Assembly (NCBI RefSeq): GCF_039536245.1
Contig: NZ_BAAAYN010000044.1
Location: forward strand, 258,230-322,229
Source: Cryptosporangium minutisporangium
GTDB taxonomy: Bacteria > Actinomycetota > Actinomycetes > Mycobacteriales > Cryptosporangiaceae
DNA: 64,000 nucleotides
Direction: 5' to 3'
Of the stretch, positions 1 to 64,000 are shown piece after piece. Below the pieces are notes generated by a model, which searched no databases, was not told the DNA's origin, and was given only the letters and a program-made list of their open reading frames with translations. The position numbers were made by a program, and so were the translations under genes. Positions within the stretch are counted from its first letter, which is position 1, and each line of letters opens with the position of its first letter.

Positions 1-44
1 GTCGGTCGTAGTTGACACAACGGTGCGACGAAACGGAGACCGGC

Positions 45-407
45 ATGACCGAGAACGCGACGACCGAGCGCAGGCCGCAGTACGCGGTGTTCATCTACGA
101 GGCCGTCCCGCCGGAGGACCTGCCGCCGGACGTGATGGCGGGCCACATCGGCCTGCCCGAGAAGATCGCGGCCGCGGGCGGGCGCGTCGTCGCCGGGCTC
201 GGATTCCAGGACCCCTCGACGACCACCGCTGTCCGTGGTGACCTGCTCACCGACGGACCGTTCGTGGAGACGAAGGAGGCGCTGGCCGGCATCTACGTGC
301 TGGAGGCCCGAGACCTCGACCACGCGCTGGAACTCGCCCGGATGACGCCGATCGTCAGCGGCGGCGTCGAGGTGCGGCCGCTGGTCGATTTCCAGGTGCT
401 GCCCTGA
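45..407 (+). CDS. DGPF/YCII-related domain protein
   Basis: A 120-residue single-domain protein of the YCII-related family. The signature DGPF motif followed by VETKEALAG sits in the middle (about residues 70-82), and a dimeric alpha/beta barrel fold is expected. The ATG at 45 is preferred over an upstream TTG at 12 because GGAG lies at 35-38, just ahead of it. The stop is five bases before the ECF42-type sigma factor, so the two are almost certainly co-transcribed. In actinobacteria DGPF proteins are the standard partners of ECF42 sigma factors; their biochemical activity is not established. Family confident, function unknown. Confidence 0.85.
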   Translation: MTENATTERRPQYAVFIYEAVPPEDLPPDVMAGHIGLPEKIAAAGGRVVAGLGFQDPSTTTAVRGDLLTDGPFVETKEALAGIYVLEARDLDHALELARMTPIVSGGVEVRPLVDFQVLP

Positions 408-412
408 GGGCC

Positions 413-1612
413 GTGCACCAGGCGGTCGCCGACGCGCACCGTCGCGAGTGGGCCGCGGTGCTCGCCGCGACGGTGCGGGTTACCCGTGACCTGGACGTCG
501 CCGAGGAGAGCGTGCAGGACGCGTACGTCTCCGCGCTCTCGGCGTGGGAGCGGGACGGCGTCCCGGACCGTCCGGGAGCCTGGCTGACCACCGCAGCGCG
601 GAACAAGGCGCTGAACGCCCTGGCGCGCCGGCAGACGCTGCGGGCGAAGCTGCCGCTGCTGGTCCTACCGGAGGAGCTCACCGTGCCGGAGGCGATCCCC
701 GACGACCGCCTCCGCCTGGTCTTCACCTGCTGCCACCCGGCGCTCTCCGCCGAGGCGCGGATCGGGTTGACGCTGCGTCTGGTGTGCGGTGTCAGCACGG
801 CGGACGTGGCGTCTGCCTTCCTGGTCCCGGAAGCCACGATGGCGGCCCGGATCACCCGCGCCAAGAAGAAGATCGCCGCAGCCAGGATCCCCTACCGGGT
901 GCCGGAAAGCGACGAGCTGCCTGCCCGGCTGGACTCCGTGCTGACCGTCGTCCACCTGCTCGCGACCACCGGCCACACCGCGCCGTCCGGCGACGCGCTG
1001 GTCCGCATCGACCTCGCCGAGCGCGCGCTGGACCTGGCCCGGCTGCTGCACGCGCTGCTTCCGGAGGAGGCCGAGGTCGCCGGATTGGTCGCGCTGCTCC
1101 TCGTCCACCGGGCCCGGGAAGGAACCCGCACCGACGAGGCCGGCCGGCTGGTTCCCCTCGCGGATCAGGACCGGTCGGCCTGGGACCGGAACCTGATCGC
1201 GGAGGCCGACCAGCTGGTGGTGCGCGCCTTGCTGGCCGGCCCGCCGGGCCGGTTCACGCTGCAGGCCGCGATCGCGGCCCTGCACGCCCAGGCGCCCAGC
1301 TACGCCGAGACCGACTGGCCCCAGATCCGGACGCTCTACGACGCGCTGCTCCGGGTGTGGCGGACACCGGTGGTGGCGCTCAACCGGGCGGTCGCCGTCG
1401 CGATGGTGGACGGCCCCGCGGCAGGTCTCGCCGCGGTGGAGGTCCTCGAAGCGAGCGGCGAGCTGGCGGGCTACCACTACCTGCCCGCGGCCAAGGCCGA
1501 CTTCCTCCGCCGCCTGGGCCGTTTCGCCGAGGCGGCCGACGCGTACGCGGCCGCCCTGGCCCTCACCGACAACGCCGCCGAGCAGGATTTCCTCCGGGAC
1601 CGACTGGGATAA
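413..1612 (+). CDS. ECF42-type RNA polymerase sigma factor with C-terminal TPR-like extension
   Basis: A 399-residue sigma factor, about twice the length of a plain ECF sigma. Region sigma2 (about residues 10-75, with DLDVAEESVQDAYVSALSAW) and sigma4 (about 100-157, ending in RITRAKKKI) are followed by some 200 residues of helical, TPR-like sequence, the hallmark of group ECF42. No membrane anti-sigma gene is adjacent, as expected for this group, where the C-terminal extension takes a regulatory part. The GTG start lies five bases after the DGPF gene stop, with GAGGG overlapping that stop, suggesting translational coupling. It probably autoregulates the DGPF-sigma pair; the promoter lies at or before the window edge. 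Confidence 0.9.
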   Translation: MHQAVADAHRREWAAVLAATVRVTRDLDVAEESVQDAYVSALSAWERDGVPDRPGAWLTTAARNKALNALARRQTLRAKLPLLVLPEELTVPEAIPDDRLRLVFTCCHPALSAEARIGLTLRLVCGVSTADVASAFLVPEATMAARITRAKKKIAAARIPYRVPESDELPARLDSVLTVVHLLATTGHTAPSGDALVRIDLAERALDLARLLHALLPEEAEVAGLVALLLVHRAREGTRTDEAGRLVPLADQDRSAWDRNLIAEADQLVVRALLAGPPGRFTLQAAIAALHAQAPSYAETDWPQIRTLYDALLRVWRTPVVALNRAVAVAMVDGPAAGLAAVEVLEASGELAGYHYLPAAKADFLRRLGRFAEAADAYAAALALTDNAAEQDFLRDRLG

Positions 1613-1669
1613 CCGGGACCTTTCGCTGAAACGGTTCAGGCGCCGTGCGCTCGCTAGTACGGTCACGGC

Positions 1670-4414
1670 GTGGCGCTGTGGGGGCGGGACGCGGAGCAGG
1701 CCGAACTCGATTCCGTGCTGGCATCGCTGGGCGATGGGCTCAGCCGGGCACTGGTCCTGCGGGGCGAGGCGGGCATCGGCAAGACAGCACTGCTGGACTA
1801 CGTGGCGTCCGCCGCCGACAGTGAGGTCCGTGTCCTGCGGGTGGCCGGCGTCGAGGAGGAGACCGACTTCCCGTTCGCCGCGCTGCACCGGATGCTGATC
1901 CCGTTCTTCGACCTCCGCGACCGTCTCCCCGCCCTGCAACGGGACGCTCTGCTGGTCGCCTGCGGGCTGGCCGATGGCCCGCCGGCCGACCGGCATCTAG
2001 TGAGCCTGGCCGCGCTCGCCCTGTTGGCCGAGGCGGCATCCGACGGCCCGCTGCTCTGCTGCATCGACGACGCCCAATGGCTGGACGCCGATTCGGTGGT
2101 CGCCTTCGCGTTCGTCGCCAGGCGGGTGCACGCCGAGAGCATCGGGCTGGTGTTCGCCGTCCGTACCGGGACGCCGTTCACGGCGCTGGACGGCCTACCC
2201 TGCGTCGACCTCGAAGGACTCTCGGACGCAGCGGCCGGACAGGTGCTGCGGGCGGTCGTACCCGGTGCGCTGGACCGTCGAGTGGCCGACCAGATCGTCA
2301 GGGCCACCGGCGGCAACCCGCTGGCGCTCAGCGACCTTGGAGCAGAGTTGACCGCCGACCAGCTACGCGGGGGGCGTCAGCTGCCCGAGCCGTTGCCGAT
2401 CGGGACCCGCTTGGAGGCGCACTACCGCCGTCAGGTCGACGCGCTGCCGGAGGACACCCGAACCTGGTTACTGCTGGCGGCGGCGGAGCCGACCGGCCAC
2501 TTCGGGCGGATCAACGCCGCCGCGGCCGCGCTGGGACTGCCCGCGGACGCGCCCGAGCCCGCGGAGGCCGCTCGCCTGGCGTCGATCACGACCGAAGTCC
2601 GTTTCCGGCATCCGCTCGTACGGTCGGCCGTTTACAGCGGAGCGCCACCGGCCGATCGTCGCGCCGCCCACCGGGCGCTGGCGTCCGCGACGACCGCGGC
2701 TTCCGAGGCCGACCGGCGGGCCTGGCATCTGGCCGCGGCGGCTCTCGGACCGGACGGGGCCGTCGCCGACGAGCTCGAACGTTGTGCGGAACGGGCGGCA
2801 GCCCGCGGTGGATATGCCGCGCGGGTGAGCTTCCTGGCCCGCGCCGCCGAGCTGACCGTCGACGATCGGCAGCGCGCTCGGCGGTCAGTGGTGGCCGCCC
2901 AGGCCGCAGTGACGGCCGGCGCGCCGCTGCAGGCGCGGACGCTGCTCGACGGACTCGACCCGGCATGGCTCGACGACGTCGACCGGGGCCGGGCGCTGAT
3001 CGCCCGCGCCTACGCGGGCATCACGATGGGCGACGGCGCGGTGGCCGACGCCGCCGCGATGTGCCTCGCGGCGGCAGAGGCGTTCGGTGAGCGCGCACCC
3101 GATCTGGCCCGGCTGGCGCTGTTTCGGGCCGTGCAGTGGGCGATCAACGCCGAGCACCTCCTCCGCGGAACGACGGTGACCGCGATGGCGGACGCGATCC
3201 TGGCCCATCCGTGGCCCGATCCGCTCATCGAGTCCCGGGACCTGCTCGCGGTCGGGTTCGCCACGGTGGCCGCGCACGGCTACGAACAGGGCGCGCCGCT
3301 CCTGGCGCGCGGCGTCGAGGCACTGCTCGCCGAGGGCACCACTGACGCGCAGCACCTGGAGCAATGGGTCGTCGCGGTGACGGCCTGCATGATCCGGCGA
3401 GACTACGTGTCAGCCGACGCCGTGGAGCGCCGCGCCATCGACGTCGCCCGGCGGACCGGCGCGCTGTGGGAGCTCGACGTCGCGCTCTACACCTACTCGA
3501 TGGCGAACACCGAGCTGGGACGGCTCGACGTCGCGGAGCAACTGGTGATCGAGGGGCACCAGATCCGGTCGGCGCTCGGTGCGACCGCCGAGCAGTGGGA
3601 GGTCTACCAGCACCCCGAGTTGCTGGCCTGGCGCGCATCCGCGGAGTACCTGCCGCAACGGCTCGAAGCCATCGCGGATGCCTCGGTGCCGCTGGGCCAC
3701 GGTGCGGTGGTGCGAATCGCCCGCTTCGCCGAAGCCCTCCTGGCGCTGGGCACCGGACGCTACCCGGAGGCCTGCACGACTCTTCGGCGACTGATCGACG
3801 GTGACGAGCTCTGCGTCCACACCCGAGTGTTGGCGGACCTCGTGGAAGCCGCGATCCGGTCGGGCGACCGGGTGCTGGCCGAGCGTGCTCTGGCGATGCT
3901 GGACACCCGGGCGAGCGCAGCCGGAACACCGTGGATGGAGTGCCTGTTCATCCGCTCCCGGGCGCTGCTCACGCACGGCGACGTCGCCGAGGACTGCTAC
4001 CGCGAGGCGGTCGACCGGCTGACCAGGACCGAGGCCCGGCTCGACCTCGCCAGGGCGCACCTGCTCTACGGCGAGTGGCTGCGCCGGGAGAAGCGCCGCC
4101 GGGACGCGCGCGACCAACTTCGGTCCGCGGTGGCGTTGTTCGAGGACATCGGTGCCGCCGCGTTCGCCGAGCGGGCCCGCCGGGAACTGGCCGCAACCGG
4201 TGAGACCGCGCAGCGCGGACCCGAACCGCAGCGATCCGCGCTGACGCCGCAGGAAGCCACGATCGCCGCGCTCGCCCGCGACGGTGCCACGAACGCCGAG
4301 ATCGCGGCCACGCTCTTCCTCAGCGCGAGCACCGTCGACTACCACCTCCGAAAGGTGTTCCGGAAGCTCGAGGTGACGTCCCGCCGGCAACTGCGGCAGG
4401 CTTACCCGGATTAA
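1670..4414 (+). CDS. LAL-type LuxR family ATPase regulator
   Basis: A 914-residue large ATP-binding LuxR-family regulator. An N-terminal AAA-like ATPase carries Walker [10 protein letters not shown] (residues 32-40) and a Walker B-like strand [10 protein letters not shown] (128-137). A long helical repeat region follows, and a LuxR helix-turn-helix occupies the last 57 residues (from [11 protein letters not shown]). Such proteins act as cytoplasmic ATP-dependent transcription activators, often of secondary-metabolism or catabolic genes. It lies 57 bases after the ECF42 gene and 56 bases before a hydrolase on the same strand. Its effector and targets cannot be read from sequence; the adjacent hydrolase pair is the obvious candidate. 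A second LAL protein is at 8794-11574 on the other strand. Confidence 0.88.
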
Positions 4415-4470
4415 GGACTACGCGTTTCACGGGATACGAGCGCGCCACCGCCACCGCCACCATCAACGGC

Positions 4471-5295
4471 ATGCCCTTCCTCACCGCCGCCGACGGCGCG
4501 CAGATCTTCTACAAGGACTGGGGCGCCGGTAATCCCGTCGTCCTGAGCCACGGTTGGCCACTGAACTCCGACAGCTGGGAAGCGCAGATGCTCTTCCTGG
4601 CCTCCCGCGGCTACCGCGTCATCGCCCACGACCGTCGCGGACACGGGCGGTCGGATCAGACGTGGCACGGCAACGAGATGGACACCTACGCCGACGACCT
4701 CGCCGCGCTGATCGAGATGCTCGACCTGCAGGGTGCCACGCTGATCGGCTTCTCCACGGGCGGTGGTGAGGTCGCCCGGTACGTCGGCCGGCACGGCACC
4801 GCCCGGGTGGCCCGGGTTGCGCTGGTGGCCGCCGTCCCGCCGTTGATGCTTCAGACGGACGACAACCCGGGCGGCGTCCCGAGCGAGGTCTTCGACGATC
4901 TGCGAGCGGGATCACTGGCCGACCGATCCCAGCTCTACAAAGACCTGGCCGACGGCCCGTTCTTCGGCGCGAACCGGCCCGGCGCCAGCCCGTCCCAGGG
5001 CATGCGGGACGCGTTCTGGCGCCAAGGACTCCAGGCCGGTCACCGTGGCGCCTACGAATGCATCGCGGCGTTCTCCGCCACCGATTTCCGGTCCGATCTC
5101 GACAAGTTCGACGTCCCGACGCTGGTCATCCACGGCGACGACGACCAGGTCGTCCCGTTCGCGGTCGGCGGCAGTGCCTCAGCGGCCCGGATCAAGGACG
5201 CGGAATTGAAGGTCTACGCCGGGGCACCGCACGGACTCACCGACACCCACAAAGACGAGCTCAACGCCGATCTCCTCGCCTTCCTCCAGTCGTAA
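4471..5295 (+). CDS. Alpha/beta hydrolase, non-heme chloroperoxidase-like
   Basis: A 274-residue cytosolic alpha/beta hydrolase resembling the cofactor-free chloroperoxidase/esterase group. The oxyanion region is SHGWP (26-30), the nucleophile elbow is GFSTGGGE with Ser95, the acid is Asp225 in GDDDQVVP and the base is His254 in GAPHG. The usual His before the catalytic Ser is Phe here. No good ribosome binding site precedes the ATG, so a leaderless or coupled start is possible. A second hydrolase follows nine bases after the stop, suggesting an operon. Substrate unknown; esterase or perhydrolase activity is the family expectation. Confidence 0.85.
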
Positions 5296-5304
5296 GGAAT
5301 TGCC

Positions 5305-6102
5305 ATGACTGACACGATCGTCCTTGTCCACGGCCTCTGGATGACCCCGCGCTCCTGGGAGAACTGGGTCGAGTACTACAGCGCGCGCGGCTACCGCGTT
5401 CTCACTCCCGGCTATCCCGGTTTCGAGATCGAGGTCGAGGCCCTCCGCGAGAAGCCGGAGATCATCGCGAACCTGACTGTCCCGGAGACCGTCGAGCACC
5501 TGGCCGGCGTGATCGAGGCGCTGGACGCTCCGCCGATCCTGATGGGACATTCGTTCGGCGGAACGCTCACTCAGCTCCTGCTGGCCCGCGGGCTGGGCAG
5601 CGCCGCAGTGGTGGTCAACTCCGCGCCGACCGAGGGCGTCCACGTCACGCCACTCTCGCAGGTAAAGTCGCTGTTTCCGGCGCTGAAGAACCCGGCGAAC
5701 TTCCACCGCGCGGTGGGCTTCACCAAGGAGGAGTTCCACTACGCGTTCGCGAATACGCTGTCCCGCGAGGAGTCCGACCGGGTTTGGGAGAAATACGCGA
5801 TTCCGGCGCCGGGCAACTGGGTCTGGGCCTACGGCCTGATCGCGAACCTCAAGCCCGGACACCAGGAGACCTGGGTCGACTACGACAACAACAAGGTGCC
5901 GCTGCTCTTTATCGGCGGCGGCGCGGACCACATCATGCCGCCGTCGGTCAACAAGTCGAACGCGAAGCACTACGCTAAGTCGCCGGTCCCGGCCGAGTAC
6001 CACGAGTTCCCGGGGCGCTCGCACTGGACGTGCGCCGAGCCCGGTTGGGAGGCGGTTGCCGACTACGCCCTGGACTGGGCGCTGAAGCACCGCCGAGCCT
6101 GA
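5305..6102 (+). CDS. Alpha/beta hydrolase
   Basis: A 265-residue alpha/beta hydrolase with VLVHGLW at the N-terminus (oxyanion hole), nucleophile elbow GHSFGG with Ser83, and a likely acid/base pair Asp208 (GGGADHIMP) and His240 (GRSHW). AAGGA lies 6-8 bases ahead of the ATG, and the gene starts nine bases after the preceding hydrolase, so they probably share a transcript. The two proteins are only distantly alike and are not a recent duplication. A bidirectional terminator follows at 6115-6145. The substrate is unknown. Confidence 0.85.
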   Translation: MTDTIVLVHGLWMTPRSWENWVEYYSARGYRVLTPGYPGFEIEVEALREKPEIIANLTVPETVEHLAGVIEALDAPPILMGHSFGGTLTQLLLARGLGSAAVVVNSAPTEGVHVTPLSQVKSLFPALKNPANFHRAVGFTKEEFHYAFANTLSREESDRVWEKYAIPAPGNWVWAYGLIANLKPGHQETWVDYDNNKVPLLFIGGGADHIMPPSVNKSNAKHYAKSPVPAEYHEFPGRSHWTCAEPGWEAVADYALDWALKHRRA

Positions 6103-6114
6103 TCCGTATCCACG

Positions 6115-6145
6115 ACGGCCCGGCCAACAACCGCGGCCGGGCCGT
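6115..6145. terminator. Bidirectional hairpin terminator
   Basis: Perfect 11-bp stem (ACGGCCCGGCC / GGCCGGGCCGT) with a nine-base loop, placed between the convergent stops of the hydrolase (6102) and the DeoR regulator (6149). No T-tract, as is common for actinobacterial terminators. Confidence 0.75.
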
Positions 6146-6148
6146 CCC

Positions 6149-6910
6149 TCAGCCTTCTGCCGGAATCACCGGGACACCGGTGGCGGTGATGTCGCGTAGA
6201 GCGGGGTGGTCGGCTACGACGTCGGTGACGACGCCGGCGACGTCGGCCAACGGAAGCACGGCGAATCGCGACGCGGCACCGATTTTCTCGGCGCTGGCCA
6301 GCACGTAGGTGTCGGCGGAGCGGCGGGACAGAGCGCGCTTCATCGCGGCCTCGTCGGCGTCGCCGGTCGTGAGACCCGCGGTGGCGTGCACGCCGGTCAC
6401 GCCCATCAGGAACACCTCCGCGTTGACGCCGGCCGCCGCCTCGACCGCGGCGGCTCCGCAGGCGACCGCCGAGTGTTTGAAGATCCGCCCACCGATCACG
6501 TGGATCTCGATCTCCGGGTGGTCGACGAGCGCGGCCGCCACGGTGGGGCTGTGGGTGACGACAGTGGCGCGCAGATTCGCCGGCAGCGCACGAGCCACCG
6601 CGAGCGCCGTGGTGCCGCCGTCGAGGATCGCGGTGGAGCCGGGCGTGATCAGCTGCGCCGCCCGCGCGGCGACACGCTGCTTGCTGTCCGTCTGCACGTT
6701 TGTGCGCGTTTGCAGGTCGGCAATCGCCGGGGAGACGGGCAGTGCACCGCCGTACACCCGCTGGCACAAACCGGCAGCGGCCATCTCGCGGAGGTCGCGC
6801 CGGATACTGTCCTCGGAAATTCGCAGCTCAGCGGCGATGTCCTTGGCCACGATCCGGCCGTCTGACCGCAACCGGCTGAGAAGTAGTTCTTGGCGCTGAG
6901 CGGCGAGCAT
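6149..6910 (-). CDS. DeoR family transcriptional regulator
   Basis: A 253-residue DeoR/GlpR-type repressor. The N-terminal winged HTH contains RQELLLSRLRSDGRIVAKD and ISEDSIRRDLREM, followed by the characteristic YGGALP linker, then a DeoR sensor domain of the phosphosugar-isomerase-like fold. The start at 6910 is chosen because GAGGGA sits 7 bases upstream; a longer open frame to 6946 would run through the operator. It is divergent from the DUF4406 gene, 47 bases apart, with a perfect inverted repeat between them, so autorepression and control of that neighbour are likely. The ligand is probably a phosphorylated sugar or nucleoside by family precedent. Confidence 0.88.
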   Translation of the reverse strand: MLAAQRQELLLSRLRSDGRIVAKDIAAELRISEDSIRRDLREMAAAGLCQRVYGGALPVSPAIADLQTRTNVQTDSKQRVAARAAQLITPGSTAILDGGTTALAVARALPANLRATVVTHSPTVAAALVDHPEIEIHVIGGRIFKHSAVACGAAAVEAAAGVNAEVFLMGVTGVHATAGLTTGDADEAAMKRALSRRSADTYVLASAEKIGAASRFAVLPLADVAGVVTDVVADHPALRDITATGVPVIPAEG

Positions 6911-6927
6911 GCGTAATCCCTCTTGTT

Positions 6928-6945
6928 TGTGCACGGTCTTGCACA
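6928..6945. promoter_or_regulatory. Palindromic operator between DeoR and DUF4406 genes
   Basis: Perfect inverted repeat TGTGCA - six bases - TGCACA in the 47-bp divergent intergenic space. It lies 17 bases upstream of the DeoR start and 12 bases upstream of the DUF4406 start, a natural binding site for the DeoR protein covering both promoters. Confidence 0.65.
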
Positions 6946-6957
6946 TAGGCTACGCCC

Positions 6958-7344
6958 ATGACGACGACGAAGCCACTGATGATCCTGATCGCCGGCCCTT
7001 ATCGTTCCGGCACCGGTGACGATCCCGAGCTGATGACCGCCAACCTGCGGAGATTGGAAGAGGCCGCGTGGCCGATCTTCCGGGCCGGTCACGTACCGAT
7101 GATCGGCGAGTGGGTCGCGCTGCCCGTTCTGCACGGTGCCGGTGGCGCCGGTCCGACCGACCCGATCGCCGAGCAGGTGATGTACCCGACCGCACAGCGG
7201 CTGCTCCAACACTGCGACGCCGTCCTGCGCCTGCCCGGTGTGTCGACCGGCGCCGACCAGGACGTCGCGATCGCGCACGAGCGAGGCCTGCCGGTCTGGT
7301 ACCGACTCGAAGAGGTCCCGGGCCTCGAGGTTCCCGCGGCCTGA
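6958..7344 (+). CDS. DUF4406 / nucleoside deoxyribosyltransferase-like protein
   Basis: A 128-residue protein with LIAGPYRSGTGDD near the N-terminus, GEWVALP, and ST-GADQDVAIA near the C-terminus, the pattern of DUF4406 proteins, which belong to the nucleoside 2-deoxyribosyltransferase-like fold. It probably binds or cleaves a nucleoside-like ligand, but no substrate is known for the family. Its divergent pairing with a DeoR regulator fits a nucleoside or sugar-linked function. The 5' leader is only about a dozen bases past the operator, with no clear ribosome binding site, so translation may be leaderless. Confidence 0.75.
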   Translation: MTTTKPLMILIAGPYRSGTGDDPELMTANLRRLEEAAWPIFRAGHVPMIGEWVALPVLHGAGGAGPTDPIAEQVMYPTAQRLLQHCDAVLRLPGVSTGADQDVAIAHERGLPVWYRLEEVPGLEVPAA

Positions 7345-7360
7345 CCGTAGCCTTGGCGGC

Positions 7361-7741
7361 GTGAACGCCGTGGACGAGATCGGGCGCAGCAAGTACGTCA
7401 GCCTCACGACCTTTCGGAAGGACGGCACGCCGGTGGCGACGCCGGTGTGGCACGTCGCGCACGGCGGCGAGCTGTACGTCGTCACCGAAGCGAAGTCGTG
7501 GAAGGTCAAGCGGATCCGGAACAACCCGCAGGTACAGGTGACGGTCTGTGATCTGCGCGGGAAGACGGCACCGGACGCGCCGACCGCGTCCGGTACCGCG
7601 CGCCTGCTCGACGACGCCGGCACGGCGCAGGCGCGGAAGCTGTTGGCGCAGAAGTACATCCTGTCCCGGCTCGGGAACGGGTTCGCGCGCCTTCTGCGCC
7701 TGCGGCGTCCGCCGATGATCGGAATCGCCGTCCAGCTCTGA
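7361..7741 (+). CDS. PPOX class F420-dependent oxidoreductase
   Basis: A 126-residue split-barrel flavin/F420-binding protein. KYVSLTTFRKDGTPVATPVWHV and LYVVTEAKSWKVKRIRNNPQVQVTV are the classic PPOX F420-type motifs; the basic KVKRIRNN segment is the expected phosphate-binding site of F420. The GTG at 7361 is chosen because the family sequence begins directly after it and longer readings overlap the DUF4406 gene. It is 16 bases downstream of DUF4406 on the same strand. Likely reduces an unsaturated substrate or quinone with F420H2. Confidence 0.85.
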   Translation: MNAVDEIGRSKYVSLTTFRKDGTPVATPVWHVAHGGELYVVTEAKSWKVKRIRNNPQVQVTVCDLRGKTAPDAPTASGTARLLDDAGTAQARKLLAQKYILSRLGNGFARLLRLRRPPMIGIAVQL

Positions 7742-7750
7742 TCTATCCGG

Positions 7751-8335
7751 TCAGGGGGTCCACTTGGGGTCGCGACCCAGGTAGCGCAGCAGCTGTGCCG
7801 CGGCGTCGTCGCTGGGCTGGGCGTCGAGCGCGGGAGCGAACGCGAAGGCCCGCAGCGGCTCGGCGATCGTTTCGGCCGCCGCGGTGAGCTGCTCGGCGAG
7901 CTCCGCGGAGAGCGGCGACGGCTGGCCGGTCGCCACGGCGATGTCCCACGCGTGGATGGCGGCGTCGAGCGCGGCGGCGCCGACGACGATCTCGGCGGAG
8001 AGCGGCCCGATCGGCAGCGGGCACGGCACCTCCGCGGTGCCGGGTGCGACCGCTGCGAGCGCCTGGGCGGTGCTGGTCAGCGCCGACTCGACGAACGTCT
8101 GCTCCTGCCCGGGGCGGTCTTCGGAGGGGTCGAACGGGTTCTCGGTCGGCCCGTCGTTGCCGGTGAGCGCGGCGCCGTAGGCGCGCTGGTCGCCGACCGC
8201 ATGGCGCAGCACCTGAGCGACGTTCCACTGCTCGCACGGCGTGGGCAGGGTCCACGCCTTCTCGTCGACTCCCGCGACGACGGTGCGCAGCGCGCCGTGA
8301 GCCTGCTCCAGGACGGTCCAGCGAGTGGCGTTCAT
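7751..8335 (-). CDS. TIGR03086-family mycothiol-type metal-binding protein
   Basis: A 194-residue protein with LPTPCEQWNVAQVLRHAVG (about residues 29-47), the signature of the TIGR03086 branch of the maleylpyruvate-isomerase/DinB fold, where the His binds a divalent metal and mycothiol is the usual thiol cosubstrate. The ATG at 8335 fits the family N-terminus. Two similar inverted repeats lie upstream (8357-8379 and 8392-8412), so the gene appears tightly regulated, yet no regulator is adjacent. It converges with the F420 oxidoreductase, nine bases between stops. Confidence 0.82.
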   Translation of the reverse strand: MNATRWTVLEQAHGALRTVVAGVDEKAWTLPTPCEQWNVAQVLRHAVGDQRAYGAALTGNDGPTENPFDPSEDRPGQEQTFVESALTSTAQALAAVAPGTAEVPCPLPIGPLSAEIVVGAAALDAAIHAWDIAVATGQPSPLSAELAEQLTAAAETIAEPLRAFAFAPALDAQPSDDAAAQLLRYLGRDPKWTP

Positions 8336-8356
8336 GTGCCGTCTCCTCTGTCTCTG

Positions 8357-8412
8357 GAACGGAACGAACTGTTCCGTTCGAGGCCCAGAGTAGCGGAATG
8401 GATCGTTCCGCT
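8357..8412. promoter_or_regulatory. Two tandem GGAA...TTCC operators upstream of the TIGR03086 gene
   Basis: Two 17-bp sites, CGGAACGAACTGTTCCG (8360-8376) and CGGAATGGATCGTTCCG (8394-8410), sharing the arms CGGAA/TTCCG with dyad symmetry. The first extends to a perfect 9-bp inverted repeat (8357-8379). Their 34-bp spacing is near three helical turns. They look like a TetR-type double operator 22 bases upstream of the start at 8335. Confidence 0.6.
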
Positions 8413-8419
8413 CAAGCTT

Positions 8420-8716
8420 TCAGCCGACTGAATTCGTATCGCTGTGCACGCGGAGCTCGAGGTCGATGAAGGCCGCGATCATCGCCCGGTAGGTGGCCTC
8501 GACCACGTCCTCGTTCGCGTCGGCCTCCGCGGCCAGCGCTCGCACCTTACGAATTACCTGCTCGACCCGGTCGGGAGCACGCACGGCAGCGGTGTCGGTC
8601 TTGAGCTGACCGGCGCGTCGGACGAGCTGCTCGCGCGCGGCGACCAATCCGACGATCTGCCGGTCCAGGTCGTCGATCCCGGCCCGGATTTCTGCCAACT
8701 GCTCCCCGTTATCCAT
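8420..8716 (-). CDS. Chorismate mutase, AroQ class
   Basis: A 98-residue all-helical chorismate mutase, converting chorismate to prephenate for Phe/Tyr synthesis or a secondary pathway. The catalytic positions of the E. coli AroQ domain are kept at the same numbers: Arg11 in EIRAGIDDLD, Arg28 in VAAREQL and Lys39 in GQLKTD, with Asp49-Arg50 close to the usual Asp48/Arg51. The ATG at 8716 gives the correct length. No signal peptide, so cytoplasmic. It stands alone, 77 bases downstream of the LAL regulator on the same strand. A lone mutase beside a LAL regulator might serve a specialised metabolite, but no such genes are in view. Confidence 0.85.
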   Translation of the reverse strand: MDNGEQLAEIRAGIDDLDRQIVGLVAAREQLVRRAGQLKTDTAAVRAPDRVEQVIRKVRALAAEADANEDVVEATYRAMIAAFIDLELRVHSDTNSVG

Positions 8717-8793
8717 GCGCGCCACACTATGCAGCCTGTCGACACCTCTCCGAGGGCTGGGGTGAAGGCCGGCGATGTCCGCCCGTGCGGCCC

Positions 8794-11574
8794 TCAGTCG
8801 GAGAGACCGCTCTCGGTGACCAGGCGCGTCAGGCCGGTTCGGGACGGCACGCGGAGCTTCTTGTAGATGCTGGTCAGATGCGCCTCGACCGTCTTCGGCG
8901 AGACGAAGAGCGCGGAGCCGACCTCGGTGTTGGTCAGGCCGGCCGCCACCATGCGAGCGACCTGCAGTTCCTGCGGACTCAGCCGGTCCAGCCCGCCGGC
9001 GCGCCGGGCCCGCGGCGGCTGGTGTCCGCTCGCCGCCAACTCGGCGAGGCAACGCTGGGTCCACGGCGCGGCACCGAGTGCGGAGAACATCCGGTGCGCG
9101 GCCAGCAACGGCGCCCGTGACCGCGCCTTCTGCCTGGTGCGCCGCAACGCCTCGCCGTGGCAGAGCAGGGTTCGCGCGTGGTCGAACGGCGTCGGCAGCT
9201 GCTCGTGCACCGCGAGCGCGGCGCGGAAGGCGGCGTCCGCCTCGTCGGGGTCGTCGGCGAGCAACGCGCGGCCTCGTGCGCTCACCGCGCGCTGCCAGCG
9301 CAGGCCGGTGCGGTCCGCGCACTCCTCCAGCCACGCCAGGATCTCTCGCGCAGCAGCCGCGTTTCCGGCGCGGACGTGAGCTTCGATCGCATCCCCGGCG
9401 AACGGCGTGATGTTCGGGTTGCCCAGCCCGAACCGGACGAAGACCTCGTGGGCGTGTCCGAGGTGGACGGCCGCGTCCGCACCCGCACCGCGGCTCAGAC
9501 AATCCAGCCCGAGCGCGGCCTCGCGGTAGATCTGCATCGACCGGACATCGGTGAAGTCGGTGAACTCGAACGCCTGCGCGGCCCGCCGCGCGCACCCGGC
9601 GTGGTCACCGCGGGCGGCGTCGAAGCGGGCCTGCATGAGCAGCCCGGCGGCGACCACACCCCGCTGCCGCAGAGCCCGGCCCTTCGCCGTCGCTTCCACG
9701 CAATCGGCGTACGCGGCCGACCACTGCCCCAGCCACCAGCCCAGCTCGCTCCGCACGCCGAATGCGAACGCGTAGGCGACCGGGTTGCCGCTCCGGCGTG
9801 CCCCGTCGAGGACGGCGTGCAGCAGACGCTGCGCGTCGTCGTAGCGTTCGAGGGTGAAGCAGACCTGCGCGAGGTTGGTCAGTTCGATTCCGGTGGTCGC
9901 CGGGTCGGTTCCCTCGAACGCGGCGACGGCACGGTCCAGCTCACGGCTGGCCTCCTCGATCCGGTTGGTGAGGGCCAGGCTTTGGCAGAGGAACAGCGCA
10001 CACCGGTCGGCCTCGCCGGGCGATCCGGCGAGCTCCATGCCGCGGCGTGCGGCTGCTATCCCCCCGGCCGGGTCCGCGTGCATCACCGCGGGGAGTGCGG
10101 CTTCGTGAGCGAGCGCGGCGGCTCGGACGGCGTCGCTCGCGGCGATCGCTTCGGCGGCCGTACTCATCAGGCGGTGTGCGTGCCGGACGTTGCCCATCCA
10201 GGTGAGTGCTCTCCCGTGGAGCAGCGCGATGTCTGCCCGTAGCACCGGGTCGGTCGCGCAGGTCCGGGCCTCCTCGCACCACCGCGCCGCGTCGTCGCAG
10301 GCACCGCCGGCGAAGGCGTCCCGCGCGGCGTCGAGCAGGCGGGAGGCGGTCAGGTCGGACCGCGTCGGCGTCAGCTCCGCGGCCCGTCGCCAGGCCTGCG
10401 CCGCGGCCAGATAGGACCCGCACTGCCTGGCCTCCTGCGCGGCCCGGACGAGCTCCACCGCGACGTCCTCGTCCGGCCGTGATACGGCGCTCGCCAGATA
10501 CCAGGCCCGGGTGGCGCCGGTGGCTCCCTCACCCAGCGCACGGTAAGCCTGCCTGCGGACGCCCAGCGGCACGTTGCCCAGTGCGACGCTGCGCAGGATC
10601 GGGTGGACCAGCTCGTACCGCTCGCCGATGACCCGGACCAGGCGCGCCTCCTCGGCCGGCACCAGATCGTCCGCCGCCAATCGGCAGACCGACAGCGCGC
10701 GGTCCACCGCGTCGACGGTCGGCTCGCGAGCGGCGGCGATCAGCACCAGCGCGCGCTGCGTCGGCACCGGCAACGCGCGGATCCGCGACGTCCAGCCTTG
10801 CTCGGCGCGGCCGCCGCGGGCGGGGGAGGCGGGAAGTGGCGCCTCGCCGCGGCGCTGCGCGTCGCTGAGCCGGCAGGCGAACTCCAGCAGGATCAGCGGG
10901 TTCCCGCGGGAGAATCCGACCAGCGCGTCGAGGACGCCGGGCGCGACCTGCAGTCCGTGGCTGTCCAGTACCAGCCGGCACTCGCGCTCGGAGAGGCCGG
11001 TGACGTCGAGCACGGCGTGGCCGCGGGGCTCCTCGGTGAGTCGCCGGGTCGCGCCGATGAACGCGACGTGGTCGGACGCCACCCGCCGCGCCACGAAACG
11101 GAAGACGTTCACCGAGTCGGCATCGACCCACTGCAGGTCGTCGACGAGCGCCACCAGTGGACGGTCGTGACCGGCCAGCGACAGCACGTTGAGGGTTGCG
11201 ACGCAGACCGCGTAGGGGTTCACCGAGGAGCCGCCCCGCACCACCTCGCCGAGCGCGAGTGCGGTCTCCAGGTTCTCCCGCTGTGCCCGGGGCAGTGCGC
11301 TGAACCGCTGGCGGAGGGGCAACAGCAGTTCGCCGAGGGCGGCGAACGGGAGGGTGGTCTCGGTTTCCACGCCGCGCACGCGATACACCTGGTAGCGCGG
11401 GACGGCTCTCTGTTCGACGTAGTCGAGCAGGGTGGTTTTGCCGACGCCGGGATCGCCGCGTACCAGCAGCGCACGGCCGGCGACCGGTAGCTCGTCGAGT
11501 AGCTCGTCGAGATACCGCCGCTCAGCGTCCCTGCCGATGAGATCGAGACCCGCTCTCGGGCGAGTCGTGGTCAC
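8794..11574 (-). CDS. LAL-type LuxR family ATPase regulator
   Basis: A large ATP-binding LuxR-family regulator of about 926 residues. Walker A GDPGVGKTT lies at residues 40-48, a Walker B-like LVALVDDLQWVDADS strand near 130, then a long helical repeat region and a C-terminal LuxR HTH (LSPQELQVARMVAAGLTNTEVG). The start is uncertain: a GTG at 11574 begins just before the family-conserved LIGRD, while a GTG at 11589 and a TTG at 11646 extend it; none has a convincing ribosome binding site. It is the only candidate driver of the downstream chorismate mutase. It shares only architecture with the LAL protein at 1670-4414. Confidence 0.85.
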   Translation of the reverse strand: MTTTRPRAGLDLIGRDAERRYLDELLDELPVAGRALLVRGDPGVGKTTLLDYVEQRAVPRYQVYRVRGVETETTLPFAALGELLLPLRQRFSALPRAQRENLETALALGEVVRGGSSVNPYAVCVATLNVLSLAGHDRPLVALVDDLQWVDADSVNVFRFVARRVASDHVAFIGATRRLTEEPRGHAVLDVTGLSERECRLVLDSHGLQVAPGVLDALVGFSRGNPLILLEFACRLSDAQRRGEAPLPASPARGGRAEQGWTSRIRALPVPTQRALVLIAAAREPTVDAVDRALSVCRLAADDLVPAEEARLVRVIGERYELVHPILRSVALGNVPLGVRRQAYRALGEGATGATRAWYLASAVSRPDEDVAVELVRAAQEARQCGSYLAAAQAWRRAAELTPTRSDLTASRLLDAARDAFAGGACDDAARWCEEARTCATDPVLRADIALLHGRALTWMGNVRHAHRLMSTAAEAIAASDAVRAAALAHEAALPAVMHADPAGGIAAARRGMELAGSPGEADRCALFLCQSLALTNRIEEASRELDRAVAAFEGTDPATTGIELTNLAQVCFTLERYDDAQRLLHAVLDGARRSGNPVAYAFAFGVRSELGWWLGQWSAAYADCVEATAKGRALRQRGVVAAGLLMQARFDAARGDHAGCARRAAQAFEFTDFTDVRSMQIYREAALGLDCLSRGAGADAAVHLGHAHEVFVRFGLGNPNITPFAGDAIEAHVRAGNAAAAREILAWLEECADRTGLRWQRAVSARGRALLADDPDEADAAFRAALAVHEQLPTPFDHARTLLCHGEALRRTRQKARSRAPLLAAHRMFSALGAAPWTQRCLAELAASGHQPPRARRAGGLDRLSPQELQVARMVAAGLTNTEVGSALFVSPKTVEAHLTSIYKKLRVPSRTGLTRLVTESGLSD

Positions 11575-11827
11575 CGTAGTGATCGCCACCAACTCCAGTT
11601 GCGGTCGCTCCGGGCAATAGCCGCTCAGATGTCGGCCTATGTCCAAATTAAAGCATTACCGCTGTATCGGTACACCCTGTCCAAGCCCGGGTGCTGCTGA
11701 AACGGGCGGGGCCAAACCGGTGCGGCCGCTCGGGAGCGCAAACTCTAGGGAATTCCCCAGTATCTCGGCGTCCGGTCCCGGCGTTTTCCTGATCGCGACC
11801 ATCACAACGGCGACCAAGGGAACCGCA

Positions 11828-12121
11828 ATGAGTGTTCGACGAACGATAACGGGAGTGATCGGCGCGTCCGTTCTCGTACCGCTCGCGGTGCTGTCTTTTG
11901 CTCGACCGGCTCAGGCTGCCGAGTGCACCGTGGTGCGGGTCGCCCCGCTGTTCGGCGGCAGCATCACCGTGCACGCTCCGTGCTCGGCGGTCCGAACCCG
12001 CGTCGTGACCCGCGTCGTCAACCGCTGTGCCGTCGTTTCGCGGCAGCACGTGAGCTGGTCGACGAGTGCCGGGCGGATGACCAGCGAGTCGATCAGCCGG
12101 GTGAACTGCACACGCAGGTGA
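11828..12121 (+). CDS. Small secreted four-cysteine protein
   Basis: A 97-residue protein with a clear Sec signal peptide: basic MSVRR, a hydrophobic core IGASVLVPLAVLSF, and an AQA-A cleavage site near residue 30. The mature part is about 67 residues with four cysteines, probably two disulfides, and a basic Arg/Val-rich segment (RTRVVTRVVNRC). AAGGGA lies six bases before the ATG. No family recognised. It is single-gene and followed by a bidirectional terminator. An extracellular structural, inhibitory or antimicrobial role is possible but unproven. Confidence 0.72.
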   Translation: MSVRRTITGVIGASVLVPLAVLSFARPAQAAECTVVRVAPLFGGSITVHAPCSAVRTRVVTRVVNRCAVVSRQHVSWSTSAGRMTSESISRVNCTRR

Positions 12122-12126
12122 CGGGA

Positions 12127-12158
12127 GGCCCGGCCGGCGAACGTCCACCGGCCGGGCC
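12127..12158. terminator. Bidirectional hairpin terminator
   Basis: Perfect 11-bp stem (GGCCCGGCCGG / CCGGCCGGGCC) with a ten-base loop between the convergent secreted-protein and alkaline-phosphatase genes. Confidence 0.75.
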
Positions 12159-12174
12159 ACCGCTCGGGGAAGAG

Positions 12175-13425
12175 CTACTTCGTCAGGATCTTGGACAGCA
12201 CCTCGTGCACGTACGTGTTGGGGTGCTTGCCGGTGAACTGGCCGGCGTACGGGCCCGCCGCGGTGACCGGCACGTCCACGCCGGTGTGGCTGGGCGTCGT
12301 CCAGTCGAGGTTGAACTTCAGAGGGCTACCCGGGATCGAGAACGGCCCGTCCTCCCGGGAGATCGCGTCGCCGGACTCGTCGCCGGTCCCGGTGTCCTCG
12401 ACGGTCAACCCACCGCACTCGTGGTCGCCGGTGACGACGAGCAGCGTGTCCGGGTGTTCCGCGACGTAGGCCTTCGCCACCGCGACGGCCTTGTCCAGCT
12501 CGCCCATCGACTGCAGCATCCGCGTGCCGTTGTTGTTGTGGGAGAACTCGTCGATCGCCTCCTCCTCGATCATCAGGAAGAAGCCGTCCCGGTCCTTGGA
12601 GAGCGTCGACAACGCCTTCGACGTCATCGTGGCCAGGCTGACGACCGGGCTGTAGACGTCGCCCTTCCCCTCTTCGCGCTGCTGGAACATCTCCTGGTTG
12701 GAGAAGAGACCGAGCAGCTTGCCGTTCGGAGCCGCCTGCAGCTGCGCCGGCGTGGACACGTACCGGTAGCCGCTCTGCCGCGCCTTCGCGATCAGATCGC
12801 CCTTCGTGCTGCGGCTGCCCTCGGTCGGATCCTCCGCGGGCTTGTCCGGGTACGCGCCCGGGGTGCCTGCGGGCAGCCACCAGTCCTCGCCGCCGCCGAG
12901 GATCACGTCGGGTTTGCTGATGTCGAGGTACTGCCGGGCGATCTCGTCCTGCTGTCCCCGGTCCGGGACGTTCGAGAACCACGCCGCCGGAGAGGCGTCG
13001 GTGACCTGTGCGGTGGTGACCAGGCCGGTGGCCTTGCCTGCGCGCTTGGCCTGGAAGCCGAGTGTCGGCACCGGCTTCTTGTTGACGTCGTACCCGATCG
13101 AGCCGTTGTAGGTGCGCTGGCCGATCGTCCACGCGGTCGCACCGGCCGCCGAGTCGGTGATCGGGTTGGTCGGATCGTCGGGGCTGGTCGTCAGCTGTCC
13201 GGAGACCCGCAGGGTGTCCATGACCAGCTGTCCGCCCAAGCCCTTGAGCGCGAGGCGGGCCGCTTCCCGGTGGGCCGGGCCCATGCCGTCACCGTTGACG
13301 AAGATGACGCTGCGCGCCCGCTGCCGTTCGTTCGACGCGTCCGCGGCGATCGTGGTGGCCCCCACCGCCACGAGCACTCCTGTCGTGACCGTCGCGGCGA
13401 GCCAGCGCAGTGGTTTGGCGTCCAC
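12175..13425 (-). CDS. Secreted alkaline phosphatase
   Basis: A 416-residue alkaline phosphatase of the PhoA superfamily, hydrolysing phosphomonoesters outside the cell. An N-terminal signal sequence (WLAATVTTGVLVAVGATTIA, about residues 8-27) precedes the metal site NGDGMG (Asp46). The phosphorylated nucleophile is Ser92 in TDSAAGATAW, and further metal ligands lie in EEEAIDEFSH and TGDHECGG near the C-terminus. The GTG start at 13425 has a perfect GGGAGG five bases upstream; the open frame continues another 170 residues upstream but that part is antisense to the next gene. Phosphate-starvation control is the usual case; no Pho box was identified. Confidence 0.9.
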   Translation of the reverse strand: MDAKPLRWLAATVTTGVLVAVGATTIAADASNERQRARSVIFVNGDGMGPAHREAARLALKGLGGQLVMDTLRVSGQLTTSPDDPTNPITDSAAGATAWTIGQRTYNGSIGYDVNKKPVPTLGFQAKRAGKATGLVTTAQVTDASPAAWFSNVPDRGQQDEIARQYLDISKPDVILGGGEDWWLPAGTPGAYPDKPAEDPTEGSRSTKGDLIAKARQSGYRYVSTPAQLQAAPNGKLLGLFSNQEMFQQREEGKGDVYSPVVSLATMTSKALSTLSKDRDGFFLMIEEEAIDEFSHNNNGTRMLQSMGELDKAVAVAKAYVAEHPDTLLVVTGDHECGGLTVEDTGTGDESGDAISREDGPFSIPGSPLKFNLDWTTPSHTGVDVPVTAAGPYAGQFTGKHPNTYVHEVLSKILTK

Positions 13426-13605
13426 ACGAGCCTCCCGAGTGTCGTCGTGATCTCGTAAGGCAACACCTTTTCCGCATGGTTCGCACCGAATTCTTTCCAT
13501 TCCCCGAGTTGGTGGGTGACGCGCCACCGCGGTACGAGGACCGGCTCTCCGGGCCATGCTGGACCGGATGTGTCCGTCTTCCTCCCAGAGCCCGAGGAGC
13601 AACCG

Positions 13606-13890
13606 TTGATCATCGTCGCCGGCCAGCTGTTCGTAGACCCTGCCGACCGTGACCGATACCTGACCGCGGTGGCCGACGTCGCCCGAGTGGCTCGGCAGGC
13701 GCCCGGGTGCCACGACTTCGTCCAGGCCGCCGATCCGATCGACGTCGGGCGGATCAACGTCTACGAGCGCTGGGAGTCCGACCAGGACCTCGAGCGGTTC
13801 CGCACCTCGGGCGAGCCTGCGCCGGAGCCGCCGCCGGTGCGCGGCGCGGAGGTGCACAAGTATCGGATCAGTAGCGTCGAGGCGCCGTAA
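13606..13890 (+). CDS. Antibiotic biosynthesis monooxygenase (ABM) domain protein
   Basis: A 94-residue ferredoxin-like dimeric alpha/beta barrel protein: IIVAGQLFVDPADRDRYL, then RQAPGCHDFVQAADP and INVYERWESDQDLERF are typical of the ABM/putative quinol monooxygenase family. A TTG at 13606 is the likely start because GAGGAG lies six bases before it, although in-frame starts exist further upstream (GTG at 13570). Nine bases separate it from the RidA gene, so they are probably co-transcribed. Substrate unknown. Confidence 0.75.
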   Translation: MIIVAGQLFVDPADRDRYLTAVADVARVARQAPGCHDFVQAADPIDVGRINVYERWESDQDLERFRTSGEPAPEPPPVRGAEVHKYRISSVEAP

Positions 13891-13899
13891 CCTCCGCGG

Positions 13900-14268
13900 G
13901 TGGAGATAACGACTATCGACCCGCAGCCGCGCTCGTACGGGCAAGGAGCGCTGGTCACCGGCGCTGCACGGACCCTGTTCGTCAGCGGGCAGGTGCCGGA
14001 GGACTCGGCCGGTGTCGTTCCGGCCGAGTTCGACGAGCAGTGCCGGCTGGCCTGGGCCAACGTTCTCGCGGTGTTGGACGCCGCTGGCCTAGCGCTGTCC
14101 AACTTGGTCAAGGTGACCGTGTTCCTCTCCGACCGGCGGTATCGCGAAGCCAATGCGCGTATCCGCGATGAGGTGCTCGCCGGTCACAGTCCGGCGTTGA
14201 CCGTGATCATCACCGGCATCTACGACGAGAAGTGGCTGCTGGAGATCGAGGCGATCGCGACGAGCTAG
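13900..14268 (+). CDS. RidA/YjgF/UK114 family protein
   Basis: A 122-residue RidA-type enamine/imine deaminase. The N-terminus carries QGALVTGAARTLFVSGQVPED, and the C-terminal half NLVKVTVFLSD and SPALTVIITGI. The family hydrolyses reactive 2-aminoacrylate and related imines. The Arg that binds carboxylates in canonical RidA (usually in the motif RxxVE or PARxxV) is not present here: SPALTVII replaces PARTTV, so activity on 2-aminoacrylate is uncertain and it may be a diverged paralogue. GTG start. Confidence 0.82.
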   Translation: MEITTIDPQPRSYGQGALVTGAARTLFVSGQVPEDSAGVVPAEFDEQCRLAWANVLAVLDAAGLALSNLVKVTVFLSDRRYREANARIRDEVLAGHSPALTVIITGIYDEKWLLEIEAIATS

Positions 14269-14281
14269 TACCTCGCAAATA

Positions 14282-14590
14282 CCTCACGCGGTCGTCGCTG
14301 TCCAGACTGGGTACCTCGCCGCATCCGACCTCGACTGTCGGTTCGGGCCGAGGACGAAGGCGGCCACTCAGGCCTGGCAGCGCAACCGCGATTTGGACGA
14401 CGACGGAGTCGTCGGGCCCGACACCTTCGGCAGGGCGGACAACAACCTCTACTGGGTCGGCTCCGAGATCCGGTACAACGGCTCGAGGACCGACGCCCAC
14501 AACTTCTACCGGACGAGCTCCGGCCGCTGGTATCTCGGCGGCGGATCCACGCACTACTACTCGTACAACAGCACGTCGATGTGTAGCTGA
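14282..14590 (+). pseudogene. Remnant of a secreted peptidoglycan-binding protein
   Basis: In one frame from about 14282, residues VQTGYLAASDLDCRFGPRT and KAATQAWQRNRDLDDDGVVG followed by PDTFGR match a PG_binding_1 domain (PF01471 type), then a Tyr/Ser/Gly-rich tail with a terminal Cys ends at 14590. There is no start codon or signal peptide: the frame opens directly behind the RidA stop and only an internal TTG (14393) is available. The 5' part of a secreted cell-wall-binding protein has therefore been lost. The terminator at 14605 presumably belonged to this gene. Confidence 0.6.
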
Positions 14591-14604
14591 CGCGTCGCTT
14601 TCCG

Positions 14605-14635
14605 GCCCGGTCCCGTTCGCGGGGCCGGGCTTTTT
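14605..14635 (+). terminator. Intrinsic terminator with T-tract
   Basis: Ten-bp stem (GCCCGGTCCC / GGGGCCGGGC, one G-T pair), six-base loop and TTTTT at 14631-14635. This is a classic rho-independent terminator for the rightward genes ABM, RidA and the remnant. Confidence 0.8.
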
Positions 14636-14657
14636 CGCGTGGGCCCGGTGTTCGTGG

Positions 14658-14921
14658 CTAGTCGATCCAGCGGTACGCGGCGCCGCCCAGGATGAGGATC
14701 GACGCGAGGGCGGTGATGAGCGCGTTCTGCCACCACCGCAGACCTCTGCCCTGGTCCTGAGCGCCGGGTTGGCTCGGGGCCGTCGGTTCCGCCGGAGCTG
14801 CGGGCTCCGTCGCCTCCCAACGTCCGGTGTACATCTGTGCCCCCAACGATGCGAGGAAGGGCGCCGAAATGGCCCACTCGCTAGTTGTTGACGGACTCGA
14901 CTCCGCAGTCCGCGACACCAT
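14658..14921 (-). CDS. Small C-terminally anchored membrane protein
   Basis: An 87-residue protein with a Pro/Ala-rich middle (EPAAPAEPTAPSQPG) and one C-terminal transmembrane helix (NALITALASILILGGAAY) ending two or three residues before the stop. The ATG at 14921 has GAGG close by; an internal ATG at 14834 with GGGGG upstream would give 58 residues. It is divergent from the PadR gene across a palindromic operator at 14954-14974 and may be regulated with it. No family recognised. Confidence 0.5.
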   Translation of the reverse strand: MVSRTAESSPSTTSEWAISAPFLASLGAQMYTGRWEATEPAAPAEPTAPSQPGAQDQGRGLRWWQNALITALASILILGGAAYRWID

Positions 14922-14953
14922 GTCCTCGCCGACACAGGGGTGTGCGCGTTGCC

Positions 14954-14974
14954 ATAGTGTGTGAGACACAGTAT
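14954..14974. promoter_or_regulatory. PadR-type palindromic operator
   Basis: Symmetric 21-bp site with arms ATA-n-TGTGT and ACACA-n-TAT around a GAG centre, ending ten bases before the PadR start at 14985. PadR regulators commonly autorepress through such AT-flanked TGT/ACA dyads. Confidence 0.65.
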
Positions 14975-14984
14975 GGTGTTGGAC

Positions 14985-15344
14985 ATGACAAGCGATGCGA
15001 CGCTCTCCAGCCACCTGCAGGAGTTGCGCCGCGGCACGGTCGTCGTCGCGAGCCTCACCGTTCTGCGCACCCCGGGCTACGGCTACTCGCTGCTCGAAAC
15101 GCTGAGCGAGGCCGGGTTCGAGGTGGAGGCCAACACGCTCTACCCGCTGCTGCGGCGTCTGGAGGCCCAAGGCCTCCTGACCAGCTCCTGGAACACCGAC
15201 GAGGCGCGACCGCGCAAGTTCTACCGGACCACCGAGCAGGGCGACGCGATCGCTGTCGCCCTGCGCACCGAGTGGTCCCGCCTCGACAACGCCATCACCG
15301 ACCTCGACACCCCCACCAGCACGGCTCTAGGGAGCGAGAAATGA
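14985..15344 (+). CDS. PadR family transcriptional regulator
   Basis: A 119-residue PadR regulator with winged HTH: RRGTVVVASLTVLRTPGYGY, SLLETLSEAGFEVEANTLYP, LLRRLEAQGLLTSSW and a wing with RKFYRTTEQG. The ATG at 14985 is preferred over in-frame starts inside the operator. Its stop overlaps the next start by four bases (ATGA), so it is translationally coupled with the HAAS-domain membrane protein. PadR-HAAS pairs are a common actinobacterial and firmicute arrangement, probably sensing envelope state or a small molecule. Confidence 0.88.
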   Translation: MTSDATLSSHLQELRRGTVVVASLTVLRTPGYGYSLLETLSEAGFEVEANTLYPLLRRLEAQGLLTSSWNTDEARPRKFYRTTEQGDAIAVALRTEWSRLDNAITDLDTPTSTALGSEK

Positions 15345-16327
15345 CCGGCCTGATCGACCGTTACGTCTTCACCGCAGTGCGGCACGTTCCGGAAGCGCAA
15401 CGGGCCGACATCGACCGCGAACTTCGCGCCTCCATCGACGACGCGGTGGACGCCCGCATCGAGGCCGGCGAGGAGCGGGAGGCAGCGATCGACGCCACGC
15501 TGCGCGAGCTGGGCGACCCGCGCCGCCTGGCCGACCGCTACGCCGACCGGCCGCAGTACCTGATCGGCCCGGAGCTCTACCCGATCTGGCGCCGGGTGAT
15601 GCTGATGCTCTTCACGGTCGTGCTGCCGATCGTGGTCGTCCTCTCTACCGTCCTCCAGGTATTCGACGACCCGAGCCTCGGAAAGGTGATCGGCGCGGCG
15701 ATCGGCGCGACCCTCACGGTCGGTGCCCACCTGGCCTTCTGGACCACAGGGGTGTTCGCGATCCTGGAGCGCACCGGCGTGGGCCGCACCGACCTCGCAG
15801 TCGGTGAGTGGACGCCCGACGACCTCCCGAAGTACGAGCCCAGCTTCCTGACCGCCAGCCAGCTGGTCGCGAACGTCGTCTGGCCCGTGCTGCTCGGCGC
15901 CGCGCTGGTCCTGCAGCAGTTCACGCTCACCGACGAACCGGTGCTCGATCCGGCCAGCTGGTCGTTCTGGTGGCCCTACCTGCTGGTCGTGTTCGCCCTG
16001 GAGGTCGTCTACGCCGTCTGGGTGTATCGCCGCGGCGCCTGGACCCACGCCGTGACCGCCGTCAACGCCGTGCTCGCGCTGCTGTTCACCGTGCCAGTGG
16101 TCTGGCTGCTGGCCACCGATCGGTTCTTCAACCCCGAGTTCCTGAACGAGACCGGTTCAAGTTCGTTCAACACCGATTCGTGGCTGACCAACATCGTCAT
16201 CCTCTCCGTCGTCCTGATCGGGGTCTGGGACATCGTGGAGGTGGCGCTGCGGGCCGAACGGGCGCGGCGAGGCCTGGCCACGCAGGTCCCTGGTACCGGT
16301 GACGACCACCGCATCGGCGTCGCCTGA
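15341..16327 (+). CDS. HAAS/permease-prefix domain integral membrane protein
   Basis: A 328-residue membrane protein. The N-terminal 65 residues (IDRYVFTAVRHVPEAQRADI, with ELGDPRRLADRYADRP) form the cytosolic HAAS/permease-prefix helical domain found next to PadR regulators. Six to seven hydrophobic helices follow (about 85-305). The start is fixed by the ATGA overlap with padR and GGGAG upstream. The protein probably acts together with the PadR regulator; transport activity is not indicated by any motif. Confidence 0.82.
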   Translation: MTGLIDRYVFTAVRHVPEAQRADIDRELRASIDDAVDARIEAGEEREAAIDATLRELGDPRRLADRYADRPQYLIGPELYPIWRRVMLMLFTVVLPIVVVLSTVLQVFDDPSLGKVIGAAIGATLTVGAHLAFWTTGVFAILERTGVGRTDLAVGEWTPDDLPKYEPSFLTASQLVANVVWPVLLGAALVLQQFTLTDEPVLDPASWSFWWPYLLVVFALEVVYAVWVYRRGAWTHAVTAVNAVLALLFTVPVVWLLATDRFFNPEFLNETGSSSFNTDSWLTNIVILSVVLIGVWDIVEVALRAERARRGLATQVPGTGDDHRIGVA

Positions 16328-16338
16328 CCGAGGCGCGC

Positions 16339-16372
16339 ACCGCGCCCCGTCCCCGCTGGGACGGGGCGCGGT
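16339..16372 (+). terminator. Strong hairpin terminator
   Basis: Fifteen-bp perfect stem (including CCGCGCCCCGTCCC / GGGACGGGGCGCGG) with a four-base CGCT loop, 11 bases after the HAAS-protein stop. No T-tract. Confidence 0.7.
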
Positions 16373-16393
16373 CGTGATCTGGTAAGGAAAACT

Positions 16394-16567
16394 GTGCTTC
16401 AGGAACTGTTGGACGCATACCGGCCGCGAACGGCGTCCGAGGTGGTGGACGTCGAGCGGGCCAAGGCGCTGCAGCGGCTGACGGTTGCCGAGGCGAGTGC
16501 ACGGACGACGGAGTCGAACCTGCGGGAGTTCATCGCCAGAGCCGGCGAGCTCTTCCCGCCCCGGTAG
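16394..16567 (+). CDS. Small hypothetical protein
   Basis: A 57-residue reading frame starting with GTG, with AAGGA five bases upstream and sitting directly after a terminator. It is helical and charged: LQELLDAYRPRTASEVVDVE, then a run ending REFIARAGELFPPR. The first half resembles the N-terminal leader seen before the catalytic domain in some actinobacterial Nudix hydrolases, so it could be a truncated remnant or a stand-alone small protein. It ends four bases before the convergent next gene. Confidence 0.45.
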   Translation: MLQELLDAYRPRTASEVVDVERAKALQRLTVAEASARTTESNLREFIARAGELFPPR

Positions 16568-16571
16568 TCGG

Positions 16572-17402
16572 TCAGCGCACGATCGAGACGAGCTGCACCG
16601 CCGCCGCAGCGAGCGCGTCATCGCCGTCCACCCGGGCACGAGCGAGGGCTTCGTCGGGCTCCAACCCTCGGGTCGCCACCCGCCAGAGCGTGTCCGGCGT
16701 CAGCTCGACGCGGGCGTCCGGCGCATCGGTCTCACCGCGGGTCAGCGCCCAGCCGTCCGGGCCGCGCCGAGCGGTCCAGGCGTCGTCGACGGGGCCGGTC
16801 ACCGCGATGGTGACCGACGTGCCGTCGGTGTCCGCCAGGACTCGGGGCAGCGCGCGGAGGAACGCGTCGATCACCGGGTGCACCAGCTGGCGGGAGTCGG
16901 CGCCCGGACGTCCGACGGCGTCCCGGATCTGTTGCTGGTGCACCCAGAACTCGGAGTACTCCCGGGCGATGTCGAGCCAGGCGGGCGCCGGGGCATCGGG
17001 TACCGCCCACGACACGGAGACGCCGGACGCGCCCAGGTCGCAGGTAGCCCAGTACGCGTCGAGTTGAGGGCCGAATCCCGCGATCAGGGCGCTGAGCACC
17101 CGAGGGCTGAGCCCACGGGCGGTCGCGACGAACTCGTCGTTGGCGCGGTTGAGCAACGGGGCGAGATCCCGGTCGGGCACCGGGATCCAGCCCGCGGACC
17201 AGCCGTCGCGGCCCGCGGACAGCCGTCGCAGGTAGTCGTGCACGAGGTGCGCCGCGAGGTCGTGGACGGTCCAGCCGGGGCAGACCGTCGGCGCCGACCA
17301 GTGCGCGTCGTCCAGGGTGCCCAACAGGGCCAGCAGCTCGGCTCGCTCCACCGCGAAGAGCGGCCGCACGTCGATCGGCGGGCCGATCCGGGTCCAATCC
17401 AC
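16572..17402 (-). CDS. Maleylpyruvate isomerase family mycothiol-dependent enzyme
   Basis: A 276-residue protein of the mycothiol-dependent maleylpyruvate isomerase family. The N-terminal DinB-like bundle shows VCPGWTVHDLAAHLVHDYLR, with the metal ligand His in AAHLVHD, and a second metal region EYSEFWVHQQQIRDA. A C-terminal SCP2-like half (DGWALTRGETDAPDARVEL) follows. Likely thiol transfer or isomerisation with mycothiol; substrate unknown. A single gene, converging with the small ORF at 16394. Confidence 0.85.
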   Translation of the reverse strand: MDWTRIGPPIDVRPLFAVERAELLALLGTLDDAHWSAPTVCPGWTVHDLAAHLVHDYLRRLSAGRDGWSAGWIPVPDRDLAPLLNRANDEFVATARGLSPRVLSALIAGFGPQLDAYWATCDLGASGVSVSWAVPDAPAPAWLDIAREYSEFWVHQQQIRDAVGRPGADSRQLVHPVIDAFLRALPRVLADTDGTSVTIAVTGPVDDAWTARRGPDGWALTRGETDAPDARVELTPDTLWRVATRGLEPDEALARARVDGDDALAAAAVQLVSIVR

Positions 17403-17465
17403 GGCGGCAGTAGACCACGCGCGGTCGGCGGTGGGCAGGTGGATAAACCCGGAGTCGGGCCGCGG

Positions 17466-17879
17466 TCAGCCGTGCACGGTGCGACGAGCTTCGTACCAGG
17501 TGTCACCTACCGGTTCACCGTCTAGATTCCAGCTCCAGGACACCGTTGGTGCGATGCGGAGGAAGTGGCCCGGTCCGACCATCCCCGACCGCTCGAACGG
17601 CCCGTCCGCGACGCCGTAGACGCGCAACGAGCGCGCGACGAACGGTTCGACGGAGACGATGTCGTCGAAGACGAGCGCCACCTTGGAACGGCCGCCGCGG
17701 ACGTTGCGCATCTTCCGGGTCGCCAGGACGGTCTGACCGGTGCCGCCGACCCAGAAGAACGTGCCGTCGAACTCGACGGCCACCGGGACGACGTCCGGTT
17801 GCTCCTCGGGGCCGACCGTGGCGAAACGCGCGATCGGTTGGGCAGAGAGGTAGGCGACTTCCTGGTCGGTGAAGGTCAT
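17466..17879 (-). CDS. PPOX class F420-dependent oxidoreductase
   Basis: A 137-residue split-barrel protein: MTFTDQEVAYLSAQPIARFA, TVGPEEQPDVVPVAVEFDG and ATRKMRNVRGGRSKVALVFD are PPOX/F420 motifs, with RKMRNVRGGRSK the cofactor phosphate-binding segment. The C-terminal WNLDGEPVGDTWYEARRTVH is typical of one actinobacterial subfamily. The ATG at 17879 matches the family N-terminus and longer upstream frames lack conservation. No clear ribosome binding site. A second PPOX protein is at 7361 and a third at 32325; they are different subtypes. Confidence 0.85.
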   Translation of the reverse strand: MTFTDQEVAYLSAQPIARFATVGPEEQPDVVPVAVEFDGTFFWVGGTGQTVLATRKMRNVRGGRSKVALVFDDIVSVEPFVARSLRVYGVADGPFERSGMVGPGHFLRIAPTVSWSWNLDGEPVGDTWYEARRTVHG

Positions 17880-17914
17880 CAACGCATTGTCGCGATTCGG
17901 TGCCGTCTGCGCAG

Positions 17915-17947
17915 CGGCCCCGGAGTGCGGTGTGCACTCCGGGGCCG
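17915..17947. terminator. Palindromic hairpin, copy 1 of a repeated element
   Basis: Fourteen-bp perfect stem (CGGCCCCGGAGTGC / GCACTCCGGGGCCG) with a five-base GGTGT loop, just downstream of the methyltransferase stop at 17963 (minus strand). Nearly the same 33 bases recur at 22975-23007 with two differences, so this is a repeated terminator-like element. Confidence 0.72.
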
Positions 17948-17962
17948 ATTGCGACGCGGAAC

Positions 17963-18769
17963 TCAGCGCTTGCGGGCGATGCCGCCGGCCATCAACCGCT
18001 CGGCGACGGTCAGCTCGTGGCCGATCGGCTCCTCGGGGCGCCACTCGGGCAGCGAGACCAAGCCCGGCTCGACCATCTCCAAGTCGCCGAAGAAGCCCTG
18101 TAGCTCCTCCAGCGTGCGGAAGCGGCCGGTGCCGAGCACGCTCAGGTAGGTCTGCTCGAGCGCTGCGGCCTCCGGGAAACTCGCGCAGAAGCTCGTCATG
18201 AACAGGTAACTGCCGGACGGCACGGCGTCCATGTAGGCCTTGGCGACGCCCTGCGGGTCCTCGCTGTCGTGCAGGTGGTGGAGGATGCCGACGAGCAGGA
18301 CACCTACCGGCTGGGAGAAGTCGATGAGGCGCTGCACTTCGGGAGCAGCGAGGACGGCCTGCGGATCCCGAAGGTCGGCCGTGACCACGCCGGTGTTGTC
18401 GTTCTCGGCGAGGATCGCTCGGCCGTGGGCCAGCACGATCGGGTCGTTGTCGACGTAGACGACGCGGGCGTCGGGTGCCGAGCGCTGGGCCACCTGATGG
18501 GTGTTCTCCCGCGTCGGCAATCCGGAGCCGAGATCCATGAACTGCCGGATACCGGCTTCTTCGACCAGGTAGCGCACACCGCGACTGAGGATCTGTCGGT
18601 TATAGGCGGCTACCTCGGGCAGCTGCGGCACGATCTTGAGCATTTCGCCGACAACGGCCCGGTCGATCTCGAAGTTGTCCTTGCCACCAAGGACCACATC
18701 GTAGGCTCGCGCGATGCTCGGCTTTGAGACGTCGATGCCGGTGGGAGCCGGTTGTTCCAGGGCGCCCAT
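17963..18769 (-). CDS. S-adenosyl methyltransferase, DUF574/Methyltransf_19 type
   Basis: A 268-residue SAM-dependent methyltransferase of the actinomycete-specific DUF574 group. The N-terminal signature IDVSKPSIARAYDVVLGGKD is followed by the SAM-binding loop FMDLGSGLPT (about 77-86), the acidic VVYVDNDPIVLAHG and ADLRDP segments. The target is unknown; several homologues lie near small peptide or secondary-metabolism genes, and here the 43-residue microprotein at 18956-19087 is directly upstream on the same strand, separated by its own hairpin. Confidence 0.87.
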   Translation of the reverse strand: MGALEQPAPTGIDVSKPSIARAYDVVLGGKDNFEIDRAVVGEMLKIVPQLPEVAAYNRQILSRGVRYLVEEAGIRQFMDLGSGLPTRENTHQVAQRSAPDARVVYVDNDPIVLAHGRAILAENDNTGVVTADLRDPQAVLAAPEVQRLIDFSQPVGVLLVGILHHLHDSEDPQGVAKAYMDAVPSGSYLFMTSFCASFPEAAALEQTYLSVLGTGRFRTLEELQGFFGDLEMVEPGLVSLPEWRPEEPIGHELTVAERLMAGGIARKR

Positions 18770-18900
18770 GAATCCCCCCTTCGCAGTGTTCGGTCCATGT
18801 CGCCGACGGCATCTTAGGGGACGCCCGCTACGGCCGGCTCGGCTTTCCGGCCACTATGGAGGGTGACGGCGCGCTGGTCACCCGGTGGGTCCGAGCACGA

Positions 18901-18934
18901 AGCGCCGGAGAGCGGTGTTCCGCTCCCCGGCGCT
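18901..18934 (-). terminator. Hairpin terminator of the microprotein gene
   Basis: Fifteen-bp stem (AGCGCCGGAGAGCGG / CCGCTCCCCGGCGCT, one mismatch) with a four-base loop, 21 bases downstream of the 43-residue ORF stop on the minus strand. It gives that ORF a self-contained transcription unit. Confidence 0.6.
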
Positions 18935-18955
18935 CCGGTGATTCGAGGGGTCAGC

Positions 18956-19087
18956 TCAGTAGCTGTAGTCCCAGCAGTCGTTGTAGCGCTTCTTGTGGTG
19001 GCGGGGACGGCGGCGCGGCTTGTAGCAGTCGTTGTAGTCCCAGTCGTTGCAGTGGTTGTTGTAGTCGTAGTCGTAGCAGCCGCTCAT
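18956..19087 (-). CDS. 43-residue Tyr/Asp/Asn/Cys-rich microprotein
   Basis: A very short gene with a strong AGGAGG nine bases before the ATG at 19087 and a hairpin after the stop. The peptide starts MSGCYDYDYNNHCNDWDYND, has a basic middle PRRRPRHHKKR and ends YNDCWDYSY. It contains 8 Tyr, 7 Asp, 5 Asn, 4 Cys (positions 4, 13, 21, 38) and 2 Trp, an extreme composition that random GC-rich sequence would not give; the two flanks repeat the YND/WDY theme. No signal peptide. No family recognised. It may bind metal, be disulfide-linked, or be a modified peptide precursor; a co-oriented methyltransferase follows 187 bases downstream. Confidence 0.65.
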   Translation of the reverse strand: MSGCYDYDYNNHCNDWDYNDCYKPRRRPRHHKKRYNDCWDYSY

Positions 19088-19208
19088 GTCGTCCAGCCTC
19101 CTGAAGTAGTTGGGGCTCGTTCCCCGTGCACCAATAGATTCGCGCGACCCGCCAGCCGGATCGATCGGCGACCGAACGCCCCGAACGTTCGATTCCGAAC
19201 ACAGCGAG

Positions 19209-20114
19209 TCACGTCCGCAGTGCCTCGTGGCGTGGCGTCCCCGCCCGTGTACGTCCGCTGTCCACGACGGACGCCAGGAGCAGCACCGCCCCGAGCACGA
19301 CGGGGACGCTCAGCTGCTCGCCGAGCAAGCTCACCGCCAGGACGGTGCCGGTCAGCGGTTCGAGTAGGGCAACGACCGTGGCGGTGGCGGCGGTGCTGCC
19401 GCGCAGGCCGCGGAAGTACAGCAAATACGCCACCGCCGTCGGAACGGTGGCGAGCAGGCACAGCAGCCCGATGGACGCCAACGAGAGATCGACGCCGAGG
19501 CCTGCGGTGGTGCTCGAGACGATCGCGAGCGCAGTACCGCCGAGCAGGAAGCCGTAGCCGGTCGACGTGGCCTCGTCCAGGTTCGGTACCGGGCGGCGGC
19601 CGACGAGCGTGAGCAGGGCGAAGCCGGCGCCGGCCAAGACGCTGAGCGCGGCACCCGCGAGCGTCGCCCCCAGAGATTGGCCGGTCGGGGCGCCGACGAG
19701 CAGACCGAGTCCGACGACGCCGGTGGCCACCGGCCGGACGTCGGCCCAGGACGGCAGCCGGCGTGCGGCCAGCGCGTCGGCAACCACCACGAGGATCGGC
19801 GCGGAGCCGATCGTGAGAAGCGTCGCGACGGTGACCGAGCTGACCGCCACGGCGGCGAAGTAGCTGGCCTGGAAGGCCGCGGCGAGGGCGGCGATCGCGC
19901 CGACCCGGCGCCACGCGCGGGTACCGCGCGGCACCCGGCCGACGATCAGCAGAGCGACGACGAGCAGGCCGCCGCCGAGCAGCAGCCGATAAGCGGCCAC
20001 CGCGGGCGCCGATACGGAGCCGACCTCGGTCAGGGCCCGGCCGGTGACACCGCCGGTGCCCCAGCAGACGCCGGCCGCGACCAGCAGGGCGAAGGACGAA
20101 CGAGAAGAAGACAA
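19209..20114 (-). CDS. EamA/DMT family transporter
   Basis: A 301-residue drug/metabolite transporter with ten predicted membrane helices in two EamA repeats. Repeat 1 begins FALLVAAGVCWGTGGVTGRA, and the second ends near VALLEPLTGTVLAVSLLGE, the conserved EamA signature PL-T-VLA-LLGE. The TTG at 20114 is the best start: GGAG lies seven bases upstream and the family N-terminus follows at once. Substrate unknown (amino acid or metabolite efflux likely). Single gene; the 205 bases upstream of it, up to the DinB stop, contain nothing I can identify. Confidence 0.85.
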   Translation of the reverse strand: MSSSRSSFALLVAAGVCWGTGGVTGRALTEVGSVSAPAVAAYRLLLGGGLLVVALLIVGRVPRGTRAWRRVGAIAALAAAFQASYFAAVAVSSVTVATLLTIGSAPILVVVADALAARRLPSWADVRPVATGVVGLGLLVGAPTGQSLGATLAGAALSVLAGAGFALLTLVGRRPVPNLDEATSTGYGFLLGGTALAIVSSTTAGLGVDLSLASIGLLCLLATVPTAVAYLLYFRGLRGSTAATATVVALLEPLTGTVLAVSLLGEQLSVPVVLGAVLLLASVVDSGRTRAGTPRHEALRT

Positions 20115-20319
20115 CGGAGAACTCCAGCAATGATCGAGGACACCGGTCGCGGAGAGCGGGACTCGATCGCGCCAGGGCAGCACCCAGCGCTACGCCGCCG
20201 AGCGGCGTGGAGAGGAACCCGCTCAGGCGCGGGGCGGCGGGGAGATGATCAGCCGAAGCACGGCGGGAATGCTAACAGCCGATCAGGAGGACGGCGCCCG
20301 CTGATCGCGGGTGGCCGCC

Positions 20320-20796
20320 CTACTCGCTGAGGATCTGCTCGCGCAGGATGTCGGCGTGGCCGCAGTGCTGTGCCAGCTCGCGCAGCACGTGGAGATAGAC
20401 CCAGCGCAGCGGGAGCGGGCCCCGGCGGTTGCCGTGGAGGACATCGTCCAGCGCCAACGAGGAGGTCGCGCGGCGGGAGGCTTCGCACGCCTCCCGGTGC
20501 GCCTGCCGGACGCTGTCGATCGTGTCGGCGTCGTCCAGGACGAAAGATTCATCCGGCGTCCGGGGGATGCCGATCGCCGCTCGCGACCGGCGGGTCACGG
20601 CTTCGTCGAACCAGACCTTCTCGACGAAAATCCCGTGCTTCACCAAGCCCAGCAGTGTGGTGCGGGACGGCACGAGCGAGCGGCGCGCCTGCTCCTCGGT
20701 GAGTCCGTCCAGACACGCGGCGAGCGTGCTGCGGTGCTCGTCGAGGAAGGCGTCGAACTGAGCGCGCTCGGGCCGGTGGAGGACCTCATCGCTCAT
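20320..20796 (-). CDS. DinB/DUF664 family protein (mycothiol transferase-like)
   Basis: A 158-residue four-helix protein of the DUF664 branch of the DinB superfamily, which includes mycothiol S-transferases. LTEEQARRSLVPSRTTLLGL then VKHGIFVEKVWFDE carries the first metal His, and WVYLHVLRELAQHCGHADIL carries the other His ligands; all three appear present. It likely conjugates mycothiol to electrophiles. It lies 19 bases downstream of the WYL regulator on the same strand, and so may be co-transcribed with it. Confidence 0.83.
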   Translation of the reverse strand: MSDEVLHRPERAQFDAFLDEHRSTLAACLDGLTEEQARRSLVPSRTTLLGLVKHGIFVEKVWFDEAVTRRSRAAIGIPRTPDESFVLDDADTIDSVRQAHREACEASRRATSSLALDDVLHGNRRGPLPLRWVYLHVLRELAQHCGHADILREQILSE

Positions 20797-20815
20797 GCCC
20801 GAAGCTTGCCAGATG

Positions 20816-21778
20816 CTAGTCGCCGAGGCCGAGGGCGCGACCCATGCGGGCGTGCAGGGCCCGGAAGTGTTCGACGAGTTCGATCGGCTCGTGCACCGTG
20901 AACTCGAAGCCGAACAGCGTCACGTGCAGCGCCAACCCGTCGAGGGAGTTCGAACCGGCGCGCAGCGTGCAGCTGTGCTCGTCGATCGTCTCGATCAGCC
21001 CGGCGTCGGCCGGTACCCGCGTCGCGACCTGATCGGCGGGGGCGTGCATCGTGAACCGTCCTTGGTAGCGGTAGTTCTGAACGCCCACCGCCCACGAGGC
21101 GTAGGCGCCGATGTTCTCGTCCGGCGGCGTCCGGGGAGTGAAACGCGGGCCGGGCGGCGTCCAGGGACGTAGCCGGTCGACGCGGAACGTGCGCCAGTCG
21201 TCGCGATCGACGTCGAACGCGACCAGGTACCAGCGACGGCCGGCGTGGACGAGCTTGTGTGGCTCGACCAGGCGGAGGGTCTCGGTGCCGTCGTGACTGC
21301 GGTAGTCGATGCGGAGCCGCTGGTGGTCACGGCAGGCGCCGGCGATCGTCGTCAGCAGCTCGGCGGAGACCACCGCGCCCGGCCGGTGCGGTGAGACCGT
21401 GGCCGCCCCGAGAGCCGAGACGCGGTGGCGCAGCCGCGGCGGCAGAATCTGTTCCAGCTTCGACAGCGCGCGTACCGAGGTTTCCTCGATGCCGACCACC
21501 GTGCCGTTCGCCGCGGTGCGCAGGCCGACCGCCACCGCGACGGCCTCCTCGTCGTCGAGCAGGAGTGGCGGCATCGTCGCGCCGGCCCCCAGGCGGTAGC
21601 CGCCGATGTTTCCGACGGTGGCGTGCACCGGATAGCCGAGCTCGCGGAGCCGCTCGACGTCGCGGCGGACCGTGCGCACGGTGACGCCGAGCCGGTCGGC
21701 GAGTTGCGGACCGGGCCAGTCCCGGTGCTGCTGCAGCAACGAGAGCAGACGGAGCAAGCGCGCGGACGTTTCGAGCAT
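20816..21778 (-). CDS. YafY-type WYL domain transcriptional regulator
   Basis: A 320-residue one-component regulator. The N-terminal HTH_11 domain is LETSARLLRLLSLLQQHRDW, with RLGVTVRTVRRDVERLRELG as the recognition region, followed by GGYRLG. A WYL domain (about 140-225) with HKLVHAGRRWYLVAFDVDRD and FRVDRL comes next, then a C-terminal WCX domain. The ATG at 21778 fits the family N-terminus with GAGGAG upstream. It is divergent from the epoxide hydrolase (80 bases apart) and upstream of the DinB gene, so both are candidate targets. Ligand unknown. Confidence 0.87.
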   Translation of the reverse strand: MLETSARLLRLLSLLQQHRDWPGPQLADRLGVTVRTVRRDVERLRELGYPVHATVGNIGGYRLGAGATMPPLLLDDEEAVAVAVGLRTAANGTVVGIEETSVRALSKLEQILPPRLRHRVSALGAATVSPHRPGAVVSAELLTTIAGACRDHQRLRIDYRSHDGTETLRLVEPHKLVHAGRRWYLVAFDVDRDDWRTFRVDRLRPWTPPGPRFTPRTPPDENIGAYASWAVGVQNYRYQGRFTMHAPADQVATRVPADAGLIETIDEHSCTLRAGSNSLDGLALHVTLFGFEFTVHEPIELVEHFRALHARMGRALGLGD

Positions 21779-21858
21779 GCGGCTGATTCTCCTCGGCAAC
21801 GAGGACAGAACCTGACCTCTTTGGCTGACACAGTCGAATCAACCCCGAGGAGGTAGTG

Positions 21859-22962
21859 GTGACCATCACCCCGTTCCGCATCGACGTTCCCCAGACCGCT
21901 CTGGACGACCTCGAGCAGCGCCTCGCGAGCCTGCGCTGGCCGACGCAGGTCCCGGACGTCGGCTGGGCACGCGGCGTCCCGGTCTCGTGGCTGGCCGAAC
22001 TCGTAGAGCAGTGGACGACGTCCTACGACTGGCGGGTCATCGAGCAGCGGCTCAACCAGCACCCGCAGTTCACCACCGAGATCGACGGGCAGACGATCCA
22101 CTTCCTGCACGTCCGTTCGCGGCACGATCAGGCGCTCCCGTTGCTCCTGCTGCACGGCTGGCCGGGTTCGATCGCGGAGTTCCTCGACGTCATCGAGCCG
22201 CTCACCGACTCGGACGAGCCCTTCCACCTGGTGATCCCGTCGCATCCGAACTTCGGCTTCACCGGCCCGGCCGGCGCTGGGTGGGACGGGCGCCGGATCG
22301 CGACCGCGTACGCCGAGCTGATGGCGCGGCTCGGCTACGAGCGCTACGGCGTCCAGGGCGGTGACTTCGGCGCGATGATCGCTCCGGAGATCGGCCGGGT
22401 CGACGCCGAGCACGTGGTCGGCGTCCACGTCAACGCGGCGACGGTGGGCTTCATCCCGCTCGAAGAGGTCTCGGAGGACGAGCAGTTCACCGAGGCCGAG
22501 AAGGCCCGGCTGGGGCGTCTGCAGGAGTTCATGTCCGACGGCAACGGCTACTTCCAGATCCAGGCCACCCGGCCGCACACGCTGGGCTTCGCGCTGGCCG
22601 ACTCCCCGGTCGGGCAGCTGGCCTGGATCGGCGAGAAGTTCCACGACTGGGCGAACCCTGCCGGGTCGATCGCCGCCGCGCACGTGCTCGACCACGCCAC
22701 GCTGTACTGGCTGACCAACACCGGCACCTCGTCCGGCCAGCTGTACTACGAGGCGATGCACTCCCAGCACTGGCCGACGCCGTCGTCGGTGCCGACCGGG
22801 GTGGCCAACTTCGCCGAGGACATCGCGATCCGCCGCTACGCCGAGCAGGTGAACAAGATCGTGCACTGGGCCGAGTACGAGCAGGGTGGTCACTTCGCGG
22901 CGCTGGAGGTGCCGGAGGTGTTCGTGGCGGAGGTCCGGACGTTCTTCCGCATCGTTCGCTGA
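21859..22962 (+). CDS. Epoxide hydrolase
   Basis: A 367-residue alpha/beta-hydrolase-fold epoxide hydrolase with the EHN N-terminal domain (residues about 1-110, ITPFRIDVPQTALDDLEQRL). LLLHGWPGS carries the oxyanion region, the nucleophile is Asp169 in VQGGDFGAMI and the base is His345 in EQGGHFAALE. The second GTG (21859) is chosen because GAGGAGG lies five bases before it. Divergent from the WYL regulator, which likely controls it. It hydrates epoxides to diols; homologues serve detoxification or secondary metabolism. Followed by the repeated hairpin at 22975. Confidence 0.88.
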   Translation: MTITPFRIDVPQTALDDLEQRLASLRWPTQVPDVGWARGVPVSWLAELVEQWTTSYDWRVIEQRLNQHPQFTTEIDGQTIHFLHVRSRHDQALPLLLLHGWPGSIAEFLDVIEPLTDSDEPFHLVIPSHPNFGFTGPAGAGWDGRRIATAYAELMARLGYERYGVQGGDFGAMIAPEIGRVDAEHVVGVHVNAATVGFIPLEEVSEDEQFTEAEKARLGRLQEFMSDGNGYFQIQATRPHTLGFALADSPVGQLAWIGEKFHDWANPAGSIAAAHVLDHATLYWLTNTGTSSGQLYYEAMHSQHWPTPSSVPTGVANFAEDIAIRRYAEQVNKIVHWAEYEQGGHFAALEVPEVFVAEVRTFFRIVR

Positions 22963-22974
22963 CCGCGTTGGCGT

Positions 22975-23007
22975 CGGCCCCGGAGTGCGGTGGTCACTCC
23001 GGGGCCG
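22975..23007 (+). terminator. Palindromic hairpin, copy 2 of the repeated element
   Basis: Thirteen-bp perfect stem (CGGCCCCGGAGTG / CACTCCGGGGCCG) with a seven-base loop, 12 bases after the epoxide hydrolase stop. It is the same as the element at 17915-17947 apart from a two-base change in the loop. Confidence 0.72.
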
Positions 23008-23054
23008 ATCGTTATTTGCTCGACAGCTCGGACCTCTGTGCGGAGGGTCGAGGG

Positions 23055-23816
23055 GTGACTGTTGACCAGATCGCGTTCGTCCGGGACGGCTTCGTACACG
23101 TGCCCGGCGCCTTCCCCCGCGACGTGGCCGACGCCGCTCGCGCGCTGCTGTGGGAACGCACCGGCTGCGATCCCGATGACCCCACCACCTGGACTCGGCC
23201 GGTGATCCGTCTCGACGGCTACGGCGACGAGCCGTTCCGGGTCGCCGCCAACACGCCGACGCTGCACGCCGCCTTCGACGCGCTGGTCGGCGCTGGCCGC
23301 TGGCGGCCGCGAACCGGACTCGGCACGTTCCCGATCCGGTTCCCGCACCCGGACGATCCCGGTGACGGCGGCTGGCACGTCGAGGGCAGCTTCGGGGAGC
23401 GGACCGGGTACCGCACGAACGTGGTGTCGCGCGGCCGGGCGCTGCTCATGCTGTTCCTGTTCTCGGACGTCGGGGCAGACGACGCCCCGACGCGCATCCG
23501 GGTCGGCTCCCATCTCGACGTGCCACCGATCCTGGCCCCGGCCGGCGACGAAGGGCTCGACTTCATGGAGCTGGCGAAGCAGGCCGTGCCCGCCTCAGCG
23601 GATCGGCCGGTCGTCCACGCCACCGGCGAGGCGGGTGACGTCTACCTCTGCCACCCCTTTCTGGTACACGCCGCGCAGCCGCACACCGGCCGCCAGCCGA
23701 AGTTCATGGCACAGCCGCCGCTGGACCCCGTGGGTGAGCTGGTTCTCGACCGACCCGACGGGGCCTACTCGCCGGTCGAGCAAGCGGTGCGGCTCGGGCT
23801 CGGAGTACGTCGGTAG
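23055..23816 (+). CDS. Phytanoyl-CoA dioxygenase (PhyH) family protein
   Basis: A 253-residue Fe(II)/2-oxoglutarate oxygenase of the PhyH family. The N-terminal IAFVRDGFVHVPGAFP is typical. The metal site reads His108-x-Glu110 (GWHVEGSFG), with Glu instead of the more usual Asp, and His200 in YLCHPFLVH; the 2-oxoglutarate Arg/Lys is probably in HTGRQPKF. GTG at 23055 has GGAGGG seven bases upstream. A hydroxylase for a small molecule is likely. It stands as a single gene behind the repeated hairpin. Confidence 0.82.
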   Translation: MTVDQIAFVRDGFVHVPGAFPRDVADAARALLWERTGCDPDDPTTWTRPVIRLDGYGDEPFRVAANTPTLHAAFDALVGAGRWRPRTGLGTFPIRFPHPDDPGDGGWHVEGSFGERTGYRTNVVSRGRALLMLFLFSDVGADDAPTRIRVGSHLDVPPILAPAGDEGLDFMELAKQAVPASADRPVVHATGEAGDVYLCHPFLVHAAQPHTGRQPKFMAQPPLDPVGELVLDRPDGAYSPVEQAVRLGLGVRR

Positions 23817-23927
23817 TGGTCGGCGACTGCGCGGACGCGGGTCGGCGTAGCGCGGCGGCTCCGCCGCAGGGTGGGGAAACGAGGCGAGCCCTCGACTTGA
23901 TCGAACACACGTTCGTAACCTGCGGAC

Positions 23928-24167
23928 ATGCGAGTCGTGCGGCATTGGTGGAACCAGCAGTGGGGACGGTTGGGGCGCCGTGACGTCTACGTGCGCAGTG
24001 ACGGCAGCCGGTTCCAGGTCGAGGTCGCCCAGGGCGGAGCCGAGGGCAGACGCTGGCTGGCGTTGTTCGACAGCCTCGACGAGGCGATCGCGGAGGCGGA
24101 GAAGCACTTGGGGGACCCGAACGACCGGTGGCGGGACGTCAGCGACGCGCACCACTCATCGGGCTGA
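23928..24167 (+). CDS. Small hypothetical protein
   Basis: A 79-residue soluble protein: WWNQQWGRLGRRDVYVRSDG, then RWLALFDSLDEAIAEAEKHL, ending acidic. It has a beta-hairpin-then-helix look, and similar stand-alone small proteins are common in actinobacteria, but I recognise no named family. ATG start without a strong ribosome binding site. It converges with the membrane-protein pair at 24173, five bases between stops. Confidence 0.6.
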   Translation: MRVVRHWWNQQWGRLGRRDVYVRSDGSRFQVEVAQGGAEGRRWLALFDSLDEAIAEAEKHLGDPNDRWRDVSDAHHSSG

Positions 24168-24172
24168 TCGGC

Positions 24173-24490
24173 TCACCCGCCGAAGAAGTACGCGGTCGGC
24201 GGTAGGACGAACACCAGTTGGCAGCCGGGCAGCAGGACGGTGGAGACTCCGAGGGCCGTAGCGCGGACCGTGCTCCGCCAGGGCGAGCGCTGCGGCCCGG
24301 TGAGGAGCACTCCCCAACCGATGGCCACCCCCACGACGATCGAAGCGGCGAGGAACAGCGGCTGTACCCGCTCGTAGGGGGCACTGCCGGTGAGCAGGAT
24401 CCACAACCCCCGGTACAGCTGGAAGCCGCCCCACACACCCGCAGCGACGAGGAGCGGCACCAGCAGCATCGTGGTCCGGCGTGAGCTCAT
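24173..24490 (-). CDS. Small membrane protein
   Basis: A 105-residue protein with three hydrophobic helices (TMLLVPLLVAAGVWGGFQLY, LFLAASIVVGVAIGWGVLL, ALGVSTVLLPGCQLVFVLP). The start overlaps the stop of the preceding gene by four bases (ATGA), so the two membrane proteins are made together and may form a complex. No family recognised. Confidence 0.7.
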   Translation of the reverse strand: MSSRRTTMLLVPLLVAAGVWGGFQLYRGLWILLTGSAPYERVQPLFLAASIVVGVAIGWGVLLTGPQRSPWRSTVRATALGVSTVLLPGCQLVFVLPPTAYFFGG

Positions 24491-24828
24491 AGCGTCCGCC
24501 ACAGGACCCCCAGCCCGATCAGGAGTAGGAGGAACGGCGCGACCAGCGCGCCGACCCCGGCGGCGGCCAGGGCGTCGAGCGACGGGCGGCGACCCGGGCG
24601 ACGGCGAGTCGCCACGAGCACCAACCAGCCGACGAGGACGCCGAGGCCGGTGGCGGGAACACCACCAACTGCCACGGCGGCGAGCAGGGGCGGCGCCAGG
24701 TACTCCGGCACCAGCGGCCGGAGTGCGAACACCAGGAGGAGATGGGCGCCAGACAGATAGTTGACCACCAGCAGAGCCGTCCACCACGGGCGCTTCCCGA
24801 CCACCGGCGACTCTGCGGACGTGGTCAC
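24487..24828 (-). CDS. Small membrane protein
   Basis: A 113-residue protein with three to four hydrophobic helices (WWTALLVVNYLSGAHLLLVF, LLAAVAVGGVPATGLGVLVG, LVAPFLLLLIGLGVLW). First gene of a two-gene unit with the overlapping downstream membrane protein. No catalytic motif or known family. A promoter is expected in the 52 bases towards the Lrp-type gene at 24881. Confidence 0.7.
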   Translation of the reverse strand: MTTSAESPVVGKRPWWTALLVVNYLSGAHLLLVFALRPLVPEYLAPPLLAAVAVGGVPATGLGVLVGWLVLVATRRRPGRRPSLDALAAAGVGALVAPFLLLLIGLGVLWRTL

Positions 24829-24880
24829 GCCGTGATTGTGCCGCCGCCGGTAGATCTGCAGTGGCGGACGGACAAAATCG

Positions 24881-25393
24881 TCACTCGGGCCCGCTCCAGC
24901 CGGCGGACGGCGTCACCGGGCGCTCGATCGTCTCCGGGCGGGACACCGTCGCGTCCTGGTACTGCGTCGAGAGGACCACGTGGGTGTGGAGTTCACCGTG
25001 CCGGCCGAGTTGCTCGATCACCCCTTCGAGGTGGGCCAGCGACGCGGCGCGGATCTGGATCATCGTGCAGTGCGCTCCGCTGAGCTTGTGCACCTCGGTC
25101 ACCTCGGGGTAGTCCGCCGCGCGGCTGGTACGCAGCAGACAACTGCCGAGCTTGCAGCGGAGCTGGACGAAGGCGGTGATGCCGTAGCCGGCCCGCACGG
25201 GGTCGACGACCGCCCGGTAACCACTGATGACGCCGACCTGTTCGAGTCTGCGCACCCGCTCGGCGACGGCTGGCGACGACAGATGGATGCGGCGTCCGAG
25301 TTCGTTGAACGACAGTCGGCCGTCCTTCTGCAGCTCGTCCAGGATGCGCCAGTCGACGTCGTCCAGGGCATATTCCGAACGTGAGGAGTTCAC
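24881..25393 (-). CDS. Lrp/AsnC family transcriptional regulator
   Basis: A 170-residue Lrp/AsnC regulator. The HTH reads LDDVDWRILDELQKDGRLSF, NELGRRIHLSSPAVAERVRR, LEQVGVISGYRAVVDP; the C-terminal RAM domain (about 80-145) includes YPEVTEVHKLSGAHCTMIQI and should bind an amino acid. GTG at 25393 has GGAAGG eight bases upstream. It is divergent from an MFS transporter (89-bp gap), and likely controls it, a common amino-acid export arrangement. Confidence 0.9.
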   Translation of the reverse strand: MNSSRSEYALDDVDWRILDELQKDGRLSFNELGRRIHLSSPAVAERVRRLEQVGVISGYRAVVDPVRAGYGITAFVQLRCKLGSCLLRTSRAADYPEVTEVHKLSGAHCTMIQIRAASLAHLEGVIEQLGRHGELHTHVVLSTQYQDATVSRPETIERPVTPSAGWSGPE

Positions 25394-25482
25394 CGCTACA
25401 GCCTTCCGAATGACAGGTCGATCGTCGATACCGACGGACGTCGCCCATGGGCTGGGAGGGCCGACTTTCTTAGCGTTTGCGC

Positions 25483-26655
25483 ATGTCACTAAACGATCGC
25501 AGGTTGGCAGCGCTCTGGGTCGCCGGTGCCGCAGGCGGACTGGCGCAGACGCTGCTCGGCGTCGCCGCGACTCTGGTGGCGGCCGAGATGGCCGGTAACG
25601 CTGGCACGGCAGGCTTCCCGCAGGCGCTGCAGGTGCTCGGCGCCGCGGGCTTCGCGCCGGTGGTTTCCCGATGGTCGTCCCGGACGGGCCGGGGGATCGG
25701 CCTCGCCATCGGTGCGACCGTCGGGGCGGCGGGCGGTGCGGTGTCGGTCGCGGCCGTGGCCCTGCACAGCGTGCCGCTGCTCTTGCTCGGCAGTTTCCTC
25801 GGAGGCGGGGGTGCGACCGCGGTCGCCCTGGCCAGGTACGCCGCGGTCGAGGTCGGTGGCCACCGGGGCGCCGGGCGTGCGGTCTCGTCCGTGCTCGCAG
25901 CCGTCGCGGTCGGGGCGGTCGTGGGGCCGAACCTACTGGCACCGACCGTGCATCTCGACCGCCTGGTAGGTCTTCCTCGCTTCAGCACGGGCTTCCTCCT
26001 CGCGACCGTTGTCTTCCTCGTCGCCGGAGCGGTGTGGGCGATCGGCGCGCCTCGCGGCGCGATCGGACCGGCTCCCGCGGGTGTGCGGTGGGCCTTCGGT
26101 CGATCCGCTTTTGCCGTCGCCGTGCTCGGTCTGGCGAACCTGGTGATGGTGGCGACGATGACGATGGTGCCGGTGCAGCTGCACCACATCGGCGGTGGTC
26201 TGGGCTCGATCGGGATCGTGGTCGGCGTCCACATCGCTGCAATGTTCGCGCCGGCGCCGATCAGCGGTTGGGTGGTCGACCGGTTCGGGATCGGCCATGG
26301 CGCAGCGGTGGCCTGCGGGACGCTCCTGGCGGCCACGTCGCTCGCGGCGCTGTCCGCAGGATCGGTGTGGGGGCTTCTCGTCGCGGTCGCACTGCTGGGC
26401 TTCGGCTGGAGCGCCGCCGTGGTCACCGGCAGCGCCGCGTTGGTGCGGTGGGCTCGACCGGAGGAGCGGCCGAGGCTGGAAGCGGCGGGCGAGGTCGGGA
26501 TGGGTGTGGCCGCGGCGGTCGGCGGAGCGGCGTCCGGCCTGGTGGTCGGCGTCGGCGGCTACGCAACGCTGGCGACGCTCGGCGCCGCCTGCGTCGCCGT
26601 CGGGCTGGTGCCGCTGTGCCTCCGCCTGTCCACACTGGTTCCCGCCGACGCCTGA
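25483..26655 (+). CDS. MFS transporter
   Basis: A 390-residue major facilitator protein with about twelve hydrophobic helices; VVSRWSSRTGRGIGLAIGA matches the loop 2-3 region of MFS proteins (G-x-x-S-x-R-x-G-R form) and GWVVDRFGIGHG the equivalent loop in the second half. ATG at 25483; no strong ribosome binding site. Divergent from the Lrp-type regulator, which suggests an amino-acid or related efflux role. The GNAT gene converges six bases downstream. Confidence 0.85.
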   Translation: MSLNDRRLAALWVAGAAGGLAQTLLGVAATLVAAEMAGNAGTAGFPQALQVLGAAGFAPVVSRWSSRTGRGIGLAIGATVGAAGGAVSVAAVALHSVPLLLLGSFLGGGGATAVALARYAAVEVGGHRGAGRAVSSVLAAVAVGAVVGPNLLAPTVHLDRLVGLPRFSTGFLLATVVFLVAGAVWAIGAPRGAIGPAPAGVRWAFGRSAFAVAVLGLANLVMVATMTMVPVQLHHIGGGLGSIGIVVGVHIAAMFAPAPISGWVVDRFGIGHGAAVACGTLLAATSLAALSAGSVWGLLVAVALLGFGWSAAVVTGSAALVRWARPEERPRLEAAGEVGMGVAAAVGGAASGLVVGVGGYATLATLGAACVAVGLVPLCLRLSTLVPADA

Positions 26656-26661
26656 GGCGGG

Positions 26662-27192
26662 CTAGTCGACGCTCGGCGCCGGGTCGGTGCGCAGTCGGCT
26701 GTAGAGCAGGCCGTCGTGCCACTCGCCGGCGCGGAATTCGCAGGCGCGCAGGACGCCCTCCAACTGGAATCCGGCTTTCACCAGGGCCTTCTGCTCGGCA
26801 GTGTTCTCCGGGTGGGTGCCGGCTTGGATGCGTTGCACCGGGGTGTGGCTGAACAGGTAGTCGCAGAGCATCGCCTGTGCCCGCCAACCGACGCCCTGTC
26901 CGCGCCACTCCGGCAGCACGACGATGCCGATCTCCCAGTACGCCCCCGCGCTGCCCATGCTGCCGCGTCGCCAGTTCACCATGGCCACCGTCGTCCCGTC
27001 GTCGGCGTCGACCATCAGCCAGCCGAGGTCCTCGCCGAGAAAGCCGTCCTCGGCGAACCGCCGTGCCGGATGACCCGGATCGCGGAAGCCGTTCCAGTCC
27101 AATCCGACGAAGTCAGGGTCGGTGCGGAGCCGCCGGAACAGCTCCAAGTCCTCCTCGGCGGCCGGCCGAAACCGTAAGGGCAACAGATTCAC
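26662..27192 (-). CDS. GNAT family N-acetyltransferase (RimJ/RimL-like)
   Basis: A 176-residue acetyltransferase. LRFRPAAEEDLELFRRLRTD opens the domain; the acetyl-CoA loop is IGIVVLPEWRGQGVGWRAQA (Q/R-x-x-G-x-G/A form), then IQAGTHPENTAEQKALVKAG and FQLEGVLRACEFRAGEWHD, typical of RimJ/RimL-type enzymes acting on amines. GTG at 27192 has AGAGAGG three bases away; upstream in-frame codons run into a palindrome. Substrate unknown. Confidence 0.85.
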   Translation of the reverse strand: MNLLPLRFRPAAEEDLELFRRLRTDPDFVGLDWNGFRDPGHPARRFAEDGFLGEDLGWLMVDADDGTTVAMVNWRRGSMGSAGAYWEIGIVVLPEWRGQGVGWRAQAMLCDYLFSHTPVQRIQAGTHPENTAEQKALVKAGFQLEGVLRACEFRAGEWHDGLLYSRLRTDPAPSVD

Positions 27193-27216
27193 GAGCCTCT
27201 CTCCGATCCTCTCGCT

Positions 27217-27267
27217 GAGCGGTGTGCACTTCAGCGACCTATGGCCTGCCGGAGTGCACACCGCCTC
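27217..27267. repeat. Long-loop inverted repeat sharing sequence with the repeated hairpin
   Basis: Arms CGGTGTGCACT (27220-27230) and AGTGCACACCG (27253-27263) are perfectly complementary over 11 bp, extended by GAG/CTC after a one-base bulge, around a 22-base loop. The core GGAGTGCACACCG resembles the hairpin at 17915-17947. It lies 28 bases upstream of the GNAT start and at the end of the TetR remnant; an operator or terminator is possible. Confidence 0.5.
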
Positions 27268-27545
27268 ACGGTGTCATGGCCCTACCGCGAAGCAGGACGT
27301 GAAGGCCCTCGGTGAACTCCGCGTCGGCGGTGAGTCGGCCGGCGTGCCGGGCGTTGGCGGCCGTGTGCGGGAACTCGTCCGGCGGCAGTGCGGCCAGCGC
27401 TCGGGTGCCCCCGCCGGCCAGCGGTCCGAGGTGTTCGAGCTGCGGCCAGGTCGGCGACCCGTTCCTGACCCTCGCGCACGCCCACCCGGTCGGCGAGGGA
27501 CCGTCGACCAAGGTCGATGGACGGGCGACCTCCGGCCGCTGAGCG
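27266..27545 (-). pseudogene. C-terminal remnant of a TetR-type regulator
   Basis: On the minus strand the frame WPQLEHLGPLAGGGTRALAA, LPPDEFPHTAANARHAGRLT, ADAEFTEGLHVLLRG resembles the C-terminal ligand-domain end of TetR regulators (PPxEFP...DAEFExGLxxLLxG). No HTH region or plausible start is found upstream; that DNA now belongs to the divergent membrane-protein gene at 27614. About two thirds of the gene is missing. It covers most of the otherwise unexplained 27193-27613 stretch. Assigned from pattern only. Confidence 0.45.
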
Positions 27546-27613
27546 GGGACCGGCGGCGACGCGACCCTGAGTTCGTGCAGGTGACCAGGCCTGCGGAACC
27601 TGAAGGAGCGCCG

Positions 27614-28684
27614 ATGTCTCGTCGACGGCGGATCGCGCCGGTGCTGGCGCTCGGGGTGCTGGCGCCGTGGGCCGCGGAGTGCTCGTGGGGCGGCTTCGCA
27701 CTGAGCGACTACCTCATCGTTGTCGTGTTCCTCGGGCCGCTCTACGGAGGGGCGGCCGTGTTGATCCGAGAGGTGGTCCGCCGCACCGGCGGGGGCTGGC
27801 CCCAGATCGCGCTGCTCGGTTGCGCGTTCGGCATGTACCAGGCGGGCCTGGTCGACCAGGCACTGTTCAACCTGGACTACCTCAGCGACACCGAATACGC
27901 CGACCTGGCCAGCGATCCGCGGGCAACGCTCGTGCCCGGCCTGGAGTTCAGCGCCGCAGACGCGCTGAACTACGTCGGCAACCACATCGTGCTGAGCATC
28001 TGCGTGCCGATCGCGATCGTCGAGTCGCTCGTCGCGCCGGACCGCCGACGCGAGCCGTGGCTCGGGCGGTGGGGACTGGCCGTGGTCGGCGTTCTGTTCG
28101 TGCTCGGCAGCCTGCTCATTCATTCGGACGCCGCCAAGGGCTTCACCGCAGAGCCGCACCAGCTGGGGTTCGCCGTCGTGGTGGTCGTCGCGCTGATCGT
28201 GGTGGCGGTGCTGACGCCGTTGCCGACGCTCGAACGACGATTCGCCTGGAGGTGGCCGCGGCCGAGCGCGTGGAGTCGCTCCGACGCGCGGCCGGCACCG
28301 CGGCCGTTCTGGAGTGCGGTGGTGACGCTGGCGGCGGCGGCCACCGCGGGCGTCGTCCCCGGGTGGGGTGGCGTCGCCCTCTTCGCGGGTGCGATCGGGG
28401 TCGCCGTCGTCGTGGTCGTGCGCTGGTCGCGGCGGCCCGGGTGGGACCAGCGGCACGTACTCGCGGCGTTCTCCGGGCCGCTCGTCCTGGTGGCCGCGTA
28501 CGCGTACGTGGTGCCGAACTACGCGCCGGCCAGCCCGACCGAGGCGCTCATCGGCGACCTCGCGATCAGCGTCGTGACGCTGGCGCTGCTCGTCCCGGCG
28601 TTCTGGCGCCTGCGCCACGAAGAGCGCGTCGCCGCCCGCCCGATCGATGAGCAGGCGACGTCGTCCGAGGGTGCGGACCGTTGA
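27614..28684 (+). CDS. Multi-pass membrane protein
   Basis: A 356-residue membrane protein with nine or so hydrophobic segments. The N-terminal half has WGGFALSDYLIVVVFLGPLY and AVLIREVVRRTGGGW, and the mid-part YVGNHIVLSICVPIAIVESL. No transporter or enzyme signature recognised. ATG at 27614 has AAGGAG five bases upstream. It ends 10 bases before the GTG of the ECF sigma factor at 28695 and may share its transcript. Confidence 0.72.
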   Translation: MSRRRRIAPVLALGVLAPWAAECSWGGFALSDYLIVVVFLGPLYGGAAVLIREVVRRTGGGWPQIALLGCAFGMYQAGLVDQALFNLDYLSDTEYADLASDPRATLVPGLEFSAADALNYVGNHIVLSICVPIAIVESLVAPDRRREPWLGRWGLAVVGVLFVLGSLLIHSDAAKGFTAEPHQLGFAVVVVVALIVVAVLTPLPTLERRFAWRWPRPSAWSRSDARPAPRPFWSAVVTLAAAATAGVVPGWGGVALFAGAIGVAVVVVVRWSRRPGWDQRHVLAAFSGPLVLVAAYAYVVPNYAPASPTEALIGDLAISVVTLALLVPAFWRLRHEERVAARPIDEQATSSEGADR

Positions 28685-28694
28685 TACTGGGCCC

Positions 28695-29654
28695 GTGACC
28701 GATTTGGACGCCGCCCGCGCCGGTGACCAGCACGCGTTCGGGACGCTCGTCGGGTCCTACCGTCGGGAGCTGGAGGTCTACTGCTACCGCATGCTCGGTG
28801 GCACCCAGGACGCGGAAGACGCGGTGCAGGAGACGCTGCTGGCGGCCTGGCGCGGCCTGCCCGCCTTCGAGGAGCGCAGTTCCCTGCGCACCTGGCTCTA
28901 TCGGATAGCGACCCGTTGCTGCCTGCGGCTCGCGGAGCGTCGTCCGCCGCGGGTGTTGTCGTGGGAGCACGGGCCCGCGCGAAACTGGGGTGAAGACCTC
29001 GGCGCCCCGGTCGATGGGCCGGTCTGGGTGGAGCCCCTCGCCCCGGATCCCCTCGCCCCGGATGCCTTCGCCCCGGATCCCGGCGCGCAGGTCGAGCGGC
29101 GGGAGACGATCGCGCTCGCGTACATCGCGGCGTTGCAGCGGTTGCCCGCGACACAGCGAGCCGTGCTGATTCTGCGGGAGGTGCTCGCGTTCTCCGCGCA
29201 GGAGGTCGCCGACCTGCTGGAGACCAGTACCGCGTCGGTCAACAGCGCGCTGCAGCGGGCCCGCGCCACGATGTCCGCGACGCCGGACGAGTGGCCCGGC
29301 CGCCCCGAGGTGGCGCACCGCGAGGCCGCGGACGCGTTCGTTGCGGCGTTCGTCGCCGGTGACGTGGATCGGCTGGTGCGGTTGCTCACCGACGACGTGC
29401 GGTTCACCATGCCGCCGCTGCCCGCGTGGTTCGACGGCGTGGACGCGGTCCGGGAGTTCTTCGCGACGCGCGTGTTCGCAACGCCGTGGCGCGCGGTGCG
29501 GGTGCCCGACGTGAACGGGCAGCCAGCGTTCATCGGGCACCAGGAGGGCGGCGCTGCGCTGGTCGTCTTGCACTTCCGCGGCGGGCAGGTGTGCTGGGTG
29601 GCGTCGTTCCTGGAGCCGGGGATGGTGGCTCGGTTCCAGGGAATTTCCGGCTGA
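28695..29654 (+). CDS. ECF sigma factor with SnoaL-like C-terminal domain (SigG-like, TIGR02960 type)
   Basis: A 319-residue sigma factor. Sigma2 (about 10-75) contains YRRELEVYCYRMLGGTQDAE, DAVQETLLAAWRGLPAF and RSSLRTWLYRIATRCCL; sigma4 (about 140-195) contains RLPATQRAVLILREVLAFSA. A C-terminal NTF2/SnoaL-like domain (about 205-315, FVAAFVAGDVDRLVRLLTDD) replaces a separate anti-sigma factor, as in the SigG/SigJ groups. The sigma2-sigma4 linker contains a threefold 15-bp repeat (29037-29081). GTG at 28695 matches the family N-terminus. Confidence 0.87.
   Translation: MTDLDAARAGDQHAFGTLVGSYRRELEVYCYRMLGGTQDAEDAVQETLLAAWRGLPAFEERSSLRTWLYRIATRCCLRLAERRPPRVLSWEHGPARNWGEDLGAPVDGPVWVEPLAPDPLAPDAFAPDPGAQVERRETIALAYIAALQRLPATQRAVLILREVLAFSAQEVADLLETSTASVNSALQRARATMSATPDEWPGRPEVAHREAADAFVAAFVAGDVDRLVRLLTDDVRFTMPPLPAWFDGVDAVREFFATRVFATPWRAVRVPDVNGQPAFIGHQEGGAALVVLHFRGGQVCWVASFLEPGMVARFQGISG
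29037..29081 (+). repeat. Three 15-bp tandem repeats in the sigma factor linker
   Basis: Units CTCGCCCCGGATCCC, CTCGCCCCGGATGCC and TTCGCCCCGGATCCC encode LAPDP-LAPDA-FAPDP in the interdomain linker. In-frame 15-bp units allow copy-number change without disrupting the gene. Confidence 0.85.
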
Positions 29655-29717
29655 CCGATGAGTTCGGGCGCGGCGGCGTCTCTGACCGGGGGAGAACACT
29701 TCCCGATAGGAGCAGCC

Positions 29718-30302
29718 ATGCGTTCGGTCATCGTCACGAACATCGTCTCTCTCGACGGTTACTACGCCGCCTCGGACGGCAATCCGTTGGTGCTGAACAT
29801 GGATGAGGCGTTCGACGTCTACAACCGCGAGCGAATCGAAGCCGCCGACACGGTGCTGCTCGGGCGGACGTCGTTCGAGGAATTCGGCAGCTACTGGCCA
29901 TCGATCGCCGATGCACCGGAGGACCCGGAGAACCCCGCACTCGATGAGGAGAACCGGCGGATCAGCCGGGCGTGGGCGGTCACGCCGAACGTCGTGGTCT
30001 CGGACCGGTACACGGTGCCGCCGGCGCATCCGTGGGCGGATCACACTACGGTCGTGGCCCGCGACGGAGTCAAGGAGTGGCTCGCCAACTCATCGGGCGA
30101 GGTCGTCGTGTTCGGTAGCCGGACGATGTGGAACGCGCTACTCGACCAGGGGCTGATCGACGAGGTGCACCTGATGGTGAGTCCGACCGTGCTCGGTGAC
30201 GGCGTGCCGGCGTTCACTGCGCCGCGGCGTCTGCGGCTCCTCGGTACGAGGACGTTCGACGGCTCCGACAACGTCCTTCATCGGTACGCCGCCCAGCGCT
30301 GA
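29718..30302 (+). CDS. Dihydrofolate reductase/RibD C-terminal domain family protein
   Basis: A 194-residue DHFR-fold protein: RSVIVTNIVSLDGYYAASDG at the N-terminus, DTVLLGRTSFEEFGSYWPSI, then EVVVFGSRTMWNALLDQGLI and DEVHLMVSPTVLGDGVPAF, the standard RibD_C order. The family reduces pterin or pyrimidine substrates with NADPH; most stand-alone members have unknown substrates. ATG has AGGAG five or six bases upstream. It lies 63 bases after the ECF sigma factor, and so is a candidate for its regulon. Confidence 0.85.
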   Translation: MRSVIVTNIVSLDGYYAASDGNPLVLNMDEAFDVYNRERIEAADTVLLGRTSFEEFGSYWPSIADAPEDPENPALDEENRRISRAWAVTPNVVVSDRYTVPPAHPWADHTTVVARDGVKEWLANSSGEVVVFGSRTMWNALLDQGLIDEVHLMVSPTVLGDGVPAFTAPRRLRLLGTRTFDGSDNVLHRYAAQR

Positions 30303-30523
30303 CATGCTGGGGCGATGAGTCCGCTGGTGCCAGGTACGCGCTGGAGGCCTTTCCGCAGTGGCAGCGAATAGTCCGCGAGAGCCTACGGATCCGCACCCGG
30401 TCGGGGCGCCGGTCGCTGTACCGGACGCCCTTCGGGCGCCGCCGGGACCTGATCGAGCTCTGGGACGCTCTGTACGCGGACGCGCAGCGCTTCGCCGCCG
30501 ACGCCGGGTGGGACGCCGACTGA
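30303..30523 (+). pseudogene. Start-less reading frame, possible gene remnant
   Basis: One frame encodes ARYALEAFPQWQRIVRESLR, then SGRRSLYRTPFGRRRDLIEL, WDALYADAQRFAADAGWDAD and stops at 30521. The composition is protein-like, but no ATG, GTG or TTG exists in frame after the upstream stop. An ATG at 30315 is out of frame and ends after 18 codons. It may be a truncated gene end or chance. The remainder up to 30599 holds the MerR promoter. Confidence 0.3.
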
Positions 30524-30562
30524 GAAAAGGTCCCGGCTGTCCGGACACGTACGCGTCGGCGC

Positions 30563-30593
30563 TTGAGTCTCCACCGGGTGGAGCCTGCACGCT
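30563..30593 (+). promoter_or_regulatory. MerR-type promoter with 19-bp spacer and dyad operator
   Basis: TTGAGT (30563-30568) and CACGCT (30588-30593) are separated by 19 bases containing the perfect inverted repeat CTCCACC-G-GGTGGAG (30569-30583). The long spacer with a central dyad is diagnostic of MerR-activated promoters. The predicted transcription start falls at or next to the ATG at 30600, implying a leaderless message. Confidence 0.75.
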
Positions 30594-30599
30594 GATCAC

Positions 30600-31682
30600 A
30601 TGGACGCCCCGTACTCGATCGGAGACCTGGCCCGTCGGACCGGCCTGTCGGTCCGGACGATCCGGTTCTACGCCGACGCCGGCGTGGTGCCGCCGACCGA
30701 TCGCAGCGCCGCCGGCTACCGCCGGTACGACGCCGACGCCGTGGCCCGCCTGGAGCTGGTTCGCACACTGCGCGAACTCGGCCTCGACCTGTCCACGATC
30801 CGGCGAGTGGTCGATCGTCGGCTCTCGCTGGCCGAGGTCGCGGCGGCGCACGCCGAGGCGCTGGACGTCCAGATCCGCACCCTGCACGCCCAGCGTTCCG
30901 TGCTGTCCCTGATCGCCGCACGGAGCGCCGACCCCACGGAGGTTCCCTTGATGCATCGGCTGGCCCGCCTGTCGGCGGCGGAGCGCGAACGGCTGGTCAC
31001 CACGTTCGTCGACGAGACGTTCGGTGATCTGGACGCCAACCCGGACTTCGTCGCGATGATGCGTGCCGCTCTGCCGGAGCTGCCCGACGATCCCAGCCCG
31101 GAGCAACTGGACGACTGGGTGGCGCTGGCCGAGCTGATCCAGGACCCACGGTTCCGGGCAAGTGCCCGGCGCGCCGCCGAATACCAGGCGGCGCAGCGGG
31201 CCGACGGCGACCGGACGGGTCTTCACGGCGCGCTGACGGAGGAGGTCCGGACGCTGGTGGAGGAGGCGCTGGCGGCCGGCGTCGAACCGGACTCACCTGC
31301 GGCTGGGCCGATCGTCGACCAGCTGGTGGCGCGGTACGCAGCCGAGTTCGGTGCGGCGGACGATCCGGCCTACCGCGCGTCGCTGGTGACCCGCGTGGAG
31401 GTGGGAGGCGACCCGTACGCGGAGCGGTACTTCCAGCTGCTGGCGCGGCTCAACGGCTGGCCGGAGTTCCCGTCGCTGCAGCCGGTGGTGCGGTGGCTGC
31501 CGGCAGCGCTGCTCGCACTTCCGACCAGCGCACGAGACTCATCGTTCCTCCTCAGCAGCGATCTTCCTACCTCCGAACAACCTGTGGGTCCCTGGGCGAC
31601 TATGCGTGGGGACCGGTCGGAGTGGGCCGGGGGAAGAGGGTCAGGAAGCGGGCCGCCACCACTCGGCAGCCGCGGACCGTGA
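30600..31682 (+). CDS. MerR family regulator with extended C-terminus
   Basis: A 360-residue MerR regulator. The HTH reads YSIGDLARRTGLSVRTIRFY and ADAGVVPPTDRSAAGYRRYD, followed by the coiled dimer helix and a large helical effector domain. It is a paralogue of the protein at 47767-48693, with which it aligns to about residue 305 (RWLPAALLAL). The last 55 residues, from PTSARDSSF on, have no counterpart there, look like noncoding translation, and run 83 bases into the convergent HxlR gene. Loss of the original stop is likely. Its own promoter (30563-30593) suggests autoregulation. Ligand unknown. Confidence 0.85.
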   Translation: MDAPYSIGDLARRTGLSVRTIRFYADAGVVPPTDRSAAGYRRYDADAVARLELVRTLRELGLDLSTIRRVVDRRLSLAEVAAAHAEALDVQIRTLHAQRSVLSLIAARSADPTEVPLMHRLARLSAAERERLVTTFVDETFGDLDANPDFVAMMRAALPELPDDPSPEQLDDWVALAELIQDPRFRASARRAAEYQAAQRADGDRTGLHGALTEEVRTLVEEALAAGVEPDSPAAGPIVDQLVARYAAEFGAADDPAYRASLVTRVEVGGDPYAERYFQLLARLNGWPEFPSLQPVVRWLPAALLALPTSARDSSFLLSSDLPTSEQPVGPWATMRGDRSEWAGGRGSGSGPPPLGSRGP

Positions 31683-32268
31683 CCCGGCCGGCGGCTTCGG
31701 CAGTCGCGACGTCCTCGTCGGTGAACACCAGCGCACGAAGGGCCGCGGCGCTGCTCTCCAGCTCCGCGTCCACCGCGTCGGCCTCCGCGCGAACGATCCC
31801 GAAGCGTCCGTCCTCCACCGTCGCGACCAGCCGATCACCGTCGACGACCAGTGAGCACCGCGCCCGCAGGTCGCCGGCGGCGGCCGCGTCGAACGTCGTC
31901 CGCAGCGCCAGGGCAAGCGCGTCCACGCTCATCTCCACGGTCGACGTGAGCGGCGTCCGACTGCCCCAGCGGGCCAGCTCCAGCAGCGCCGGCGCGAGCG
32001 CGTGCCCGCTCTCGGTGAGTTCGTAGACCCATGTGCTCGTCGGCGGGCCGAGCTGCCGTCGACCCAGCACACCGGCGTGCTCCAACTCGGTGAGCCGCTG
32101 CGTGAGCATGCTCTGGCTCGCCCCCGGCAGACCGCGCCGCAGGTCGGAGAACCGTTTCGGCCCCAGCAGGAGTTCTCGGACGACCAGCAAGGCCCACCGG
32201 TCGCCGACGAGGTTGAGCGCCCGGGCCAGTCCACACGGGTCGTCGTAAGTTCGCGCCACGAACGTCAT
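31600..32268 (-). CDS. HxlR family transcriptional regulator with SCP2-like C-terminus
   Basis: A 222-residue HxlR-type winged-HTH regulator: CGLARALNLVGDRWALLVVR, ELLLGPKRFSDLRRGLPGAS, SMLTQRLTELEHAGVLGRR. The usual HxlR is about 110-150 residues; here an extra C-terminal domain of about 100 residues with LVVDGDRLVATVEDGRFGIV resembles SCP2-like lipid or ligand sensing modules. It is divergent from the PPOX-hydrolase pair across a palindromic site and probably represses both. Its 3' end overlaps the MerR gene by 83 bases. Confidence 0.87.
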   Translation of the reverse strand: MTFVARTYDDPCGLARALNLVGDRWALLVVRELLLGPKRFSDLRRGLPGASQSMLTQRLTELEHAGVLGRRQLGPPTSTWVYELTESGHALAPALLELARWGSRTPLTSTVEMSVDALALALRTTFDAAAAGDLRARCSLVVDGDRLVATVEDGRFGIVRAEADAVDAELESSAAALRALVFTDEDVATAEAAGRVTVRGCRVVAARFLTLFPRPTPTGPHA

Positions 32269-32282
32269 TGTATTGTTCCCGA

Positions 32283-32319
32283 ACCCTCTGGTACTAAATT
32301 AGCACCAAGTTGAGAGGGT
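32283..32319. promoter_or_regulatory. HxlR operator nested in a hairpin that covers a ribosome binding site
   Basis: The 17-bp dyad GGTACTAAATTAGCACC (32290-32306; GGT-n-CTAA-n-TTAG-n-ACC) is the kind of GTACTAA-type site bound by HxlR proteins. It is flanked by ACCCTCT (32283-32289) and AGAGGGT (32313-32319); the right arm is the ribosome binding site of the PPOX gene, so RNA folding could also limit translation. Confidence 0.6.
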
Positions 32320-32324
32320 CTTCG

Positions 32325-32804
32325 ATGATGAACCCCGCACAAGGCGACGTCGGCCTGCTGGACCATCCGGTGGCGAAGACGTTGCTGACCTCCACCGAGC
32401 TGGCCCGGTTGGCCTACGTTGCGGCCGACGGCACGCCGCGCCTGTTCTCGATGCTCTTCCACTGGTCCGATGGCGAACTCGTGATGGCGACGTTCGGCGG
32501 TGCCGCGAAGATCGCCGCGCTGCGGGCGGCACCCGACGTCGCGGTCCAGATCGACGTCCCCGGGCCGCCACCGCACGTCCTGCAGTTGCGCGGGCGAGCC
32601 GAGCTGACCGAGGTCGACGGGCTGGTACCCGAGTACGTCCTCGCCCACCACCGGTACTACGGCCCCGAGCAGGGTGCCGCGAACATCGCCGGGCTGGACC
32701 GCCCCGGCACCCGGATGGCGCGAATCGCCGTGCGGCCGTCGTGGGTCGGCGTCCTCGACTTCGAGACCCGGTTCCCCGGGCACGGGCCGGGAGCCCACGC
32801 ATGA
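32325..32804 (+). CDS. Pyridoxamine 5'-phosphate oxidase-like (PPOX) flavin/F420 protein
   Basis: A 159-residue split-barrel protein with VAKTLLTSTELARLAYVAAD, GTPRLFSMLFHWSDGELVMA and the cofactor segment GGAAKIAALRAAPDVAVQID. It belongs to the general PPOX group; FMN or F420 use cannot be decided. ATG at 32325 has GAGGG six bases ahead. Its stop overlaps the next start (ATGA), so it is coupled to the hydrolase. Divergent from, and probably repressed by, the HxlR protein. Confidence 0.82.
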   Translation: MMNPAQGDVGLLDHPVAKTLLTSTELARLAYVAADGTPRLFSMLFHWSDGELVMATFGGAAKIAALRAAPDVAVQIDVPGPPPHVLQLRGRAELTEVDGLVPEYVLAHHRYYGPEQGAANIAGLDRPGTRMARIAVRPSWVGVLDFETRFPGHGPGAHA

Positions 32805-33478
32805 GCGCCCGAACGTACGGTCTGCTGCCGGGAGCCGGCGGGAGCGCCTGGTACTGGCACCGGGTGGTGCCGCTCCTGCGGGAGCGCGGTCACGAGGCGA
32901 TCGCGGTCGACCTGCCGGCCGACGACGACGCGTACGGCCTCGAGGACTACGTCGACGTGGTGGTGAACGCCGTCGGCAAGCGCGACGACCTCGTGCTGGT
33001 GGCCCAGTCCATGGGTGGTCTCACCGCACCCCTGGTCTGCGACCGCGTTCCGGTCTCCGAACTGATCCTGGTCAACGCGATGATTCCGGCGCCGGGCGAG
33101 TCCGGCGGTGAGTGGTGGTCCGCGACCGGCCAAGGTCAGGCGCAGCGCGAGTCCGACGAACGGGAGGGCCGCGACCCGGACGCGCCGTTCGACCCGATGG
33201 TCCACTTCCTGCACGACGTCCCGGCCGAGGTGCTCGCCGACGCGGACGCTCACCAGCGGGACCAGTCCGGCACGCCGTTCGCGCTGCCCTGGCCGCGGGA
33301 CAGCTGGCCGGACGTGCCGACCCGCGTACTGAGCAGCCGCGACGACCGGCTGTTCCCGGTCGACTTCCAGGTGCGGGTGGCGCAGGAGCGCCTCGGCATC
33401 ACGCCGGAGATCCTGCCCGGCGGGCACCTGGTCGCGCTGAGTCGCCCGGTCGAGCTGGTGGACCTGCTCGTCGACTGA
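32801..33478 (+). CDS. Alpha/beta hydrolase
   Basis: A 225-residue alpha/beta hydrolase of the short MenH/methylesterase-like type: YGLLPGAGGSAWYWHRVVPL at the N-terminus and nucleophile elbow VAQSMGGLTAP (Gln replaces the common His before Ser), acid in LSSRDDRLFP and base His in LPGGHLVALSRP. The ATGA overlap with the PPOX gene makes a two-gene operon under HxlR control. Substrate unknown. Confidence 0.83.
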   Translation: MSARTYGLLPGAGGSAWYWHRVVPLLRERGHEAIAVDLPADDDAYGLEDYVDVVVNAVGKRDDLVLVAQSMGGLTAPLVCDRVPVSELILVNAMIPAPGESGGEWWSATGQGQAQRESDEREGRDPDAPFDPMVHFLHDVPAEVLADADAHQRDQSGTPFALPWPRDSWPDVPTRVLSSRDDRLFPVDFQVRVAQERLGITPEILPGGHLVALSRPVELVDLLVD

Positions 33479-33542
33479 GTGTCGCGGCCCGGAGAGGTCG
33501 TCCGCGAGGAACCCGCCCCGACGCCCGGCCGTTTCTCGGAGC

Positions 33543-33722
33543 ATGCGAGGTGCGCGGGCGTACGCCTATGCCGTCTGGGCGGCCAAGTACGTCATCGTCG
33601 GGCTGATGATCGTGATGACCATCCTCGCGGCCTCGATCGGGCTGATCGTTCCCGCCCGGATCCCCGAGTTACCGGTGCGTCCCGGCGTCGTCGCCGAGCA
33701 GCTCTACGAGCGACCCGATTGA
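33543..33722 (+). CDS. Small single-pass membrane protein
   Basis: A 59-residue frame, MRGARAYAYAVWAAKYVIVG, then a hydrophobic helix continuing LMIVMTILAASIGLIV and a short polar tail. One transmembrane helix, about residues 16-36. GGAG is only one base from the ATG, so the start is not well supported. No family recognised. It lies between the hydrolase and MOSC genes on the same strand. Confidence 0.5.
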   Translation: MRGARAYAYAVWAAKYVIVGLMIVMTILAASIGLIVPARIPELPVRPGVVAEQLYERPD

Positions 33723-33742
33723 CAAAAACGTAGGGTCGGCGG

Positions 33743-34630
33743 GTGGCAACCATCGTTGAGCTGGCCTATTACCCGGTGAAATCGTGCGCGCCAGCCGTGG
33801 CGAGCTCGGTGACGATCGTTCCGGCGGGCCCGCCGCACGACCGTGCGTTCCTGGTGACCGACCCGGACGGCGAGTACCAGACGCAGCGGGGCCTACCGCG
33901 GCTCGCCGTCGTTCGCCCGTCGGTCAGCGAGGACGGAACCACCCTCACGCTGAACGCCCCGGACGTCGAGCCGTGCGCGGTGCCCGTCGACGTCACCGGC
34001 CCGCGGCGGCCGGTGACGTTGTTCGGCGAGGGATTCACCGGCATCGACCAGGGCGAACCGGTCGCGGACTGGCTCTCGACGGTGCTCGGCGGACGGTACC
34101 GGCTGGTGCGGGTTCCGCCCGAGCACGACCGGGTCACGAAGGGCGCGGCGGACGGCGTCGACGGCACCGCGAGCTACGCCGACAGCGCGCCGCTGATGCT
34201 GCTGTCGCGGGCGTCGCTGCGGAGCTTGAACGCGCGCCTGACCGACGGCGGCAACCCGGCGTTGCCGATGGGGAGGTTCCGGCCCAACCTCGTCGTCGAC
34301 GGGTGGGACGAACCGTTCACCGAAGACCGGCTCCGACGCTTCCGCGTCGGCGACGCCGAGCTGGCCTTCGCGAAGCGATGCATTCGGTGTGTGGTGACCA
34401 CCGTGGATCAGGAGACCGGCCGGAAACAGGGCCCGGAGCCGCTGCGCACGCTGGCGGCGTTCCGCCGCGACTCCAGCGGGGTGGCGTTCGGCGTCAAGCT
34501 GTCGGTGCTGCGCGGCGGCAAGGTGTCGGTCGGCGACGAACTAGAGGTCGACGCGTGGGGCGAGCCCCTGCTCGGCCGACGCCCCGGGAAAACCATGCGG
34601 GGTGAAGCACCGGGAACGTCCACGATGTAG
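33743..34630 (+). CDS. MOSC domain-containing protein
   Basis: A 295-residue two-domain protein: an N-terminal MOSC beta-barrel (VELAYYPVKSCAPAVASSVT) and a C-terminal MOSC domain with PLMLLSRASLRSLNARL, GRFRPNLVVDG and the conserved Cys in AFAKRCIRCVVTTVDQETG, the molybdenum-cofactor ligand position in mARC/YiiM-type enzymes. Probably a molybdoenzyme reducing N-oxygenated compounds or a sulfur carrier. GTG start. The GNAT gene follows two bases after its stop. Confidence 0.87.
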   Translation: MATIVELAYYPVKSCAPAVASSVTIVPAGPPHDRAFLVTDPDGEYQTQRGLPRLAVVRPSVSEDGTTLTLNAPDVEPCAVPVDVTGPRRPVTLFGEGFTGIDQGEPVADWLSTVLGGRYRLVRVPPEHDRVTKGAADGVDGTASYADSAPLMLLSRASLRSLNARLTDGGNPALPMGRFRPNLVVDGWDEPFTEDRLRRFRVGDAELAFAKRCIRCVVTTVDQETGRKQGPEPLRTLAAFRRDSSGVAFGVKLSVLRGGKVSVGDELEVDAWGEPLLGRRPGKTMRGEAPGTSTM

Positions 34631-34632
34631 GG

Positions 34633-35217
34633 ATGCGGATCTACCTCGAGACCGAACGGTTGGTGCTGCGGTACTTCACCGACGAAGACATCGACCTCAT
34701 CGTCGAGCTGGACAGCGACCCCGAGGTGACCCGATACATCACCGGCGGCAGGCCGACGCCGCCGGAGCAGGTACGCGACGAGGTCCTGCCGCGCTGGAAG
34801 TCGTTCTACGAGCGGAACGACGGCTCCGGTTACTTCGCTGCGATCGAGAAGTCGACCGGCGAGTTCCTCGGCTGGTTCATCCTCCGGCCCAACGGCAAGC
34901 CGACGCGAGCCGACGGTAGCGCCCGGGTCGGCGTCGAGCTGGGCTACCGGCTGCGTCGTTCGGCGTGGGGAAAGGGTTACGCCACCGAGGGGTCGAAGGC
35001 GCTGATCCGGAAGGGCTTCACCGAGCTCGGCGTCGAACGGATCTACGCCGAGGCGATGGCCGTCCACGGTGCCTCCCAGCGGGTGATGGAGAAGGCCGGC
35101 CTGCGGTACGTGGGTACGTGCCGGGACGACTGGCCCGACCAGGTCCCCGGCGACGAACACGGCGACGTCGAGTACGCGCTCACGAAGGACGAATGGATGG
35201 CTGCCCTTCCGGGTTAG
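34633..35217 (+). CDS. GNAT family N-acetyltransferase
   Basis: A 194-residue RimJ/RimL-type acetyltransferase: YLETERLVLRYFTDEDIDLI, VELGYRLRRSAWGKGYATEG as the acetyl-CoA loop, and GVERIYAEAMAVHGASQRVM. Immediately follows the MOSC gene, so co-transcribed. Overlaps the convergent membrane protein by four bases. Substrate unknown. Confidence 0.86.
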   Translation: MRIYLETERLVLRYFTDEDIDLIVELDSDPEVTRYITGGRPTPPEQVRDEVLPRWKSFYERNDGSGYFAAIEKSTGEFLGWFILRPNGKPTRADGSARVGVELGYRLRRSAWGKGYATEGSKALIRKGFTELGVERIYAEAMAVHGASQRVMEKAGLRYVGTCRDDWPDQVPGDEHGDVEYALTKDEWMAALPG

Positions 35218-35972
35218 TCGTCGATACGGGTGAACTTCCCGGTCCCCCACTCGTACGTGCGCTGCATCGTGTCCGACGGCGAGTTGTAGTCGACGAAGAT
35301 GTAATAGCCGCCATCCCTCAGCGTGATCACCGGGTCGACGTAGGCCTGCATCTCGTCCACGATCCCGATCGGGGTCGGGCCGCCCTTCGCGTTCCCGGTG
35401 AAGGCCGCGAGGACGAATCGCGACTCCGGTCCGCCGGTGTCGGCGTCACCGTGGCACTCGATCACCACGATCGCGTCCGTGTGGCCGTCCCGGTTGACGT
35501 CGCCGTAGACCGGATCGCCGCCGAAGCGCAGGATCGAGTACTGCCAGGGACCGAACGACGCCTTGCCGTCGGTGAACTGCACCCGGCGGTGCGGGCACAT
35601 CGTGTTCTCCGGCATGTTCATGACCGAGTTCTTCCAGTCGATCCGCCCCAGCGACGTCACGCGCGAGGCGGACGATCCGGCGCTCGGACTCTCGGTGGCC
35701 TTCTGCTCGTCCTCGTACCAGGGCCACACCTGGGATTCCTTCGAGGGCGGTGTCGCCGGCCGGATCCGGTGGGTGGTGTCGCGTTCGAACCCCAGGGCAA
35801 CGATGCCGGTCACTGCGATCACCAGCACCATCACGCCGGTGACGAACGCCCCCCGCTGGTGGCGACGTCGTTCGGCGGCTCGTACCCGGGCCGCGGCCGG
35901 ACCGAGGCCCTGGTACGGCGCGTCCGGTGCGGCGCGCAGATCGCGCAGGTGACCCTCGATGTCCTCGTTCAC
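35214..35972 (-). CDS. Single-pass membrane protein with FG-GAP-like exterior domain, putative anti-sigma partner
   Basis: A 252-residue protein: about 48 cytosolic residues (VNEDIEGHLRDLRAAPDAPY), one helix (AFVTGVMVLVIAVTGIVALG) and an outer domain. The outer part has FGGDPVYGDVNRDGHTDAIV, a DxNxDGxxD calcium-binding loop as in FG-GAP/VCBS or dockerin-like repeats. The GTG start overlaps the sigma factor stop (GTGA) and has GGAGG five bases upstream. Position and topology are those of a membrane anti-sigma factor, but no zinc-finger or RskA motif is visible, so this is an inference. Confidence 0.75.
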   Translation of the reverse strand: MNEDIEGHLRDLRAAPDAPYQGLGPAAARVRAAERRRHQRGAFVTGVMVLVIAVTGIVALGFERDTTHRIRPATPPSKESQVWPWYEDEQKATESPSAGSSASRVTSLGRIDWKNSVMNMPENTMCPHRRVQFTDGKASFGPWQYSILRFGGDPVYGDVNRDGHTDAIVVIECHGDADTGGPESRFVLAAFTGNAKGGPTPIGIVDEMQAYVDPVITLRDGGYYIFVDYNSPSDTMQRTYEWGTGKFTRIDD

Positions 35973-36469
35973 TGCGTCCTCCGCTCCAACGCCGGCTCGC
36001 TCAGCTGAGCCGCGAGCGCCGTGCGGCCGCGGTGCAGCCACGACTTGACCGTTCCGCCGGCAACCCGCTCGCTCGCGGCGATCTCGGCAACTGGTAGGTC
36101 GGCGAGGTAGTGCAGGACGATCGCCCTGCGGTGCTTGGTGGGTAACGTCGAGAGCGCCGCGACGAGTGCGACGTGCGCCGGGTCCGGCGGTGGCGCCACC
36201 GGCTCCTCGCGTTGCCCGGAGAGGAACGCCAAGGCGCGGCGGGCCTTCCGCCAGCGGCTGATCGTGAGCCGCCAGGCGACGGTCCGGACCCAGGCGGCCG
36301 GTTCGTCGTAGGCCCGAATCGTCGACCAGCGCGCCCAGCCGCGGGCGAACGCCTCCTGGACGACGTCCTGCGCCTCGCCGCGGTCACCGGTGTAGGCGTA
36401 GAGCTGCTTGCACAGCGTTGGGAAGTGCGCGGCGTAGAACGTCGCGAACTCCCCCTCGTGGGACTCCAC
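35969..36469 (-). CDS. SigE-family ECF RNA polymerase sigma factor
   Basis: A 166-residue ECF sigma factor of the actinobacterial SigE-like (ECF41/ECF17-type short) group: EFATFYAAHFPTLCKQLYAY, GDRGEAQDVVQEAFARGWAR, WVRTVAWRLTISRWRKARR in sigma2, and LPTKHRRAIVLHYLADLPVA, GGTVKSWLHRGRTALAAQL in sigma4. GTG start. Coupled by a GTGA overlap to the downstream membrane protein, the likely partner. Its regulon is probably its own operon and unknown envelope genes. Confidence 0.88.
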   Translation of the reverse strand: MESHEGEFATFYAAHFPTLCKQLYAYTGDRGEAQDVVQEAFARGWARWSTIRAYDEPAAWVRTVAWRLTISRWRKARRALAFLSGQREEPVAPPPDPAHVALVAALSTLPTKHRRAIVLHYLADLPVAEIAASERVAGGTVKSWLHRGRTALAAQLSEPALERRTQ

Positions 36470-36496
36470 CGGCGACCCCCGTCCTCCGTGGTGCTC

Positions 36497-37303
36497 TCAC
36501 AAGGGAACACGCACGCGCGAACCGTCGGTTGCAGTCGAATTCACCTCGCGGAATCGCAGGTATTCGTCGAGCCGACCGGCCGCGGTGAGCATCGCCCGGC
36601 CCCGATCGACCAGCCGCTCGCGCCATCCGGCGAGCGAGGCGGCCAGCGCGTCGACCCCGCCGGCGGTGCGGACCTGGTCCAGCACCGTGGCGATGTGGTC
36701 GAGCAGGTAGCCGCCGCGTCGCAGCAGGTGGGCGAGCTCGGCGTCGCGGAGGTCGTCCGCGCGGTAGACGCGGTGCCGACTGACCCGATCGCGCTCTGGC
36801 CTGAGGATGCCGGCCCGCTCCCACTTGCGCAGCGTCGCCGGGTTCACGCCCAGCCGGTGGGCCACGGCACTGACTGGCAACGGACGATCCGGTCGGTCGT
36901 CCCGCGGTGTCACCAGCAAGCCGATCGCGGCCCCGACGGCGTCGAGTGTCTCGCGGTCGCGCAGGAGCTGGACGTGGCTGCGATCGACGGCGCGCAGAGC
37001 GTCGTCCACCGCGTTGTTGTTGACCGCGCGGAGGATCTCACCGCCGGTCGCGTACCCGTGCGCGGGAACCTGGGCGAGGTACGCGCGCAGCGCGATCGCG
37101 TGCAGGTCGGAGTAGATCCGGTAACCGCTGGCGGTGCGCTCGGCCGGCGGGAGCACACCCCGGTCTTCGTAGTTGCGGACGGCCTGAGCGGTCAAGCCGT
37201 GCTCGCGCGCGAGGTCCACCGGCCGGTAGATGTGTACTCCCGTTTGAGGCTTCAGGACGCTACTCCCAGCACTGCTTCGAGAAAGTCTCAATCGCTGGTT
37301 CAA
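36497..37303 (-). CDS. Tandem-HTH MerR family regulator (TioE-like)
   Basis: A regulator of about 245-268 residues with two MerR-type HTHs: IYRPVDLAREHGLTAQAVRN, YEDRGVLPPAERTASGYRIY near the N-terminus, and PLPVSAVAHRLGVNPATLRK, WERAGILRPERDRVSRHRVY around residues 140-180. This double arrangement matches what are called TioE-family regulators. The start is unclear: TTG at 37303 gives 24 extra residues, and a CTG at 37255 has GGGAG seven bases upstream. Divergent from the erythromycin-esterase-like fusion 17 bases away; likely its regulator. Confidence 0.82.
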   Translation of the reverse strand: MNQRLRLSRSSAGSSVLKPQTGVHIYRPVDLAREHGLTAQAVRNYEDRGVLPPAERTASGYRIYSDLHAIALRAYLAQVPAHGYATGGEILRAVNNNAVDDALRAVDRSHVQLLRDRETLDAVGAAIGLLVTPRDDRPDRPLPVSAVAHRLGVNPATLRKWERAGILRPERDRVSRHRVYRADDLRDAELAHLLRRGGYLLDHIATVLDQVRTAGGVDALAASLAGWRERLVDRGRAMLTAAGRLDEYLRFREVNSTATDGSRVRVPL

Positions 37304-37319
37304 AGATACGGTTCAAAGA
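37297..37319. promoter_or_regulatory. Direct repeats in the divergent promoter of the esterase gene
   Basis: GGTTCAAAGA occurs at 37297-37306 and 37310-37319, a 13-base period, ending two bases before the esterase-like ATG at 37321. It is the only AT-richer patch between the two divergent genes and may hold promoter or operator elements. Confidence 0.4.
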
Positions 37320-37320
37320 C

Positions 37321-38928
37321 ATGGATACCGCACTGGAAGCCCTACTGGACAACGACCCAACGGTGCTGGCCGTCGGCGAGCCCACCCACGGCGAGCTGGC
37401 CTTCCCGCGGTGGCGCAACCGGCTCTTCGCGGAGTTGGTCGAGCGCGGGTTCCGGTCGATCGCGCTGGAGACCGACCGGGTGGCGGCGCTCGACGTGGAC
37501 GCGTACGTCCGCGGTGACGTGGAGTCGCTGGCGCGGGACGGGTTCAGCCACAACTTCGGACAGCTGGCTCCGAACCGGGAGCTCGTCGAATGGATGCGCG
37601 AGTACAACACCTCCCATGACGAGCACCTCACGTTTTACGGTTTCGACGCTCCGCTCGAGCTGACGAGCGCTCCCAGCCCGCGGCGTCACCTGCAGGAGCT
37701 GTGCGCGTACGTCGCGCCCGAGCGGTGGGCGGAACTCGACGCGCTGCTCGGCGACGACGAGCCGTGGGACGAGGTGCTGGACGCGTCGAGGTCGTTGGGT
37801 ACCTCGGCGCAGGCCGGGGCGCTCCGGGTAGCCGCCGACGATCTGATGACCGCGCTGTACGCGTCGGCTCCGCGGTTGGTGGCGGCGTCGTCGGTCGTGG
37901 CGTGGCGCCGTGCGCAGGCCTACGGCGTGGCCGCGCTCAGCCTGCTGCGGTACCACGCCCAGGCAGCGGTCGGCGGACCCGATCGGACGTCCCGGATGGC
38001 CGGGGTGCGCGACGCCTGCATGGCGAAGAACCTGCTCGACATCCGGAGCTTCGAGCAGCACCGGGGACCGACGCTCGTCTTCGCGCACAACCGTCACGTG
38101 CAGCGATACGGGAGCCGGTTGCTGCTGGGCGGCGCGGAGTTGGAGTGGAACAGCGCCGGGTCGATCGTCAGCACCCTGCTCGGCGACCGCTACGCGGTCG
38201 TGACCGGCAGCCTCGGCGAGGCGCCTACCGGAACGTACGAGGGCGCTCTGGACGCTCTGGGCGAGGGATTGTTCGACGTGACGCGCGTCCGTGAGGTCAC
38301 CCAAGGGCTGAAGCCGCGGGACGACGTCAGCCCGGCGCAGGGGTACCTGCCGCTGGCCGCCGAGGATCTGGAGCACACCGACTTCGTCCTCCACCTGCCT
38401 CCTGCTCCGCGTCCGGCCGGGGACGAGCCGCGCGAGGAGGGCGCCGTGCCGCCGGGACCGTCGGCGAAGGATGCTGCCGCGCAGATGAGCCTGCTGCCGC
38501 ACGTCACCACGGTGGTCGCGGACGAGGCCGGTGGCGCGCCGGAGAGCAACTGGGGCAACTACTTCTTCCTGATCGACGACGACCGCATGCGGCCGTTCGC
38601 CTCGATCGTCATCCGGAACATGCCCGGCTTCGACGAGGAGTCGCAGCTCGACCGGCAGGGCGTCTACCGGCTGAACCTGAACGTCGGCCGGGAGGAGTTC
38701 GAGCGGCTGTTCGGGTTCCCACCGCGCGAGTTCGAGGCCCGGCGCGGCGAGTTCGACTTCGCCGCGCTGGACGAGGTGATCCCCAATCCGATCTACGGCG
38801 CCCAGGGCTGGGTCAGCGTCCTCAACCCGAATCGGACACTGTCGGACGTGATCGGCCTGGTGGAGATCGCCCGCCGCAACGCCGTGGCCCGGCACCAACG
38901 GCGGGCCACGGCAGCCGGCGGGTCGTGA
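37321..38928 (+). CDS. Erythromycin esterase-like protein fused to a DUF6194-like domain
   Basis: A 535-residue two-domain protein. Residues about 10-360 follow the erythromycin esterase family: VLAVGEPTHGELAFPRWRNR with the catalytic-His GExxHG motif, RSIALETD, and FAHNRHVQR (HN-x-H). The family hydrolyses macrolide lactones or other esters. Residues about 385-525 (NYFFLIDDDRMRPFASIVIR, NMPGFDEESQLDRQGVYRLN) resemble the stand-alone DUF6194 family. A Pro/Glu/Gly linker joins them (about 362-385). ATG start, leader of a few bases. Divergent from the tandem-HTH MerR gene. The fusion is unusual; whether the substrate is an antibiotic is unknown. Confidence 0.82.
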   Translation: MDTALEALLDNDPTVLAVGEPTHGELAFPRWRNRLFAELVERGFRSIALETDRVAALDVDAYVRGDVESLARDGFSHNFGQLAPNRELVEWMREYNTSHDEHLTFYGFDAPLELTSAPSPRRHLQELCAYVAPERWAELDALLGDDEPWDEVLDASRSLGTSAQAGALRVAADDLMTALYASAPRLVAASSVVAWRRAQAYGVAALSLLRYHAQAAVGGPDRTSRMAGVRDACMAKNLLDIRSFEQHRGPTLVFAHNRHVQRYGSRLLLGGAELEWNSAGSIVSTLLGDRYAVVTGSLGEAPTGTYEGALDALGEGLFDVTRVREVTQGLKPRDDVSPAQGYLPLAAEDLEHTDFVLHLPPAPRPAGDEPREEGAVPPGPSAKDAAAQMSLLPHVTTVVADEAGGAPESNWGNYFFLIDDDRMRPFASIVIRNMPGFDEESQLDRQGVYRLNLNVGREEFERLFGFPPREFEARRGEFDFAALDEVIPNPIYGAQGWVSVLNPNRTLSDVIGLVEIARRNAVARHQRRATAAGGS

Positions 38929-38965
38929 TCGGCGGCTGCCGGCTCTGACGGTTCCGCCGGCGGGG

Positions 38966-39193
38966 TCAGGTCCTGGCCTTGCGGCGTTCGAGCAGCGTGA
39001 TCGCGGCGATCGCCACGGCGAGGATCACGAGCGGGACGATCCACCGGGCCGCGCCGGGGTCGTCGCCGAAGACGAAGCGCAGGAGACCGCCCCGCCGGGT
39101 GCCGAGCGCGAACTGGATCAGCGGGATCACGCCGAGCGTGATGCCGAGGAAGAAGCAGAGGCCCTGCCAGCCGTCGATGGCCTTTCGGGTCAT
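38966..39193 (-). CDS. Small two-helix membrane protein
   Basis: A 75-residue protein with hydrophobic helices at GLCFFLGITLGVIPLIQFAL and WIVPLVILAVAIAAITLLE and a basic tail RRKART. ATG at 39193. Divergent from a TetR regulator with two palindromes in between; probably its target. No family recognised. The convergent esterase stop is 38 bases away. Confidence 0.65.
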   Translation of the reverse strand: MTRKAIDGWQGLCFFLGITLGVIPLIQFALGTRRGGLLRFVFGDDPGAARWIVPLVILAVAIAAITLLERRKART

Positions 39194-39209
39194 GAGCTCA
39201 CCCCATTTC

Positions 39210-39254
39210 AATGCGACTGCATTGGGCGCCTTCGACGTTACCATGCGGTCGCAT
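39210..39254. promoter_or_regulatory. Two TetR-type operators
   Basis: AATGC-GACT-GCATT (39210-39223) and ATGCG-GT-CGCAT (39243-39254) are two dyads 32 bp apart in the 75-bp space between the divergent membrane protein and TetR genes. Both starts lie within 17 bases of a site. Confidence 0.6.
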
Positions 39255-39268
39255 TGTTATGGTGGGTC

Positions 39269-39889
39269 GTGCCGCGCACCGCCGACCACGAACAGAACCG
39301 CACCGTCCTGAGCCGGGCGGCGTGGGACCTCATCGCGCGCGGCGGGCTGGAGTCGGTGTCGCTCCGGACCGTCGCCGCGCAGGCGGGCGTCTCGATGGGG
39401 CGGGTGCAGTACTACTTCGCCACCAAGGACGACCTGCTGCTCTACGCGCTGCGCGACGCGCACCGGCGGATGGAGCAGCGGATTGCTGCCCGATTGAGCA
39501 TCGAGCCGGACGACGACCCGCGGGCGGCGCTGGTCGCGGTCCTCGATGAGCTGCTCGGCAGCGACCCGGAGACCCGGGACGCCATCCGCGTCCACCTGGC
39601 CTTCGCCGCGCGGGCCCGGGAGGACGAGCGGCTCGCCGAAGTTCTGGTGGAAGGCGACGACGAGCTGCTCGCGCTGGCGGTGCACGTCGTCGCGTCGGCG
39701 AAGGAGGCGGGCCGGGTCGGGCCGGACGTCGATCCGTCGCTCGACGGTCAGGCGCTGTGGGTGCTGGCGCGTGGGTTGGGGACGGACGTGGCGCTCTACC
39801 GGCTACCGATCGAACGGGCCCGCGCGATCCTCGCCCACGCGGTCGCCCGGGTCGCGCCTGACGCCAAGGCCCACGGTTCCCACGATTAG
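39269..39889 (+). CDS. TetR family transcriptional regulator
   Basis: A 206-residue TetR regulator. The HTH reads VLSRAAWDLIARGGLESVSL, RTVAAQAGVSMGRVQYYFAT, KDDLLLYALRDA; a C-terminal ligand domain follows (TetR_C with LLGSDPETRDAIRVHLAFAA). GTG at 39269 matches the family N-terminus. Likely represses itself and the divergent membrane protein through the sites at 39210-39254. Ligand unknown. Its stop overlaps the convergent GNAT gene by four bases. Confidence 0.88.
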   Translation: MPRTADHEQNRTVLSRAAWDLIARGGLESVSLRTVAAQAGVSMGRVQYYFATKDDLLLYALRDAHRRMEQRIAARLSIEPDDDPRAALVAVLDELLGSDPETRDAIRVHLAFAARAREDERLAEVLVEGDDELLALAVHVVASAKEAGRVGPDVDPSLDGQALWVLARGLGTDVALYRLPIERARAILAHAVARVAPDAKAHGSHD

Positions 39890-40458
39890 TGGTGGCCGAC
39901 GGGGTCTCGCTGCGCGGCGCGCCACTCCGGGGCGAGGACCGACCACACCTCGATGTCGTAGCGCCGGCCGCGGTGGAGGTAGTTCTGGCGCAGGACTCCC
40001 TCGCGCGTCATACCCAGCCGGCGGGCGACCGCGACGCTCGCGTCGTTGCCCACCGACACCTGCCACTCGACGCGGTGGATGCCGCGCTCCTCGATCGCCC
40101 AGTCGATGATCAGCCGCGCCGCGCGGGTCACCAGCCCTTTGCCGACCGCGGCCGGCTCCAGCCAGCAGCCCGCTTCCGCGGTGCTCTGAGCGAGGTCCAT
40201 CGTCCGGAACAACACGCCGCCGACCAAGGCCTTCGGAGTCCAGATGCCGTAGATGCGGCCGGTGTCGGTGGCGGCCTTCTCCGCGTACGACTGCAGAAAC
40301 GATCGCGCGGAGGCCTGATCGGTGACCGCGTCCGCGAGCCCGATGAACCGGCCGATGAACTCGCGGCCGCGGTTGATGTGGGCGAGGAACTCCTCGGCGC
40401 GCCACGGCTCCAGCGGCTGCAACAGCGCCCCGTCGTCCCCCATCGGGACCGTGAACAT
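39886..40458 (-). CDS. RimJ/RimL-type GNAT acetyltransferase
   Basis: A 190-residue acetyltransferase with AGCWLEPAAVGKGLVTRAAR as acetyl-CoA loop and HRVEWQVSVGNDASVAVARR, LGMTREGVLRQNYLHRGRRY, the RimL signature. ATG at 40458 with GAGGAGG a few bases upstream. Probably acts on ribosomal L7/L12-like or small amine substrates. It is 50 bases downstream of the aldo/keto reductase gene. Confidence 0.86.
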   Translation of the reverse strand: MFTVPMGDDGALLQPLEPWRAEEFLAHINRGREFIGRFIGLADAVTDQASARSFLQSYAEKAATDTGRIYGIWTPKALVGGVLFRTMDLAQSTAEAGCWLEPAAVGKGLVTRAARLIIDWAIEERGIHRVEWQVSVGNDASVAVARRLGMTREGVLRQNYLHRGRRYDIEVWSVLAPEWRAAQRDPVGHH

Positions 40459-40508
40459 CGCGTCCTCCTCGAGTCGGCGCTCACATCCTGCCAGGGGACG
40501 GCCCGGCG

Positions 40509-41327
40509 CTAGTGGAAGGCGGTGAGACGCTGCCGCTGGTCCTCGGTGAGCGACAGCGACGCGGCCGCGACGTTCTCCGCCAGGTGGTCGAGCGATGCGG
40601 TGCCGGGGATCGGCAGCATCATGGGCGACCGGTGGAGCAGCCAGGCGAGCGACACCTGGGCCGCCGTCGCGTCGAGCTCCGCGGCGACCGCGACGATCTC
40701 GGGGGCGTCCAGCAGCGGATGCACCGGACGCCACGGGAGGAACGCGATCCCGGCCTCGGTGCAGGCGTCGAGGACGGCGTCGTGCTCCCGGTCGAGGACG
40801 TTGTAGCGATTCTGGACGCTCGCGATCTCGGCGATCGAGCGGGCCTCGTCCAGCTGGTCGACGGTCACCTCGGACAGCCCGAGGTGACCGATCTTCCCGG
40901 CGAGCTGCAGCTCGCGCAGCGTCCCCACCTGGTCGGCCAACGGAACCTCGGGATCCACCCGGTGCAGCTGGAGAAGCTCCAGCCGATCCTGACGCAGTCG
41001 CCGGAGGCCTTCGTCGACCTGGTGGCGCAGGACCTCCGGGCGCCCGCACAGCTCGCCACCCTCCGGGGTGTTCACGACGCCGACCTTCGTCGTGATCAGC
41101 AACTCGTCGGGGTAGGGGTGGAGCGCCTCGGCGAGCAATTCCTCGTTGGCGCCCCACCCGTAGAGGTGCGCGGTGTCGATCAGCGTCACGCCCAGCTCCA
41201 CCGCCCGGCGGGCGACGGCGATCGCAGTGCTGCGTTCGGCGGCCGGTTCGGTCGGCAGGCGCATGGCGCCGAAACCCAGGCGGTGGACGGTGCGGTCAGT
41301 TCCGATGCGGATCGTCGTCGGGGGCAC
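40509..41327 (-). CDS. Aldo/keto reductase
   Basis: A 272-residue (alpha/beta)8 NADPH-dependent aldo/keto reductase with the full catalytic tetrad: Asp51, Tyr56, Lys81 and His122 (IDTAHLYG, TTKVG, LLQLHRVD). The C-terminal WLLHRSPMMLPIPGTASLDH provides cofactor contacts. Cytosolic; carbonyl substrate unknown. GTG start. Same strand as the downstream GNAT gene. Confidence 0.88.
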   Translation of the reverse strand: MPPTTIRIGTDRTVHRLGFGAMRLPTEPAAERSTAIAVARRAVELGVTLIDTAHLYGWGANEELLAEALHPYPDELLITTKVGVVNTPEGGELCGRPEVLRHQVDEGLRRLRQDRLELLQLHRVDPEVPLADQVGTLRELQLAGKIGHLGLSEVTVDQLDEARSIAEIASVQNRYNVLDREHDAVLDACTEAGIAFLPWRPVHPLLDAPEIVAVAAELDATAAQVSLAWLLHRSPMMLPIPGTASLDHLAENVAAASLSLTEDQRQRLTAFH

Positions 41328-41408
41328 GCGTCGATGATCCCGCTGTGGTCAACGCCGGCGAGCCGCGCCCCGGCAGGGAGTCGATCGACGGCGTGCGGCG
41401 AGTAGGCG

Positions 41409-41801
41409 TCAGCCGCTTTGCGCCTCGCGTCGGACGCGCTCGAACTCGGCGCCCATCGCCTCGGCCAGCGCGTGCGCGCCGGACAGCGGACGCACCATGA
41501 CCGTCAGCTCGTCGATCAAGCCCTCGTCGTTCAGGTGCAGGAAGTCGCAGCCGTTGACGTCCTTGCCTCCCACGGTCGCCCGGAACACCAGCGCGTGGTC
41601 GCGACCGTCCGGGCTGGAGATCTCGCGCACGTAGTGCAGGTTCTCGAACACCCGCAGGGCGGCGCGCAGGATCGCAGCGGTCAGCGGCTTACCGGGGTAC
41701 GGCTTGTACGCGACCGGGCTGTGGAACACGACGTCGTCGGCGAGTAGGGCTTCTGCGGCTGCCGCGTCACCCGACTCGGCGGCCTTGCGGAACGCTTCCA
41801 T
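41409..41801 (-). CDS. SnoaL/NTF2-like family protein
   Basis: A 130-residue NTF2-fold protein: FRKAAESGDAAAAEALLADD, VVFHSPVAYKPYPGKPLTAA and DFLHLNDEGLIDELTVMVRP. Such proteins bind or isomerise small molecules. ATG at 41801 with GGGAGA a few bases ahead. Divergent from a PadR regulator with GACTA-type dyads between, so probably repressed by it. Confidence 0.8.
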   Translation of the reverse strand: MEAFRKAAESGDAAAAEALLADDVVFHSPVAYKPYPGKPLTAAILRAALRVFENLHYVREISSPDGRDHALVFRATVGGKDVNGCDFLHLNDEGLIDELTVMVRPLSGAHALAEAMGAEFERVRREAQSG

Positions 41802-41824
41802 GGGTTCTCCCTATTCAACTTTTT

Positions 41825-41887
41825 GACTATGCGGCCGAGGGTATGAGCAGGAGCGGTCCCCTGTCCATAGTCGCTTTGTTGACTAAG
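41825..41887. promoter_or_regulatory. PadR operator half-sites GACTATG/CATAGTC
   Basis: GACTATG (41825-41831), CATAGTC (41866-41872) and GACTAAG (41881-41887) lie in the 94-bp divergent region. The last two form the dyad TAGTC-8 bases-GACTA, the N8 geometry common to PadR sites, ending nine bases before the PadR start. Confidence 0.55.
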
Positions 41888-41895
41888 ATTCACGC

Positions 41896-42456
41896 ATGGC
41901 ACTGCGGGATGCGGTCATGGCCGCACTGCTCGGCGGCGAAGCGTCGGGCTACGACTTGGCCAAGGTGTTCGACGCTTCGGTGGCCAACTTCTGGCTGGCG
42001 ACACCGCAGCAGCTCTATCGCGAGCTCGACCGGATGGAGGCCGACGGGCTCGTCCGCGCGCGCGTCGTCGAGCAGGAGCGACGTCCGAACAAGCGCCTGT
42101 TCTCCCTCACCGAGGCTGGGCTGGAAGCGCTGCACCGCTTCACCACCGAACCGGCCAGGCCCGGCGTGATCCGCGACGACCTCCTGGTGAAGGTCGCGGC
42201 CGTGGACGCCGGGGACAGCGCCGCCGTCCAGGAGGCGATCCGCGAGCGTCTGACGTGGGCGGAGGCGAAGGTGGCGTTCTACGAGCGGCAGCGCACCCGG
42301 CTGCTGGACGGCCGCTTCGAGGACGAGTTCCTCGCCGAGGCCGAACGCGTGGGGCCGTACCTGACGCTCATGCGCGGGCTGTCGTTCGAGCGGGAGAACG
42401 TGCGCTGGTGCGAGCGCGCCCTCACCGTCCTCGAGCGTCGAGTTGCGCCACGATGA
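41896..42456 (+). CDS. PadR family transcriptional regulator with Vir-like C-terminal domain
   Basis: A 186-residue PadR regulator of the longer subgroup: ALRDAVMAALLGGEASGYDL, TPQQLYRELDRMEADGLVRA, RPNKRLFSLTEAGLEALHRF in the winged HTH and a C-terminal helical dimer domain (about 95-180). Divergent from the SnoaL-like gene, which it probably controls. Followed 49 bases later by a small hypothetical gene on the same strand. Confidence 0.87.
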   Translation: MALRDAVMAALLGGEASGYDLAKVFDASVANFWLATPQQLYRELDRMEADGLVRARVVEQERRPNKRLFSLTEAGLEALHRFTTEPARPGVIRDDLLVKVAAVDAGDSAAVQEAIRERLTWAEAKVAFYERQRTRLLDGRFEDEFLAEAERVGPYLTLMRGLSFERENVRWCERALTVLERRVAPR

Positions 42457-42505
42457 CGGAGAAATCAATACGACGTATGGGCGTCTTTCTGGCCATACTG
42501 GATCG

Positions 42506-42724
42506 ATGAATGACGAACGGGAGCTCTGGGAAGTGCGGGTGGGCTTCGTCGCCACCGAGCAGCAGGCCGAGCAGCTGAAGGAGCAGATCGCGCGGCTGCT
42601 CTGCCCGGAGCCCGACCACGCGCCGCCGTGCCGGCTGCCCTGGCAGATCGTGCTGTCGCGCCCGGACGACACAGAGGTCTACGAGTCCGTGCTCATCCAG
42701 GACCGCATCGAACACCGAGCCTGA
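42506..42724 (+). CDS. Small conserved hypothetical protein
   Basis: A 72-residue soluble protein, ELWEVRVGFVATEQQAEQLK, then LPWQIVLSRPDDTEVYESVL. The pattern of a beta strand, helix and two strands suggests a small ferredoxin-like fold. ATG at 42506; no named family recognised. Converges with the Nudix gene 18 bases away. Confidence 0.6.
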   Translation: MNDERELWEVRVGFVATEQQAEQLKEQIARLLCPEPDHAPPCRLPWQIVLSRPDDTEVYESVLIQDRIEHRA

Positions 42725-42742
42725 AAGTCGAACCAGTAGCGC

Positions 42743-43246
42743 TCACTCCCGGTAGAGGTAGCTGATCGCGCCGCTGCGCTGGGCTTCCAGAGCGGCGTCC
42801 AGCCGGGCCGAGACCAGCGGGAGCAATCGTCGCCGGGCCTCCTCCGGCTCGCAGAACCGGTAGGCGGTGACCTCGCCGTCCACCAGGCGGATGTCGGCGG
42901 CCTGATCCCCGGTGAGCGTTCCGCCGTCGAACACGAACGCGAGGATGTCGTCCCAAGGCTCGTGCGGCGGAATCCAGTCGACGACGAGCAGCTGCCCCGG
43001 CGTCCGGTCGAGCCCTAATTCCTCTCGCAGCTCCCGGGCCGCGGCGAGGTGTGGCGCCTCGTTGACCTCCACCATGCCGCCGGGGAGGTCCCAACCGAGC
43101 TTGTAGTGCGGATCGACGAGCAGGATCCGCCCCGCCTCGTCGCGGATCACCAGGTCGGCGGTGACGCGCTTCCGAGGCAGTCGGACCACACCCTCGCCGA
43201 GATAGGACTGCCACTCCAGAGCCGTCGGCTCGGCCTCCACGTTCAC
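42743..43246 (-). CDS. Nudix hydrolase
   Basis: A 167-residue Nudix hydrolase with a perfect Nudix box at residues 57-79 (Gly57-x5-Glu63-x7-Arg71-Glu72-Leu-x-Glu75-Glu76-x-Gly78-Leu). It hydrolyses nucleoside diphosphates linked to other groups and uses Mg2+; the exact substrate is unknown. An N-terminal extension (about 30 residues, with YLGEGVVRLPRKR) precedes the domain. GTG start. Confidence 0.88.
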   Translation of the reverse strand: MNVEAEPTALEWQSYLGEGVVRLPRKRVTADLVIRDEAGRILLVDPHYKLGWDLPGGMVEVNEAPHLAAARELREELGLDRTPGQLLVVDWIPPHEPWDDILAFVFDGGTLTGDQAADIRLVDGEVTAYRFCEPEEARRRLLPLVSARLDAALEAQRSGAISYLYRE

Positions 43247-43291
43247 GCTCCCCGGTTACGGCCGTCACGCCGAGGCCCAGCGTAGGGCCGG

Positions 43292-43831
43292 TCAGCGACC
43301 GGCTTTGCGAGCGCGGTACGCCGCCACGTTCGTGCGATTTCCGCAGCCACCGTCGCAGAACCGCCGCGACCGGTTCTTGGAGAGGTCGACCAGGACGTCG
43401 TCGCAGTCGTCCGCGGCGCAGACCCGCAGGCGCCCCAGCTCGTCCATGCGGACGACGTCCACCATCGCCATCGCGGTCTCGACCAGGATCCGGACCGCCA
43501 GGTCGGCCTCGGCCGAGATCGCGTGCAGGTGATAGTCCCAGGTGTCGTGCCGGACCAGCTGCGGAAGCGCGCCGGTCTCCCGCAGCATCGCGTTCGTCTC
43601 GGCGACGACCTCGTCACGGTCGGCGTGCCAGAGCCGCTCCAGTCGCGGCCGCACCGCCCGCACGGCCTCGAACTCCGCCTGGTCACCGGCGATCCGGCCG
43701 GAGTAACTCCAGCGTTCGACGAACGCGACGACGTCGGCCGGACCTGCGAGAGCGTCCGGGGTCGGGTGTGCGGTGTTCACCAGCTCGGCGGCCGCGACGA
43801 GGGCCGCCTCGGTGTCATGAGCAAAAAGCAC
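43292..43831 (-). CDS. CGNR zinc-finger/ABATE domain transcriptional regulator
   Basis: A 179-residue protein: N-terminal ABATE domain (ELVNTAHPTPDALAGPADVV) and C-terminal CGNR zinc finger with Cys138, Cys143, Cys159 and Cys163 (RVCAADDCDD and RRFCDGGCGNRTNVAAYR), the DNA-binding treble-clef-like motif. GTG start. Divergent from the EamA transporter only 36 bases away, a pairing seen often in actinobacteria, so it most likely controls that transporter. Confidence 0.87.
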   Translation of the reverse strand: MLFAHDTEAALVAAAELVNTAHPTPDALAGPADVVAFVERWSYSGRIAGDQAEFEAVRAVRPRLERLWHADRDEVVAETNAMLRETGALPQLVRHDTWDYHLHAISAEADLAVRILVETAMAMVDVVRMDELGRLRVCAADDCDDVLVDLSKNRSRRFCDGGCGNRTNVAAYRARKAGR

Positions 43832-43867
43832 CTTGACTCCTTACCGAAGGGCTCCTAGGTTCGGGTC

Positions 43868-44869
43868 ATGAGTGTAACGAGGATTGCCTCTTACGCCGAC
43901 CGGCGCCGTGGTGTCGTGGGTCTCGGCCTCGCGCTGGTCTCCGCCGTCGCGTTCGGCACGGCCGGCAGCTTCGGCGGCGCGCTGATGTCGTCCGGCTGGA
44001 CGTCCGGCGCGGTGGTGACCACCCGCATCTCGCTCGCCGCGCTGATCCTGACCGGACCGGCGCTGTTCGCGCTGCGCGGCCGATGGCGGGCGCTGCGGTC
44101 GAGCCTGGGTGTCGTCGCGCTCTACGGTGCGGTCGCGGTCGCCGGCTGCCAGCTGTTCTTCTTCAATGCGGTGCAGCGACTCGACGTCGGCGTCGCGCTC
44201 TTGCTGGAGTACATGGGCATCGTGCTCGTGGTGTTCTGGATGTGGGTTCGCCACCGTCGGCGTCCGCGCTGGTTGACGCTGCTGGGCGTGGTCGCGGCGG
44301 TACTGGGGCTGGTGCTCGTGCTCGATCCGTCCGGGGGCCTGGACGCCGTCGGTGTGATCTGGGGTCTGCTCGCCGGCACCGGGCTGGCCGTGTACTTCGT
44401 GCTCTCGGCCCGGCAGGACGACGCGGTGCCGCCGCTCGTCGTCGCCTGGGGCGGCATGGTCGTCGGCGCGCTGACACTTGGCGCGTTCGCGCTGTTCGGC
44501 GCGTTGCCGGTGCACGCGGCGACCACCGATGTCGAGCTGTTCGGGCGAAACATGAGCTGGCTGGTGCCGGTGCTGGGGCTGTCGGTCGTCGCGGCCGCGA
44601 TCGCCTACACGGCCGGCGTGGGCGCGGCCCGGCTGCTCGGTGCGACCGTGGCGTCGTTCGTCGGGCTGACCGAGGTGCTGTTCGCGGTCCTGTTCGCCGC
44701 GCTGTCGGTCGGCCAGGTCCCCGGCGCGCTGCAGTTGGTCGGTGGGTTGGTCGTGCTGGTCGGCGTCGCCCTGGTCCGAGCGACCGAAAGCAGCCCGACC
44801 GAAGGTGGGGAAGCCGCTGCGGTTCCGCCCGCGGCCGACGCGGCTCCGCCGGCAAAAATCGGGGTCTGA
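43868..44869 (+). CDS. EamA/DMT family transporter
   Basis: A 333-residue transporter with ten predicted helices: GLGLALVSAVAFGTAGSFGG, FFFNAVQRLDVGVALLLEYM in repeat 1 and ARLLGATVASFVGLTEVLFA in repeat 2, closing with an Ala/Pro-rich tail. Likely amino acid or metabolite efflux. Divergent from the CGNR regulator, its probable controller. Confidence 0.87.
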   Translation: MSVTRIASYADRRRGVVGLGLALVSAVAFGTAGSFGGALMSSGWTSGAVVTTRISLAALILTGPALFALRGRWRALRSSLGVVALYGAVAVAGCQLFFFNAVQRLDVGVALLLEYMGIVLVVFWMWVRHRRRPRWLTLLGVVAAVLGLVLVLDPSGGLDAVGVIWGLLAGTGLAVYFVLSARQDDAVPPLVVAWGGMVVGALTLGAFALFGALPVHAATTDVELFGRNMSWLVPVLGLSVVAAAIAYTAGVGAARLLGATVASFVGLTEVLFAVLFAALSVGQVPGALQLVGGLVVLVGVALVRATESSPTEGGEAAAVPPAADAAPPAKIGV

Positions 44870-44907
44870 GGGACTGAAATGTCGGAGCCGGGTGGTACAC
44901 CGAAGGC

Positions 44908-45210
44908 ATGACTACGGTCGTGGAGGCCTTCGCCAGCGTTGCCGCCCAGGTCGTGGAGCGGTTCGTCGGGCGGAACGGACGGGTACGCGGTTCGGCCGTC
45001 GTCCACGCCGTGCACCCCGAACGCTGGCTGGGGGAGATCCGGGTTCCGGCGCCGGCGTGCCGGGTGGGTGTGGCCGGGTTCGAGCTCGACGCGCTGGTAC
45101 CGACCGACGATCCGGTGACGTGCGCCCGGTGCTTGCAGAGCGGGCAGCACAGCACCGTCAACAGCGCGGGCCCGCGCCAGCTCGCGCTCTGGGAGGCCGA
45201 GAACCCGTGA
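44908..45210 (+). CDS. Hypothetical protein with possible zinc-binding cysteines
   Basis: A 100-residue soluble protein: VVEAFASVAAQVVERFVGRN, PACRVGVAGFELDALVPTDD, PVTCARCLQSGQHSTVNSAG. The CxxC plus Cys/His residues suggest a zinc ribbon. No named family recognised. ATG start 38 bases after the EamA stop; the convergent DUF1232 gene ends two bases away. Confidence 0.6.
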   Translation: MTTVVEAFASVAAQVVERFVGRNGRVRGSAVVHAVHPERWLGEIRVPAPACRVGVAGFELDALVPTDDPVTCARCLQSGQHSTVNSAGPRQLALWEAENP

Positions 45211-45212
45211 CC

Positions 45213-45617
45213 TCACGGCGGCGGTAGCCGGCAGAGGCGGTGGAGCGTGGCCAGGCCCGCGGGGGTGCCCGGCCAGTGGCGGGCCAACGCGTCGGGGCCG
45301 GCCGCTCGCGCCACCGAGCGCAGCGCCAACGCCACGACGACCGCGTCGTCGGCGTACCCGATCACCGGGAGGAAGTCGGGAACGAGGTCGATCGGCAGCA
45401 GCAGGTAACCCAGCAGCAGCGCGAGCCGCACGCGGACACCCCGGCCCAGCGTGCGGTCGGCCGCCAGCCGCCGCAGCAGCCGGAGGACGTCCGGCAGCAG
45501 GCGCATCGTCTCCCGCAGCGTCACCGGATCGCCGCGTCGGCTCGCGATCCAGAGCGCGCCGACCAGCAGCAGCCAGACGAGCAGCAGCCCACCGGCCACG
45601 CCGAGAAGAACGCGCAT
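45213..45617 (-). CDS. DUF1232 (YkvA-like) membrane protein
   Basis: A 134-residue protein with a strong N-terminal helix (LLGVAGGLLLVWLLLVGALW) and the DUF1232 motif LALLLGYLLLPIDLVPDFLP, VIGYADDAVVVALALRS, where the LLP-DL-PD-LP-IG-DD signature is exact. Role unknown. Its ATG shares its A with the stop of the hydrolase fragment at 45617-45727. Last gene of the leftward unit from 47718. Confidence 0.85.
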   Translation of the reverse strand: MRVLLGVAGGLLLVWLLLVGALWIASRRGDPVTLRETMRLLPDVLRLLRRLAADRTLGRGVRVRLALLLGYLLLPIDLVPDFLPVIGYADDAVVVALALRSVARAAGPDALARHWPGTPAGLATLHRLCRLPPP

Positions 45618-45727
45618 CAGGATCTGGCTGCCCGAGTTCGGTCCACGGCGGCGTCGAAGCCGCTCACCATGTCGGCGTCCCAGGACGAGGCGTCCAGCCA
45701 CAGGCCGGGGATCAGGATGACGTCCAT
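45617..45727 (-). pseudogene. N-terminal fragment of an alpha/beta hydrolase
   Basis: A 36-codon frame, MDVILIPGLWLDASSWDADM then SGFDAAVDRTRAARS. The first 18 residues match the start of short alpha/beta hydrolases (VILIPGxWLxxxSW); the nucleophile and the rest are missing, and the frame now ends at the DUF1232 start. It overlaps the GNAT gene by 16 bases. An internal deletion of the original gene is the best reading. Confidence 0.55.
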
Positions 45728-46182
45728 GCCCCGAGATCCTTACGCAAATGAACCAGGTCCACACCGGGGCGGAGTGCGGTGCGGTGTGTTTCGACGTAAC
45801 CGTGCCGGATGTAGAGGCGGAGGTTGCCCTCGCTGAGATGTCCGGTGAACAGCGCCGCGGCGGCCACACCGGACGCCTGCTCGATCGCGTCCAGCAGGCG
45901 CGAACCGACGCCGCGGCCCTGCTGGTCCGGCGCGACCGTGAGGCGACCGACGTGGACGGTGCCGTCCTCCACCCGGGCGCGTACCGCACCGACGATGCGG
46001 TGACCGGCGACCGCCTTGAGCGCCAGTGACCCGGCGAGCTCGGATTCCAGCTCCGCCAGCGTCTGGACGAGCGGCGGCAGGTTCGGGTCGCCGTAGAGGC
46101 GTGCCTCGGTGACGTACGCCGCGCGCTGCAGCGTGAGCAGCTCCCCGGCGTCCGCGGCGGCGACCGGGAGGATGTCGATCAT
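45712..46182 (-). CDS. GNAT family N-acetyltransferase
   Basis: A 156-residue acetyltransferase with GRLTVAPDQQGRGVGSRLLD as acetyl-CoA loop and LFTGHLSEGNLRLYIRHGYV. The ATG at 46182 overlaps the MFS stop (ATGA), so the two are coupled. Possibly acetylates the compound handled by the MFS transporter, an inference from operon order. Confidence 0.86.
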   Translation of the reverse strand: MIDILPVAAADAGELLTLQRAAYVTEARLYGDPNLPPLVQTLAELESELAGSLALKAVAGHRIVGAVRARVEDGTVHVGRLTVAPDQQGRGVGSRLLDAIEQASGVAAAALFTGHLSEGNLRLYIRHGYVETHRTALRPGVDLVHLRKDLGAWTSS

Positions 46183-47360
46183 GCGTCTGCCTTCGGGGGG
46201 CGGAGTGTGGTGGCGAGCAAGCCGGCGACGGCGAGGAGCACGGCGACGCTGATCAGCGCGCGCCGGAGCGACTCGTGGTCGCCGAAGAAGCCGATCAGGG
46301 GCGGTCCGGCGAGGAAACCGCAGTAGCCGATCGAGCCGATGACGCTCACTCGTCGGGCGGCCAGGCGAGGCTCGTCGGCACCGGCGCTCATGCCGACCGG
46401 GAAGCCCAGCGACGTCCCGATGCCCCAGAGCAGTACCCCGACGAACGCGACCGGGGCGACCGGACCGGCCACGAAGAGGAGAACGCCGACCACCGCCACC
46501 ACCGCCAGCGTGCGCACCACCGGCACCCGGCCGTACCGGTCGAGAAGGCCGGGGCCGATCCAGCGGGCAGCGGTCATCGCCGCGAGGAACGTCGCGAACG
46601 CCAGCGTCCCGATCGTGTCCGATGTCGAGTACCCGTCGATCATCGTGATGCCGATCCAGTCGTTGCCCGCTCCCTCGGCGAACGCGAACGCCAGCACGGC
46701 CGCGCCGATCAGCAGAGTGCGCGGTTCCCGCCAGGCGTCGATGGCCCGTCCGGCCACGGGCTCCTCGTCGGCGTCCACGTCCGGTACGAACGCCCGGACG
46801 CCGACCGGGACGACGATCCCGACCAGCACGGCGACGACGCTCAGGTGGACGACGACCGGAACGCCCGCGGCGACGACCACCGTGCTGACCAGCGCGCCCG
46901 CCACGGTGCCTGCGCTCCACCCGGCGTGGAACCGGGGCATGATCGACCGGCCGGCCAACCGCTCGGCGACCGCGGCCTGAACGTTCATCCCGACGTCCCA
47001 GATGCCGTTCGCGAAGCCCACCAGGAACAGCCCGACCACTACCGGCGCGACGCCGGCGAGCTGACCGAACGCGATCGCCAGCAGCCCCACGGTGGTGAGC
47101 AGCGCCATCGCGGCCACGGTCCGGCGCGACGTGAAGCGGGAGACCACCCAGCCGGCGAGCGGAAGTGCGACGACCGAACCGAAAGCCAGGCAGAGCAGCA
47201 CCAGCCCGAGGCGCGAGGCGTCCAGATCGAGGCGGTCGCGGACCTGCGGAATCCGTGCCGCCCAGCTCGCCATGATGAAGCCGGAGACGGCGAAGGCGAG
47301 GTAGGTGGCGCGAACGGCCCCGGTGACTTCCGCCTGGCGAACGTCCCGGTCAACCGCCAT
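46179..47360 (-). CDS. MFS transporter
   Basis: A 393-residue major facilitator with twelve predicted helices; the first loop ASWAARIPQVRDRLDLDASR and GWVVSRFTSRRTVAAMALL show the usual MFS motif A region. It resembles the FucP/YbjJ-like group of efflux or sugar carriers. The ATG at 47360 lies 11 bases inside the upstream zinc-ribbon gene and is coupled to the downstream GNAT gene. Confidence 0.86.
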   Translation of the reverse strand: MAVDRDVRQAEVTGAVRATYLAFAVSGFIMASWAARIPQVRDRLDLDASRLGLVLLCLAFGSVVALPLAGWVVSRFTSRRTVAAMALLTTVGLLAIAFGQLAGVAPVVVGLFLVGFANGIWDVGMNVQAAVAERLAGRSIMPRFHAGWSAGTVAGALVSTVVVAAGVPVVVHLSVVAVLVGIVVPVGVRAFVPDVDADEEPVAGRAIDAWREPRTLLIGAAVLAFAFAEGAGNDWIGITMIDGYSTSDTIGTLAFATFLAAMTAARWIGPGLLDRYGRVPVVRTLAVVAVVGVLLFVAGPVAPVAFVGVLLWGIGTSLGFPVGMSAGADEPRLAARRVSVIGSIGYCGFLAGPPLIGFFGDHESLRRALISVAVLLAVAGLLATTLRPPKADA

Positions 47361-47718
47361 GCGGAACGTCTCCGGATCCCGCCGGGAGTTTTCGCTGGCC
47401 CGGCAGGGCGGTGGGCTCGGCGTACTCGTCGAGCCGCTCGGCGACCATCTGTCCGAACAACCCGCTGAGGCGGCCGCACTCCCGGCACTGGAAGTTGGCG
47501 TCCATCTGGTGGCTGCCGCAGTGATCGCAGCGTCCGTGATCGCGTGGGTCGTGGTAGGCCCGCAACGCCTCGGCCAGTGCGCGCGCGACCGGTGCGCGCA
47601 CGGTCAGACGTACGCCGTTGACGTCGAGTTCGGTGTGGATCGGCGCATCCGGCTCGTACCTGTCGGTCCGGGCGACGAATTCGACCAGTGCGGTCAGGAC
47701 GTCATCGGAAGCGGGCAT
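47350..47718 (-). CDS. Zinc-ribbon hypothetical protein
   Basis: A 122-residue protein with a Cys4 zinc ribbon CDHCGSHQMDANFQCRECGR (about residues 66-85) after a helical/beta N-terminal part (VARTDRYEPDAPIHTELDVN). Family not recognised. ATG at 47718 is chosen; a GTG two codons upstream is also possible. Overlaps the MFS start by 11 bases. Confidence 0.65.
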   Translation of the reverse strand: MPASDDVLTALVEFVARTDRYEPDAPIHTELDVNGVRLTVRAPVARALAEALRAYHDPRDHGRCDHCGSHQMDANFQCRECGRLSGLFGQMVAERLDEYAEPTALPGQRKLPAGSGDVPHGG

Positions 47719-47766
47719 ATTCACACCTAACCAGGTTCACTCATCGCTCGGCACACGGCGGAAGTC

Positions 47767-48693
47767 TCACCCGGCCGCCGTCCGGGCCCGGAGCGCAGCG
47801 ACGAACCAGGTCAGCGCGGGGCCGACGGGGTCAGGTGGTGACCATCCGTTCACCACCGAGAGCAGCTGCTCGTACCGCTCCCGGTGCGGGTCGTTTGCGA
47901 TCTCCAGCCGAGCGAGCAGGCGTTTCCGCAGGTGCGGGCTGTCCGGCTCACCGGTGACACCGGCGTACGCGGTCACCACCGCGGCGACCAGCTCGTCGGC
48001 GGCGGACGAGGCGGGCGGGATCGCGGTGGCGGTGGGCGGCAGGTGGTCCCGGACGACGGCGACGGCCTCCGGGCGGGGAAGCGTGCCTGGTGCGCGGTCC
48101 TGGGCGTGACGCCCGGCCAGCCGGCGCATCCGCTCCCGGAACTCGGGGTCCTGGACCAGGCCGACGAGCTCGACCCAGGCGTCGACCTGGGCCGGAGTGG
48201 GCCCGTCCGGCAGCTCCGGGGTCAGCGAGCGACGAATCCCGACGAAAGCCGGGTCGGCGTCGTCCAGCCCGTCGAACGTCGCGGCGAGGAAGTCGTCGAC
48301 CAGGCGACGCCGTTCGTCCTCGGACAGTGCGGCGAGTCGGTGCACCAGGCTCATCTCCTCGGTGGTGGGCCCGTGCTTCGCGATCGCGACGAGCAGGGCG
48401 CGGCGGAAGCGCAGCGTGCGGATCTGGACGTCGAGTGCCTCGGCGTGCGCGGTCGCGACGTCGGCCAGCGTGATCTCGCGGTCGAGGATTTGGCGGATCG
48501 TGGCCAGGTCGACGCCGAGGTCGCGGAGGCTGCGCACCAGGTCGAGGCGGGCGGCGGCGTCCTCGTCGTAGACGCGGTGGCCGGCGGCGTTCCGGCTGGA
48601 CGGTGGCACGACGCCGCGATCGGCGTAGAAGCGGATGGCCTTCACCGTGAGCCCGGTGCGCCGGGCCAGGTCGCCGATCGAGTAGAGCTCCAC
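47767..48693 (-). CDS. MerR family regulator, paralogue of the 30600 gene
   Basis: A 308-residue MerR regulator: YSIGDLARRTGLTVKAIRFY, ADRGVVPPSSRNAAGHRVYD in the HTH, then ARLDLVRSLRDLGVDLATIR and LDREITLADVATAHAEALDV, and a helical effector domain ending HLRKRLLARLEIANDPHRER and WFVAALRARTAAG. It matches the protein at 30600-31682 along the whole length except that protein's extra C-terminal tail. GTG start with a MerR promoter at 48701-48731, apparently leaderless. No linked target gene; it likely autoregulates. Confidence 0.88.
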   Translation of the reverse strand: MELYSIGDLARRTGLTVKAIRFYADRGVVPPSSRNAAGHRVYDEDAAARLDLVRSLRDLGVDLATIRQILDREITLADVATAHAEALDVQIRTLRFRRALLVAIAKHGPTTEEMSLVHRLAALSEDERRRLVDDFLAATFDGLDDADPAFVGIRRSLTPELPDGPTPAQVDAWVELVGLVQDPEFRERMRRLAGRHAQDRAPGTLPRPEAVAVVRDHLPPTATAIPPASSAADELVAAVVTAYAGVTGEPDSPHLRKRLLARLEIANDPHRERYEQLLSVVNGWSPPDPVGPALTWFVAALRARTAAG

Positions 48694-48700
48694 GAGCCGT

Positions 48701-48731
48701 AGCCTCGCGCCTCCCCTCGGGGGAGGCGCAA
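48701..48731 (-). promoter_or_regulatory. MerR-type promoter with 19-bp spacer and dyad operator
   Basis: On the minus strand TTGCGC (48731-48726) and GAGGCT (48706-48701) are separated by 19 bases lying within the 23-bp dyad GCGCCTCCCC-CGA-GGGGAGGCGC (48729-48707). The transcription start is predicted at the GTG 48693, so the mRNA should be leaderless. Same layout as at 30563-30593. Confidence 0.75.
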
Positions 48732-48741
48732 GCTAGCCGGC

Positions 48742-49374
48742 CTAGCGCCGCACGATCGCTCCGATCAGCAGTGCCGCGCCCGCACCGGCGAGCACGACGC
48801 CCCAGCGGTCGTGCGCGGCGGCCCAGGCCGGATCGGTGACCCCGACGAACAGCGCCACGCCCCGCGGGAGCAGCGCCGCCGCACCGACGACCACCAGCAG
48901 GGCCGGAGCGGTGATCGCGCTGGCCACCCCACGCTCGGCCAGCCGGTACCCGGCCACCGCGAGCGCGAGCGCGAGGACGATGATCGTCGCCGCCTCGAGC
49001 GTCGTGCCGGGCAGGAGCAGCAGATCTCCGACGCCCTCCTCGGCGCCGGTCAGCACGATCGTCAGTGCCACGACCCACCAGACGGCGGCGACGCCGAGCG
49101 CGAGCCCTACCCGGAGTGCGGTGGTCACCCAGGCCGGTCCGGGAACCACCAGGGTCGTGGGTTTCGACGGGTCGTCGAGCAGGAACACCGCACCGATACC
49201 CGCGCAGACGGCGGCCAGCCGGAGTTGCAGCGTGAGCGATTCGGGGTCGAGCGCGGTGTTCAGCGCGGCCGGCACGGCGAGCAGGAGGAGCCCGGCAGCC
49301 GCCGCGAGGAGGAACGGTCCGGTGCGGGCGGCGCGGACGGTCGGCCACGCTGCGGCCAGCGCGAACCTCAGCAC
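48742..49374 (-). CDS. Integral membrane protein of an ABC-type operon
   Basis: A 210-residue protein with six hydrophobic helices (LLAAAAGLLLLAVPAALNTA, WVTTALRVGLALGVAAVWWV, LEAATIIVLALALAVAGYRL and others). Its start overlaps the end of the upstream membrane protein by seven bases, making it the last of the five-gene unit. Probably a second permease subunit of the ABC system, by position. Confidence 0.75.
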   Translation of the reverse strand: MLRFALAAAWPTVRAARTGPFLLAAAAGLLLLAVPAALNTALDPESLTLQLRLAAVCAGIGAVFLLDDPSKPTTLVVPGPAWVTTALRVGLALGVAAVWWVVALTIVLTGAEEGVGDLLLLPGTTLEAATIIVLALALAVAGYRLAERGVASAITAPALLVVVGAAALLPRGVALFVGVTDPAWAAAHDRWGVVLAGAGAALLIGAIVRR

Positions 49375-50930
49375 TGCATCCGCTCCGCGGCCGGGAGCTG
49401 CGGGGCGGCCGGGACACCGACGAGCGCGGCGAACCGATTCGCGTCGGTCCCGGGCGCGATCAGCTCGTCCCAGTGCTGCCGCACCACCTTCGGCGCGTCC
49501 GGCTTGTCGAGCAGCGCGAGCCCGGCGGCGGCGTCCGCATCCGGGACGCTGAGCATCGAGAAGCCGCTGGAGTCACCGAGCACCAGTGAGTTCCAGCTGG
49601 TCTCGTCCAACTCGCGCAGTCCGTCGGCGGTTCGCTCCGATGCCTGGCCGACCAGCCAGATCAGCAGCGCGCCTCGAGACCCGCACACCGGAAGCCCGCT
49701 CCGCCAGGACCCGCCGGTGATCAGCCGATAGGCGACCGCGCCGGCGAACACCGCCGCCGCCTTGTCGTCGCCCCACTGGGTGCCGACCGGAACGGCCTCC
49801 GGCGTGCCCGCGGCGACGTTCGCCTGCTCGACGGCCTCGGCGCGGGCCACGTCTTCCTCGTGCGTAACCACCGTGCCGTCCTCCGGATAGCCGACCGCCA
49901 GAACCCGCTGCCGGACGGCGAGTGGCGGGCCGGCCACCTCCGGCACCGCCCTGCGGACGCTCCGGAGCACGGCGTCCCAGTCCTCGATCCACGGCGCGAA
50001 GTCGTCGAATGCGCAGTACCGCACGTCCGAGACGGTTCGGCAGGTCTGTACCGACGCCGGGTCGTTGGTCGCCGCGAGTCGTGCCTCGCGTACCGACGGG
50101 TCGGTGCGGAACTGCGTGGCCGCGCCTCCGGCCAGCACGATCAGTGTCAGGGCCCCCGCCACCCACATCCGACGCGCACCGGATCGCACCAGCGCGAGCA
50201 AGGCGAGCGCCCCGATCAACCCCACCAGGTACAGCAGGTGTCGTCCGGCCGGCCGCTCCAGCAGCTCGAACGGAACCGGCATCGGGAACTCCGGCGAGAT
50301 GATCGGTAGCAACAGTCGCCACCGCACTTCGGACGCTGCGCCGACCGGAGCGATGAACGCACACGACGTGAGCACCAGCGCCACCAGCGGTGCCACCACG
50401 GCCGAGCGGACGATCCGCGCGAGCAGCACACCCACCGTGCCGAGCAGCGCGACGACCGCCGGGCCGGTGAGCAGGTCGGCCCAGTTCACCACCCCGGCGG
50501 CGCCCGGGAGAGCGGCGAGCACGCCCGCGCGCACCGCCACCAGGACGACGGCCAACCCGGTCGGCGCGAGTACCGCCACCAGCAGTGCTCCGGTCCGCCA
50601 CGACTGCGGCAGCACGAGCACGTCGAACAGCGCGTCGGCGCGGTGCCGGTGCGCGCGTAACGCGGCGAAGTTGGCCGCGACGAGTGCTCCGTTACCCAGC
50701 ACCAGCAGCGAGAGGAACTGCACCGTCACGGCGTCCTCGTGCAGCACCGGGTAGCGGTTGATCGATCCGCTCACCCATCCGTATATCCACGGTGCGAGGA
50801 ACAGCACCGCCGCCACGATGGTGATCGGCGACCGCAGCAGCTTGACGGCCTCGACCCGGGCCAGCGCCCGCAGGGCCCGGCTCCGATCCGGCGTCACGTC
50901 CTGGGACGGCGGTGTCAGCACCGCGGTCAT
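49368..50930 (-). CDS. ABC transporter permease-like membrane protein with large extracytoplasmic domain
   Basis: A 520-residue protein. The N-terminal 265 residues contain six helices in ABC-2-like arrangement (SPITIVAAVLFLAPWIYGWV, LSLLVLGNGALVAANFAALR, LIGALALLALVRSGARR). About 250 residues follow from AATQFRTDPSVREARLAATN, mostly outside, with two close cysteines (VQTCRTVSDVRYCAF) and another (LPVCGSRG), ending ERMQC. The start overlaps the ATPase gene by four bases. It is the membrane component for that ATPase; substrate unknown. Confidence 0.78.
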   Translation of the reverse strand: MTAVLTPPSQDVTPDRSRALRALARVEAVKLLRSPITIVAAVLFLAPWIYGWVSGSINRYPVLHEDAVTVQFLSLLVLGNGALVAANFAALRAHRHRADALFDVLVLPQSWRTGALLVAVLAPTGLAVVLVAVRAGVLAALPGAAGVVNWADLLTGPAVVALLGTVGVLLARIVRSAVVAPLVALVLTSCAFIAPVGAASEVRWRLLLPIISPEFPMPVPFELLERPAGRHLLYLVGLIGALALLALVRSGARRMWVAGALTLIVLAGGAATQFRTDPSVREARLAATNDPASVQTCRTVSDVRYCAFDDFAPWIEDWDAVLRSVRRAVPEVAGPPLAVRQRVLAVGYPEDGTVVTHEEDVARAEAVEQANVAAGTPEAVPVGTQWGDDKAAAVFAGAVAYRLITGGSWRSGLPVCGSRGALLIWLVGQASERTADGLRELDETSWNSLVLGDSSGFSMLSVPDADAAAGLALLDKPDAPKVVRQHWDELIAPGTDANRFAALVGVPAAPQLPAAERMQC

Positions 50931-51796
50931 CGGGCACCGGCCGCGGCCAGGTCCACCAGCGTCAGGTAACCGTCCTCCAACGTCGGGTCGATCAGCTCTG
51001 CCCCGGGCGGCGGATCGCCGACGTGCCGGAACAGGCCCGTGCCGGTCCGCCAGGACACCAGCGCGTTCGGCTCCCGCTCGCTGCTCGTCCAGACCCGGCC
51101 GCTGGCGAGCGCGGTCAGGTCGGCCGGCGAGCCGCTGAACCGCACCCCGCCGTGGTCCAGGACGATCACCTCGCGGCAGAGCGAGGTGACGTCCTCGGTC
51201 TGATGAGTGGAGAGCAGGACCGTGCGTTCCTCGGCGATCTCGGCGACGAGTTCCCGGAAGCGCATGCGCTGTTCCGGGTCGAGGCCGACGGTCGGCTCGT
51301 CGAGGATGAGGACGTCCGGATCGCCGACCAGCGCCGCCGCCAGGGCGACTCGCTGGCGGGAGCCGCCGGAGAGCGTCCGGATCCGATCACCGCGCCGGTC
51401 GCTCAGGCCGACTGCGTCCAGCGCACGCCGAACCTCGGCGTGCCTGCTCCGCCGGTCGGTCAGCTCCTTGAGGATCGCGACGTAGTCGACGAACTCGAAC
51501 GCGGTGAACGAGCGGTGGAACCCGGGATCCTGCGGCAGGTATCCGATCCGACGCCGGGCGGCCAGCCGGCCGGAGCCGGTCAGCGGGTCGTGCCCGAAGA
51601 TCCGCAGGTTCCCCGAGTCCGGGGTCACCGCGGTCGCGACGATCCGCAGCAACGTCGTCTTGCCTGCTCCGTTCGGACCGAGCAGACCGGTCACGCCGGT
51701 GCCCAGGGTGAACGAGACGTCGTCGAGCGCCACCGTCCGTCCGTAGCGGAGCGAGAGACCGGTCGCACGGACGGCGAAATCGGTCGACGTGGTCAT
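50927..51796 (-). CDS. ABC transporter ATP-binding protein
   Basis: A 289-residue ABC ATPase: Walker A GPNGAGKTT (40-48), Q-loop YLPQDP (near 87-91), signature LSGGSRQR (142-149), Walker B VLILDEP (162-168) and H-loop His198 (STHQTED). A C-terminal extension of about 70 residues is of the ABC-2 drug or lantibiotic-export type. It is coupled by four-base overlaps to its neighbours on both sides. Confidence 0.92.
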   Translation of the reverse strand: MTTSTDFAVRATGLSLRYGRTVALDDVSFTLGTGVTGLLGPNGAGKTTLLRIVATAVTPDSGNLRIFGHDPLTGSGRLAARRRIGYLPQDPGFHRSFTAFEFVDYVAILKELTDRRSRHAEVRRALDAVGLSDRRGDRIRTLSGGSRQRVALAAALVGDPDVLILDEPTVGLDPEQRMRFRELVAEIAEERTVLLSTHQTEDVTSLCREVIVLDHGGVRFSGSPADLTALASGRVWTSSEREPNALVSWRTGTGLFRHVGDPPPGAELIDPTLEDGYLTLVDLAAAGAR

Positions 51797-52623
51797 CGAG
51801 GCCTCCAGGCGGTCGGACGGGTGCGGTCGAACGCGGCGATCTGGTGCCGCAGGGCTATCGCCGCGACGAGGGCGGCTGCGGCGATGGCGGACTGTCCGGC
51901 CACCGAGTACGGCGCCGAGGACGTGGAGTGCAGTGCGTCGGTGCTGAAGACCACGCCGAACCAGCCGAGCCCGACCACCGCGGCGGCCGGTACCGAGCCG
52001 AGGCGCGGCGTCAGGAGCAGCGTCACGATGGTCAGGGCCAGCGACGGCAGGAACCAGCCGACGATCCGGAGGCCGTACTCGGCCATCGTCAGGCTGGCGG
52101 CGGCCGCCAGGACGGTGTTGGCCGAGAGCACGGCCGCGCAGCGGAGAAGGAGCAGGCGGAACGTGGAGAACGGGGCGACGACCGTGGTCTCGTAGGTCGG
52201 GTCGATGCCCGGCCCGAACGAGACAGCGACGCCGATCAGCGGCAGCAGCGGTGTCAGCGCGAGGAATACGACCGGATCGACGTACTGGGCCAGCAGGGCG
52301 GCGAGTGTGAGCGTCACGGCGACCGCGGTGAGCCAGGACCCCCGCAGCGCCGGGGTCGCCGCGAGCAGTCGCCCGGTGTACTCCGGGACGCCGCACGCGA
52401 CCAGCAACCGCTCGATCGCCCCGGGCCGCGGTGCGTCCAGTTCGGCGTCGAGCCGCTCCCAACCGGCGTCGACCACGGTCGGTCCGGCGACGGCGCTCAG
52501 TTCGTCCCGGCAGGTTGCGCACGCCGCGACGTGCGCCTCCACCGACCACAGGGCGGGCACCGGCAGGGTGCCTGCGGCGTACCCGGCCAGGTCGGCTTGC
52601 GATACGTGCCACCGTGAGTTCAT
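51793..52623 (-). CDS. Zinc-finger (zf-HC2) anti-sigma-like multi-pass membrane protein
   Basis: A 276-residue protein. The N-terminal 40 residues contain the anti-sigma zinc finger His31-x3-Cys35-x2-Cys38 (SVEAHVAACATCRDE), then a linker to about 95, then six hydrophobic helices. Classical anti-sigma factors have one helix, so the multi-helix part looks like a sensor or permease module. The stop and start overlaps with the sigma and ATPase genes (ATGA) show tight coupling. Probably holds the ECF sigma inactive and links it to the ABC system. Confidence 0.85.
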   Translation of the reverse strand: MNSRWHVSQADLAGYAAGTLPVPALWSVEAHVAACATCRDELSAVAGPTVVDAGWERLDAELDAPRPGAIERLLVACGVPEYTGRLLAATPALRGSWLTAVAVTLTLAALLAQYVDPVVFLALTPLLPLIGVAVSFGPGIDPTYETTVVAPFSTFRLLLLRCAAVLSANTVLAAAASLTMAEYGLRIVGWFLPSLALTIVTLLLTPRLGSVPAAAVVGLGWFGVVFSTDALHSTSSAPYSVAGQSAIAAAALVAAIALRHQIAAFDRTRPTAWRPR

Positions 52624-53177
52624 GCCAGCTCCTGGCGCAGCTGCCGGCGGGCTCGCATCGCCCGCGTCTTGACGGTTCCGGGTGGGATGCCGAGCAGGAC
52701 CGCGGCCTCGCGGGTGGTCAGCCCGTCGAGCACGGTGGCCTGCAGGACGGCGCGTAACTCCGGTGAGAGCCGCGCGAGCGCCCCCGCGAGATCGCCGTGC
52801 TGGACGCCGCGCAGCACGACGTCCTCGGCGGAGGGTTCCGGGCCGCCGCGGAACCGGGTCATCAGCTGGCGCAGGCGCTCCTTGGCGCTCTGCCTGCGCA
52901 GGGCGTCGACCAGGCGACGGGAGCCGATCCGCCACAGCCATCCGGTGACGTCACCCTGCTCGCGGTAGCGCGCGGCGCCGCCCCGCCAAATACCCAGGAA
53001 CGTCTCCTGGACGACGTCGTCGACCACCGCGTGGTCGTCGCACCGGTGCCGCAGGCGCAGCACGAGCCAGCCGGCGTGGCGGCGGTAGAACGCCTCGAAC
53101 GCGGCGCGCTCACCGGCCGCTGCCCGCGCCAGCAGCTCGGCGTCGCTCGGCGAAGTGTCCACACCCCAACATCGCAC
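52620..53177 (-). CDS. ECF sigma factor, first gene of the ABC operon
   Basis: A 185-residue ECF sigma factor: LLARAAAGERAAFEAFYRRH, VVDDVVQETFLGIWRGGAAR, VTGWLWRIGSRRLVDALRRQ in sigma2 and LARLSPELRAVLQATVLDGL, GIPPGTVKTRAMRARRQL in sigma4. The ATG at 53177 or the GTG at 53162 (VDTSPSDAELL) can serve as start. It probably autoactivates the whole unit down to 48742. No downstream regulon can be inferred from this window. Confidence 0.9.
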   Translation of the reverse strand: MRCWGVDTSPSDAELLARAAAGERAAFEAFYRRHAGWLVLRLRHRCDDHAVVDDVVQETFLGIWRGGAARYREQGDVTGWLWRIGSRRLVDALRRQSAKERLRQLMTRFRGGPEPSAEDVVLRGVQHGDLAGALARLSPELRAVLQATVLDGLTTREAAVLLGIPPGTVKTRAMRARRQLRQELA

Positions 53178-53254
53178 TCACCCGACCGAACGGTTCACGG
53201 CTTCGCGAGGCAGCCACCGCCCCGAAGGCGCGACAACCATCCCGCGCGTCGGGC

Positions 53255-54091
53255 TCAGGCGAGGTTGAACCTCTTGGCGAACGCCGACAGTTGCTCGGTC
53301 GTCTCCGCACCCACGACCAACCGGGTGACACCCTGCGCGGCGTACGCCTCGACTTGAGCCGGCTCCAGGTCGATCGAGCCCCACCGGGTGTACTCCAGCG
53401 CGTCCGGGTCACGCCCGGCACCCCGAGCCTCCGCCCGCGCCAGCTCCAGCTGTTCGACGCGCTCCTGCGGTGTCAGCGCACCGCCCGGGAAGTAGCCGTT
53501 GCCCCGGCGGCCGGCACGCCGGGCGGCGGCCCGGCTGGATCCACCGACGTGGATCGGCAGCTCGGCGACTCCGTAGGGCTTCGGGAAGCTGCAGATGTTC
53601 TCGAATCCGAAGAATTCGCCGTGGTGACTGACGCCGTGTTCGTCACCACGCCAGAGCAGCCGGAGAACGTCGATCGCCTCGTCGGCTCGGCGGCCCCGAC
53701 TCGAGAAGTCGACGCCGACCGCCGCGGCCTCGCCCGGCAGCGTGCCGACCCCGACCGTCAGCAGCCGCATCCGCCCCCGCGACAGCGCGTCGATCGTCGC
53801 GAGCCGTTTCGCCAGCACCACGGGGTGCCGGTACGGCAGCAGCAGCACCGCGGTACCCAACAGGATCCGTTCGGTGGACGCCGCGACGAAGCTCAAACAG
53901 TCGAGCGGGTCGGCGTAGGGCAGCGCCGGCGGGAAATCGAACGGCCCGAGCTTCGCGCCCGGATAGAGGACGAGGTGCTCGTTGACGAAGAACGACTCGA
54001 AGCCACACGCTTCGGCGTGCCGGGCGAAGCCGACGAGCCGATCCGGATCCATCCCGGCGGTGGCGGTGCTGTAACTGACGCCGAATTCCAC
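53255..54091 (-). CDS. LLM class F420-dependent oxidoreductase
   Basis: A 278-residue TIM-barrel luciferase-like protein of the F420 group: VEFGVSYSTATAGMDPDRLV, LLLPYRHPVVLAKRLATIDA, LSRGRMRLLTVGVGTLPGEA and FPKPYGVAELPIHVGGSSRA. Likely reduces or oxidises a small molecule with F420. GTG at 54091 is the natural start. Divergent from the VOC gene with an 18-bp perfect palindrome between. Confidence 0.88.
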   Translation of the reverse strand: MEFGVSYSTATAGMDPDRLVGFARHAEACGFESFFVNEHLVLYPGAKLGPFDFPPALPYADPLDCLSFVAASTERILLGTAVLLLPYRHPVVLAKRLATIDALSRGRMRLLTVGVGTLPGEAAAVGVDFSSRGRRADEAIDVLRLLWRGDEHGVSHHGEFFGFENICSFPKPYGVAELPIHVGGSSRAAARRAGRRGNGYFPGGALTPQERVEQLELARAEARGAGRDPDALEYTRWGSIDLEPAQVEAYAAQGVTRLVVGAETTEQLSAFAKRFNLA

Positions 54092-54107
54092 CTGGCGGAC
54101 GCTAGGG

Positions 54108-54125
54108 GTTGACGTCGACGTCAAC
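54108..54125. promoter_or_regulatory. Perfect 18-bp palindrome between the LLM and VOC genes
   Basis: GTTGACGTCGACGTCAAC reads identically on both strands, in a 74-bp divergent space, 17 bases upstream of the LLM start and 40 bases upstream of the VOC start. An operator for a dimeric repressor is likely, but no regulator gene is adjacent. Confidence 0.6.
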
Positions 54126-54165
54126 GCAACGTTTGGGGCGTCGGGACGGGCGGAACGCACGAGCC

Positions 54166-54561
54166 ATGAGCTATCCGATCCTGCGACAGACGGTGTTGGA
54201 CTGCGAGGACACCCGGGAGCTGGCCGAGTTCTACCGGCAGTTGCTCGGCTTGGAGTACCGGCCAGGGGACGAGCCGGAGAACGGCGACAAGGACTGGCTC
54301 GTGCTCCGCAATCCGGGCGGGGCTCAGCTCGCGTTCCAGCAGGTCGAGAAACTCCCCAGAGCGACCTGGCCGGAGGGCCAGCACCCGCAGCAGCTGCACC
54401 TCGACCTCACGGTGTCCGACCCCGAAACGCTCACCGCGCAGCGCGACCGCGCGCTGGCACTCGGGGCCGAGCCGCTCCTCGACCGGTTCGACGATCCGGA
54501 CGAGCCGCTCTACGTCTTCGCCGACCCGGCCGGCCACCCGTTCTGCATCTTCGTCGAGTAG
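54166..54561 (+). CDS. VOC family (glyoxalase-like) protein
   Basis: A 131-residue vicinal-oxygen-chelate fold protein: RQTVLDCEDTRELAEFYRQL, LGLEYRPGDEPENGDKDWLV, HLDLTVSDPETLTAQRDRAL and VFADPAGHPFCIFVE. Two beta-alpha-beta-beta-beta units with metal-ligand positions near HL-D and the terminal Glu. Substrate unknown. Divergent from the LLM oxidoreductase. Confidence 0.86.
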   Translation: MSYPILRQTVLDCEDTRELAEFYRQLLGLEYRPGDEPENGDKDWLVLRNPGGAQLAFQQVEKLPRATWPEGQHPQQLHLDLTVSDPETLTAQRDRALALGAEPLLDRFDDPDEPLYVFADPAGHPFCIFVE

Positions 54562-54671
54562 CCGCGATCCTCGGGAAGCCTCTGACGGCGACTTTCGGGA
54601 AACCCGCGCACCGGACCGCTCGGAAGCGCGCAGTACGGTGGTCACCTCGGTGACTGCGAGAGGAGAGCGGT

Positions 54672-56360
54672 GTGGCGGGATGGTCCCTGACCGGCCGGTC
54701 CAACCCGAAACCCGTGCTGAAGATCACTGACCAGCGCGGCCGGCCTCCGCGCCTCGGCGACGTCTCGCTGAGTGACCTCGGTGTGCACGCCCCGCACCCC
54801 ACCTACGTCGCCCGCGAGGCCGATACCGCGCTGGCGAAACTGTTCGCCGACGATGCCCCGCTGATCGTCGTCCACGGGAAAAGGCTGGTCGGTGCGACCC
54901 GCACCCTGGCCGAAGCGGCCAGGACCCACCTGCCGGACCACACCCTGCTGGCGTTCCACCCGGACCCACGGATACCGCTGACCGAGCTGGTCGCGGCCGC
55001 GAAGCGGTACGCGAAGAACGGCGCGGTGCTCTGGTTCGACGGCGCGGGTACCGAGCTGCTCCGGCAGCTCGGCCAGGTGGAGCTCCCGGCGGGGGTACGG
55101 GCGTTGGTCACCGCCCACGCCGGTCTGCTCGGCGGTGCCCGGTTGCCCGACCCGGTGCCGGGTGCGGCGGTCGAGGTCGGTCCCCTCACCGCGAGCGAGC
55201 TGGACGCTCTGCGCGAGGCCCAGAGCGACGTACCGGCCGACGCGAAGGCCACCAGGGTGGGGCTGCTGCTCGTACCGCTGGAGCCGGTGAAGACCGCGCT
55301 GTCCGGCGACAGCGACGAGCGCAGCATCCGGTTCGACCGGCAGGCGCTGCTGCACCTGCTCACCGACTGGCAGCGGATGGATCCGCCGGTGCCGCTGACC
55401 GCCAAGATCCTGGTGACGCTCTACGGCGACTACCGGCGCGAGCTGGCACATCTCGACGGGCGGGCCGCGGTGTCGACGCCGGGGCGCGAGCGCGCGATGG
55501 AGTGGGCGCTGGAGCTCGGGCTGCTCACCGAGGTGTTCGCGAAGGGCGGCGAGTTCTACTACGGCAGCGGGCTGCTGTCGGCGGTCGCGGACGGACAGCG
55601 GCGGCCGGTGAGCGGGCCGTTCTGGCAGTACGTCGCCCGGGCGTTCGAGCCGGATGCCCGCCGCACGATCGGTCTGACCGCGTTCGACCGCGGCGACTAC
55701 CCGCACGCCCGCGACCTGCTCGACCAGCTGGACGACGTCCCACAGCACGTGACGTACGTGATCGCGTACCGGGCGCACCGCGGCGGCAGCGTGGCCATCG
55801 CGCGGCGCTGGTACGAGAAGGCGATCGCGGCCGGGTCGGTGCCGGCGCTGGTCGATCTCGGGGTACTGGAGGCCGCCGAGGGGCGGGCGGACGAAGCGCG
55901 GAAGTGGTTCCAGGCGGCGGTCGACACCGGGGACGCCACGGAGGCCCCCCGCGCGATGCGGGGTTTCGGGGTGCTGGAGAAGGAGCAGGGCAACCCGGAG
56001 CAGGCCCGGCAGTGGTTCGTCGACGCGGTGGGCGGCGAGGACTCGGTGCAGGCCGCGAACGCGATGGTCGATCTCGGTGTGCTGGCGGAGGAGCGCGGAG
56101 AGGTCGACGAGGCCCGCTCCTGGTACGAGAAGGCGAGCGAGAGCCACCAGCCGGCCGCCGCGTCCGTCGCCGGCGCCAACCTGCGCGTCCTGACCGACGA
56201 ACCGAGCACCGACCCTGCCGCCGACCCGCCAGCCACCGAGGACGCCGCACCGGCCGACGCCGAAGACGCCGCACCGGCCGACGCGGCCGAACCCGAGGAC
56301 GCTGCGACGCCCGAACCCGAGGACGCCGCAACGTCCGAGGAGCCCGGCTCCGCTCGCTGA
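54672..56360 (+). CDS. TPR-repeat protein with degenerate NTPase-like N-terminal domain
   Basis: A 562-residue protein. Residues about 45-200 resemble a STAND-type P-loop domain: VVHGKRLVGATRTL (66-79) sits where Walker A should be but lacks GK[ST], GAVLWFDG (117-124) mimics Walker B and RALVTAH (143-149) a sensor strand. Residues 205-310 are winged-helix-like; 335-500 are TPR/Sel1-like repeats (GSVAIARRWYEKAIAAGSVP, ADEARKWFQAAVDTG, NPEQARQWFVDAVGG, VDEARSWYEKASE). An acidic repeat tail ends it. GTG start with AGAGCGG upstream. It converges on the NACHT gene, two bases between stops; a functional link is inferred only from proximity and shared STAND-like design. Confidence 0.72.
   Translation: MAGWSLTGRSNPKPVLKITDQRGRPPRLGDVSLSDLGVHAPHPTYVAREADTALAKLFADDAPLIVVHGKRLVGATRTLAEAARTHLPDHTLLAFHPDPRIPLTELVAAAKRYAKNGAVLWFDGAGTELLRQLGQVELPAGVRALVTAHAGLLGGARLPDPVPGAAVEVGPLTASELDALREAQSDVPADAKATRVGLLLVPLEPVKTALSGDSDERSIRFDRQALLHLLTDWQRMDPPVPLTAKILVTLYGDYRRELAHLDGRAAVSTPGRERAMEWALELGLLTEVFAKGGEFYYGSGLLSAVADGQRRPVSGPFWQYVARAFEPDARRTIGLTAFDRGDYPHARDLLDQLDDVPQHVTYVIAYRAHRGGSVAIARRWYEKAIAAGSVPALVDLGVLEAAEGRADEARKWFQAAVDTGDATEAPRAMRGFGVLEKEQGNPEQARQWFVDAVGGEDSVQAANAMVDLGVLAEERGEVDEARSWYEKASESHQPAAASVAGANLRVLTDEPSTDPAADPPATEDAAPADAEDAAPADAAEPEDAATPEPEDAATSEEPGSAR
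56238..56333 (+). repeat. Four 24-bp tandem repeats coding an acidic tail
   Basis: Two near-identical 24-bp units encode EDAAPADA twice, then two more encode AEPEDAAT and PEPEDAAT. They form the low-complexity Glu/Asp/Ala/Pro tail of the TPR protein; in-frame unit changes would only alter tail length. Confidence 0.85.
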
Positions 56361-56362
56361 CC

Positions 56363-59300
56363 TCAGCGAGCGGCTTGATCGGCGGGCCACCCAGCAGCCA
56401 GCAACTGACGGGCGGTGAACCCGTCCAGGGCCGCCGCGGACGACGCCGCACGCTCACCGAGCGTCCGTAGGGTCTCCGGCTCGTCCGGCCACCAGGCGGC
56501 GAGCACCTGCACCGCGACCAGACGCACGTCGTCGTCCGGGTCGTTGGCGGCCCGATCGAGCAGCAGCCGCCGGGTGTCCTCGTCGGGCCGAACCCGGGCC
56601 ACGATGCTGACCACGCTGTGCCGGACCGACTGCGCCGAGTCGTCCATGGCGCGGCGCAGCACCAGTCGTCGAACGTCAGGGTCGTGCGTCCACCGCTCGG
56701 CCAGCACGGTCATCGCGGCCGTGCGGACGACGGCGTCGTCGGTTGCCGTCTCGACGAGCCCGGTCAGCGTCCGGAGCGTGTCGGGATCGTCCGGCCAGCG
56801 GTCGGCGAGCGCGTACACCGCCGCGTGCGCGATCCATCCGCGGGAGTTCTCGGTGATCGACCGAACCTGTGCCAGGGCCTCGGCGTCGCGGCGTGTGTCG
56901 TCGGCGAGCACCGTGAAGGCCGACCCGTCACCGTGCACGGGCCGGGCGGTCGCGGGGGCGGCTCGAAGCGCCTTCTGCGCGTCCGCGTGGTCGCTCCAGT
57001 CGCGTCGGAGGATCGTGGCCGCCTGCCGGCCGACCAGCGGACCGTCGTCGAACGTCAGCCGGTCGACGACGAGGGCCAACGTGCTCGGCTCCCGAGGGCG
57101 GAGGCGGCTGATCGCGGCGAGGGCGACCCAGCGCGGTTCGGCGTGGGGATCCCCGGCCGCGCGTTCCTGGAGCAGACGCAGGGTACGGGGGTCGTCCGCC
57201 CAGCGCGCGGCCAGCTTCTCGAGCGCCGCCCGCCGCAGGAGCGGCGCCCGGTCCTGGACCGCGACGGTTCGGAGGAGGCTGTCTCCGTCCGGCCACGTCT
57301 CGCCCAGGATCTGCACGGCTGTGGCCCGGACGAGAGGCGCGTCGTCGTGGAGCGCGCGGTGGCCGACGAGCGTCCTGAAGGCCGCCCGGCTTCGCCAGTG
57401 CCGCGCCAGCGCCCGCAGCGCGGCCGCCCGTACCGCGGCGTGCGCCGAGGCCGCCTGCTCGTGCAGCCAGCCAGGAGTGTGCGGGTGGTGGTCGGCGAGA
57501 GCTTCCACGGCTGCGGCGGCCAGTTCCGCGGCGTCCGACGTGGTGACCAGGTCGTACAGGAACCGTCGGATCGTCTCGTCTTCGGCGCAGAGCGCGCCGA
57601 GCACCCGAACGCCGGTGGGCGACGGAAGGCTCCGGCCGTGCGTGAGGTACCAGTCGCGGTATTCGTCGCGACCGGGCCAGGCCGCGCCGAGCGTCGCCAA
57701 CACCGGCAGGACGCCGTCCTCGAACTCGGCGAGCGCGGTCGCCGAGCCGACGGCGCTCGCGTGCACCAACGCGAGCATGAGCGCGCGGATCACCCGACGA
57801 CCCTGCGGGACGAGCCGACCGACCGGACGGACTTCGCCGAGGCACCGGACCGCGAGGAGCAGCGGGCGGGGCATCGCCCGGTCGCGGAGCCACCACAGCG
57901 GGTCGGTGCCTAACAGGTCGTCGACGACCTGGCCGACCACGCGGACGTCCACAACTCCGGCCAGCAGCACCAGGACGTCGTGCCAGGCCGGGTCGTCCCA
58001 GTGGAGGGTGCAGAGCTCGCGGAACCGGTGCGTGAGCGCCGCCGCGGCGAAGTACTCCAGGAACGCCCGATGGACGAACACGTAGCTTCGGTCGTCGCAC
58101 CGGCGCAGCAGGAAGCTGCGCTCGACGAACTGGTCGACCAGCGCGCTCGCGACGATCTTCGCCCGGCCCGGTGGCTCGCCGTACCGCTCGGCCAGGTAGT
58201 CGCCGAACTCCGCGAGCAGATCCGCGCGGGTCAGACGGTCACCGCTCTGGACGCGCGCGGCCACGCGCCGGAGCAGCGCGAACCGATCGTCTCGGTCGAC
58301 GTGGTCCATCGCCACCCGCCCTTCACGCAGGTGGCGGCTCCCGTCCCACTCCTCCACCAGCACGGAGGCGGCGTGGGCGTAGACGCTCCGTCGGTCCCGG
58401 GGGAGTTCGTGGCGACGCCCGGCGATCGCCAGCATCGTCAGGAGCAGCGGGTTGCCTGCTAGCTCCCGCAGCGACGGTGAGCTCCGAATCGCGTTTTCCA
58501 AGCGGTGACCGGCGTCCGGCTGACCGGCGCGGGCGTACCAGGTCGCCAGGAACGTCTCGACCCGCCCGGCGTCGAAGTCCTCGAGGACGAAGTGGGTGAA
58601 CCCCGCATTCTCCAACGGAGCGCGCCGGTAACCCACCGTCCGTGAAGTGACCACCGCACGAAGGTTCGGCCAGCGGCTCACCGTCGTCACGATCTGCCGG
58701 GCCACCAGCTCCCGCAGCTGCGGTTCGAGCACCTCGTCGAGGCCGTCGAACAGCACCAGCGCCGGACCCCCACCGTCGAGATAGTCGACGAGTCGTCCGC
58801 GCGGAATCCCGCTACCGGCCAGCCGGTACTCGCGGTCCAGGTAGTCCAGGACCGAGCCCTCCGTGGCCCACCGACCGTACGACCCCAGCTCGACGACGAT
58901 CGGCAGGTGGCCGGCGAGGGCTGGGAGCGAACCCTCGTCGTCGGCCAGCGCGAGCGCCACGAACCGGACCAGCGTCGACTTGCCTGCCCCCGGGTCGCCG
59001 AGCAGGACCAGGTGGCGCTCGGAACCCGCGAGGACGTCCAGGACCGGGCTCCCCGAGCCCCGCGGCGGGTCGGCACGTACCCGCGGAGGTACGAACACCG
59101 ACTGGAGCCGCATCGGCGGATGGTCGTCGTGGCCCGTCGGTGTGAGCACGTCGAGGTCCAGGTGCCGGTACCGCCCGGACAGCGCTGCTCGGTGAGCCGT
59201 CGGCCACTCGTCGTCCGCCTCGGCGGCGTCGAGTTCGCGGAGCGCCTGGTAGACGGCGAGCTCCAGGGCGGCGGGTGTGTCGACCTGCTGGCTGACGAAA

Positions 59301-59698
59301 CCGGCCCGCCACAGCCGTCCCCGGAACGCGTCGATCGCTGCTCCGTCCTGGTCGACGAGGCGCCGCGGTATCGGCGCCTCCTCGTCGAGGAGGAAGACCA
59401 GCCTCGGGATGCCGGCTTCGGTGGCCGTCCGGAACTCAAGCTCGGTATAGGACAGTTCGGCGCCGGGCACGAGCGACCCGTAGCGGAAGCCGATGATCCC
59501 GACGTAGACGGCGCTCTCGCGGACGCGCTGGCGGCAGTAGGTCGCGGGCTCGCGGTCGCGTGCGGCGAAGTACTCCATGTCGATGGGCGTCCGTTCGGCG
59601 CGGACGATTCCGCGGAGTGCCGCCTCGGCGAACGATCGGTCGGCGGGGTACTCCGCCATGTCGGAGGTCCGGCTGACGAAGACCGGTCCGGGAGCCAC
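56363..59698 (-). CDS. DUF4062-NACHT-HEAT STAND NTPase
   Basis: A 1111-residue protein. Residues 1-155 form a DUF4062 domain (VFVSRTSDMAEYPADRSFAE, YVGIIGFRYGS, ELSYTELEFRTATEAGIPRL), a TIR-like effector fold. A NACHT NTPase follows: Walker A GDPGAGKST (234-242), Walker B ALVLFDGLDEV (313-323), sensor VVTSR (349-353), NPLLLTMLAI (416-425) and a winged-helix FVHRAFLEYFAA (541-552). Residues about 720-1100 are HEAT-like repeats with ALAR, WPDGDSLLRT and DDVRLVAV units, probably the sensor. A TATAGACT -10-like element six bases before the GTG suggests a leaderless message. Alternatively it is co-transcribed with the hydrolase 32 bases upstream. A signalling or antiphage role is inferred, not shown. 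Confidence 0.88.
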   Translation of the reverse strand: MAPGPVFVSRTSDMAEYPADRSFAEAALRGIVRAERTPIDMEYFAARDREPATYCRQRVRESAVYVGIIGFRYGSLVPGAELSYTELEFRTATEAGIPRLVFLLDEEAPIPRRLVDQDGAAIDAFRGRLWRAGFVSQQVDTPAALELAVYQALRELDAAEADDEWPTAHRAALSGRYRHLDLDVLTPTGHDDHPPMRLQSVFVPPRVRADPPRGSGSPVLDVLAGSERHLVLLGDPGAGKSTLVRFVALALADDEGSLPALAGHLPIVVELGSYGRWATEGSVLDYLDREYRLAGSGIPRGRLVDYLDGGGPALVLFDGLDEVLEPQLRELVARQIVTTVSRWPNLRAVVTSRTVGYRRAPLENAGFTHFVLEDFDAGRVETFLATWYARAGQPDAGHRLENAIRSSPSLRELAGNPLLLTMLAIAGRRHELPRDRRSVYAHAASVLVEEWDGSRHLREGRVAMDHVDRDDRFALLRRVAARVQSGDRLTRADLLAEFGDYLAERYGEPPGRAKIVASALVDQFVERSFLLRRCDDRSYVFVHRAFLEYFAAAALTHRFRELCTLHWDDPAWHDVLVLLAGVVDVRVVGQVVDDLLGTDPLWWLRDRAMPRPLLLAVRCLGEVRPVGRLVPQGRRVIRALMLALVHASAVGSATALAEFEDGVLPVLATLGAAWPGRDEYRDWYLTHGRSLPSPTGVRVLGALCAEDETIRRFLYDLVTTSDAAELAAAAVEALADHHPHTPGWLHEQAASAHAAVRAAALRALARHWRSRAAFRTLVGHRALHDDAPLVRATAVQILGETWPDGDSLLRTVAVQDRAPLLRRAALEKLAARWADDPRTLRLLQERAAGDPHAEPRWVALAAISRLRPREPSTLALVVDRLTFDDGPLVGRQAATILRRDWSDHADAQKALRAAPATARPVHGDGSAFTVLADDTRRDAEALAQVRSITENSRGWIAHAAVYALADRWPDDPDTLRTLTGLVETATDDAVVRTAAMTVLAERWTHDPDVRRLVLRRAMDDSAQSVRHSVVSIVARVRPDEDTRRLLLDRAANDPDDDVRLVAVQVLAAWWPDEPETLRTLGERAASSAAALDGFTARQLLAAGWPADQAAR

Positions 59699-59730
59699 GA
59701 CCCGAGTCTATAGAGGAGGTACCAACGAGT

Positions 59731-60525
59731 TCAGTGGGTCGTGATCCACGCGACGGTCTCGCGGATGACCAGGGCCTGCCACTCCCGGGTCCGCGGATCC
59801 GCGTAATCGGGGTCGTCGTGCACGGCGAACCCGTGCTGCGCCCCGTCGATCTCGATCAGTGTGCACTTGGCGGGCACCTGGTCGACCGCCTCGCGCGACG
59901 AGTCGACGTTGACGAACGTGTCCTTGCTGCCGTGCACGAGCAGTGTGGGCGTTGCGATGCGACGTAACGCGTCCCGGGCGGACAGGTGGAACACCTCGTT
60001 GAGCAGCGCGCGCCCGAGCTTGAACGACGGTGAGTGCTCGACGTAACCGCAGCGGTCCAGCTCCGCGGCGGCCGCCGGGTTGATCCGGTCGCCGGACCAG
60101 TACGGCTTCTCGTCCACAAATCTTCGCTTGTAGTCGAGGAGCGGGTTGTACAGGACCAGGCTCCGGAGGGTGCAGGACGCGGCCACCAGCGCACAGATAC
60201 CGCCGCTGAAGCTCGTTCCGATCAGCGTCGGAGGTGCCGCGAGCCGGCTGACCTCGTCCAGTGCGGCCCGTACGTCGTTGGCGACGGCGGCCAACGTCAG
60301 CTCCTCCTGGCGTCCGCCGCTCTCGCCGTGACCTCGCAGGTCGAATCGGAGGGAGGCGATGCCGGCCGCGGTGAGTGCCTCGGCGAGCCGGACGTAGAAG
60401 CCGCCTTCGTCGCGGCTCACCCCACCGCCGTGGACGAGCACCGCCGACCGGGTCGGCGGATGCGGCGGCACGGCCAGGGTGCCGATGAGTCGAGTACCGT
60501 CGTGGCTACGGAATGTGACGGACAT
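59731..60525 (-). CDS. Alpha/beta hydrolase, serine aminopeptidase S33-like
   Basis: A 264-residue hydrolase: LVHGGGVSRDEGGFYVRLAE, SLRFDLRGHGESGG, nucleophile elbow IGTSFSGGICA, acid in LLVHGSKDTFVN and base in DGAQHGFAVHDD. It resembles dienelactone/peptidase S33-type hydrolases. ATG at 60525 has GGGAGG six bases upstream. It lies 32 bases upstream of the NACHT gene on the same strand, so the two might be co-transcribed, though this could be chance. Confidence 0.84.
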   Translation of the reverse strand: MSVTFRSHDGTRLIGTLAVPPHPPTRSAVLVHGGGVSRDEGGFYVRLAEALTAAGIASLRFDLRGHGESGGRQEELTLAAVANDVRAALDEVSRLAAPPTLIGTSFSGGICALVAASCTLRSLVLYNPLLDYKRRFVDEKPYWSGDRINPAAAAELDRCGYVEHSPSFKLGRALLNEVFHLSARDALRRIATPTLLVHGSKDTFVNVDSSREAVDQVPAKCTLIEIDGAQHGFAVHDDPDYADPRTREWQALVIRETVAWITTH

Positions 60526-60580
60526 CAGGCACCTCCCGGTGCGGGGTGACCTCATCCGCGTACCCCTTTACCGTGGAGAT

Positions 60581-60754
60581 ATGAGCAAGAAGCAGTCTCC
60601 CGAGAGCAAGGCCAGCACCGGCATCGCCTTAGGGGTCGCGCTGGGTGTCGCGTTCGGTCTGCTCTTCCACAACTTCTTGATCGGCATCGCGTTAGGCATC
60701 GCGATCAGCGCCGGGTATGGGGTCAGCTGGTCGGATCTTCGCCGTCGGCGCTGA
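60581..60754 (+). CDS. Small glycine-zipper membrane protein
   Basis: A 57-residue protein: basic head MSKKQSPESK, then GIALGVALGVAFGLLFHNFL and IGIALGIAISAGYGVSW, two short hydrophobic stretches with regular Gly spacing typical of glycine-zipper helices, and a basic RRRR tail. GGAG sits three bases before the ATG. Such proteins can form helical bundles. Family not recognised. Confidence 0.65.
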   Translation: MSKKQSPESKASTGIALGVALGVAFGLLFHNFLIGIALGIAISAGYGVSWSDLRRRR

Positions 60755-60842
60755 GTCGTGGATCGGTCCAGAGGGTGAACGCGTCACCGCGACGCGCGGA
60801 CCGGTTAACGCACAGGGGCTCCCGGCGAGCTACCGTCACGTC

Positions 60843-61589
60843 ATGGACCACGGGGAATACTGCAAAGCGCTGTTCCGCGAGATCGATCGGTTAGCCGCGC
60901 TCCTGTCGGACGCCGACCTGACCACGGCGGTCCCGAGCTGCCCCGCCTGGGACCTGGCGAAGCTCGCTGCTCACGTCGGCTCGACCGAGCGGTGGGTCAC
61001 CGCGATGATCTCCTCCGGCTCCACCGAGAGGCTGCCGCTCTCGGATTACGAGCAGGACATCCCCACCGAGGCGACCGCGCTGTCCGACTGGGTAGCCGCC
61101 GGCGTCGACGCGCTGATCAGCGCTCTCGTCGCGGCCCCTGCGCACCAGCAGGTGTGGACGCTCGGCGGAGCAACCCGCCCCACGCTGTTCTGGGCCCGGC
61201 GGATGCTCCACGAGGCAACCGTCCATCGAGTGGACGCCGCACTGGCGCTCGGCGCCCCCGCCACCATCGATCCGGCGGTGGCCACCGATGGTGTAGAGGA
61301 ACTGCTGACGATCCTTCCGTACGCACCCCGGCTGGCCGGTTTCGGTGCGGTCCGCGGGGACGGGCGGTCGATCGAGCTGGTCGCTACCGACGTCGACGTC
61401 CGGTGGTGCATCGACATCGGCTCGTCCGGGTTCGAGTGGTCCCGGGTGACGGCCGCGTCCGACGCCGACGTCACGGCAACCGCCCCGATCGCCGGCCTCT
61501 ACCTGTTCCTCTGGGGACGGCCTTCGGTCCCGCAGATCACCGGTGACTCCGGCCTCCTGGCCCGCTGGTCGGCCGCGACCGCTTTTTAG
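60843..61589 (+). CDS. Maleylpyruvate isomerase family mycothiol-dependent enzyme
   Basis: A 248-residue protein: YCKALFREIDRLAALLSDAD, VPSCPAWDLAKLAAHVGSTE and WARRMLHEATVHRVDAALAL give the N-terminal DinB-like bundle with metal ligands His (AAHVGS), Glu and His (HEATVHR). The C-terminal domain is SCP2-like. ATG at 60843 is the family-consistent start; upstream in-frame residues overlap the small membrane gene. Substrate unknown. Confidence 0.85.
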   Translation: MDHGEYCKALFREIDRLAALLSDADLTTAVPSCPAWDLAKLAAHVGSTERWVTAMISSGSTERLPLSDYEQDIPTEATALSDWVAAGVDALISALVAAPAHQQVWTLGGATRPTLFWARRMLHEATVHRVDAALALGAPATIDPAVATDGVEELLTILPYAPRLAGFGAVRGDGRSIELVATDVDVRWCIDIGSSGFEWSRVTAASDADVTATAPIAGLYLFLWGRPSVPQITGDSGLLARWSAATAF

Positions 61590-61600
61590 ATCGACGCGTG

Positions 61601-61638
61601 CCCGGCGGACGTGGGTGAGCTCGCCCGCGTCCGCCGGG
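61601..61638. terminator. Bidirectional hairpin terminator
   Basis: Fifteen-bp stem (CCCGGCGGACGTGGG / CCCGCGTCCGCCGGG, one G-T pair) with an eight-base loop between the convergent MDMPI (stop 61589) and VOC (stop 61706) genes. It accounts for most of the 116-base gap. Confidence 0.68.
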
Positions 61639-61705
61639 GCTGAGCGCGCGACGTTCCGCTCCGCCGTCGGGCGTCCGAAGTGCTCCTCGCGTCCTCGTTC
61701 CGCGC

Positions 61706-62071
61706 TCACGACGGCGACACGGTGAAAAACTCGTAGCTGTGGCCGTCCGGATCGCCGACGTAAACGCCGCGCCCGCCGGCCAGGTGGTTGATCCGGCGGT
61801 CCCAGCCGTGCTCGGGCCCGGAGCCGAACGGAATGCCGTCCAGCCGGCCGAGCAGGGCGTCGAACGTCTCGTCGTCGACGAGGAAGCCGTAGTGGCCGGC
61901 CGTGAACGGGCCGCGATCGTCGAAGTCCAGCGTCAGGTCGTCGTTGACCTGGACGGGAGTGAACGGCCCGGTCGGCGGGCCGACGCTGCGGCTGATCAGC
62001 CGCGCGAAGAACGCCGCCGAGGCGTCCTTGTCGCGGGCGCGGACGATCGTGTGGTTGAGGACGACGGTCAT
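61706..62071 (-). CDS. VOC family protein
   Basis: A 121-residue VOC-fold protein: VLNHTIVRARDKDASAAFFA, LTLDFDDRGPFTAGHYGFLV, GGRGVYVGDPDGHSYEFFTV with the His/Glu metal positions near each end. ATG at 62071. Divergent from a MarR regulator, with two 15-bp repeats between, so it is a likely target of that regulator. Substrate unknown. Confidence 0.86.
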   Translation of the reverse strand: MTVVLNHTIVRARDKDASAAFFARLISRSVGPPTGPFTPVQVNDDLTLDFDDRGPFTAGHYGFLVDDETFDALLGRLDGIPFGSGPEHGWDRRINHLAGGRGVYVGDPDGHSYEFFTVSPS

Positions 62072-62088
62072 GCGAGCACCTCCGATAT

Positions 62089-62125
62089 ATGCGATCCGCA
62101 TGCAATATAGATGCGATCCGCATGC
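62089..62125. promoter_or_regulatory. Duplicated 15-bp MarR operator
   Basis: ATGCGATCCGCATGC occurs exactly twice (62089-62103 and 62111-62125), 22 bp apart, i.e. two helical turns. Each contains the dyad ATGCG-ATC-CGCAT. The pair fills the divergent VOC/MarR promoter region and so is the probable MarR binding site. Confidence 0.72.
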
Positions 62126-62143
62126 GTTGGCTAGAGTGCCGAC

Positions 62144-62551
62144 ATGACCGACGGTGGGCCTGCGCTGTTCCGGCTGGTGCGGTTCTGGTCGCGGCGCTGG
62201 GCCCGGGGCGCCGTGGAACACCCTCAGGTGGTGCTGGTCGTGGAGGCCGTGCACGCCGCCGGTGCGGACGCGAGCGTGAACGACGTCGCCCGGCAGCTGG
62301 GGCTGGACCAGTCCGGAGCCAGCCGGATGGTGGCGGCAGCCACCGCCGAGGGCTACCTGGTACGCGCCCGCGCCGCGACGGACGCCCGCCGCACCGCCCT
62401 ACGGCTCACCCCCGCAGGCTACGAGCTCCTGACCGCGGCGCGGAGTTGGCAGCGCGAGACGTTCGAGCAGCTCACGGCGCACTGGCCGGCGTCGGACCGG
62501 GAGCGCTTCGCGGGCTACCTGCACCGCCTGGCCGACGAAGCCGGCGCCTGA
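62144..62551 (+). CDS. MarR family transcriptional regulator
   Basis: A 135-residue MarR regulator: HPQVVLVVEAVHAAGADASV, NDVARQLGLDQSGASRMVAA, ATAEGYLVRARAATDARRTA, LRLTPAGYELL, the typical winged HTH. It should repress itself and the divergent VOC gene through the duplicated 15-bp sites. Short intergenic leader with no strong ribosome binding site. Ligand unknown, likely phenolic or electrophilic. Confidence 0.9.
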   Translation: MTDGGPALFRLVRFWSRRWARGAVEHPQVVLVVEAVHAAGADASVNDVARQLGLDQSGASRMVAAATAEGYLVRARAATDARRTALRLTPAGYELLTAARSWQRETFEQLTAHWPASDRERFAGYLHRLADEAGA

Positions 62552-62553
62552 CC

Positions 62554-63208
62554 CGTCTCGCGCCCGCCGCAACCGGGCCGCATACCACCGAGACGTCTAC
62601 GTGGACGTGGACGTACCGCTTACACACGAACTGAGATGCTGCGCCGCCGGGCTGATACTCCCGCCGGGTTCGGCGATCACCGGTCGCTCGGCCGCGTGCT
62701 TGCGTGACCTTCCTCTTGGCGAGCCCGACGACCCGGTGCACGTCATCGTTCCGGAGGGCCGGCGGAGTCAGATGAAGGGTCTACGGGTGCGGCGAGCCTT
62801 CCTTCCTCGGGCACACGTTCATCCCGGGCCGCCAGCCGTCACGGTGCCGGAGCGAACCGCGTGGGAGATCGCGCGTGAACGCAATCTGGTCGAGGCGGTG
62901 GCAGCGCTCGACCTGCTGTATCACTGGAACTACGTCCGGCAGGAGGCGATGGTCCGCTGGGTGGCCCCGCAGCGAAGGCGCTCGCATTGGCGGACGGCCG
63001 TGCCGTATCGCCGCAGGAGTCGCGCGCTCGGGTCCGCCTCACGCTGGCCGGATTCCCGCCGCCGGTACCGCAGTTCAAAGTCTTCTGCGGTGATCAGTTC
63101 CTTGCCCGAGTCGACTTGGCGTGGCCGGCCGCACGAGTGGCGGTCGCGCCGCGCTTGCGTAGGCTCTCGCGGATTGGTGAGTTACTGGGGTTACGGCGGA
63201 TCGGATAG
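62554..63208 (+). pseudogene. Frameshifted, truncated DUF559-type protein
   Basis: Frame 1 (62554-about 62965) encodes VYVDVDVPLTHELRCCAAGL, ILPPGSAITGRSAACLRDLP, LGEPDDPVHVIVPEGRRSQM and VTVPERTAWEIARERNLVEA. This is the N-terminal region of the large actinobacterial DUF559 proteins. The following ALADGRAVSPQESRARVRLT, LAGFPPPVPQFKVFCGD and VDLAWPAARVAV of the endonuclease-like domain are in another frame (62987-63208), so a frameshift lies near 62950-62980. The N-terminal start, and the C-terminal YDG region, are also missing. Confidence 0.6.
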
Positions 63209-63254
63209 CCCGCTCTGCTCACCAATCGATGCGTACCGGAACGTAGGTCGTGCC

Positions 63255-64000
63255 ATGTTCAGTATCGGAGACTTCGCGACGCTGGGTCGGGTGTCGGTGC
63301 GCATGCTGCGCCACTACGACACCCTCGGGCTCCTCGTGCCGGAACGGGCCCCGTCGGGGTACCGCTACTACCGCGCCGAACAGCTGCACGCCCTCAATCG
63401 GATCACCGCGCTGAAAGGGCTCGGCTTCTCGCTGGCTCAGGTGAAGACGATCCTCCACGACGACGTCGGGGTGGACGAACTGCGCGGGATGCTGCGGATG
63501 CGGCGCGCGGAGCTCGACGCGCAGATGGCCGCCGATCAGGCCCGGCTGCGCGCCGTCGAGGTGAGGCTCCGGTTGATCGAGAGCGAGGGCCGGATGAGTG
63601 TCGACGAAATCGTCGTCAAGCCCGTCGCGCCGGTCCGGGTCGCGGCGCTGCAGACCACCGTGAGCAGCTACGACTCAGGGGAGATCGGGCCGGCGATCCA
63701 GCCGCTCTACCAGGAGCTGTGCGCGCACCTGGACGCTGCGGGCATCGTCCCGATCGGCGCCGGCGTCTCGTTCTTCGACGGCACCGGCGAGGACGGCCAG
63801 CCGATCCGGATCAGCGCGGGCATGCAGGTCGGCGCGGCACCGGACCCGTCGTACGGCTTCGAGATCGTGGACCTCCCGGCGATCCCGGCGGCGGCCACCC
63901 TCGTGCACCGCGGTGCGATGGACACCGTCGACGCGAGCTACCAGGCGCTCGCGGCCTGGATCTCCGACCACGGGTACCGGATGCTGGGGCACTCCCGCGA
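63255..64000 (+). CDS. MerR family regulator with GyrI-like effector domain (cut by window end)
   Basis: The first 248 residues of a BmrR-type MerR regulator: FSIGDFATLGRVSVRMLRHY, DTLGLLVPERAPSGYRYYRA in the HTH, RITALKGLGFSLAQVKTIL in the dimer helix, and from about residue 120 a GyrI-like ligand domain (VKPVAPVRVAALQTTV, GFEIVDLPA). ATG at 63255. No stop is reached before 64000. Such proteins bind hydrophobic cations or drugs and activate efflux genes, which may lie beyond the window. Confidence 0.87.
   Translation, partial: MFSIGDFATLGRVSVRMLRHYDTLGLLVPERAPSGYRYYRAEQLHALNRITALKGLGFSLAQVKTILHDDVGVDELRGMLRMRRAELDAQMAADQARLRAVEVRLRLIESEGRMSVDEIVVKPVAPVRVAALQTTVSSYDSGEIGPAIQPLYQELCAHLDAAGIVPIGAGVSFFDGTGEDGQPIRISAGMQVGAAPDPSYGFEIVDLPAIPAAATLVHRGAMDTVDASYQALAAWISDHGYRMLGHSR

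Follow-up and report, generated by a model that had tools for sequence, protein, structure and literature searches.

Is a reading frame of 43 codons, with a composition that sets it apart from the other short frames around it, a gene, and if so, what could its product be needed for? The locus that raises this question lies in a stretch of 64,000 nucleotides, which we will call the window, with a GC content of 71%. The translation of the open reading frame (ORF) is MSGCYDYDYNNHCNDWDYNDCYKPRRRPRHHKKRYNDCWDYSY (43 aa), with 8 Tyr, 7 Asp, 5 Asn, 5 Arg and 4 Cys. The original prediction was built on an extreme content of Tyr, Asp, Asn and Cys, arranged about a basic centre, and this is confirmed: Y, D, N and C together account for 56% of the residues, which places the peptide at the top of the 110 ATG ORFs of 30 to 55 aa present in the window, and the runner-up reaches 29%. 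This distance from the next ORF excludes chance as the source of the composition, and a chance ORF is excluded by the 57 copies of it counted in the four genomes searched within the genus. That the frame is a real gene, and a member of a real gene family, can be taken as practically certain.

The positions of the gene and of its flanking signals are given in Table 1. The ribosome-binding site (RBS) attributed to the ORF is present; the terminator attributed to it can be retained as far as its hairpin goes, but the T-run 3' of this hairpin (TTCGTG) is weak. Such hairpins are a frequent companion of the family, since an unbroken stem of at least 12 pairs was found in 29 of the 57 copies as against 7 of 1000 random 75-mers, while a looser stem criterion is without discrimination (52 of 57 copies and 196 of 300 random stretches). 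On the same strand, the ORF stands between an EamA-type transporter gene upstream and a Methyltransf_19 (DUF574) gene downstream. Three elements go beyond what had been noticed at this locus, namely the paralogues, a conserved 82-bp block upstream and the absence of any recurrent neighbour.

Table 1. Position and strand of the features of the microprotein locus, in window coordinates
Feature	Position	Strand	Remarks
43-aa microprotein ORF	18956..19087	minus	ATG at 19087, TGA ending at 18956
Shine-Dalgarno region TCAGGAGGCTGG	19093..19104	minus	within the conserved start context GGAGGCTGGACGAC-ATG
Terminator-like hairpin	18901..18934	minus	15-pair stem with one G-U (counted by eye), weak T-run
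Upstream block, 82 bp	19121..19202	minus	constant length in 48/49 aligned copies; candidate promoter
Putative -10 hexamer GAATCT	19136..19141	minus	block positions 62-67; A63 and T67 invariant in alignment A3
Putative -35 hexamer TCGATC	19159..19164	minus	block positions 39-44; 17-bp spacer
Putative activator half-sites TGT (19199-19201), GAAC (19187-19190), CGT (19176-19178)	19176..19201	minus	about 11-12 bp apart

A microprotein family found in one genus

Searching the window genome (G000) with the peptide gave ten matches, and a profile made from the family (A1) recovered there ten full copies and one partial duplicate at an assembly gap. In the three other genomes of the genus that were searched (G001-G003) there are 17, 10 and 20 copies, seven of those in G001 forming a cluster, which brings the family to 57, that is, 58 profile matches minus the duplicate at the N-gap in locus L013. 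The gap itself (L013, 3175-3467) is a 146-bp direct duplication around an N, an assembly artefact inside one copy. Six of the 57 copies (L062-L065, L078 and L079) are cut by contig ends and are without their upstream part. Draft contigs end inside copies or inside upstream blocks at several places (C11, C21, C31 and C32 of G002; C47, C60 and C75 of G003; C52 of G000), so that the copy numbers are lower bounds and the scaffolds may be misjoined. A possibly abundant protein would be easily overlooked under these circumstances, with a very short gene and with copies that break draft assemblies, as in G002 and G003, where contigs end inside them. Some copies have decayed (L057 and L071); L071, in which neither a start nor the block was found, was excluded from the codon and upstream analyses, and L057 was restarted at CTG.

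Homologous short ORFs in relatives, which would be expected of a true gene, do exist, and were found only within the genus. The one genome of the sister genus that was searched (G004) has no copy of the microprotein. A wider profile (A2) matched 4 of the 397 genomes of an order sample, which are the four genomes of the genus, and 1 of the 394 genomes of a class sample, which is the window genome itself; these scans cover samples, and the best 18 first-look candidates were scored in most genomes. Pattern and profile scans of wider genome contigs, viral contigs, plasmids and phages, from which the window genome or near records were possibly excluded, returned no relative. Among curated families, there was no match in Pfam at 1e-3 or in NCBIfam at E 1, PHROGs gave only E 0.3, and no PDB sequence matched profile A2 at E 1. 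Among the genomes sampled, the family is confined to one genus. None of the libraries searched contains it, and no sampled genome of another genus has it. A literature search at the level of abstract openings did not find the peptide described, which is no proof of its absence in print.

The coding nature of the copies is seen first in their signals. Of the 58 matches (the gap duplicate included), 50 start with ATG and have an RBS in which 5 or 6 of 6 bases agree; the remaining eight are the six copies cut by contig ends, L057 with its CTG and L071, where no start was found. In 52 of 52 full-length copies, which range in length from 38 to 46 codons, the C-terminal W(D/S)(Y/F) motif is in frame with the start, and the length of the 5' leader varies freely from copy to copy. 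No internal stop was met in any match when the genomes of the genus were searched by reading through stops and counting them. Frameshifted copies are under-counted, as the copies were found via a protein profile; one shortened and frame-broken family member stands behind a block in G003 (C60). That 56 of 56 ORF lengths are divisible by three is a consequence of the way in which ORFs are cut, and hence no evidence.

The amino-acid sequence of the microprotein is under constraint. In a neutral simulation, in which the observed number of substitutions was placed at random at 70% GC, pairs of copies with 1 to 8 nucleotide differences were given 4.04 amino-acid changes, as against 2.10 observed, and pairs with 26 to 40 differences 21.9 as against 17.0. 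The observed changes are below the neutral ones in each of the five divergence classes, and the probability of a stop codon under neutrality is 0.26 to 0.77. The selection postulated for this frame is thus upheld, by the simulation and by the 57 copies in the genus, although the test that would seem the most natural one looks near-neutral when taken by itself: for copies of the same genome, the raw pN/pS is 0.93, 0.44, 0.81 and 0.37 in the four genomes, and for copies of different genomes it is 0.90. In a six-frame comparison (internal gaps ignored) the true frame even has the highest value, 1.05, with 0.70 to 1.00 in the five others, so that pN/pS, tried as the main coding argument, is not decisive. 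The variable columns are likewise flat over the three codon positions, with 25/19/17 in G000 and 10/15/11, 21/16/16 and 20/16/18 in the other genomes, and an excess at third positions is absent in all four. The GC content by codon position is 46, 41 and 93%, and almost all of the synonymous variation falls in Arg, Pro, Ser and Gly codons. In our reading of these data, it is this extreme codon bias (GC3 of 93%) that limits synonymous change and explains both the high pN/pS and the flat variability over codon positions.

No recurrent neighbour emerged around the copies. A home-made, GC-based caller predicted 93 neighbouring ORFs, of which 80 were scanned (among the 13 omitted are several short ORFs of doubtful status and the G002 orthologues of the two genes that flank the window copy, methyltransferase and transporter), and no Pfam family occurred in more than 3 of these 80 proteins. 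The methyltransferase next door therefore looks incidental: its position downstream on the same strand is as described, but a functional link to the microprotein finds no support.

The upstream block and the genes behind it

The copies are stand-alone units made of the block, a strong RBS, the ORF and often a hairpin. The block extends from GTGTT to GGGGA, and is 80 bp long in the single aligned copy that departs from the usual length. Its strongest positions include T2, G3 and T4, A9, G13 to C16, T19, G26 and T27, G37 and A38, G41 and A42, T55, A63 and T67. The arrangement would fit an activator-dependent promoter, with a -35 box, a 17-bp spacer, a -10 box and activator sites upstream; the putative hexamers are poor.

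A model of the block (R1), derived from alignment A3, from which L066 was excluded, gave 70 matches at E<=1e-5 in the five genomes searched, all of them within the genus (G000-G003). The E-values are rough, with 150 of about 19,000 to 34,000 first-look candidates scored per genome. As assigned by eye, 51 matches lie at known copies (two of these flank the assembly gap) and 19 elsewhere. Of these solo blocks, three are interrupted by the end of a contig, in two cases just past the start codon of the family, and two stand before family members that are shortened or broken. Another four lead into a hairpin with no family ORF (by eye), and one (G001:3165484) into half of a family-type hairpin, after which comes a long ORF. 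Five lie ahead of a different ORF, and the last four are without an evident gene.

The different ORFs are informative as to what the block may control. In G001, a solo block (L155, 990-1220; G001:C1:8960489-8960714) precedes a 40-aa peptide rich in His and Asp, with an RRRRRHH centre and no Cys, which shows the same acidic-basic-Trp layout as the microprotein with 12 His in its 40 residues (by eye), and for which, among 397 order genomes, only its own gave a match. In G002 (L161, G002:C1:329208), a block stands before a 37-aa Tyr-rich peptide (MSYGTETYEESG...), of which a 36-aa orthologue exists in G000 (L167, G000:C30:116395) behind a weaker block match (6.3e-4). In G001 only, the block precedes a sigma factor of the SigB/SigF/SigG family (TIGR02980, with a score of 241 bits where the cut-off is 234), whose start is some way downstream of it. 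Two further ORFs behind solo blocks are membrane-protein-like and belong to no family. In G000 and G001, weaker matches (6.8e-5 and 8.1e-5; L150, G000:C64:52075, and L156, G001:C1:8155051) stand before a 46-49-aa ORF, after which comes a secreted Trypsin_2 protein, and in G002 and G000 (6.3e-4 and 2.2e-3) they stand before a DUF3558 lipoprotein. The scores of the protease and of the lipoprotein are near background, being close to the best match in the sister genus (5e-4), where there is no such gene arrangement and where the block is not expected; several matches at E 0.01 to 0.1 lie apparently inside genes. Matches near 1e-3 were counted only via orthologues, and orthologues in genomes so similar are not independent.

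We read these observations as a genus-specific regulon of which the microprotein is the main output, and that the block defines one regulon seems to us very probable. If this is true, the regulator can be approached through 82 bp of DNA, and the dose through the copies.

Anatomy and possible role of the microprotein

In 26 sequences of the family, the recurrent parts are a start of the type MS(G/D)CYDY, a basic loop and an end of the type CW(D/S)Y. The most conserved region is formed by the middle and the C-terminal half, and a variable number of Tyr/Asp/Asn units is found near the N-terminus. A conserved spacing of four cysteines had been envisaged; what is conserved is a pair, which brackets the basic block in 49 of the 52 full-length copies with 13 to 17 residues between (14 in 33 of the 49), one of the two being missing in the other 3. 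The loop, for instance C-KPRRRRHHKKRYND-CW, averages 54% K/R over the 49 copies and contains Arg clusters. The three segments of the window peptide have net charges of -5, +8 and -2, and the net charge across copies lies between -1 and +4. This polar peptide carries 10 aromatic residues and almost no aliphatic ones; over the longer copies, A, V, L, I, F and T together make up 0.6% of residues. Structure prediction from the single sequence gave a mean pLDDT of 42 and no confident fold, a low confidence that is no proof of disorder.

The explanation that accounts best for the whole, and that we put forward tentatively, is that of a co-regulated, dose-amplified microprotein family. Through multiplication, each genome would have come to carry at least 10-20 of these genes as separate, dispersed transcription units, which recombination between copies would have partly homogenised. 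The block would be a sigma-70-type promoter preceded by activator sites at intervals of about one helical turn. Through these sites, one regulator would switch on the copies jointly, perhaps under stress or during development, a guess prompted by the SigB/F/G-type sigma factor gene that the block precedes in one species. The product, which is the least certain part, would be an abundant, unexported and disordered block polyampholyte acting stoichiometrically, in which the Cys-bracketed Arg/Lys/His loop would bind a polyanion, most likely nucleic acid, and in which the acidic and aromatic tails would neutralise the loop and drive self-association, the copy number setting the dose. The stand-alone genes, the common block and the high copy number suggest that the product is needed in quantity. 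A stoichiometric, dose-dependent role is on this basis rather probable; the binding of a polyanion by the loop is a more doubtful proposal. We favour stoichiometric polyanion binding because the most constrained part of the peptide is the Cys-bracketed basic loop and because its tails are acidic and aromatic.

Several known systems can be set beside such a family. The chaplins of Streptomyces are encoded by several paralogous short genes of one genome, which are controlled together and whose products act in bulk. The paralogous short genes are a point in common, and the joint control and bulk action probably are too. In contrast, chaplins are secreted, hydrophobic and amyloid-forming, with an N-terminal export signal and a hydrophobic chaplin domain, while the window peptide is highly polar and its sequence, read by eye, has no signal sequence or hydrophobic stretch. 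As a general kind, a lineage-specific multicopy family of small proteins under one control element, the microprotein family would, judging from the chaplins, belong to what is already known. Few bacteria are known to us in which a single undescribed microprotein is encoded by 10-20 dispersed and partly homogenised genes that share a control region, and the literature search brought up no such case. Protamine-like and small spore DNA-binding proteins are also short, with Arg clusters accompanied by Tyr, His and Cys, and would share a high dose with the microprotein, but they differ from it in that its tails are acidic and aromatic, its charge is close to balanced over the range given above, and there is no sequence match. 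Type I toxin-antitoxin peptides are short, hydrophobic and reside in the membrane, which is unlike this polar peptide and its near lack of aliphatics.

The main rival of the polyanion reading is the binding or storage of metal. The C...HH...C loop and the Asp/Tyr/His tails would then chelate a metal such as Zn, Cu or Ni, gene amplification would raise the dose, and a metal-responsive activator would act on the block. Indeed, the two bracketing Cys enclose at least one His in 49 of 49 copies and adjacent HH in 41 of them, and the His/Asp-rich analogue behind the same block has His in the place of Tyr and Cys, as expected if ligand chemistry outweighs residue identity. Metallothioneins have a high content of Cys arranged in CXC/CXXC clusters, and their dose is often raised by amplification; together with the His-rich metal storage proteins, they resemble the microprotein in being small, Cys- or His-rich and amplified in dose. 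The microprotein, however, has only 2 to 5 Cys per copy, no CXC or CXXC among the 26 family sequences (by eye) and no family match, and its strongly basic, Arg-rich loop would be unusual for a metal store. Moreover, no metal transporter or metalloregulator was seen among the recurring Pfam families of the neighbours (25 of the 76 families of the 80 proteins) or, by eye, among the genes behind solo blocks. Metal binding is in our opinion an unlikely function, and it is the best of the alternatives; the disulfide role mentioned in the original prediction may also apply.

Positions and turnover of the copies

Few copies of the window genome keep their places in the other species. In only two of the ten copies of the window genome is the DNA homologous on both sides of a G002 copy, with about 80% identity for the window copy and 84-89% for the one at L013 10586. 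For L012, only upstream DNA is in common, and its distance from the copy differs between the two genomes (1.2 kb and 2.4 kb). No copy position is shared with G001 or G003 among the loci compared, and at the window locus the EamA side is kept in G003 (C63), with the other side unmatched there. Shared flanks were considered for two pairs, L016 with a G001 copy and L053 with a G003 copy, and rejected, as they amount to one gene each at other distances, in the first case also in another orientation. In the three genomes searched for them, the flanks of L011, L014, L015 and L016 form no collinear empty site. At L015 (2807-3237), a copy sits at a junction, its left and right flanks matching two different G002 contigs, neither of which has a copy; this could be a rearrangement or a misjoin in the draft of G000, which consists of 152 contigs. 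Near-identical copies have no similarity visible by eye outside the unit that goes from the block to the hairpin. Within the unit, copies are mosaic: in three genomes, 122 of 325, 126 of 210 (G001) and 105 of 153 pairs of informative sites show all four gametes, some of which repeated substitution may produce.

These features could also be those of a selfish or mobile cassette, in which units of roughly 330 bp would spread with the ORF and the promoter as cargo or as the spreading mechanism. The sharp ends of the similarity, the few positions shared with G002, the copy-free contigs matching the flanks of L015 and the mosaicism (126 of the 210 pairs in G001) all fit such an element, and dispersed repeats of the MITE or REP type are likewise short, dispersed and near-identical, with positions that vary between species. 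Such repeats differ, however, from units that show constraint at the protein level, which a parasite does not need, and whose boundaries are a block common to other genes and a hairpin. The 5' end of the unit, being the start of this common block, is possibly a regulatory boundary; recombination between copies explains the homogenisation, and the junction is possibly an assembly error. The recurring neighbour families shown include no transposase, and neither terminal inverted repeats nor target duplications were noticed when the flanks were looked at by eye, which was not systematic. We regard a cassette as improbable, and a purely selfish nature is among the less likely readings, together with the next two.

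The original prediction also mentioned a RiPP-like precursor. Such a peptide would be cross-linked through Tyr, Trp, His or Cys by one distant enzyme serving many dispersed precursors, as in the prochlorosins. Here as there, many short, precursor-like genes are dispersed in each genome, and the family adds aromatic and Cys residues and a recurrent CW(D/S)Y-type C-terminal motif. But the conserved middle and C-terminal half and the variable N-terminal units are not the pattern of a conserved leader and a variable core, no maturation gene recurs among the 80 neighbours, and Pfam and NCBIfam give no match, so that this proposal fares poorly and we deem it very unlikely. Least credible of all is a family of regulatory RNAs in which the transcript would be the product and the ORF incidental: the four solo blocks with a hairpin and no family ORF, and the failure of raw pN/pS and of codon-position variability to single out the coding frame, would agree with it, but it is opposed by the start and end motifs in a common frame, by the simulated amino-acid constraint, by the conserved RBS and start, and by an upstream RNA structure that is unconvincing (alifold energy of -23.9 against -19.7 +/- 3.2 for 50 shuffles of the columns).

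Coming back to the co-regulated, dose-amplified family, the best evidence on gain or loss of the ORF comes from one orthologous site in three species, and it may be read in either direction. With flanks of 81-90% identity, this site has the block and the same hairpin in G000 (L013, about 3097-3500), G002 (L157, G002:C1:976297) and G003 (L169, G003:C46:14400), and the microprotein ORF in G000 only; the G000 copy is the one at the assembly gap, and G003 has another short ORF there. Because the block and the hairpin are kept in all three species and the ORF in one, one may imagine a regulon colonised by a self-multiplying microprotein gene, whose ORF would spread by recombination between shared upstream and terminator sequences, with block-hairpin pairs as landing pads that gain or lose it, and with a dose-dependent, condensate-forming polyampholyte as the product, its basic loop being switched by redox or by metal. 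This is a long shot. An apparent remnant, made only of the last codons of a copy and the hairpin, is seen by eye in G003 (L072, about 2120-2180; G003:C2).
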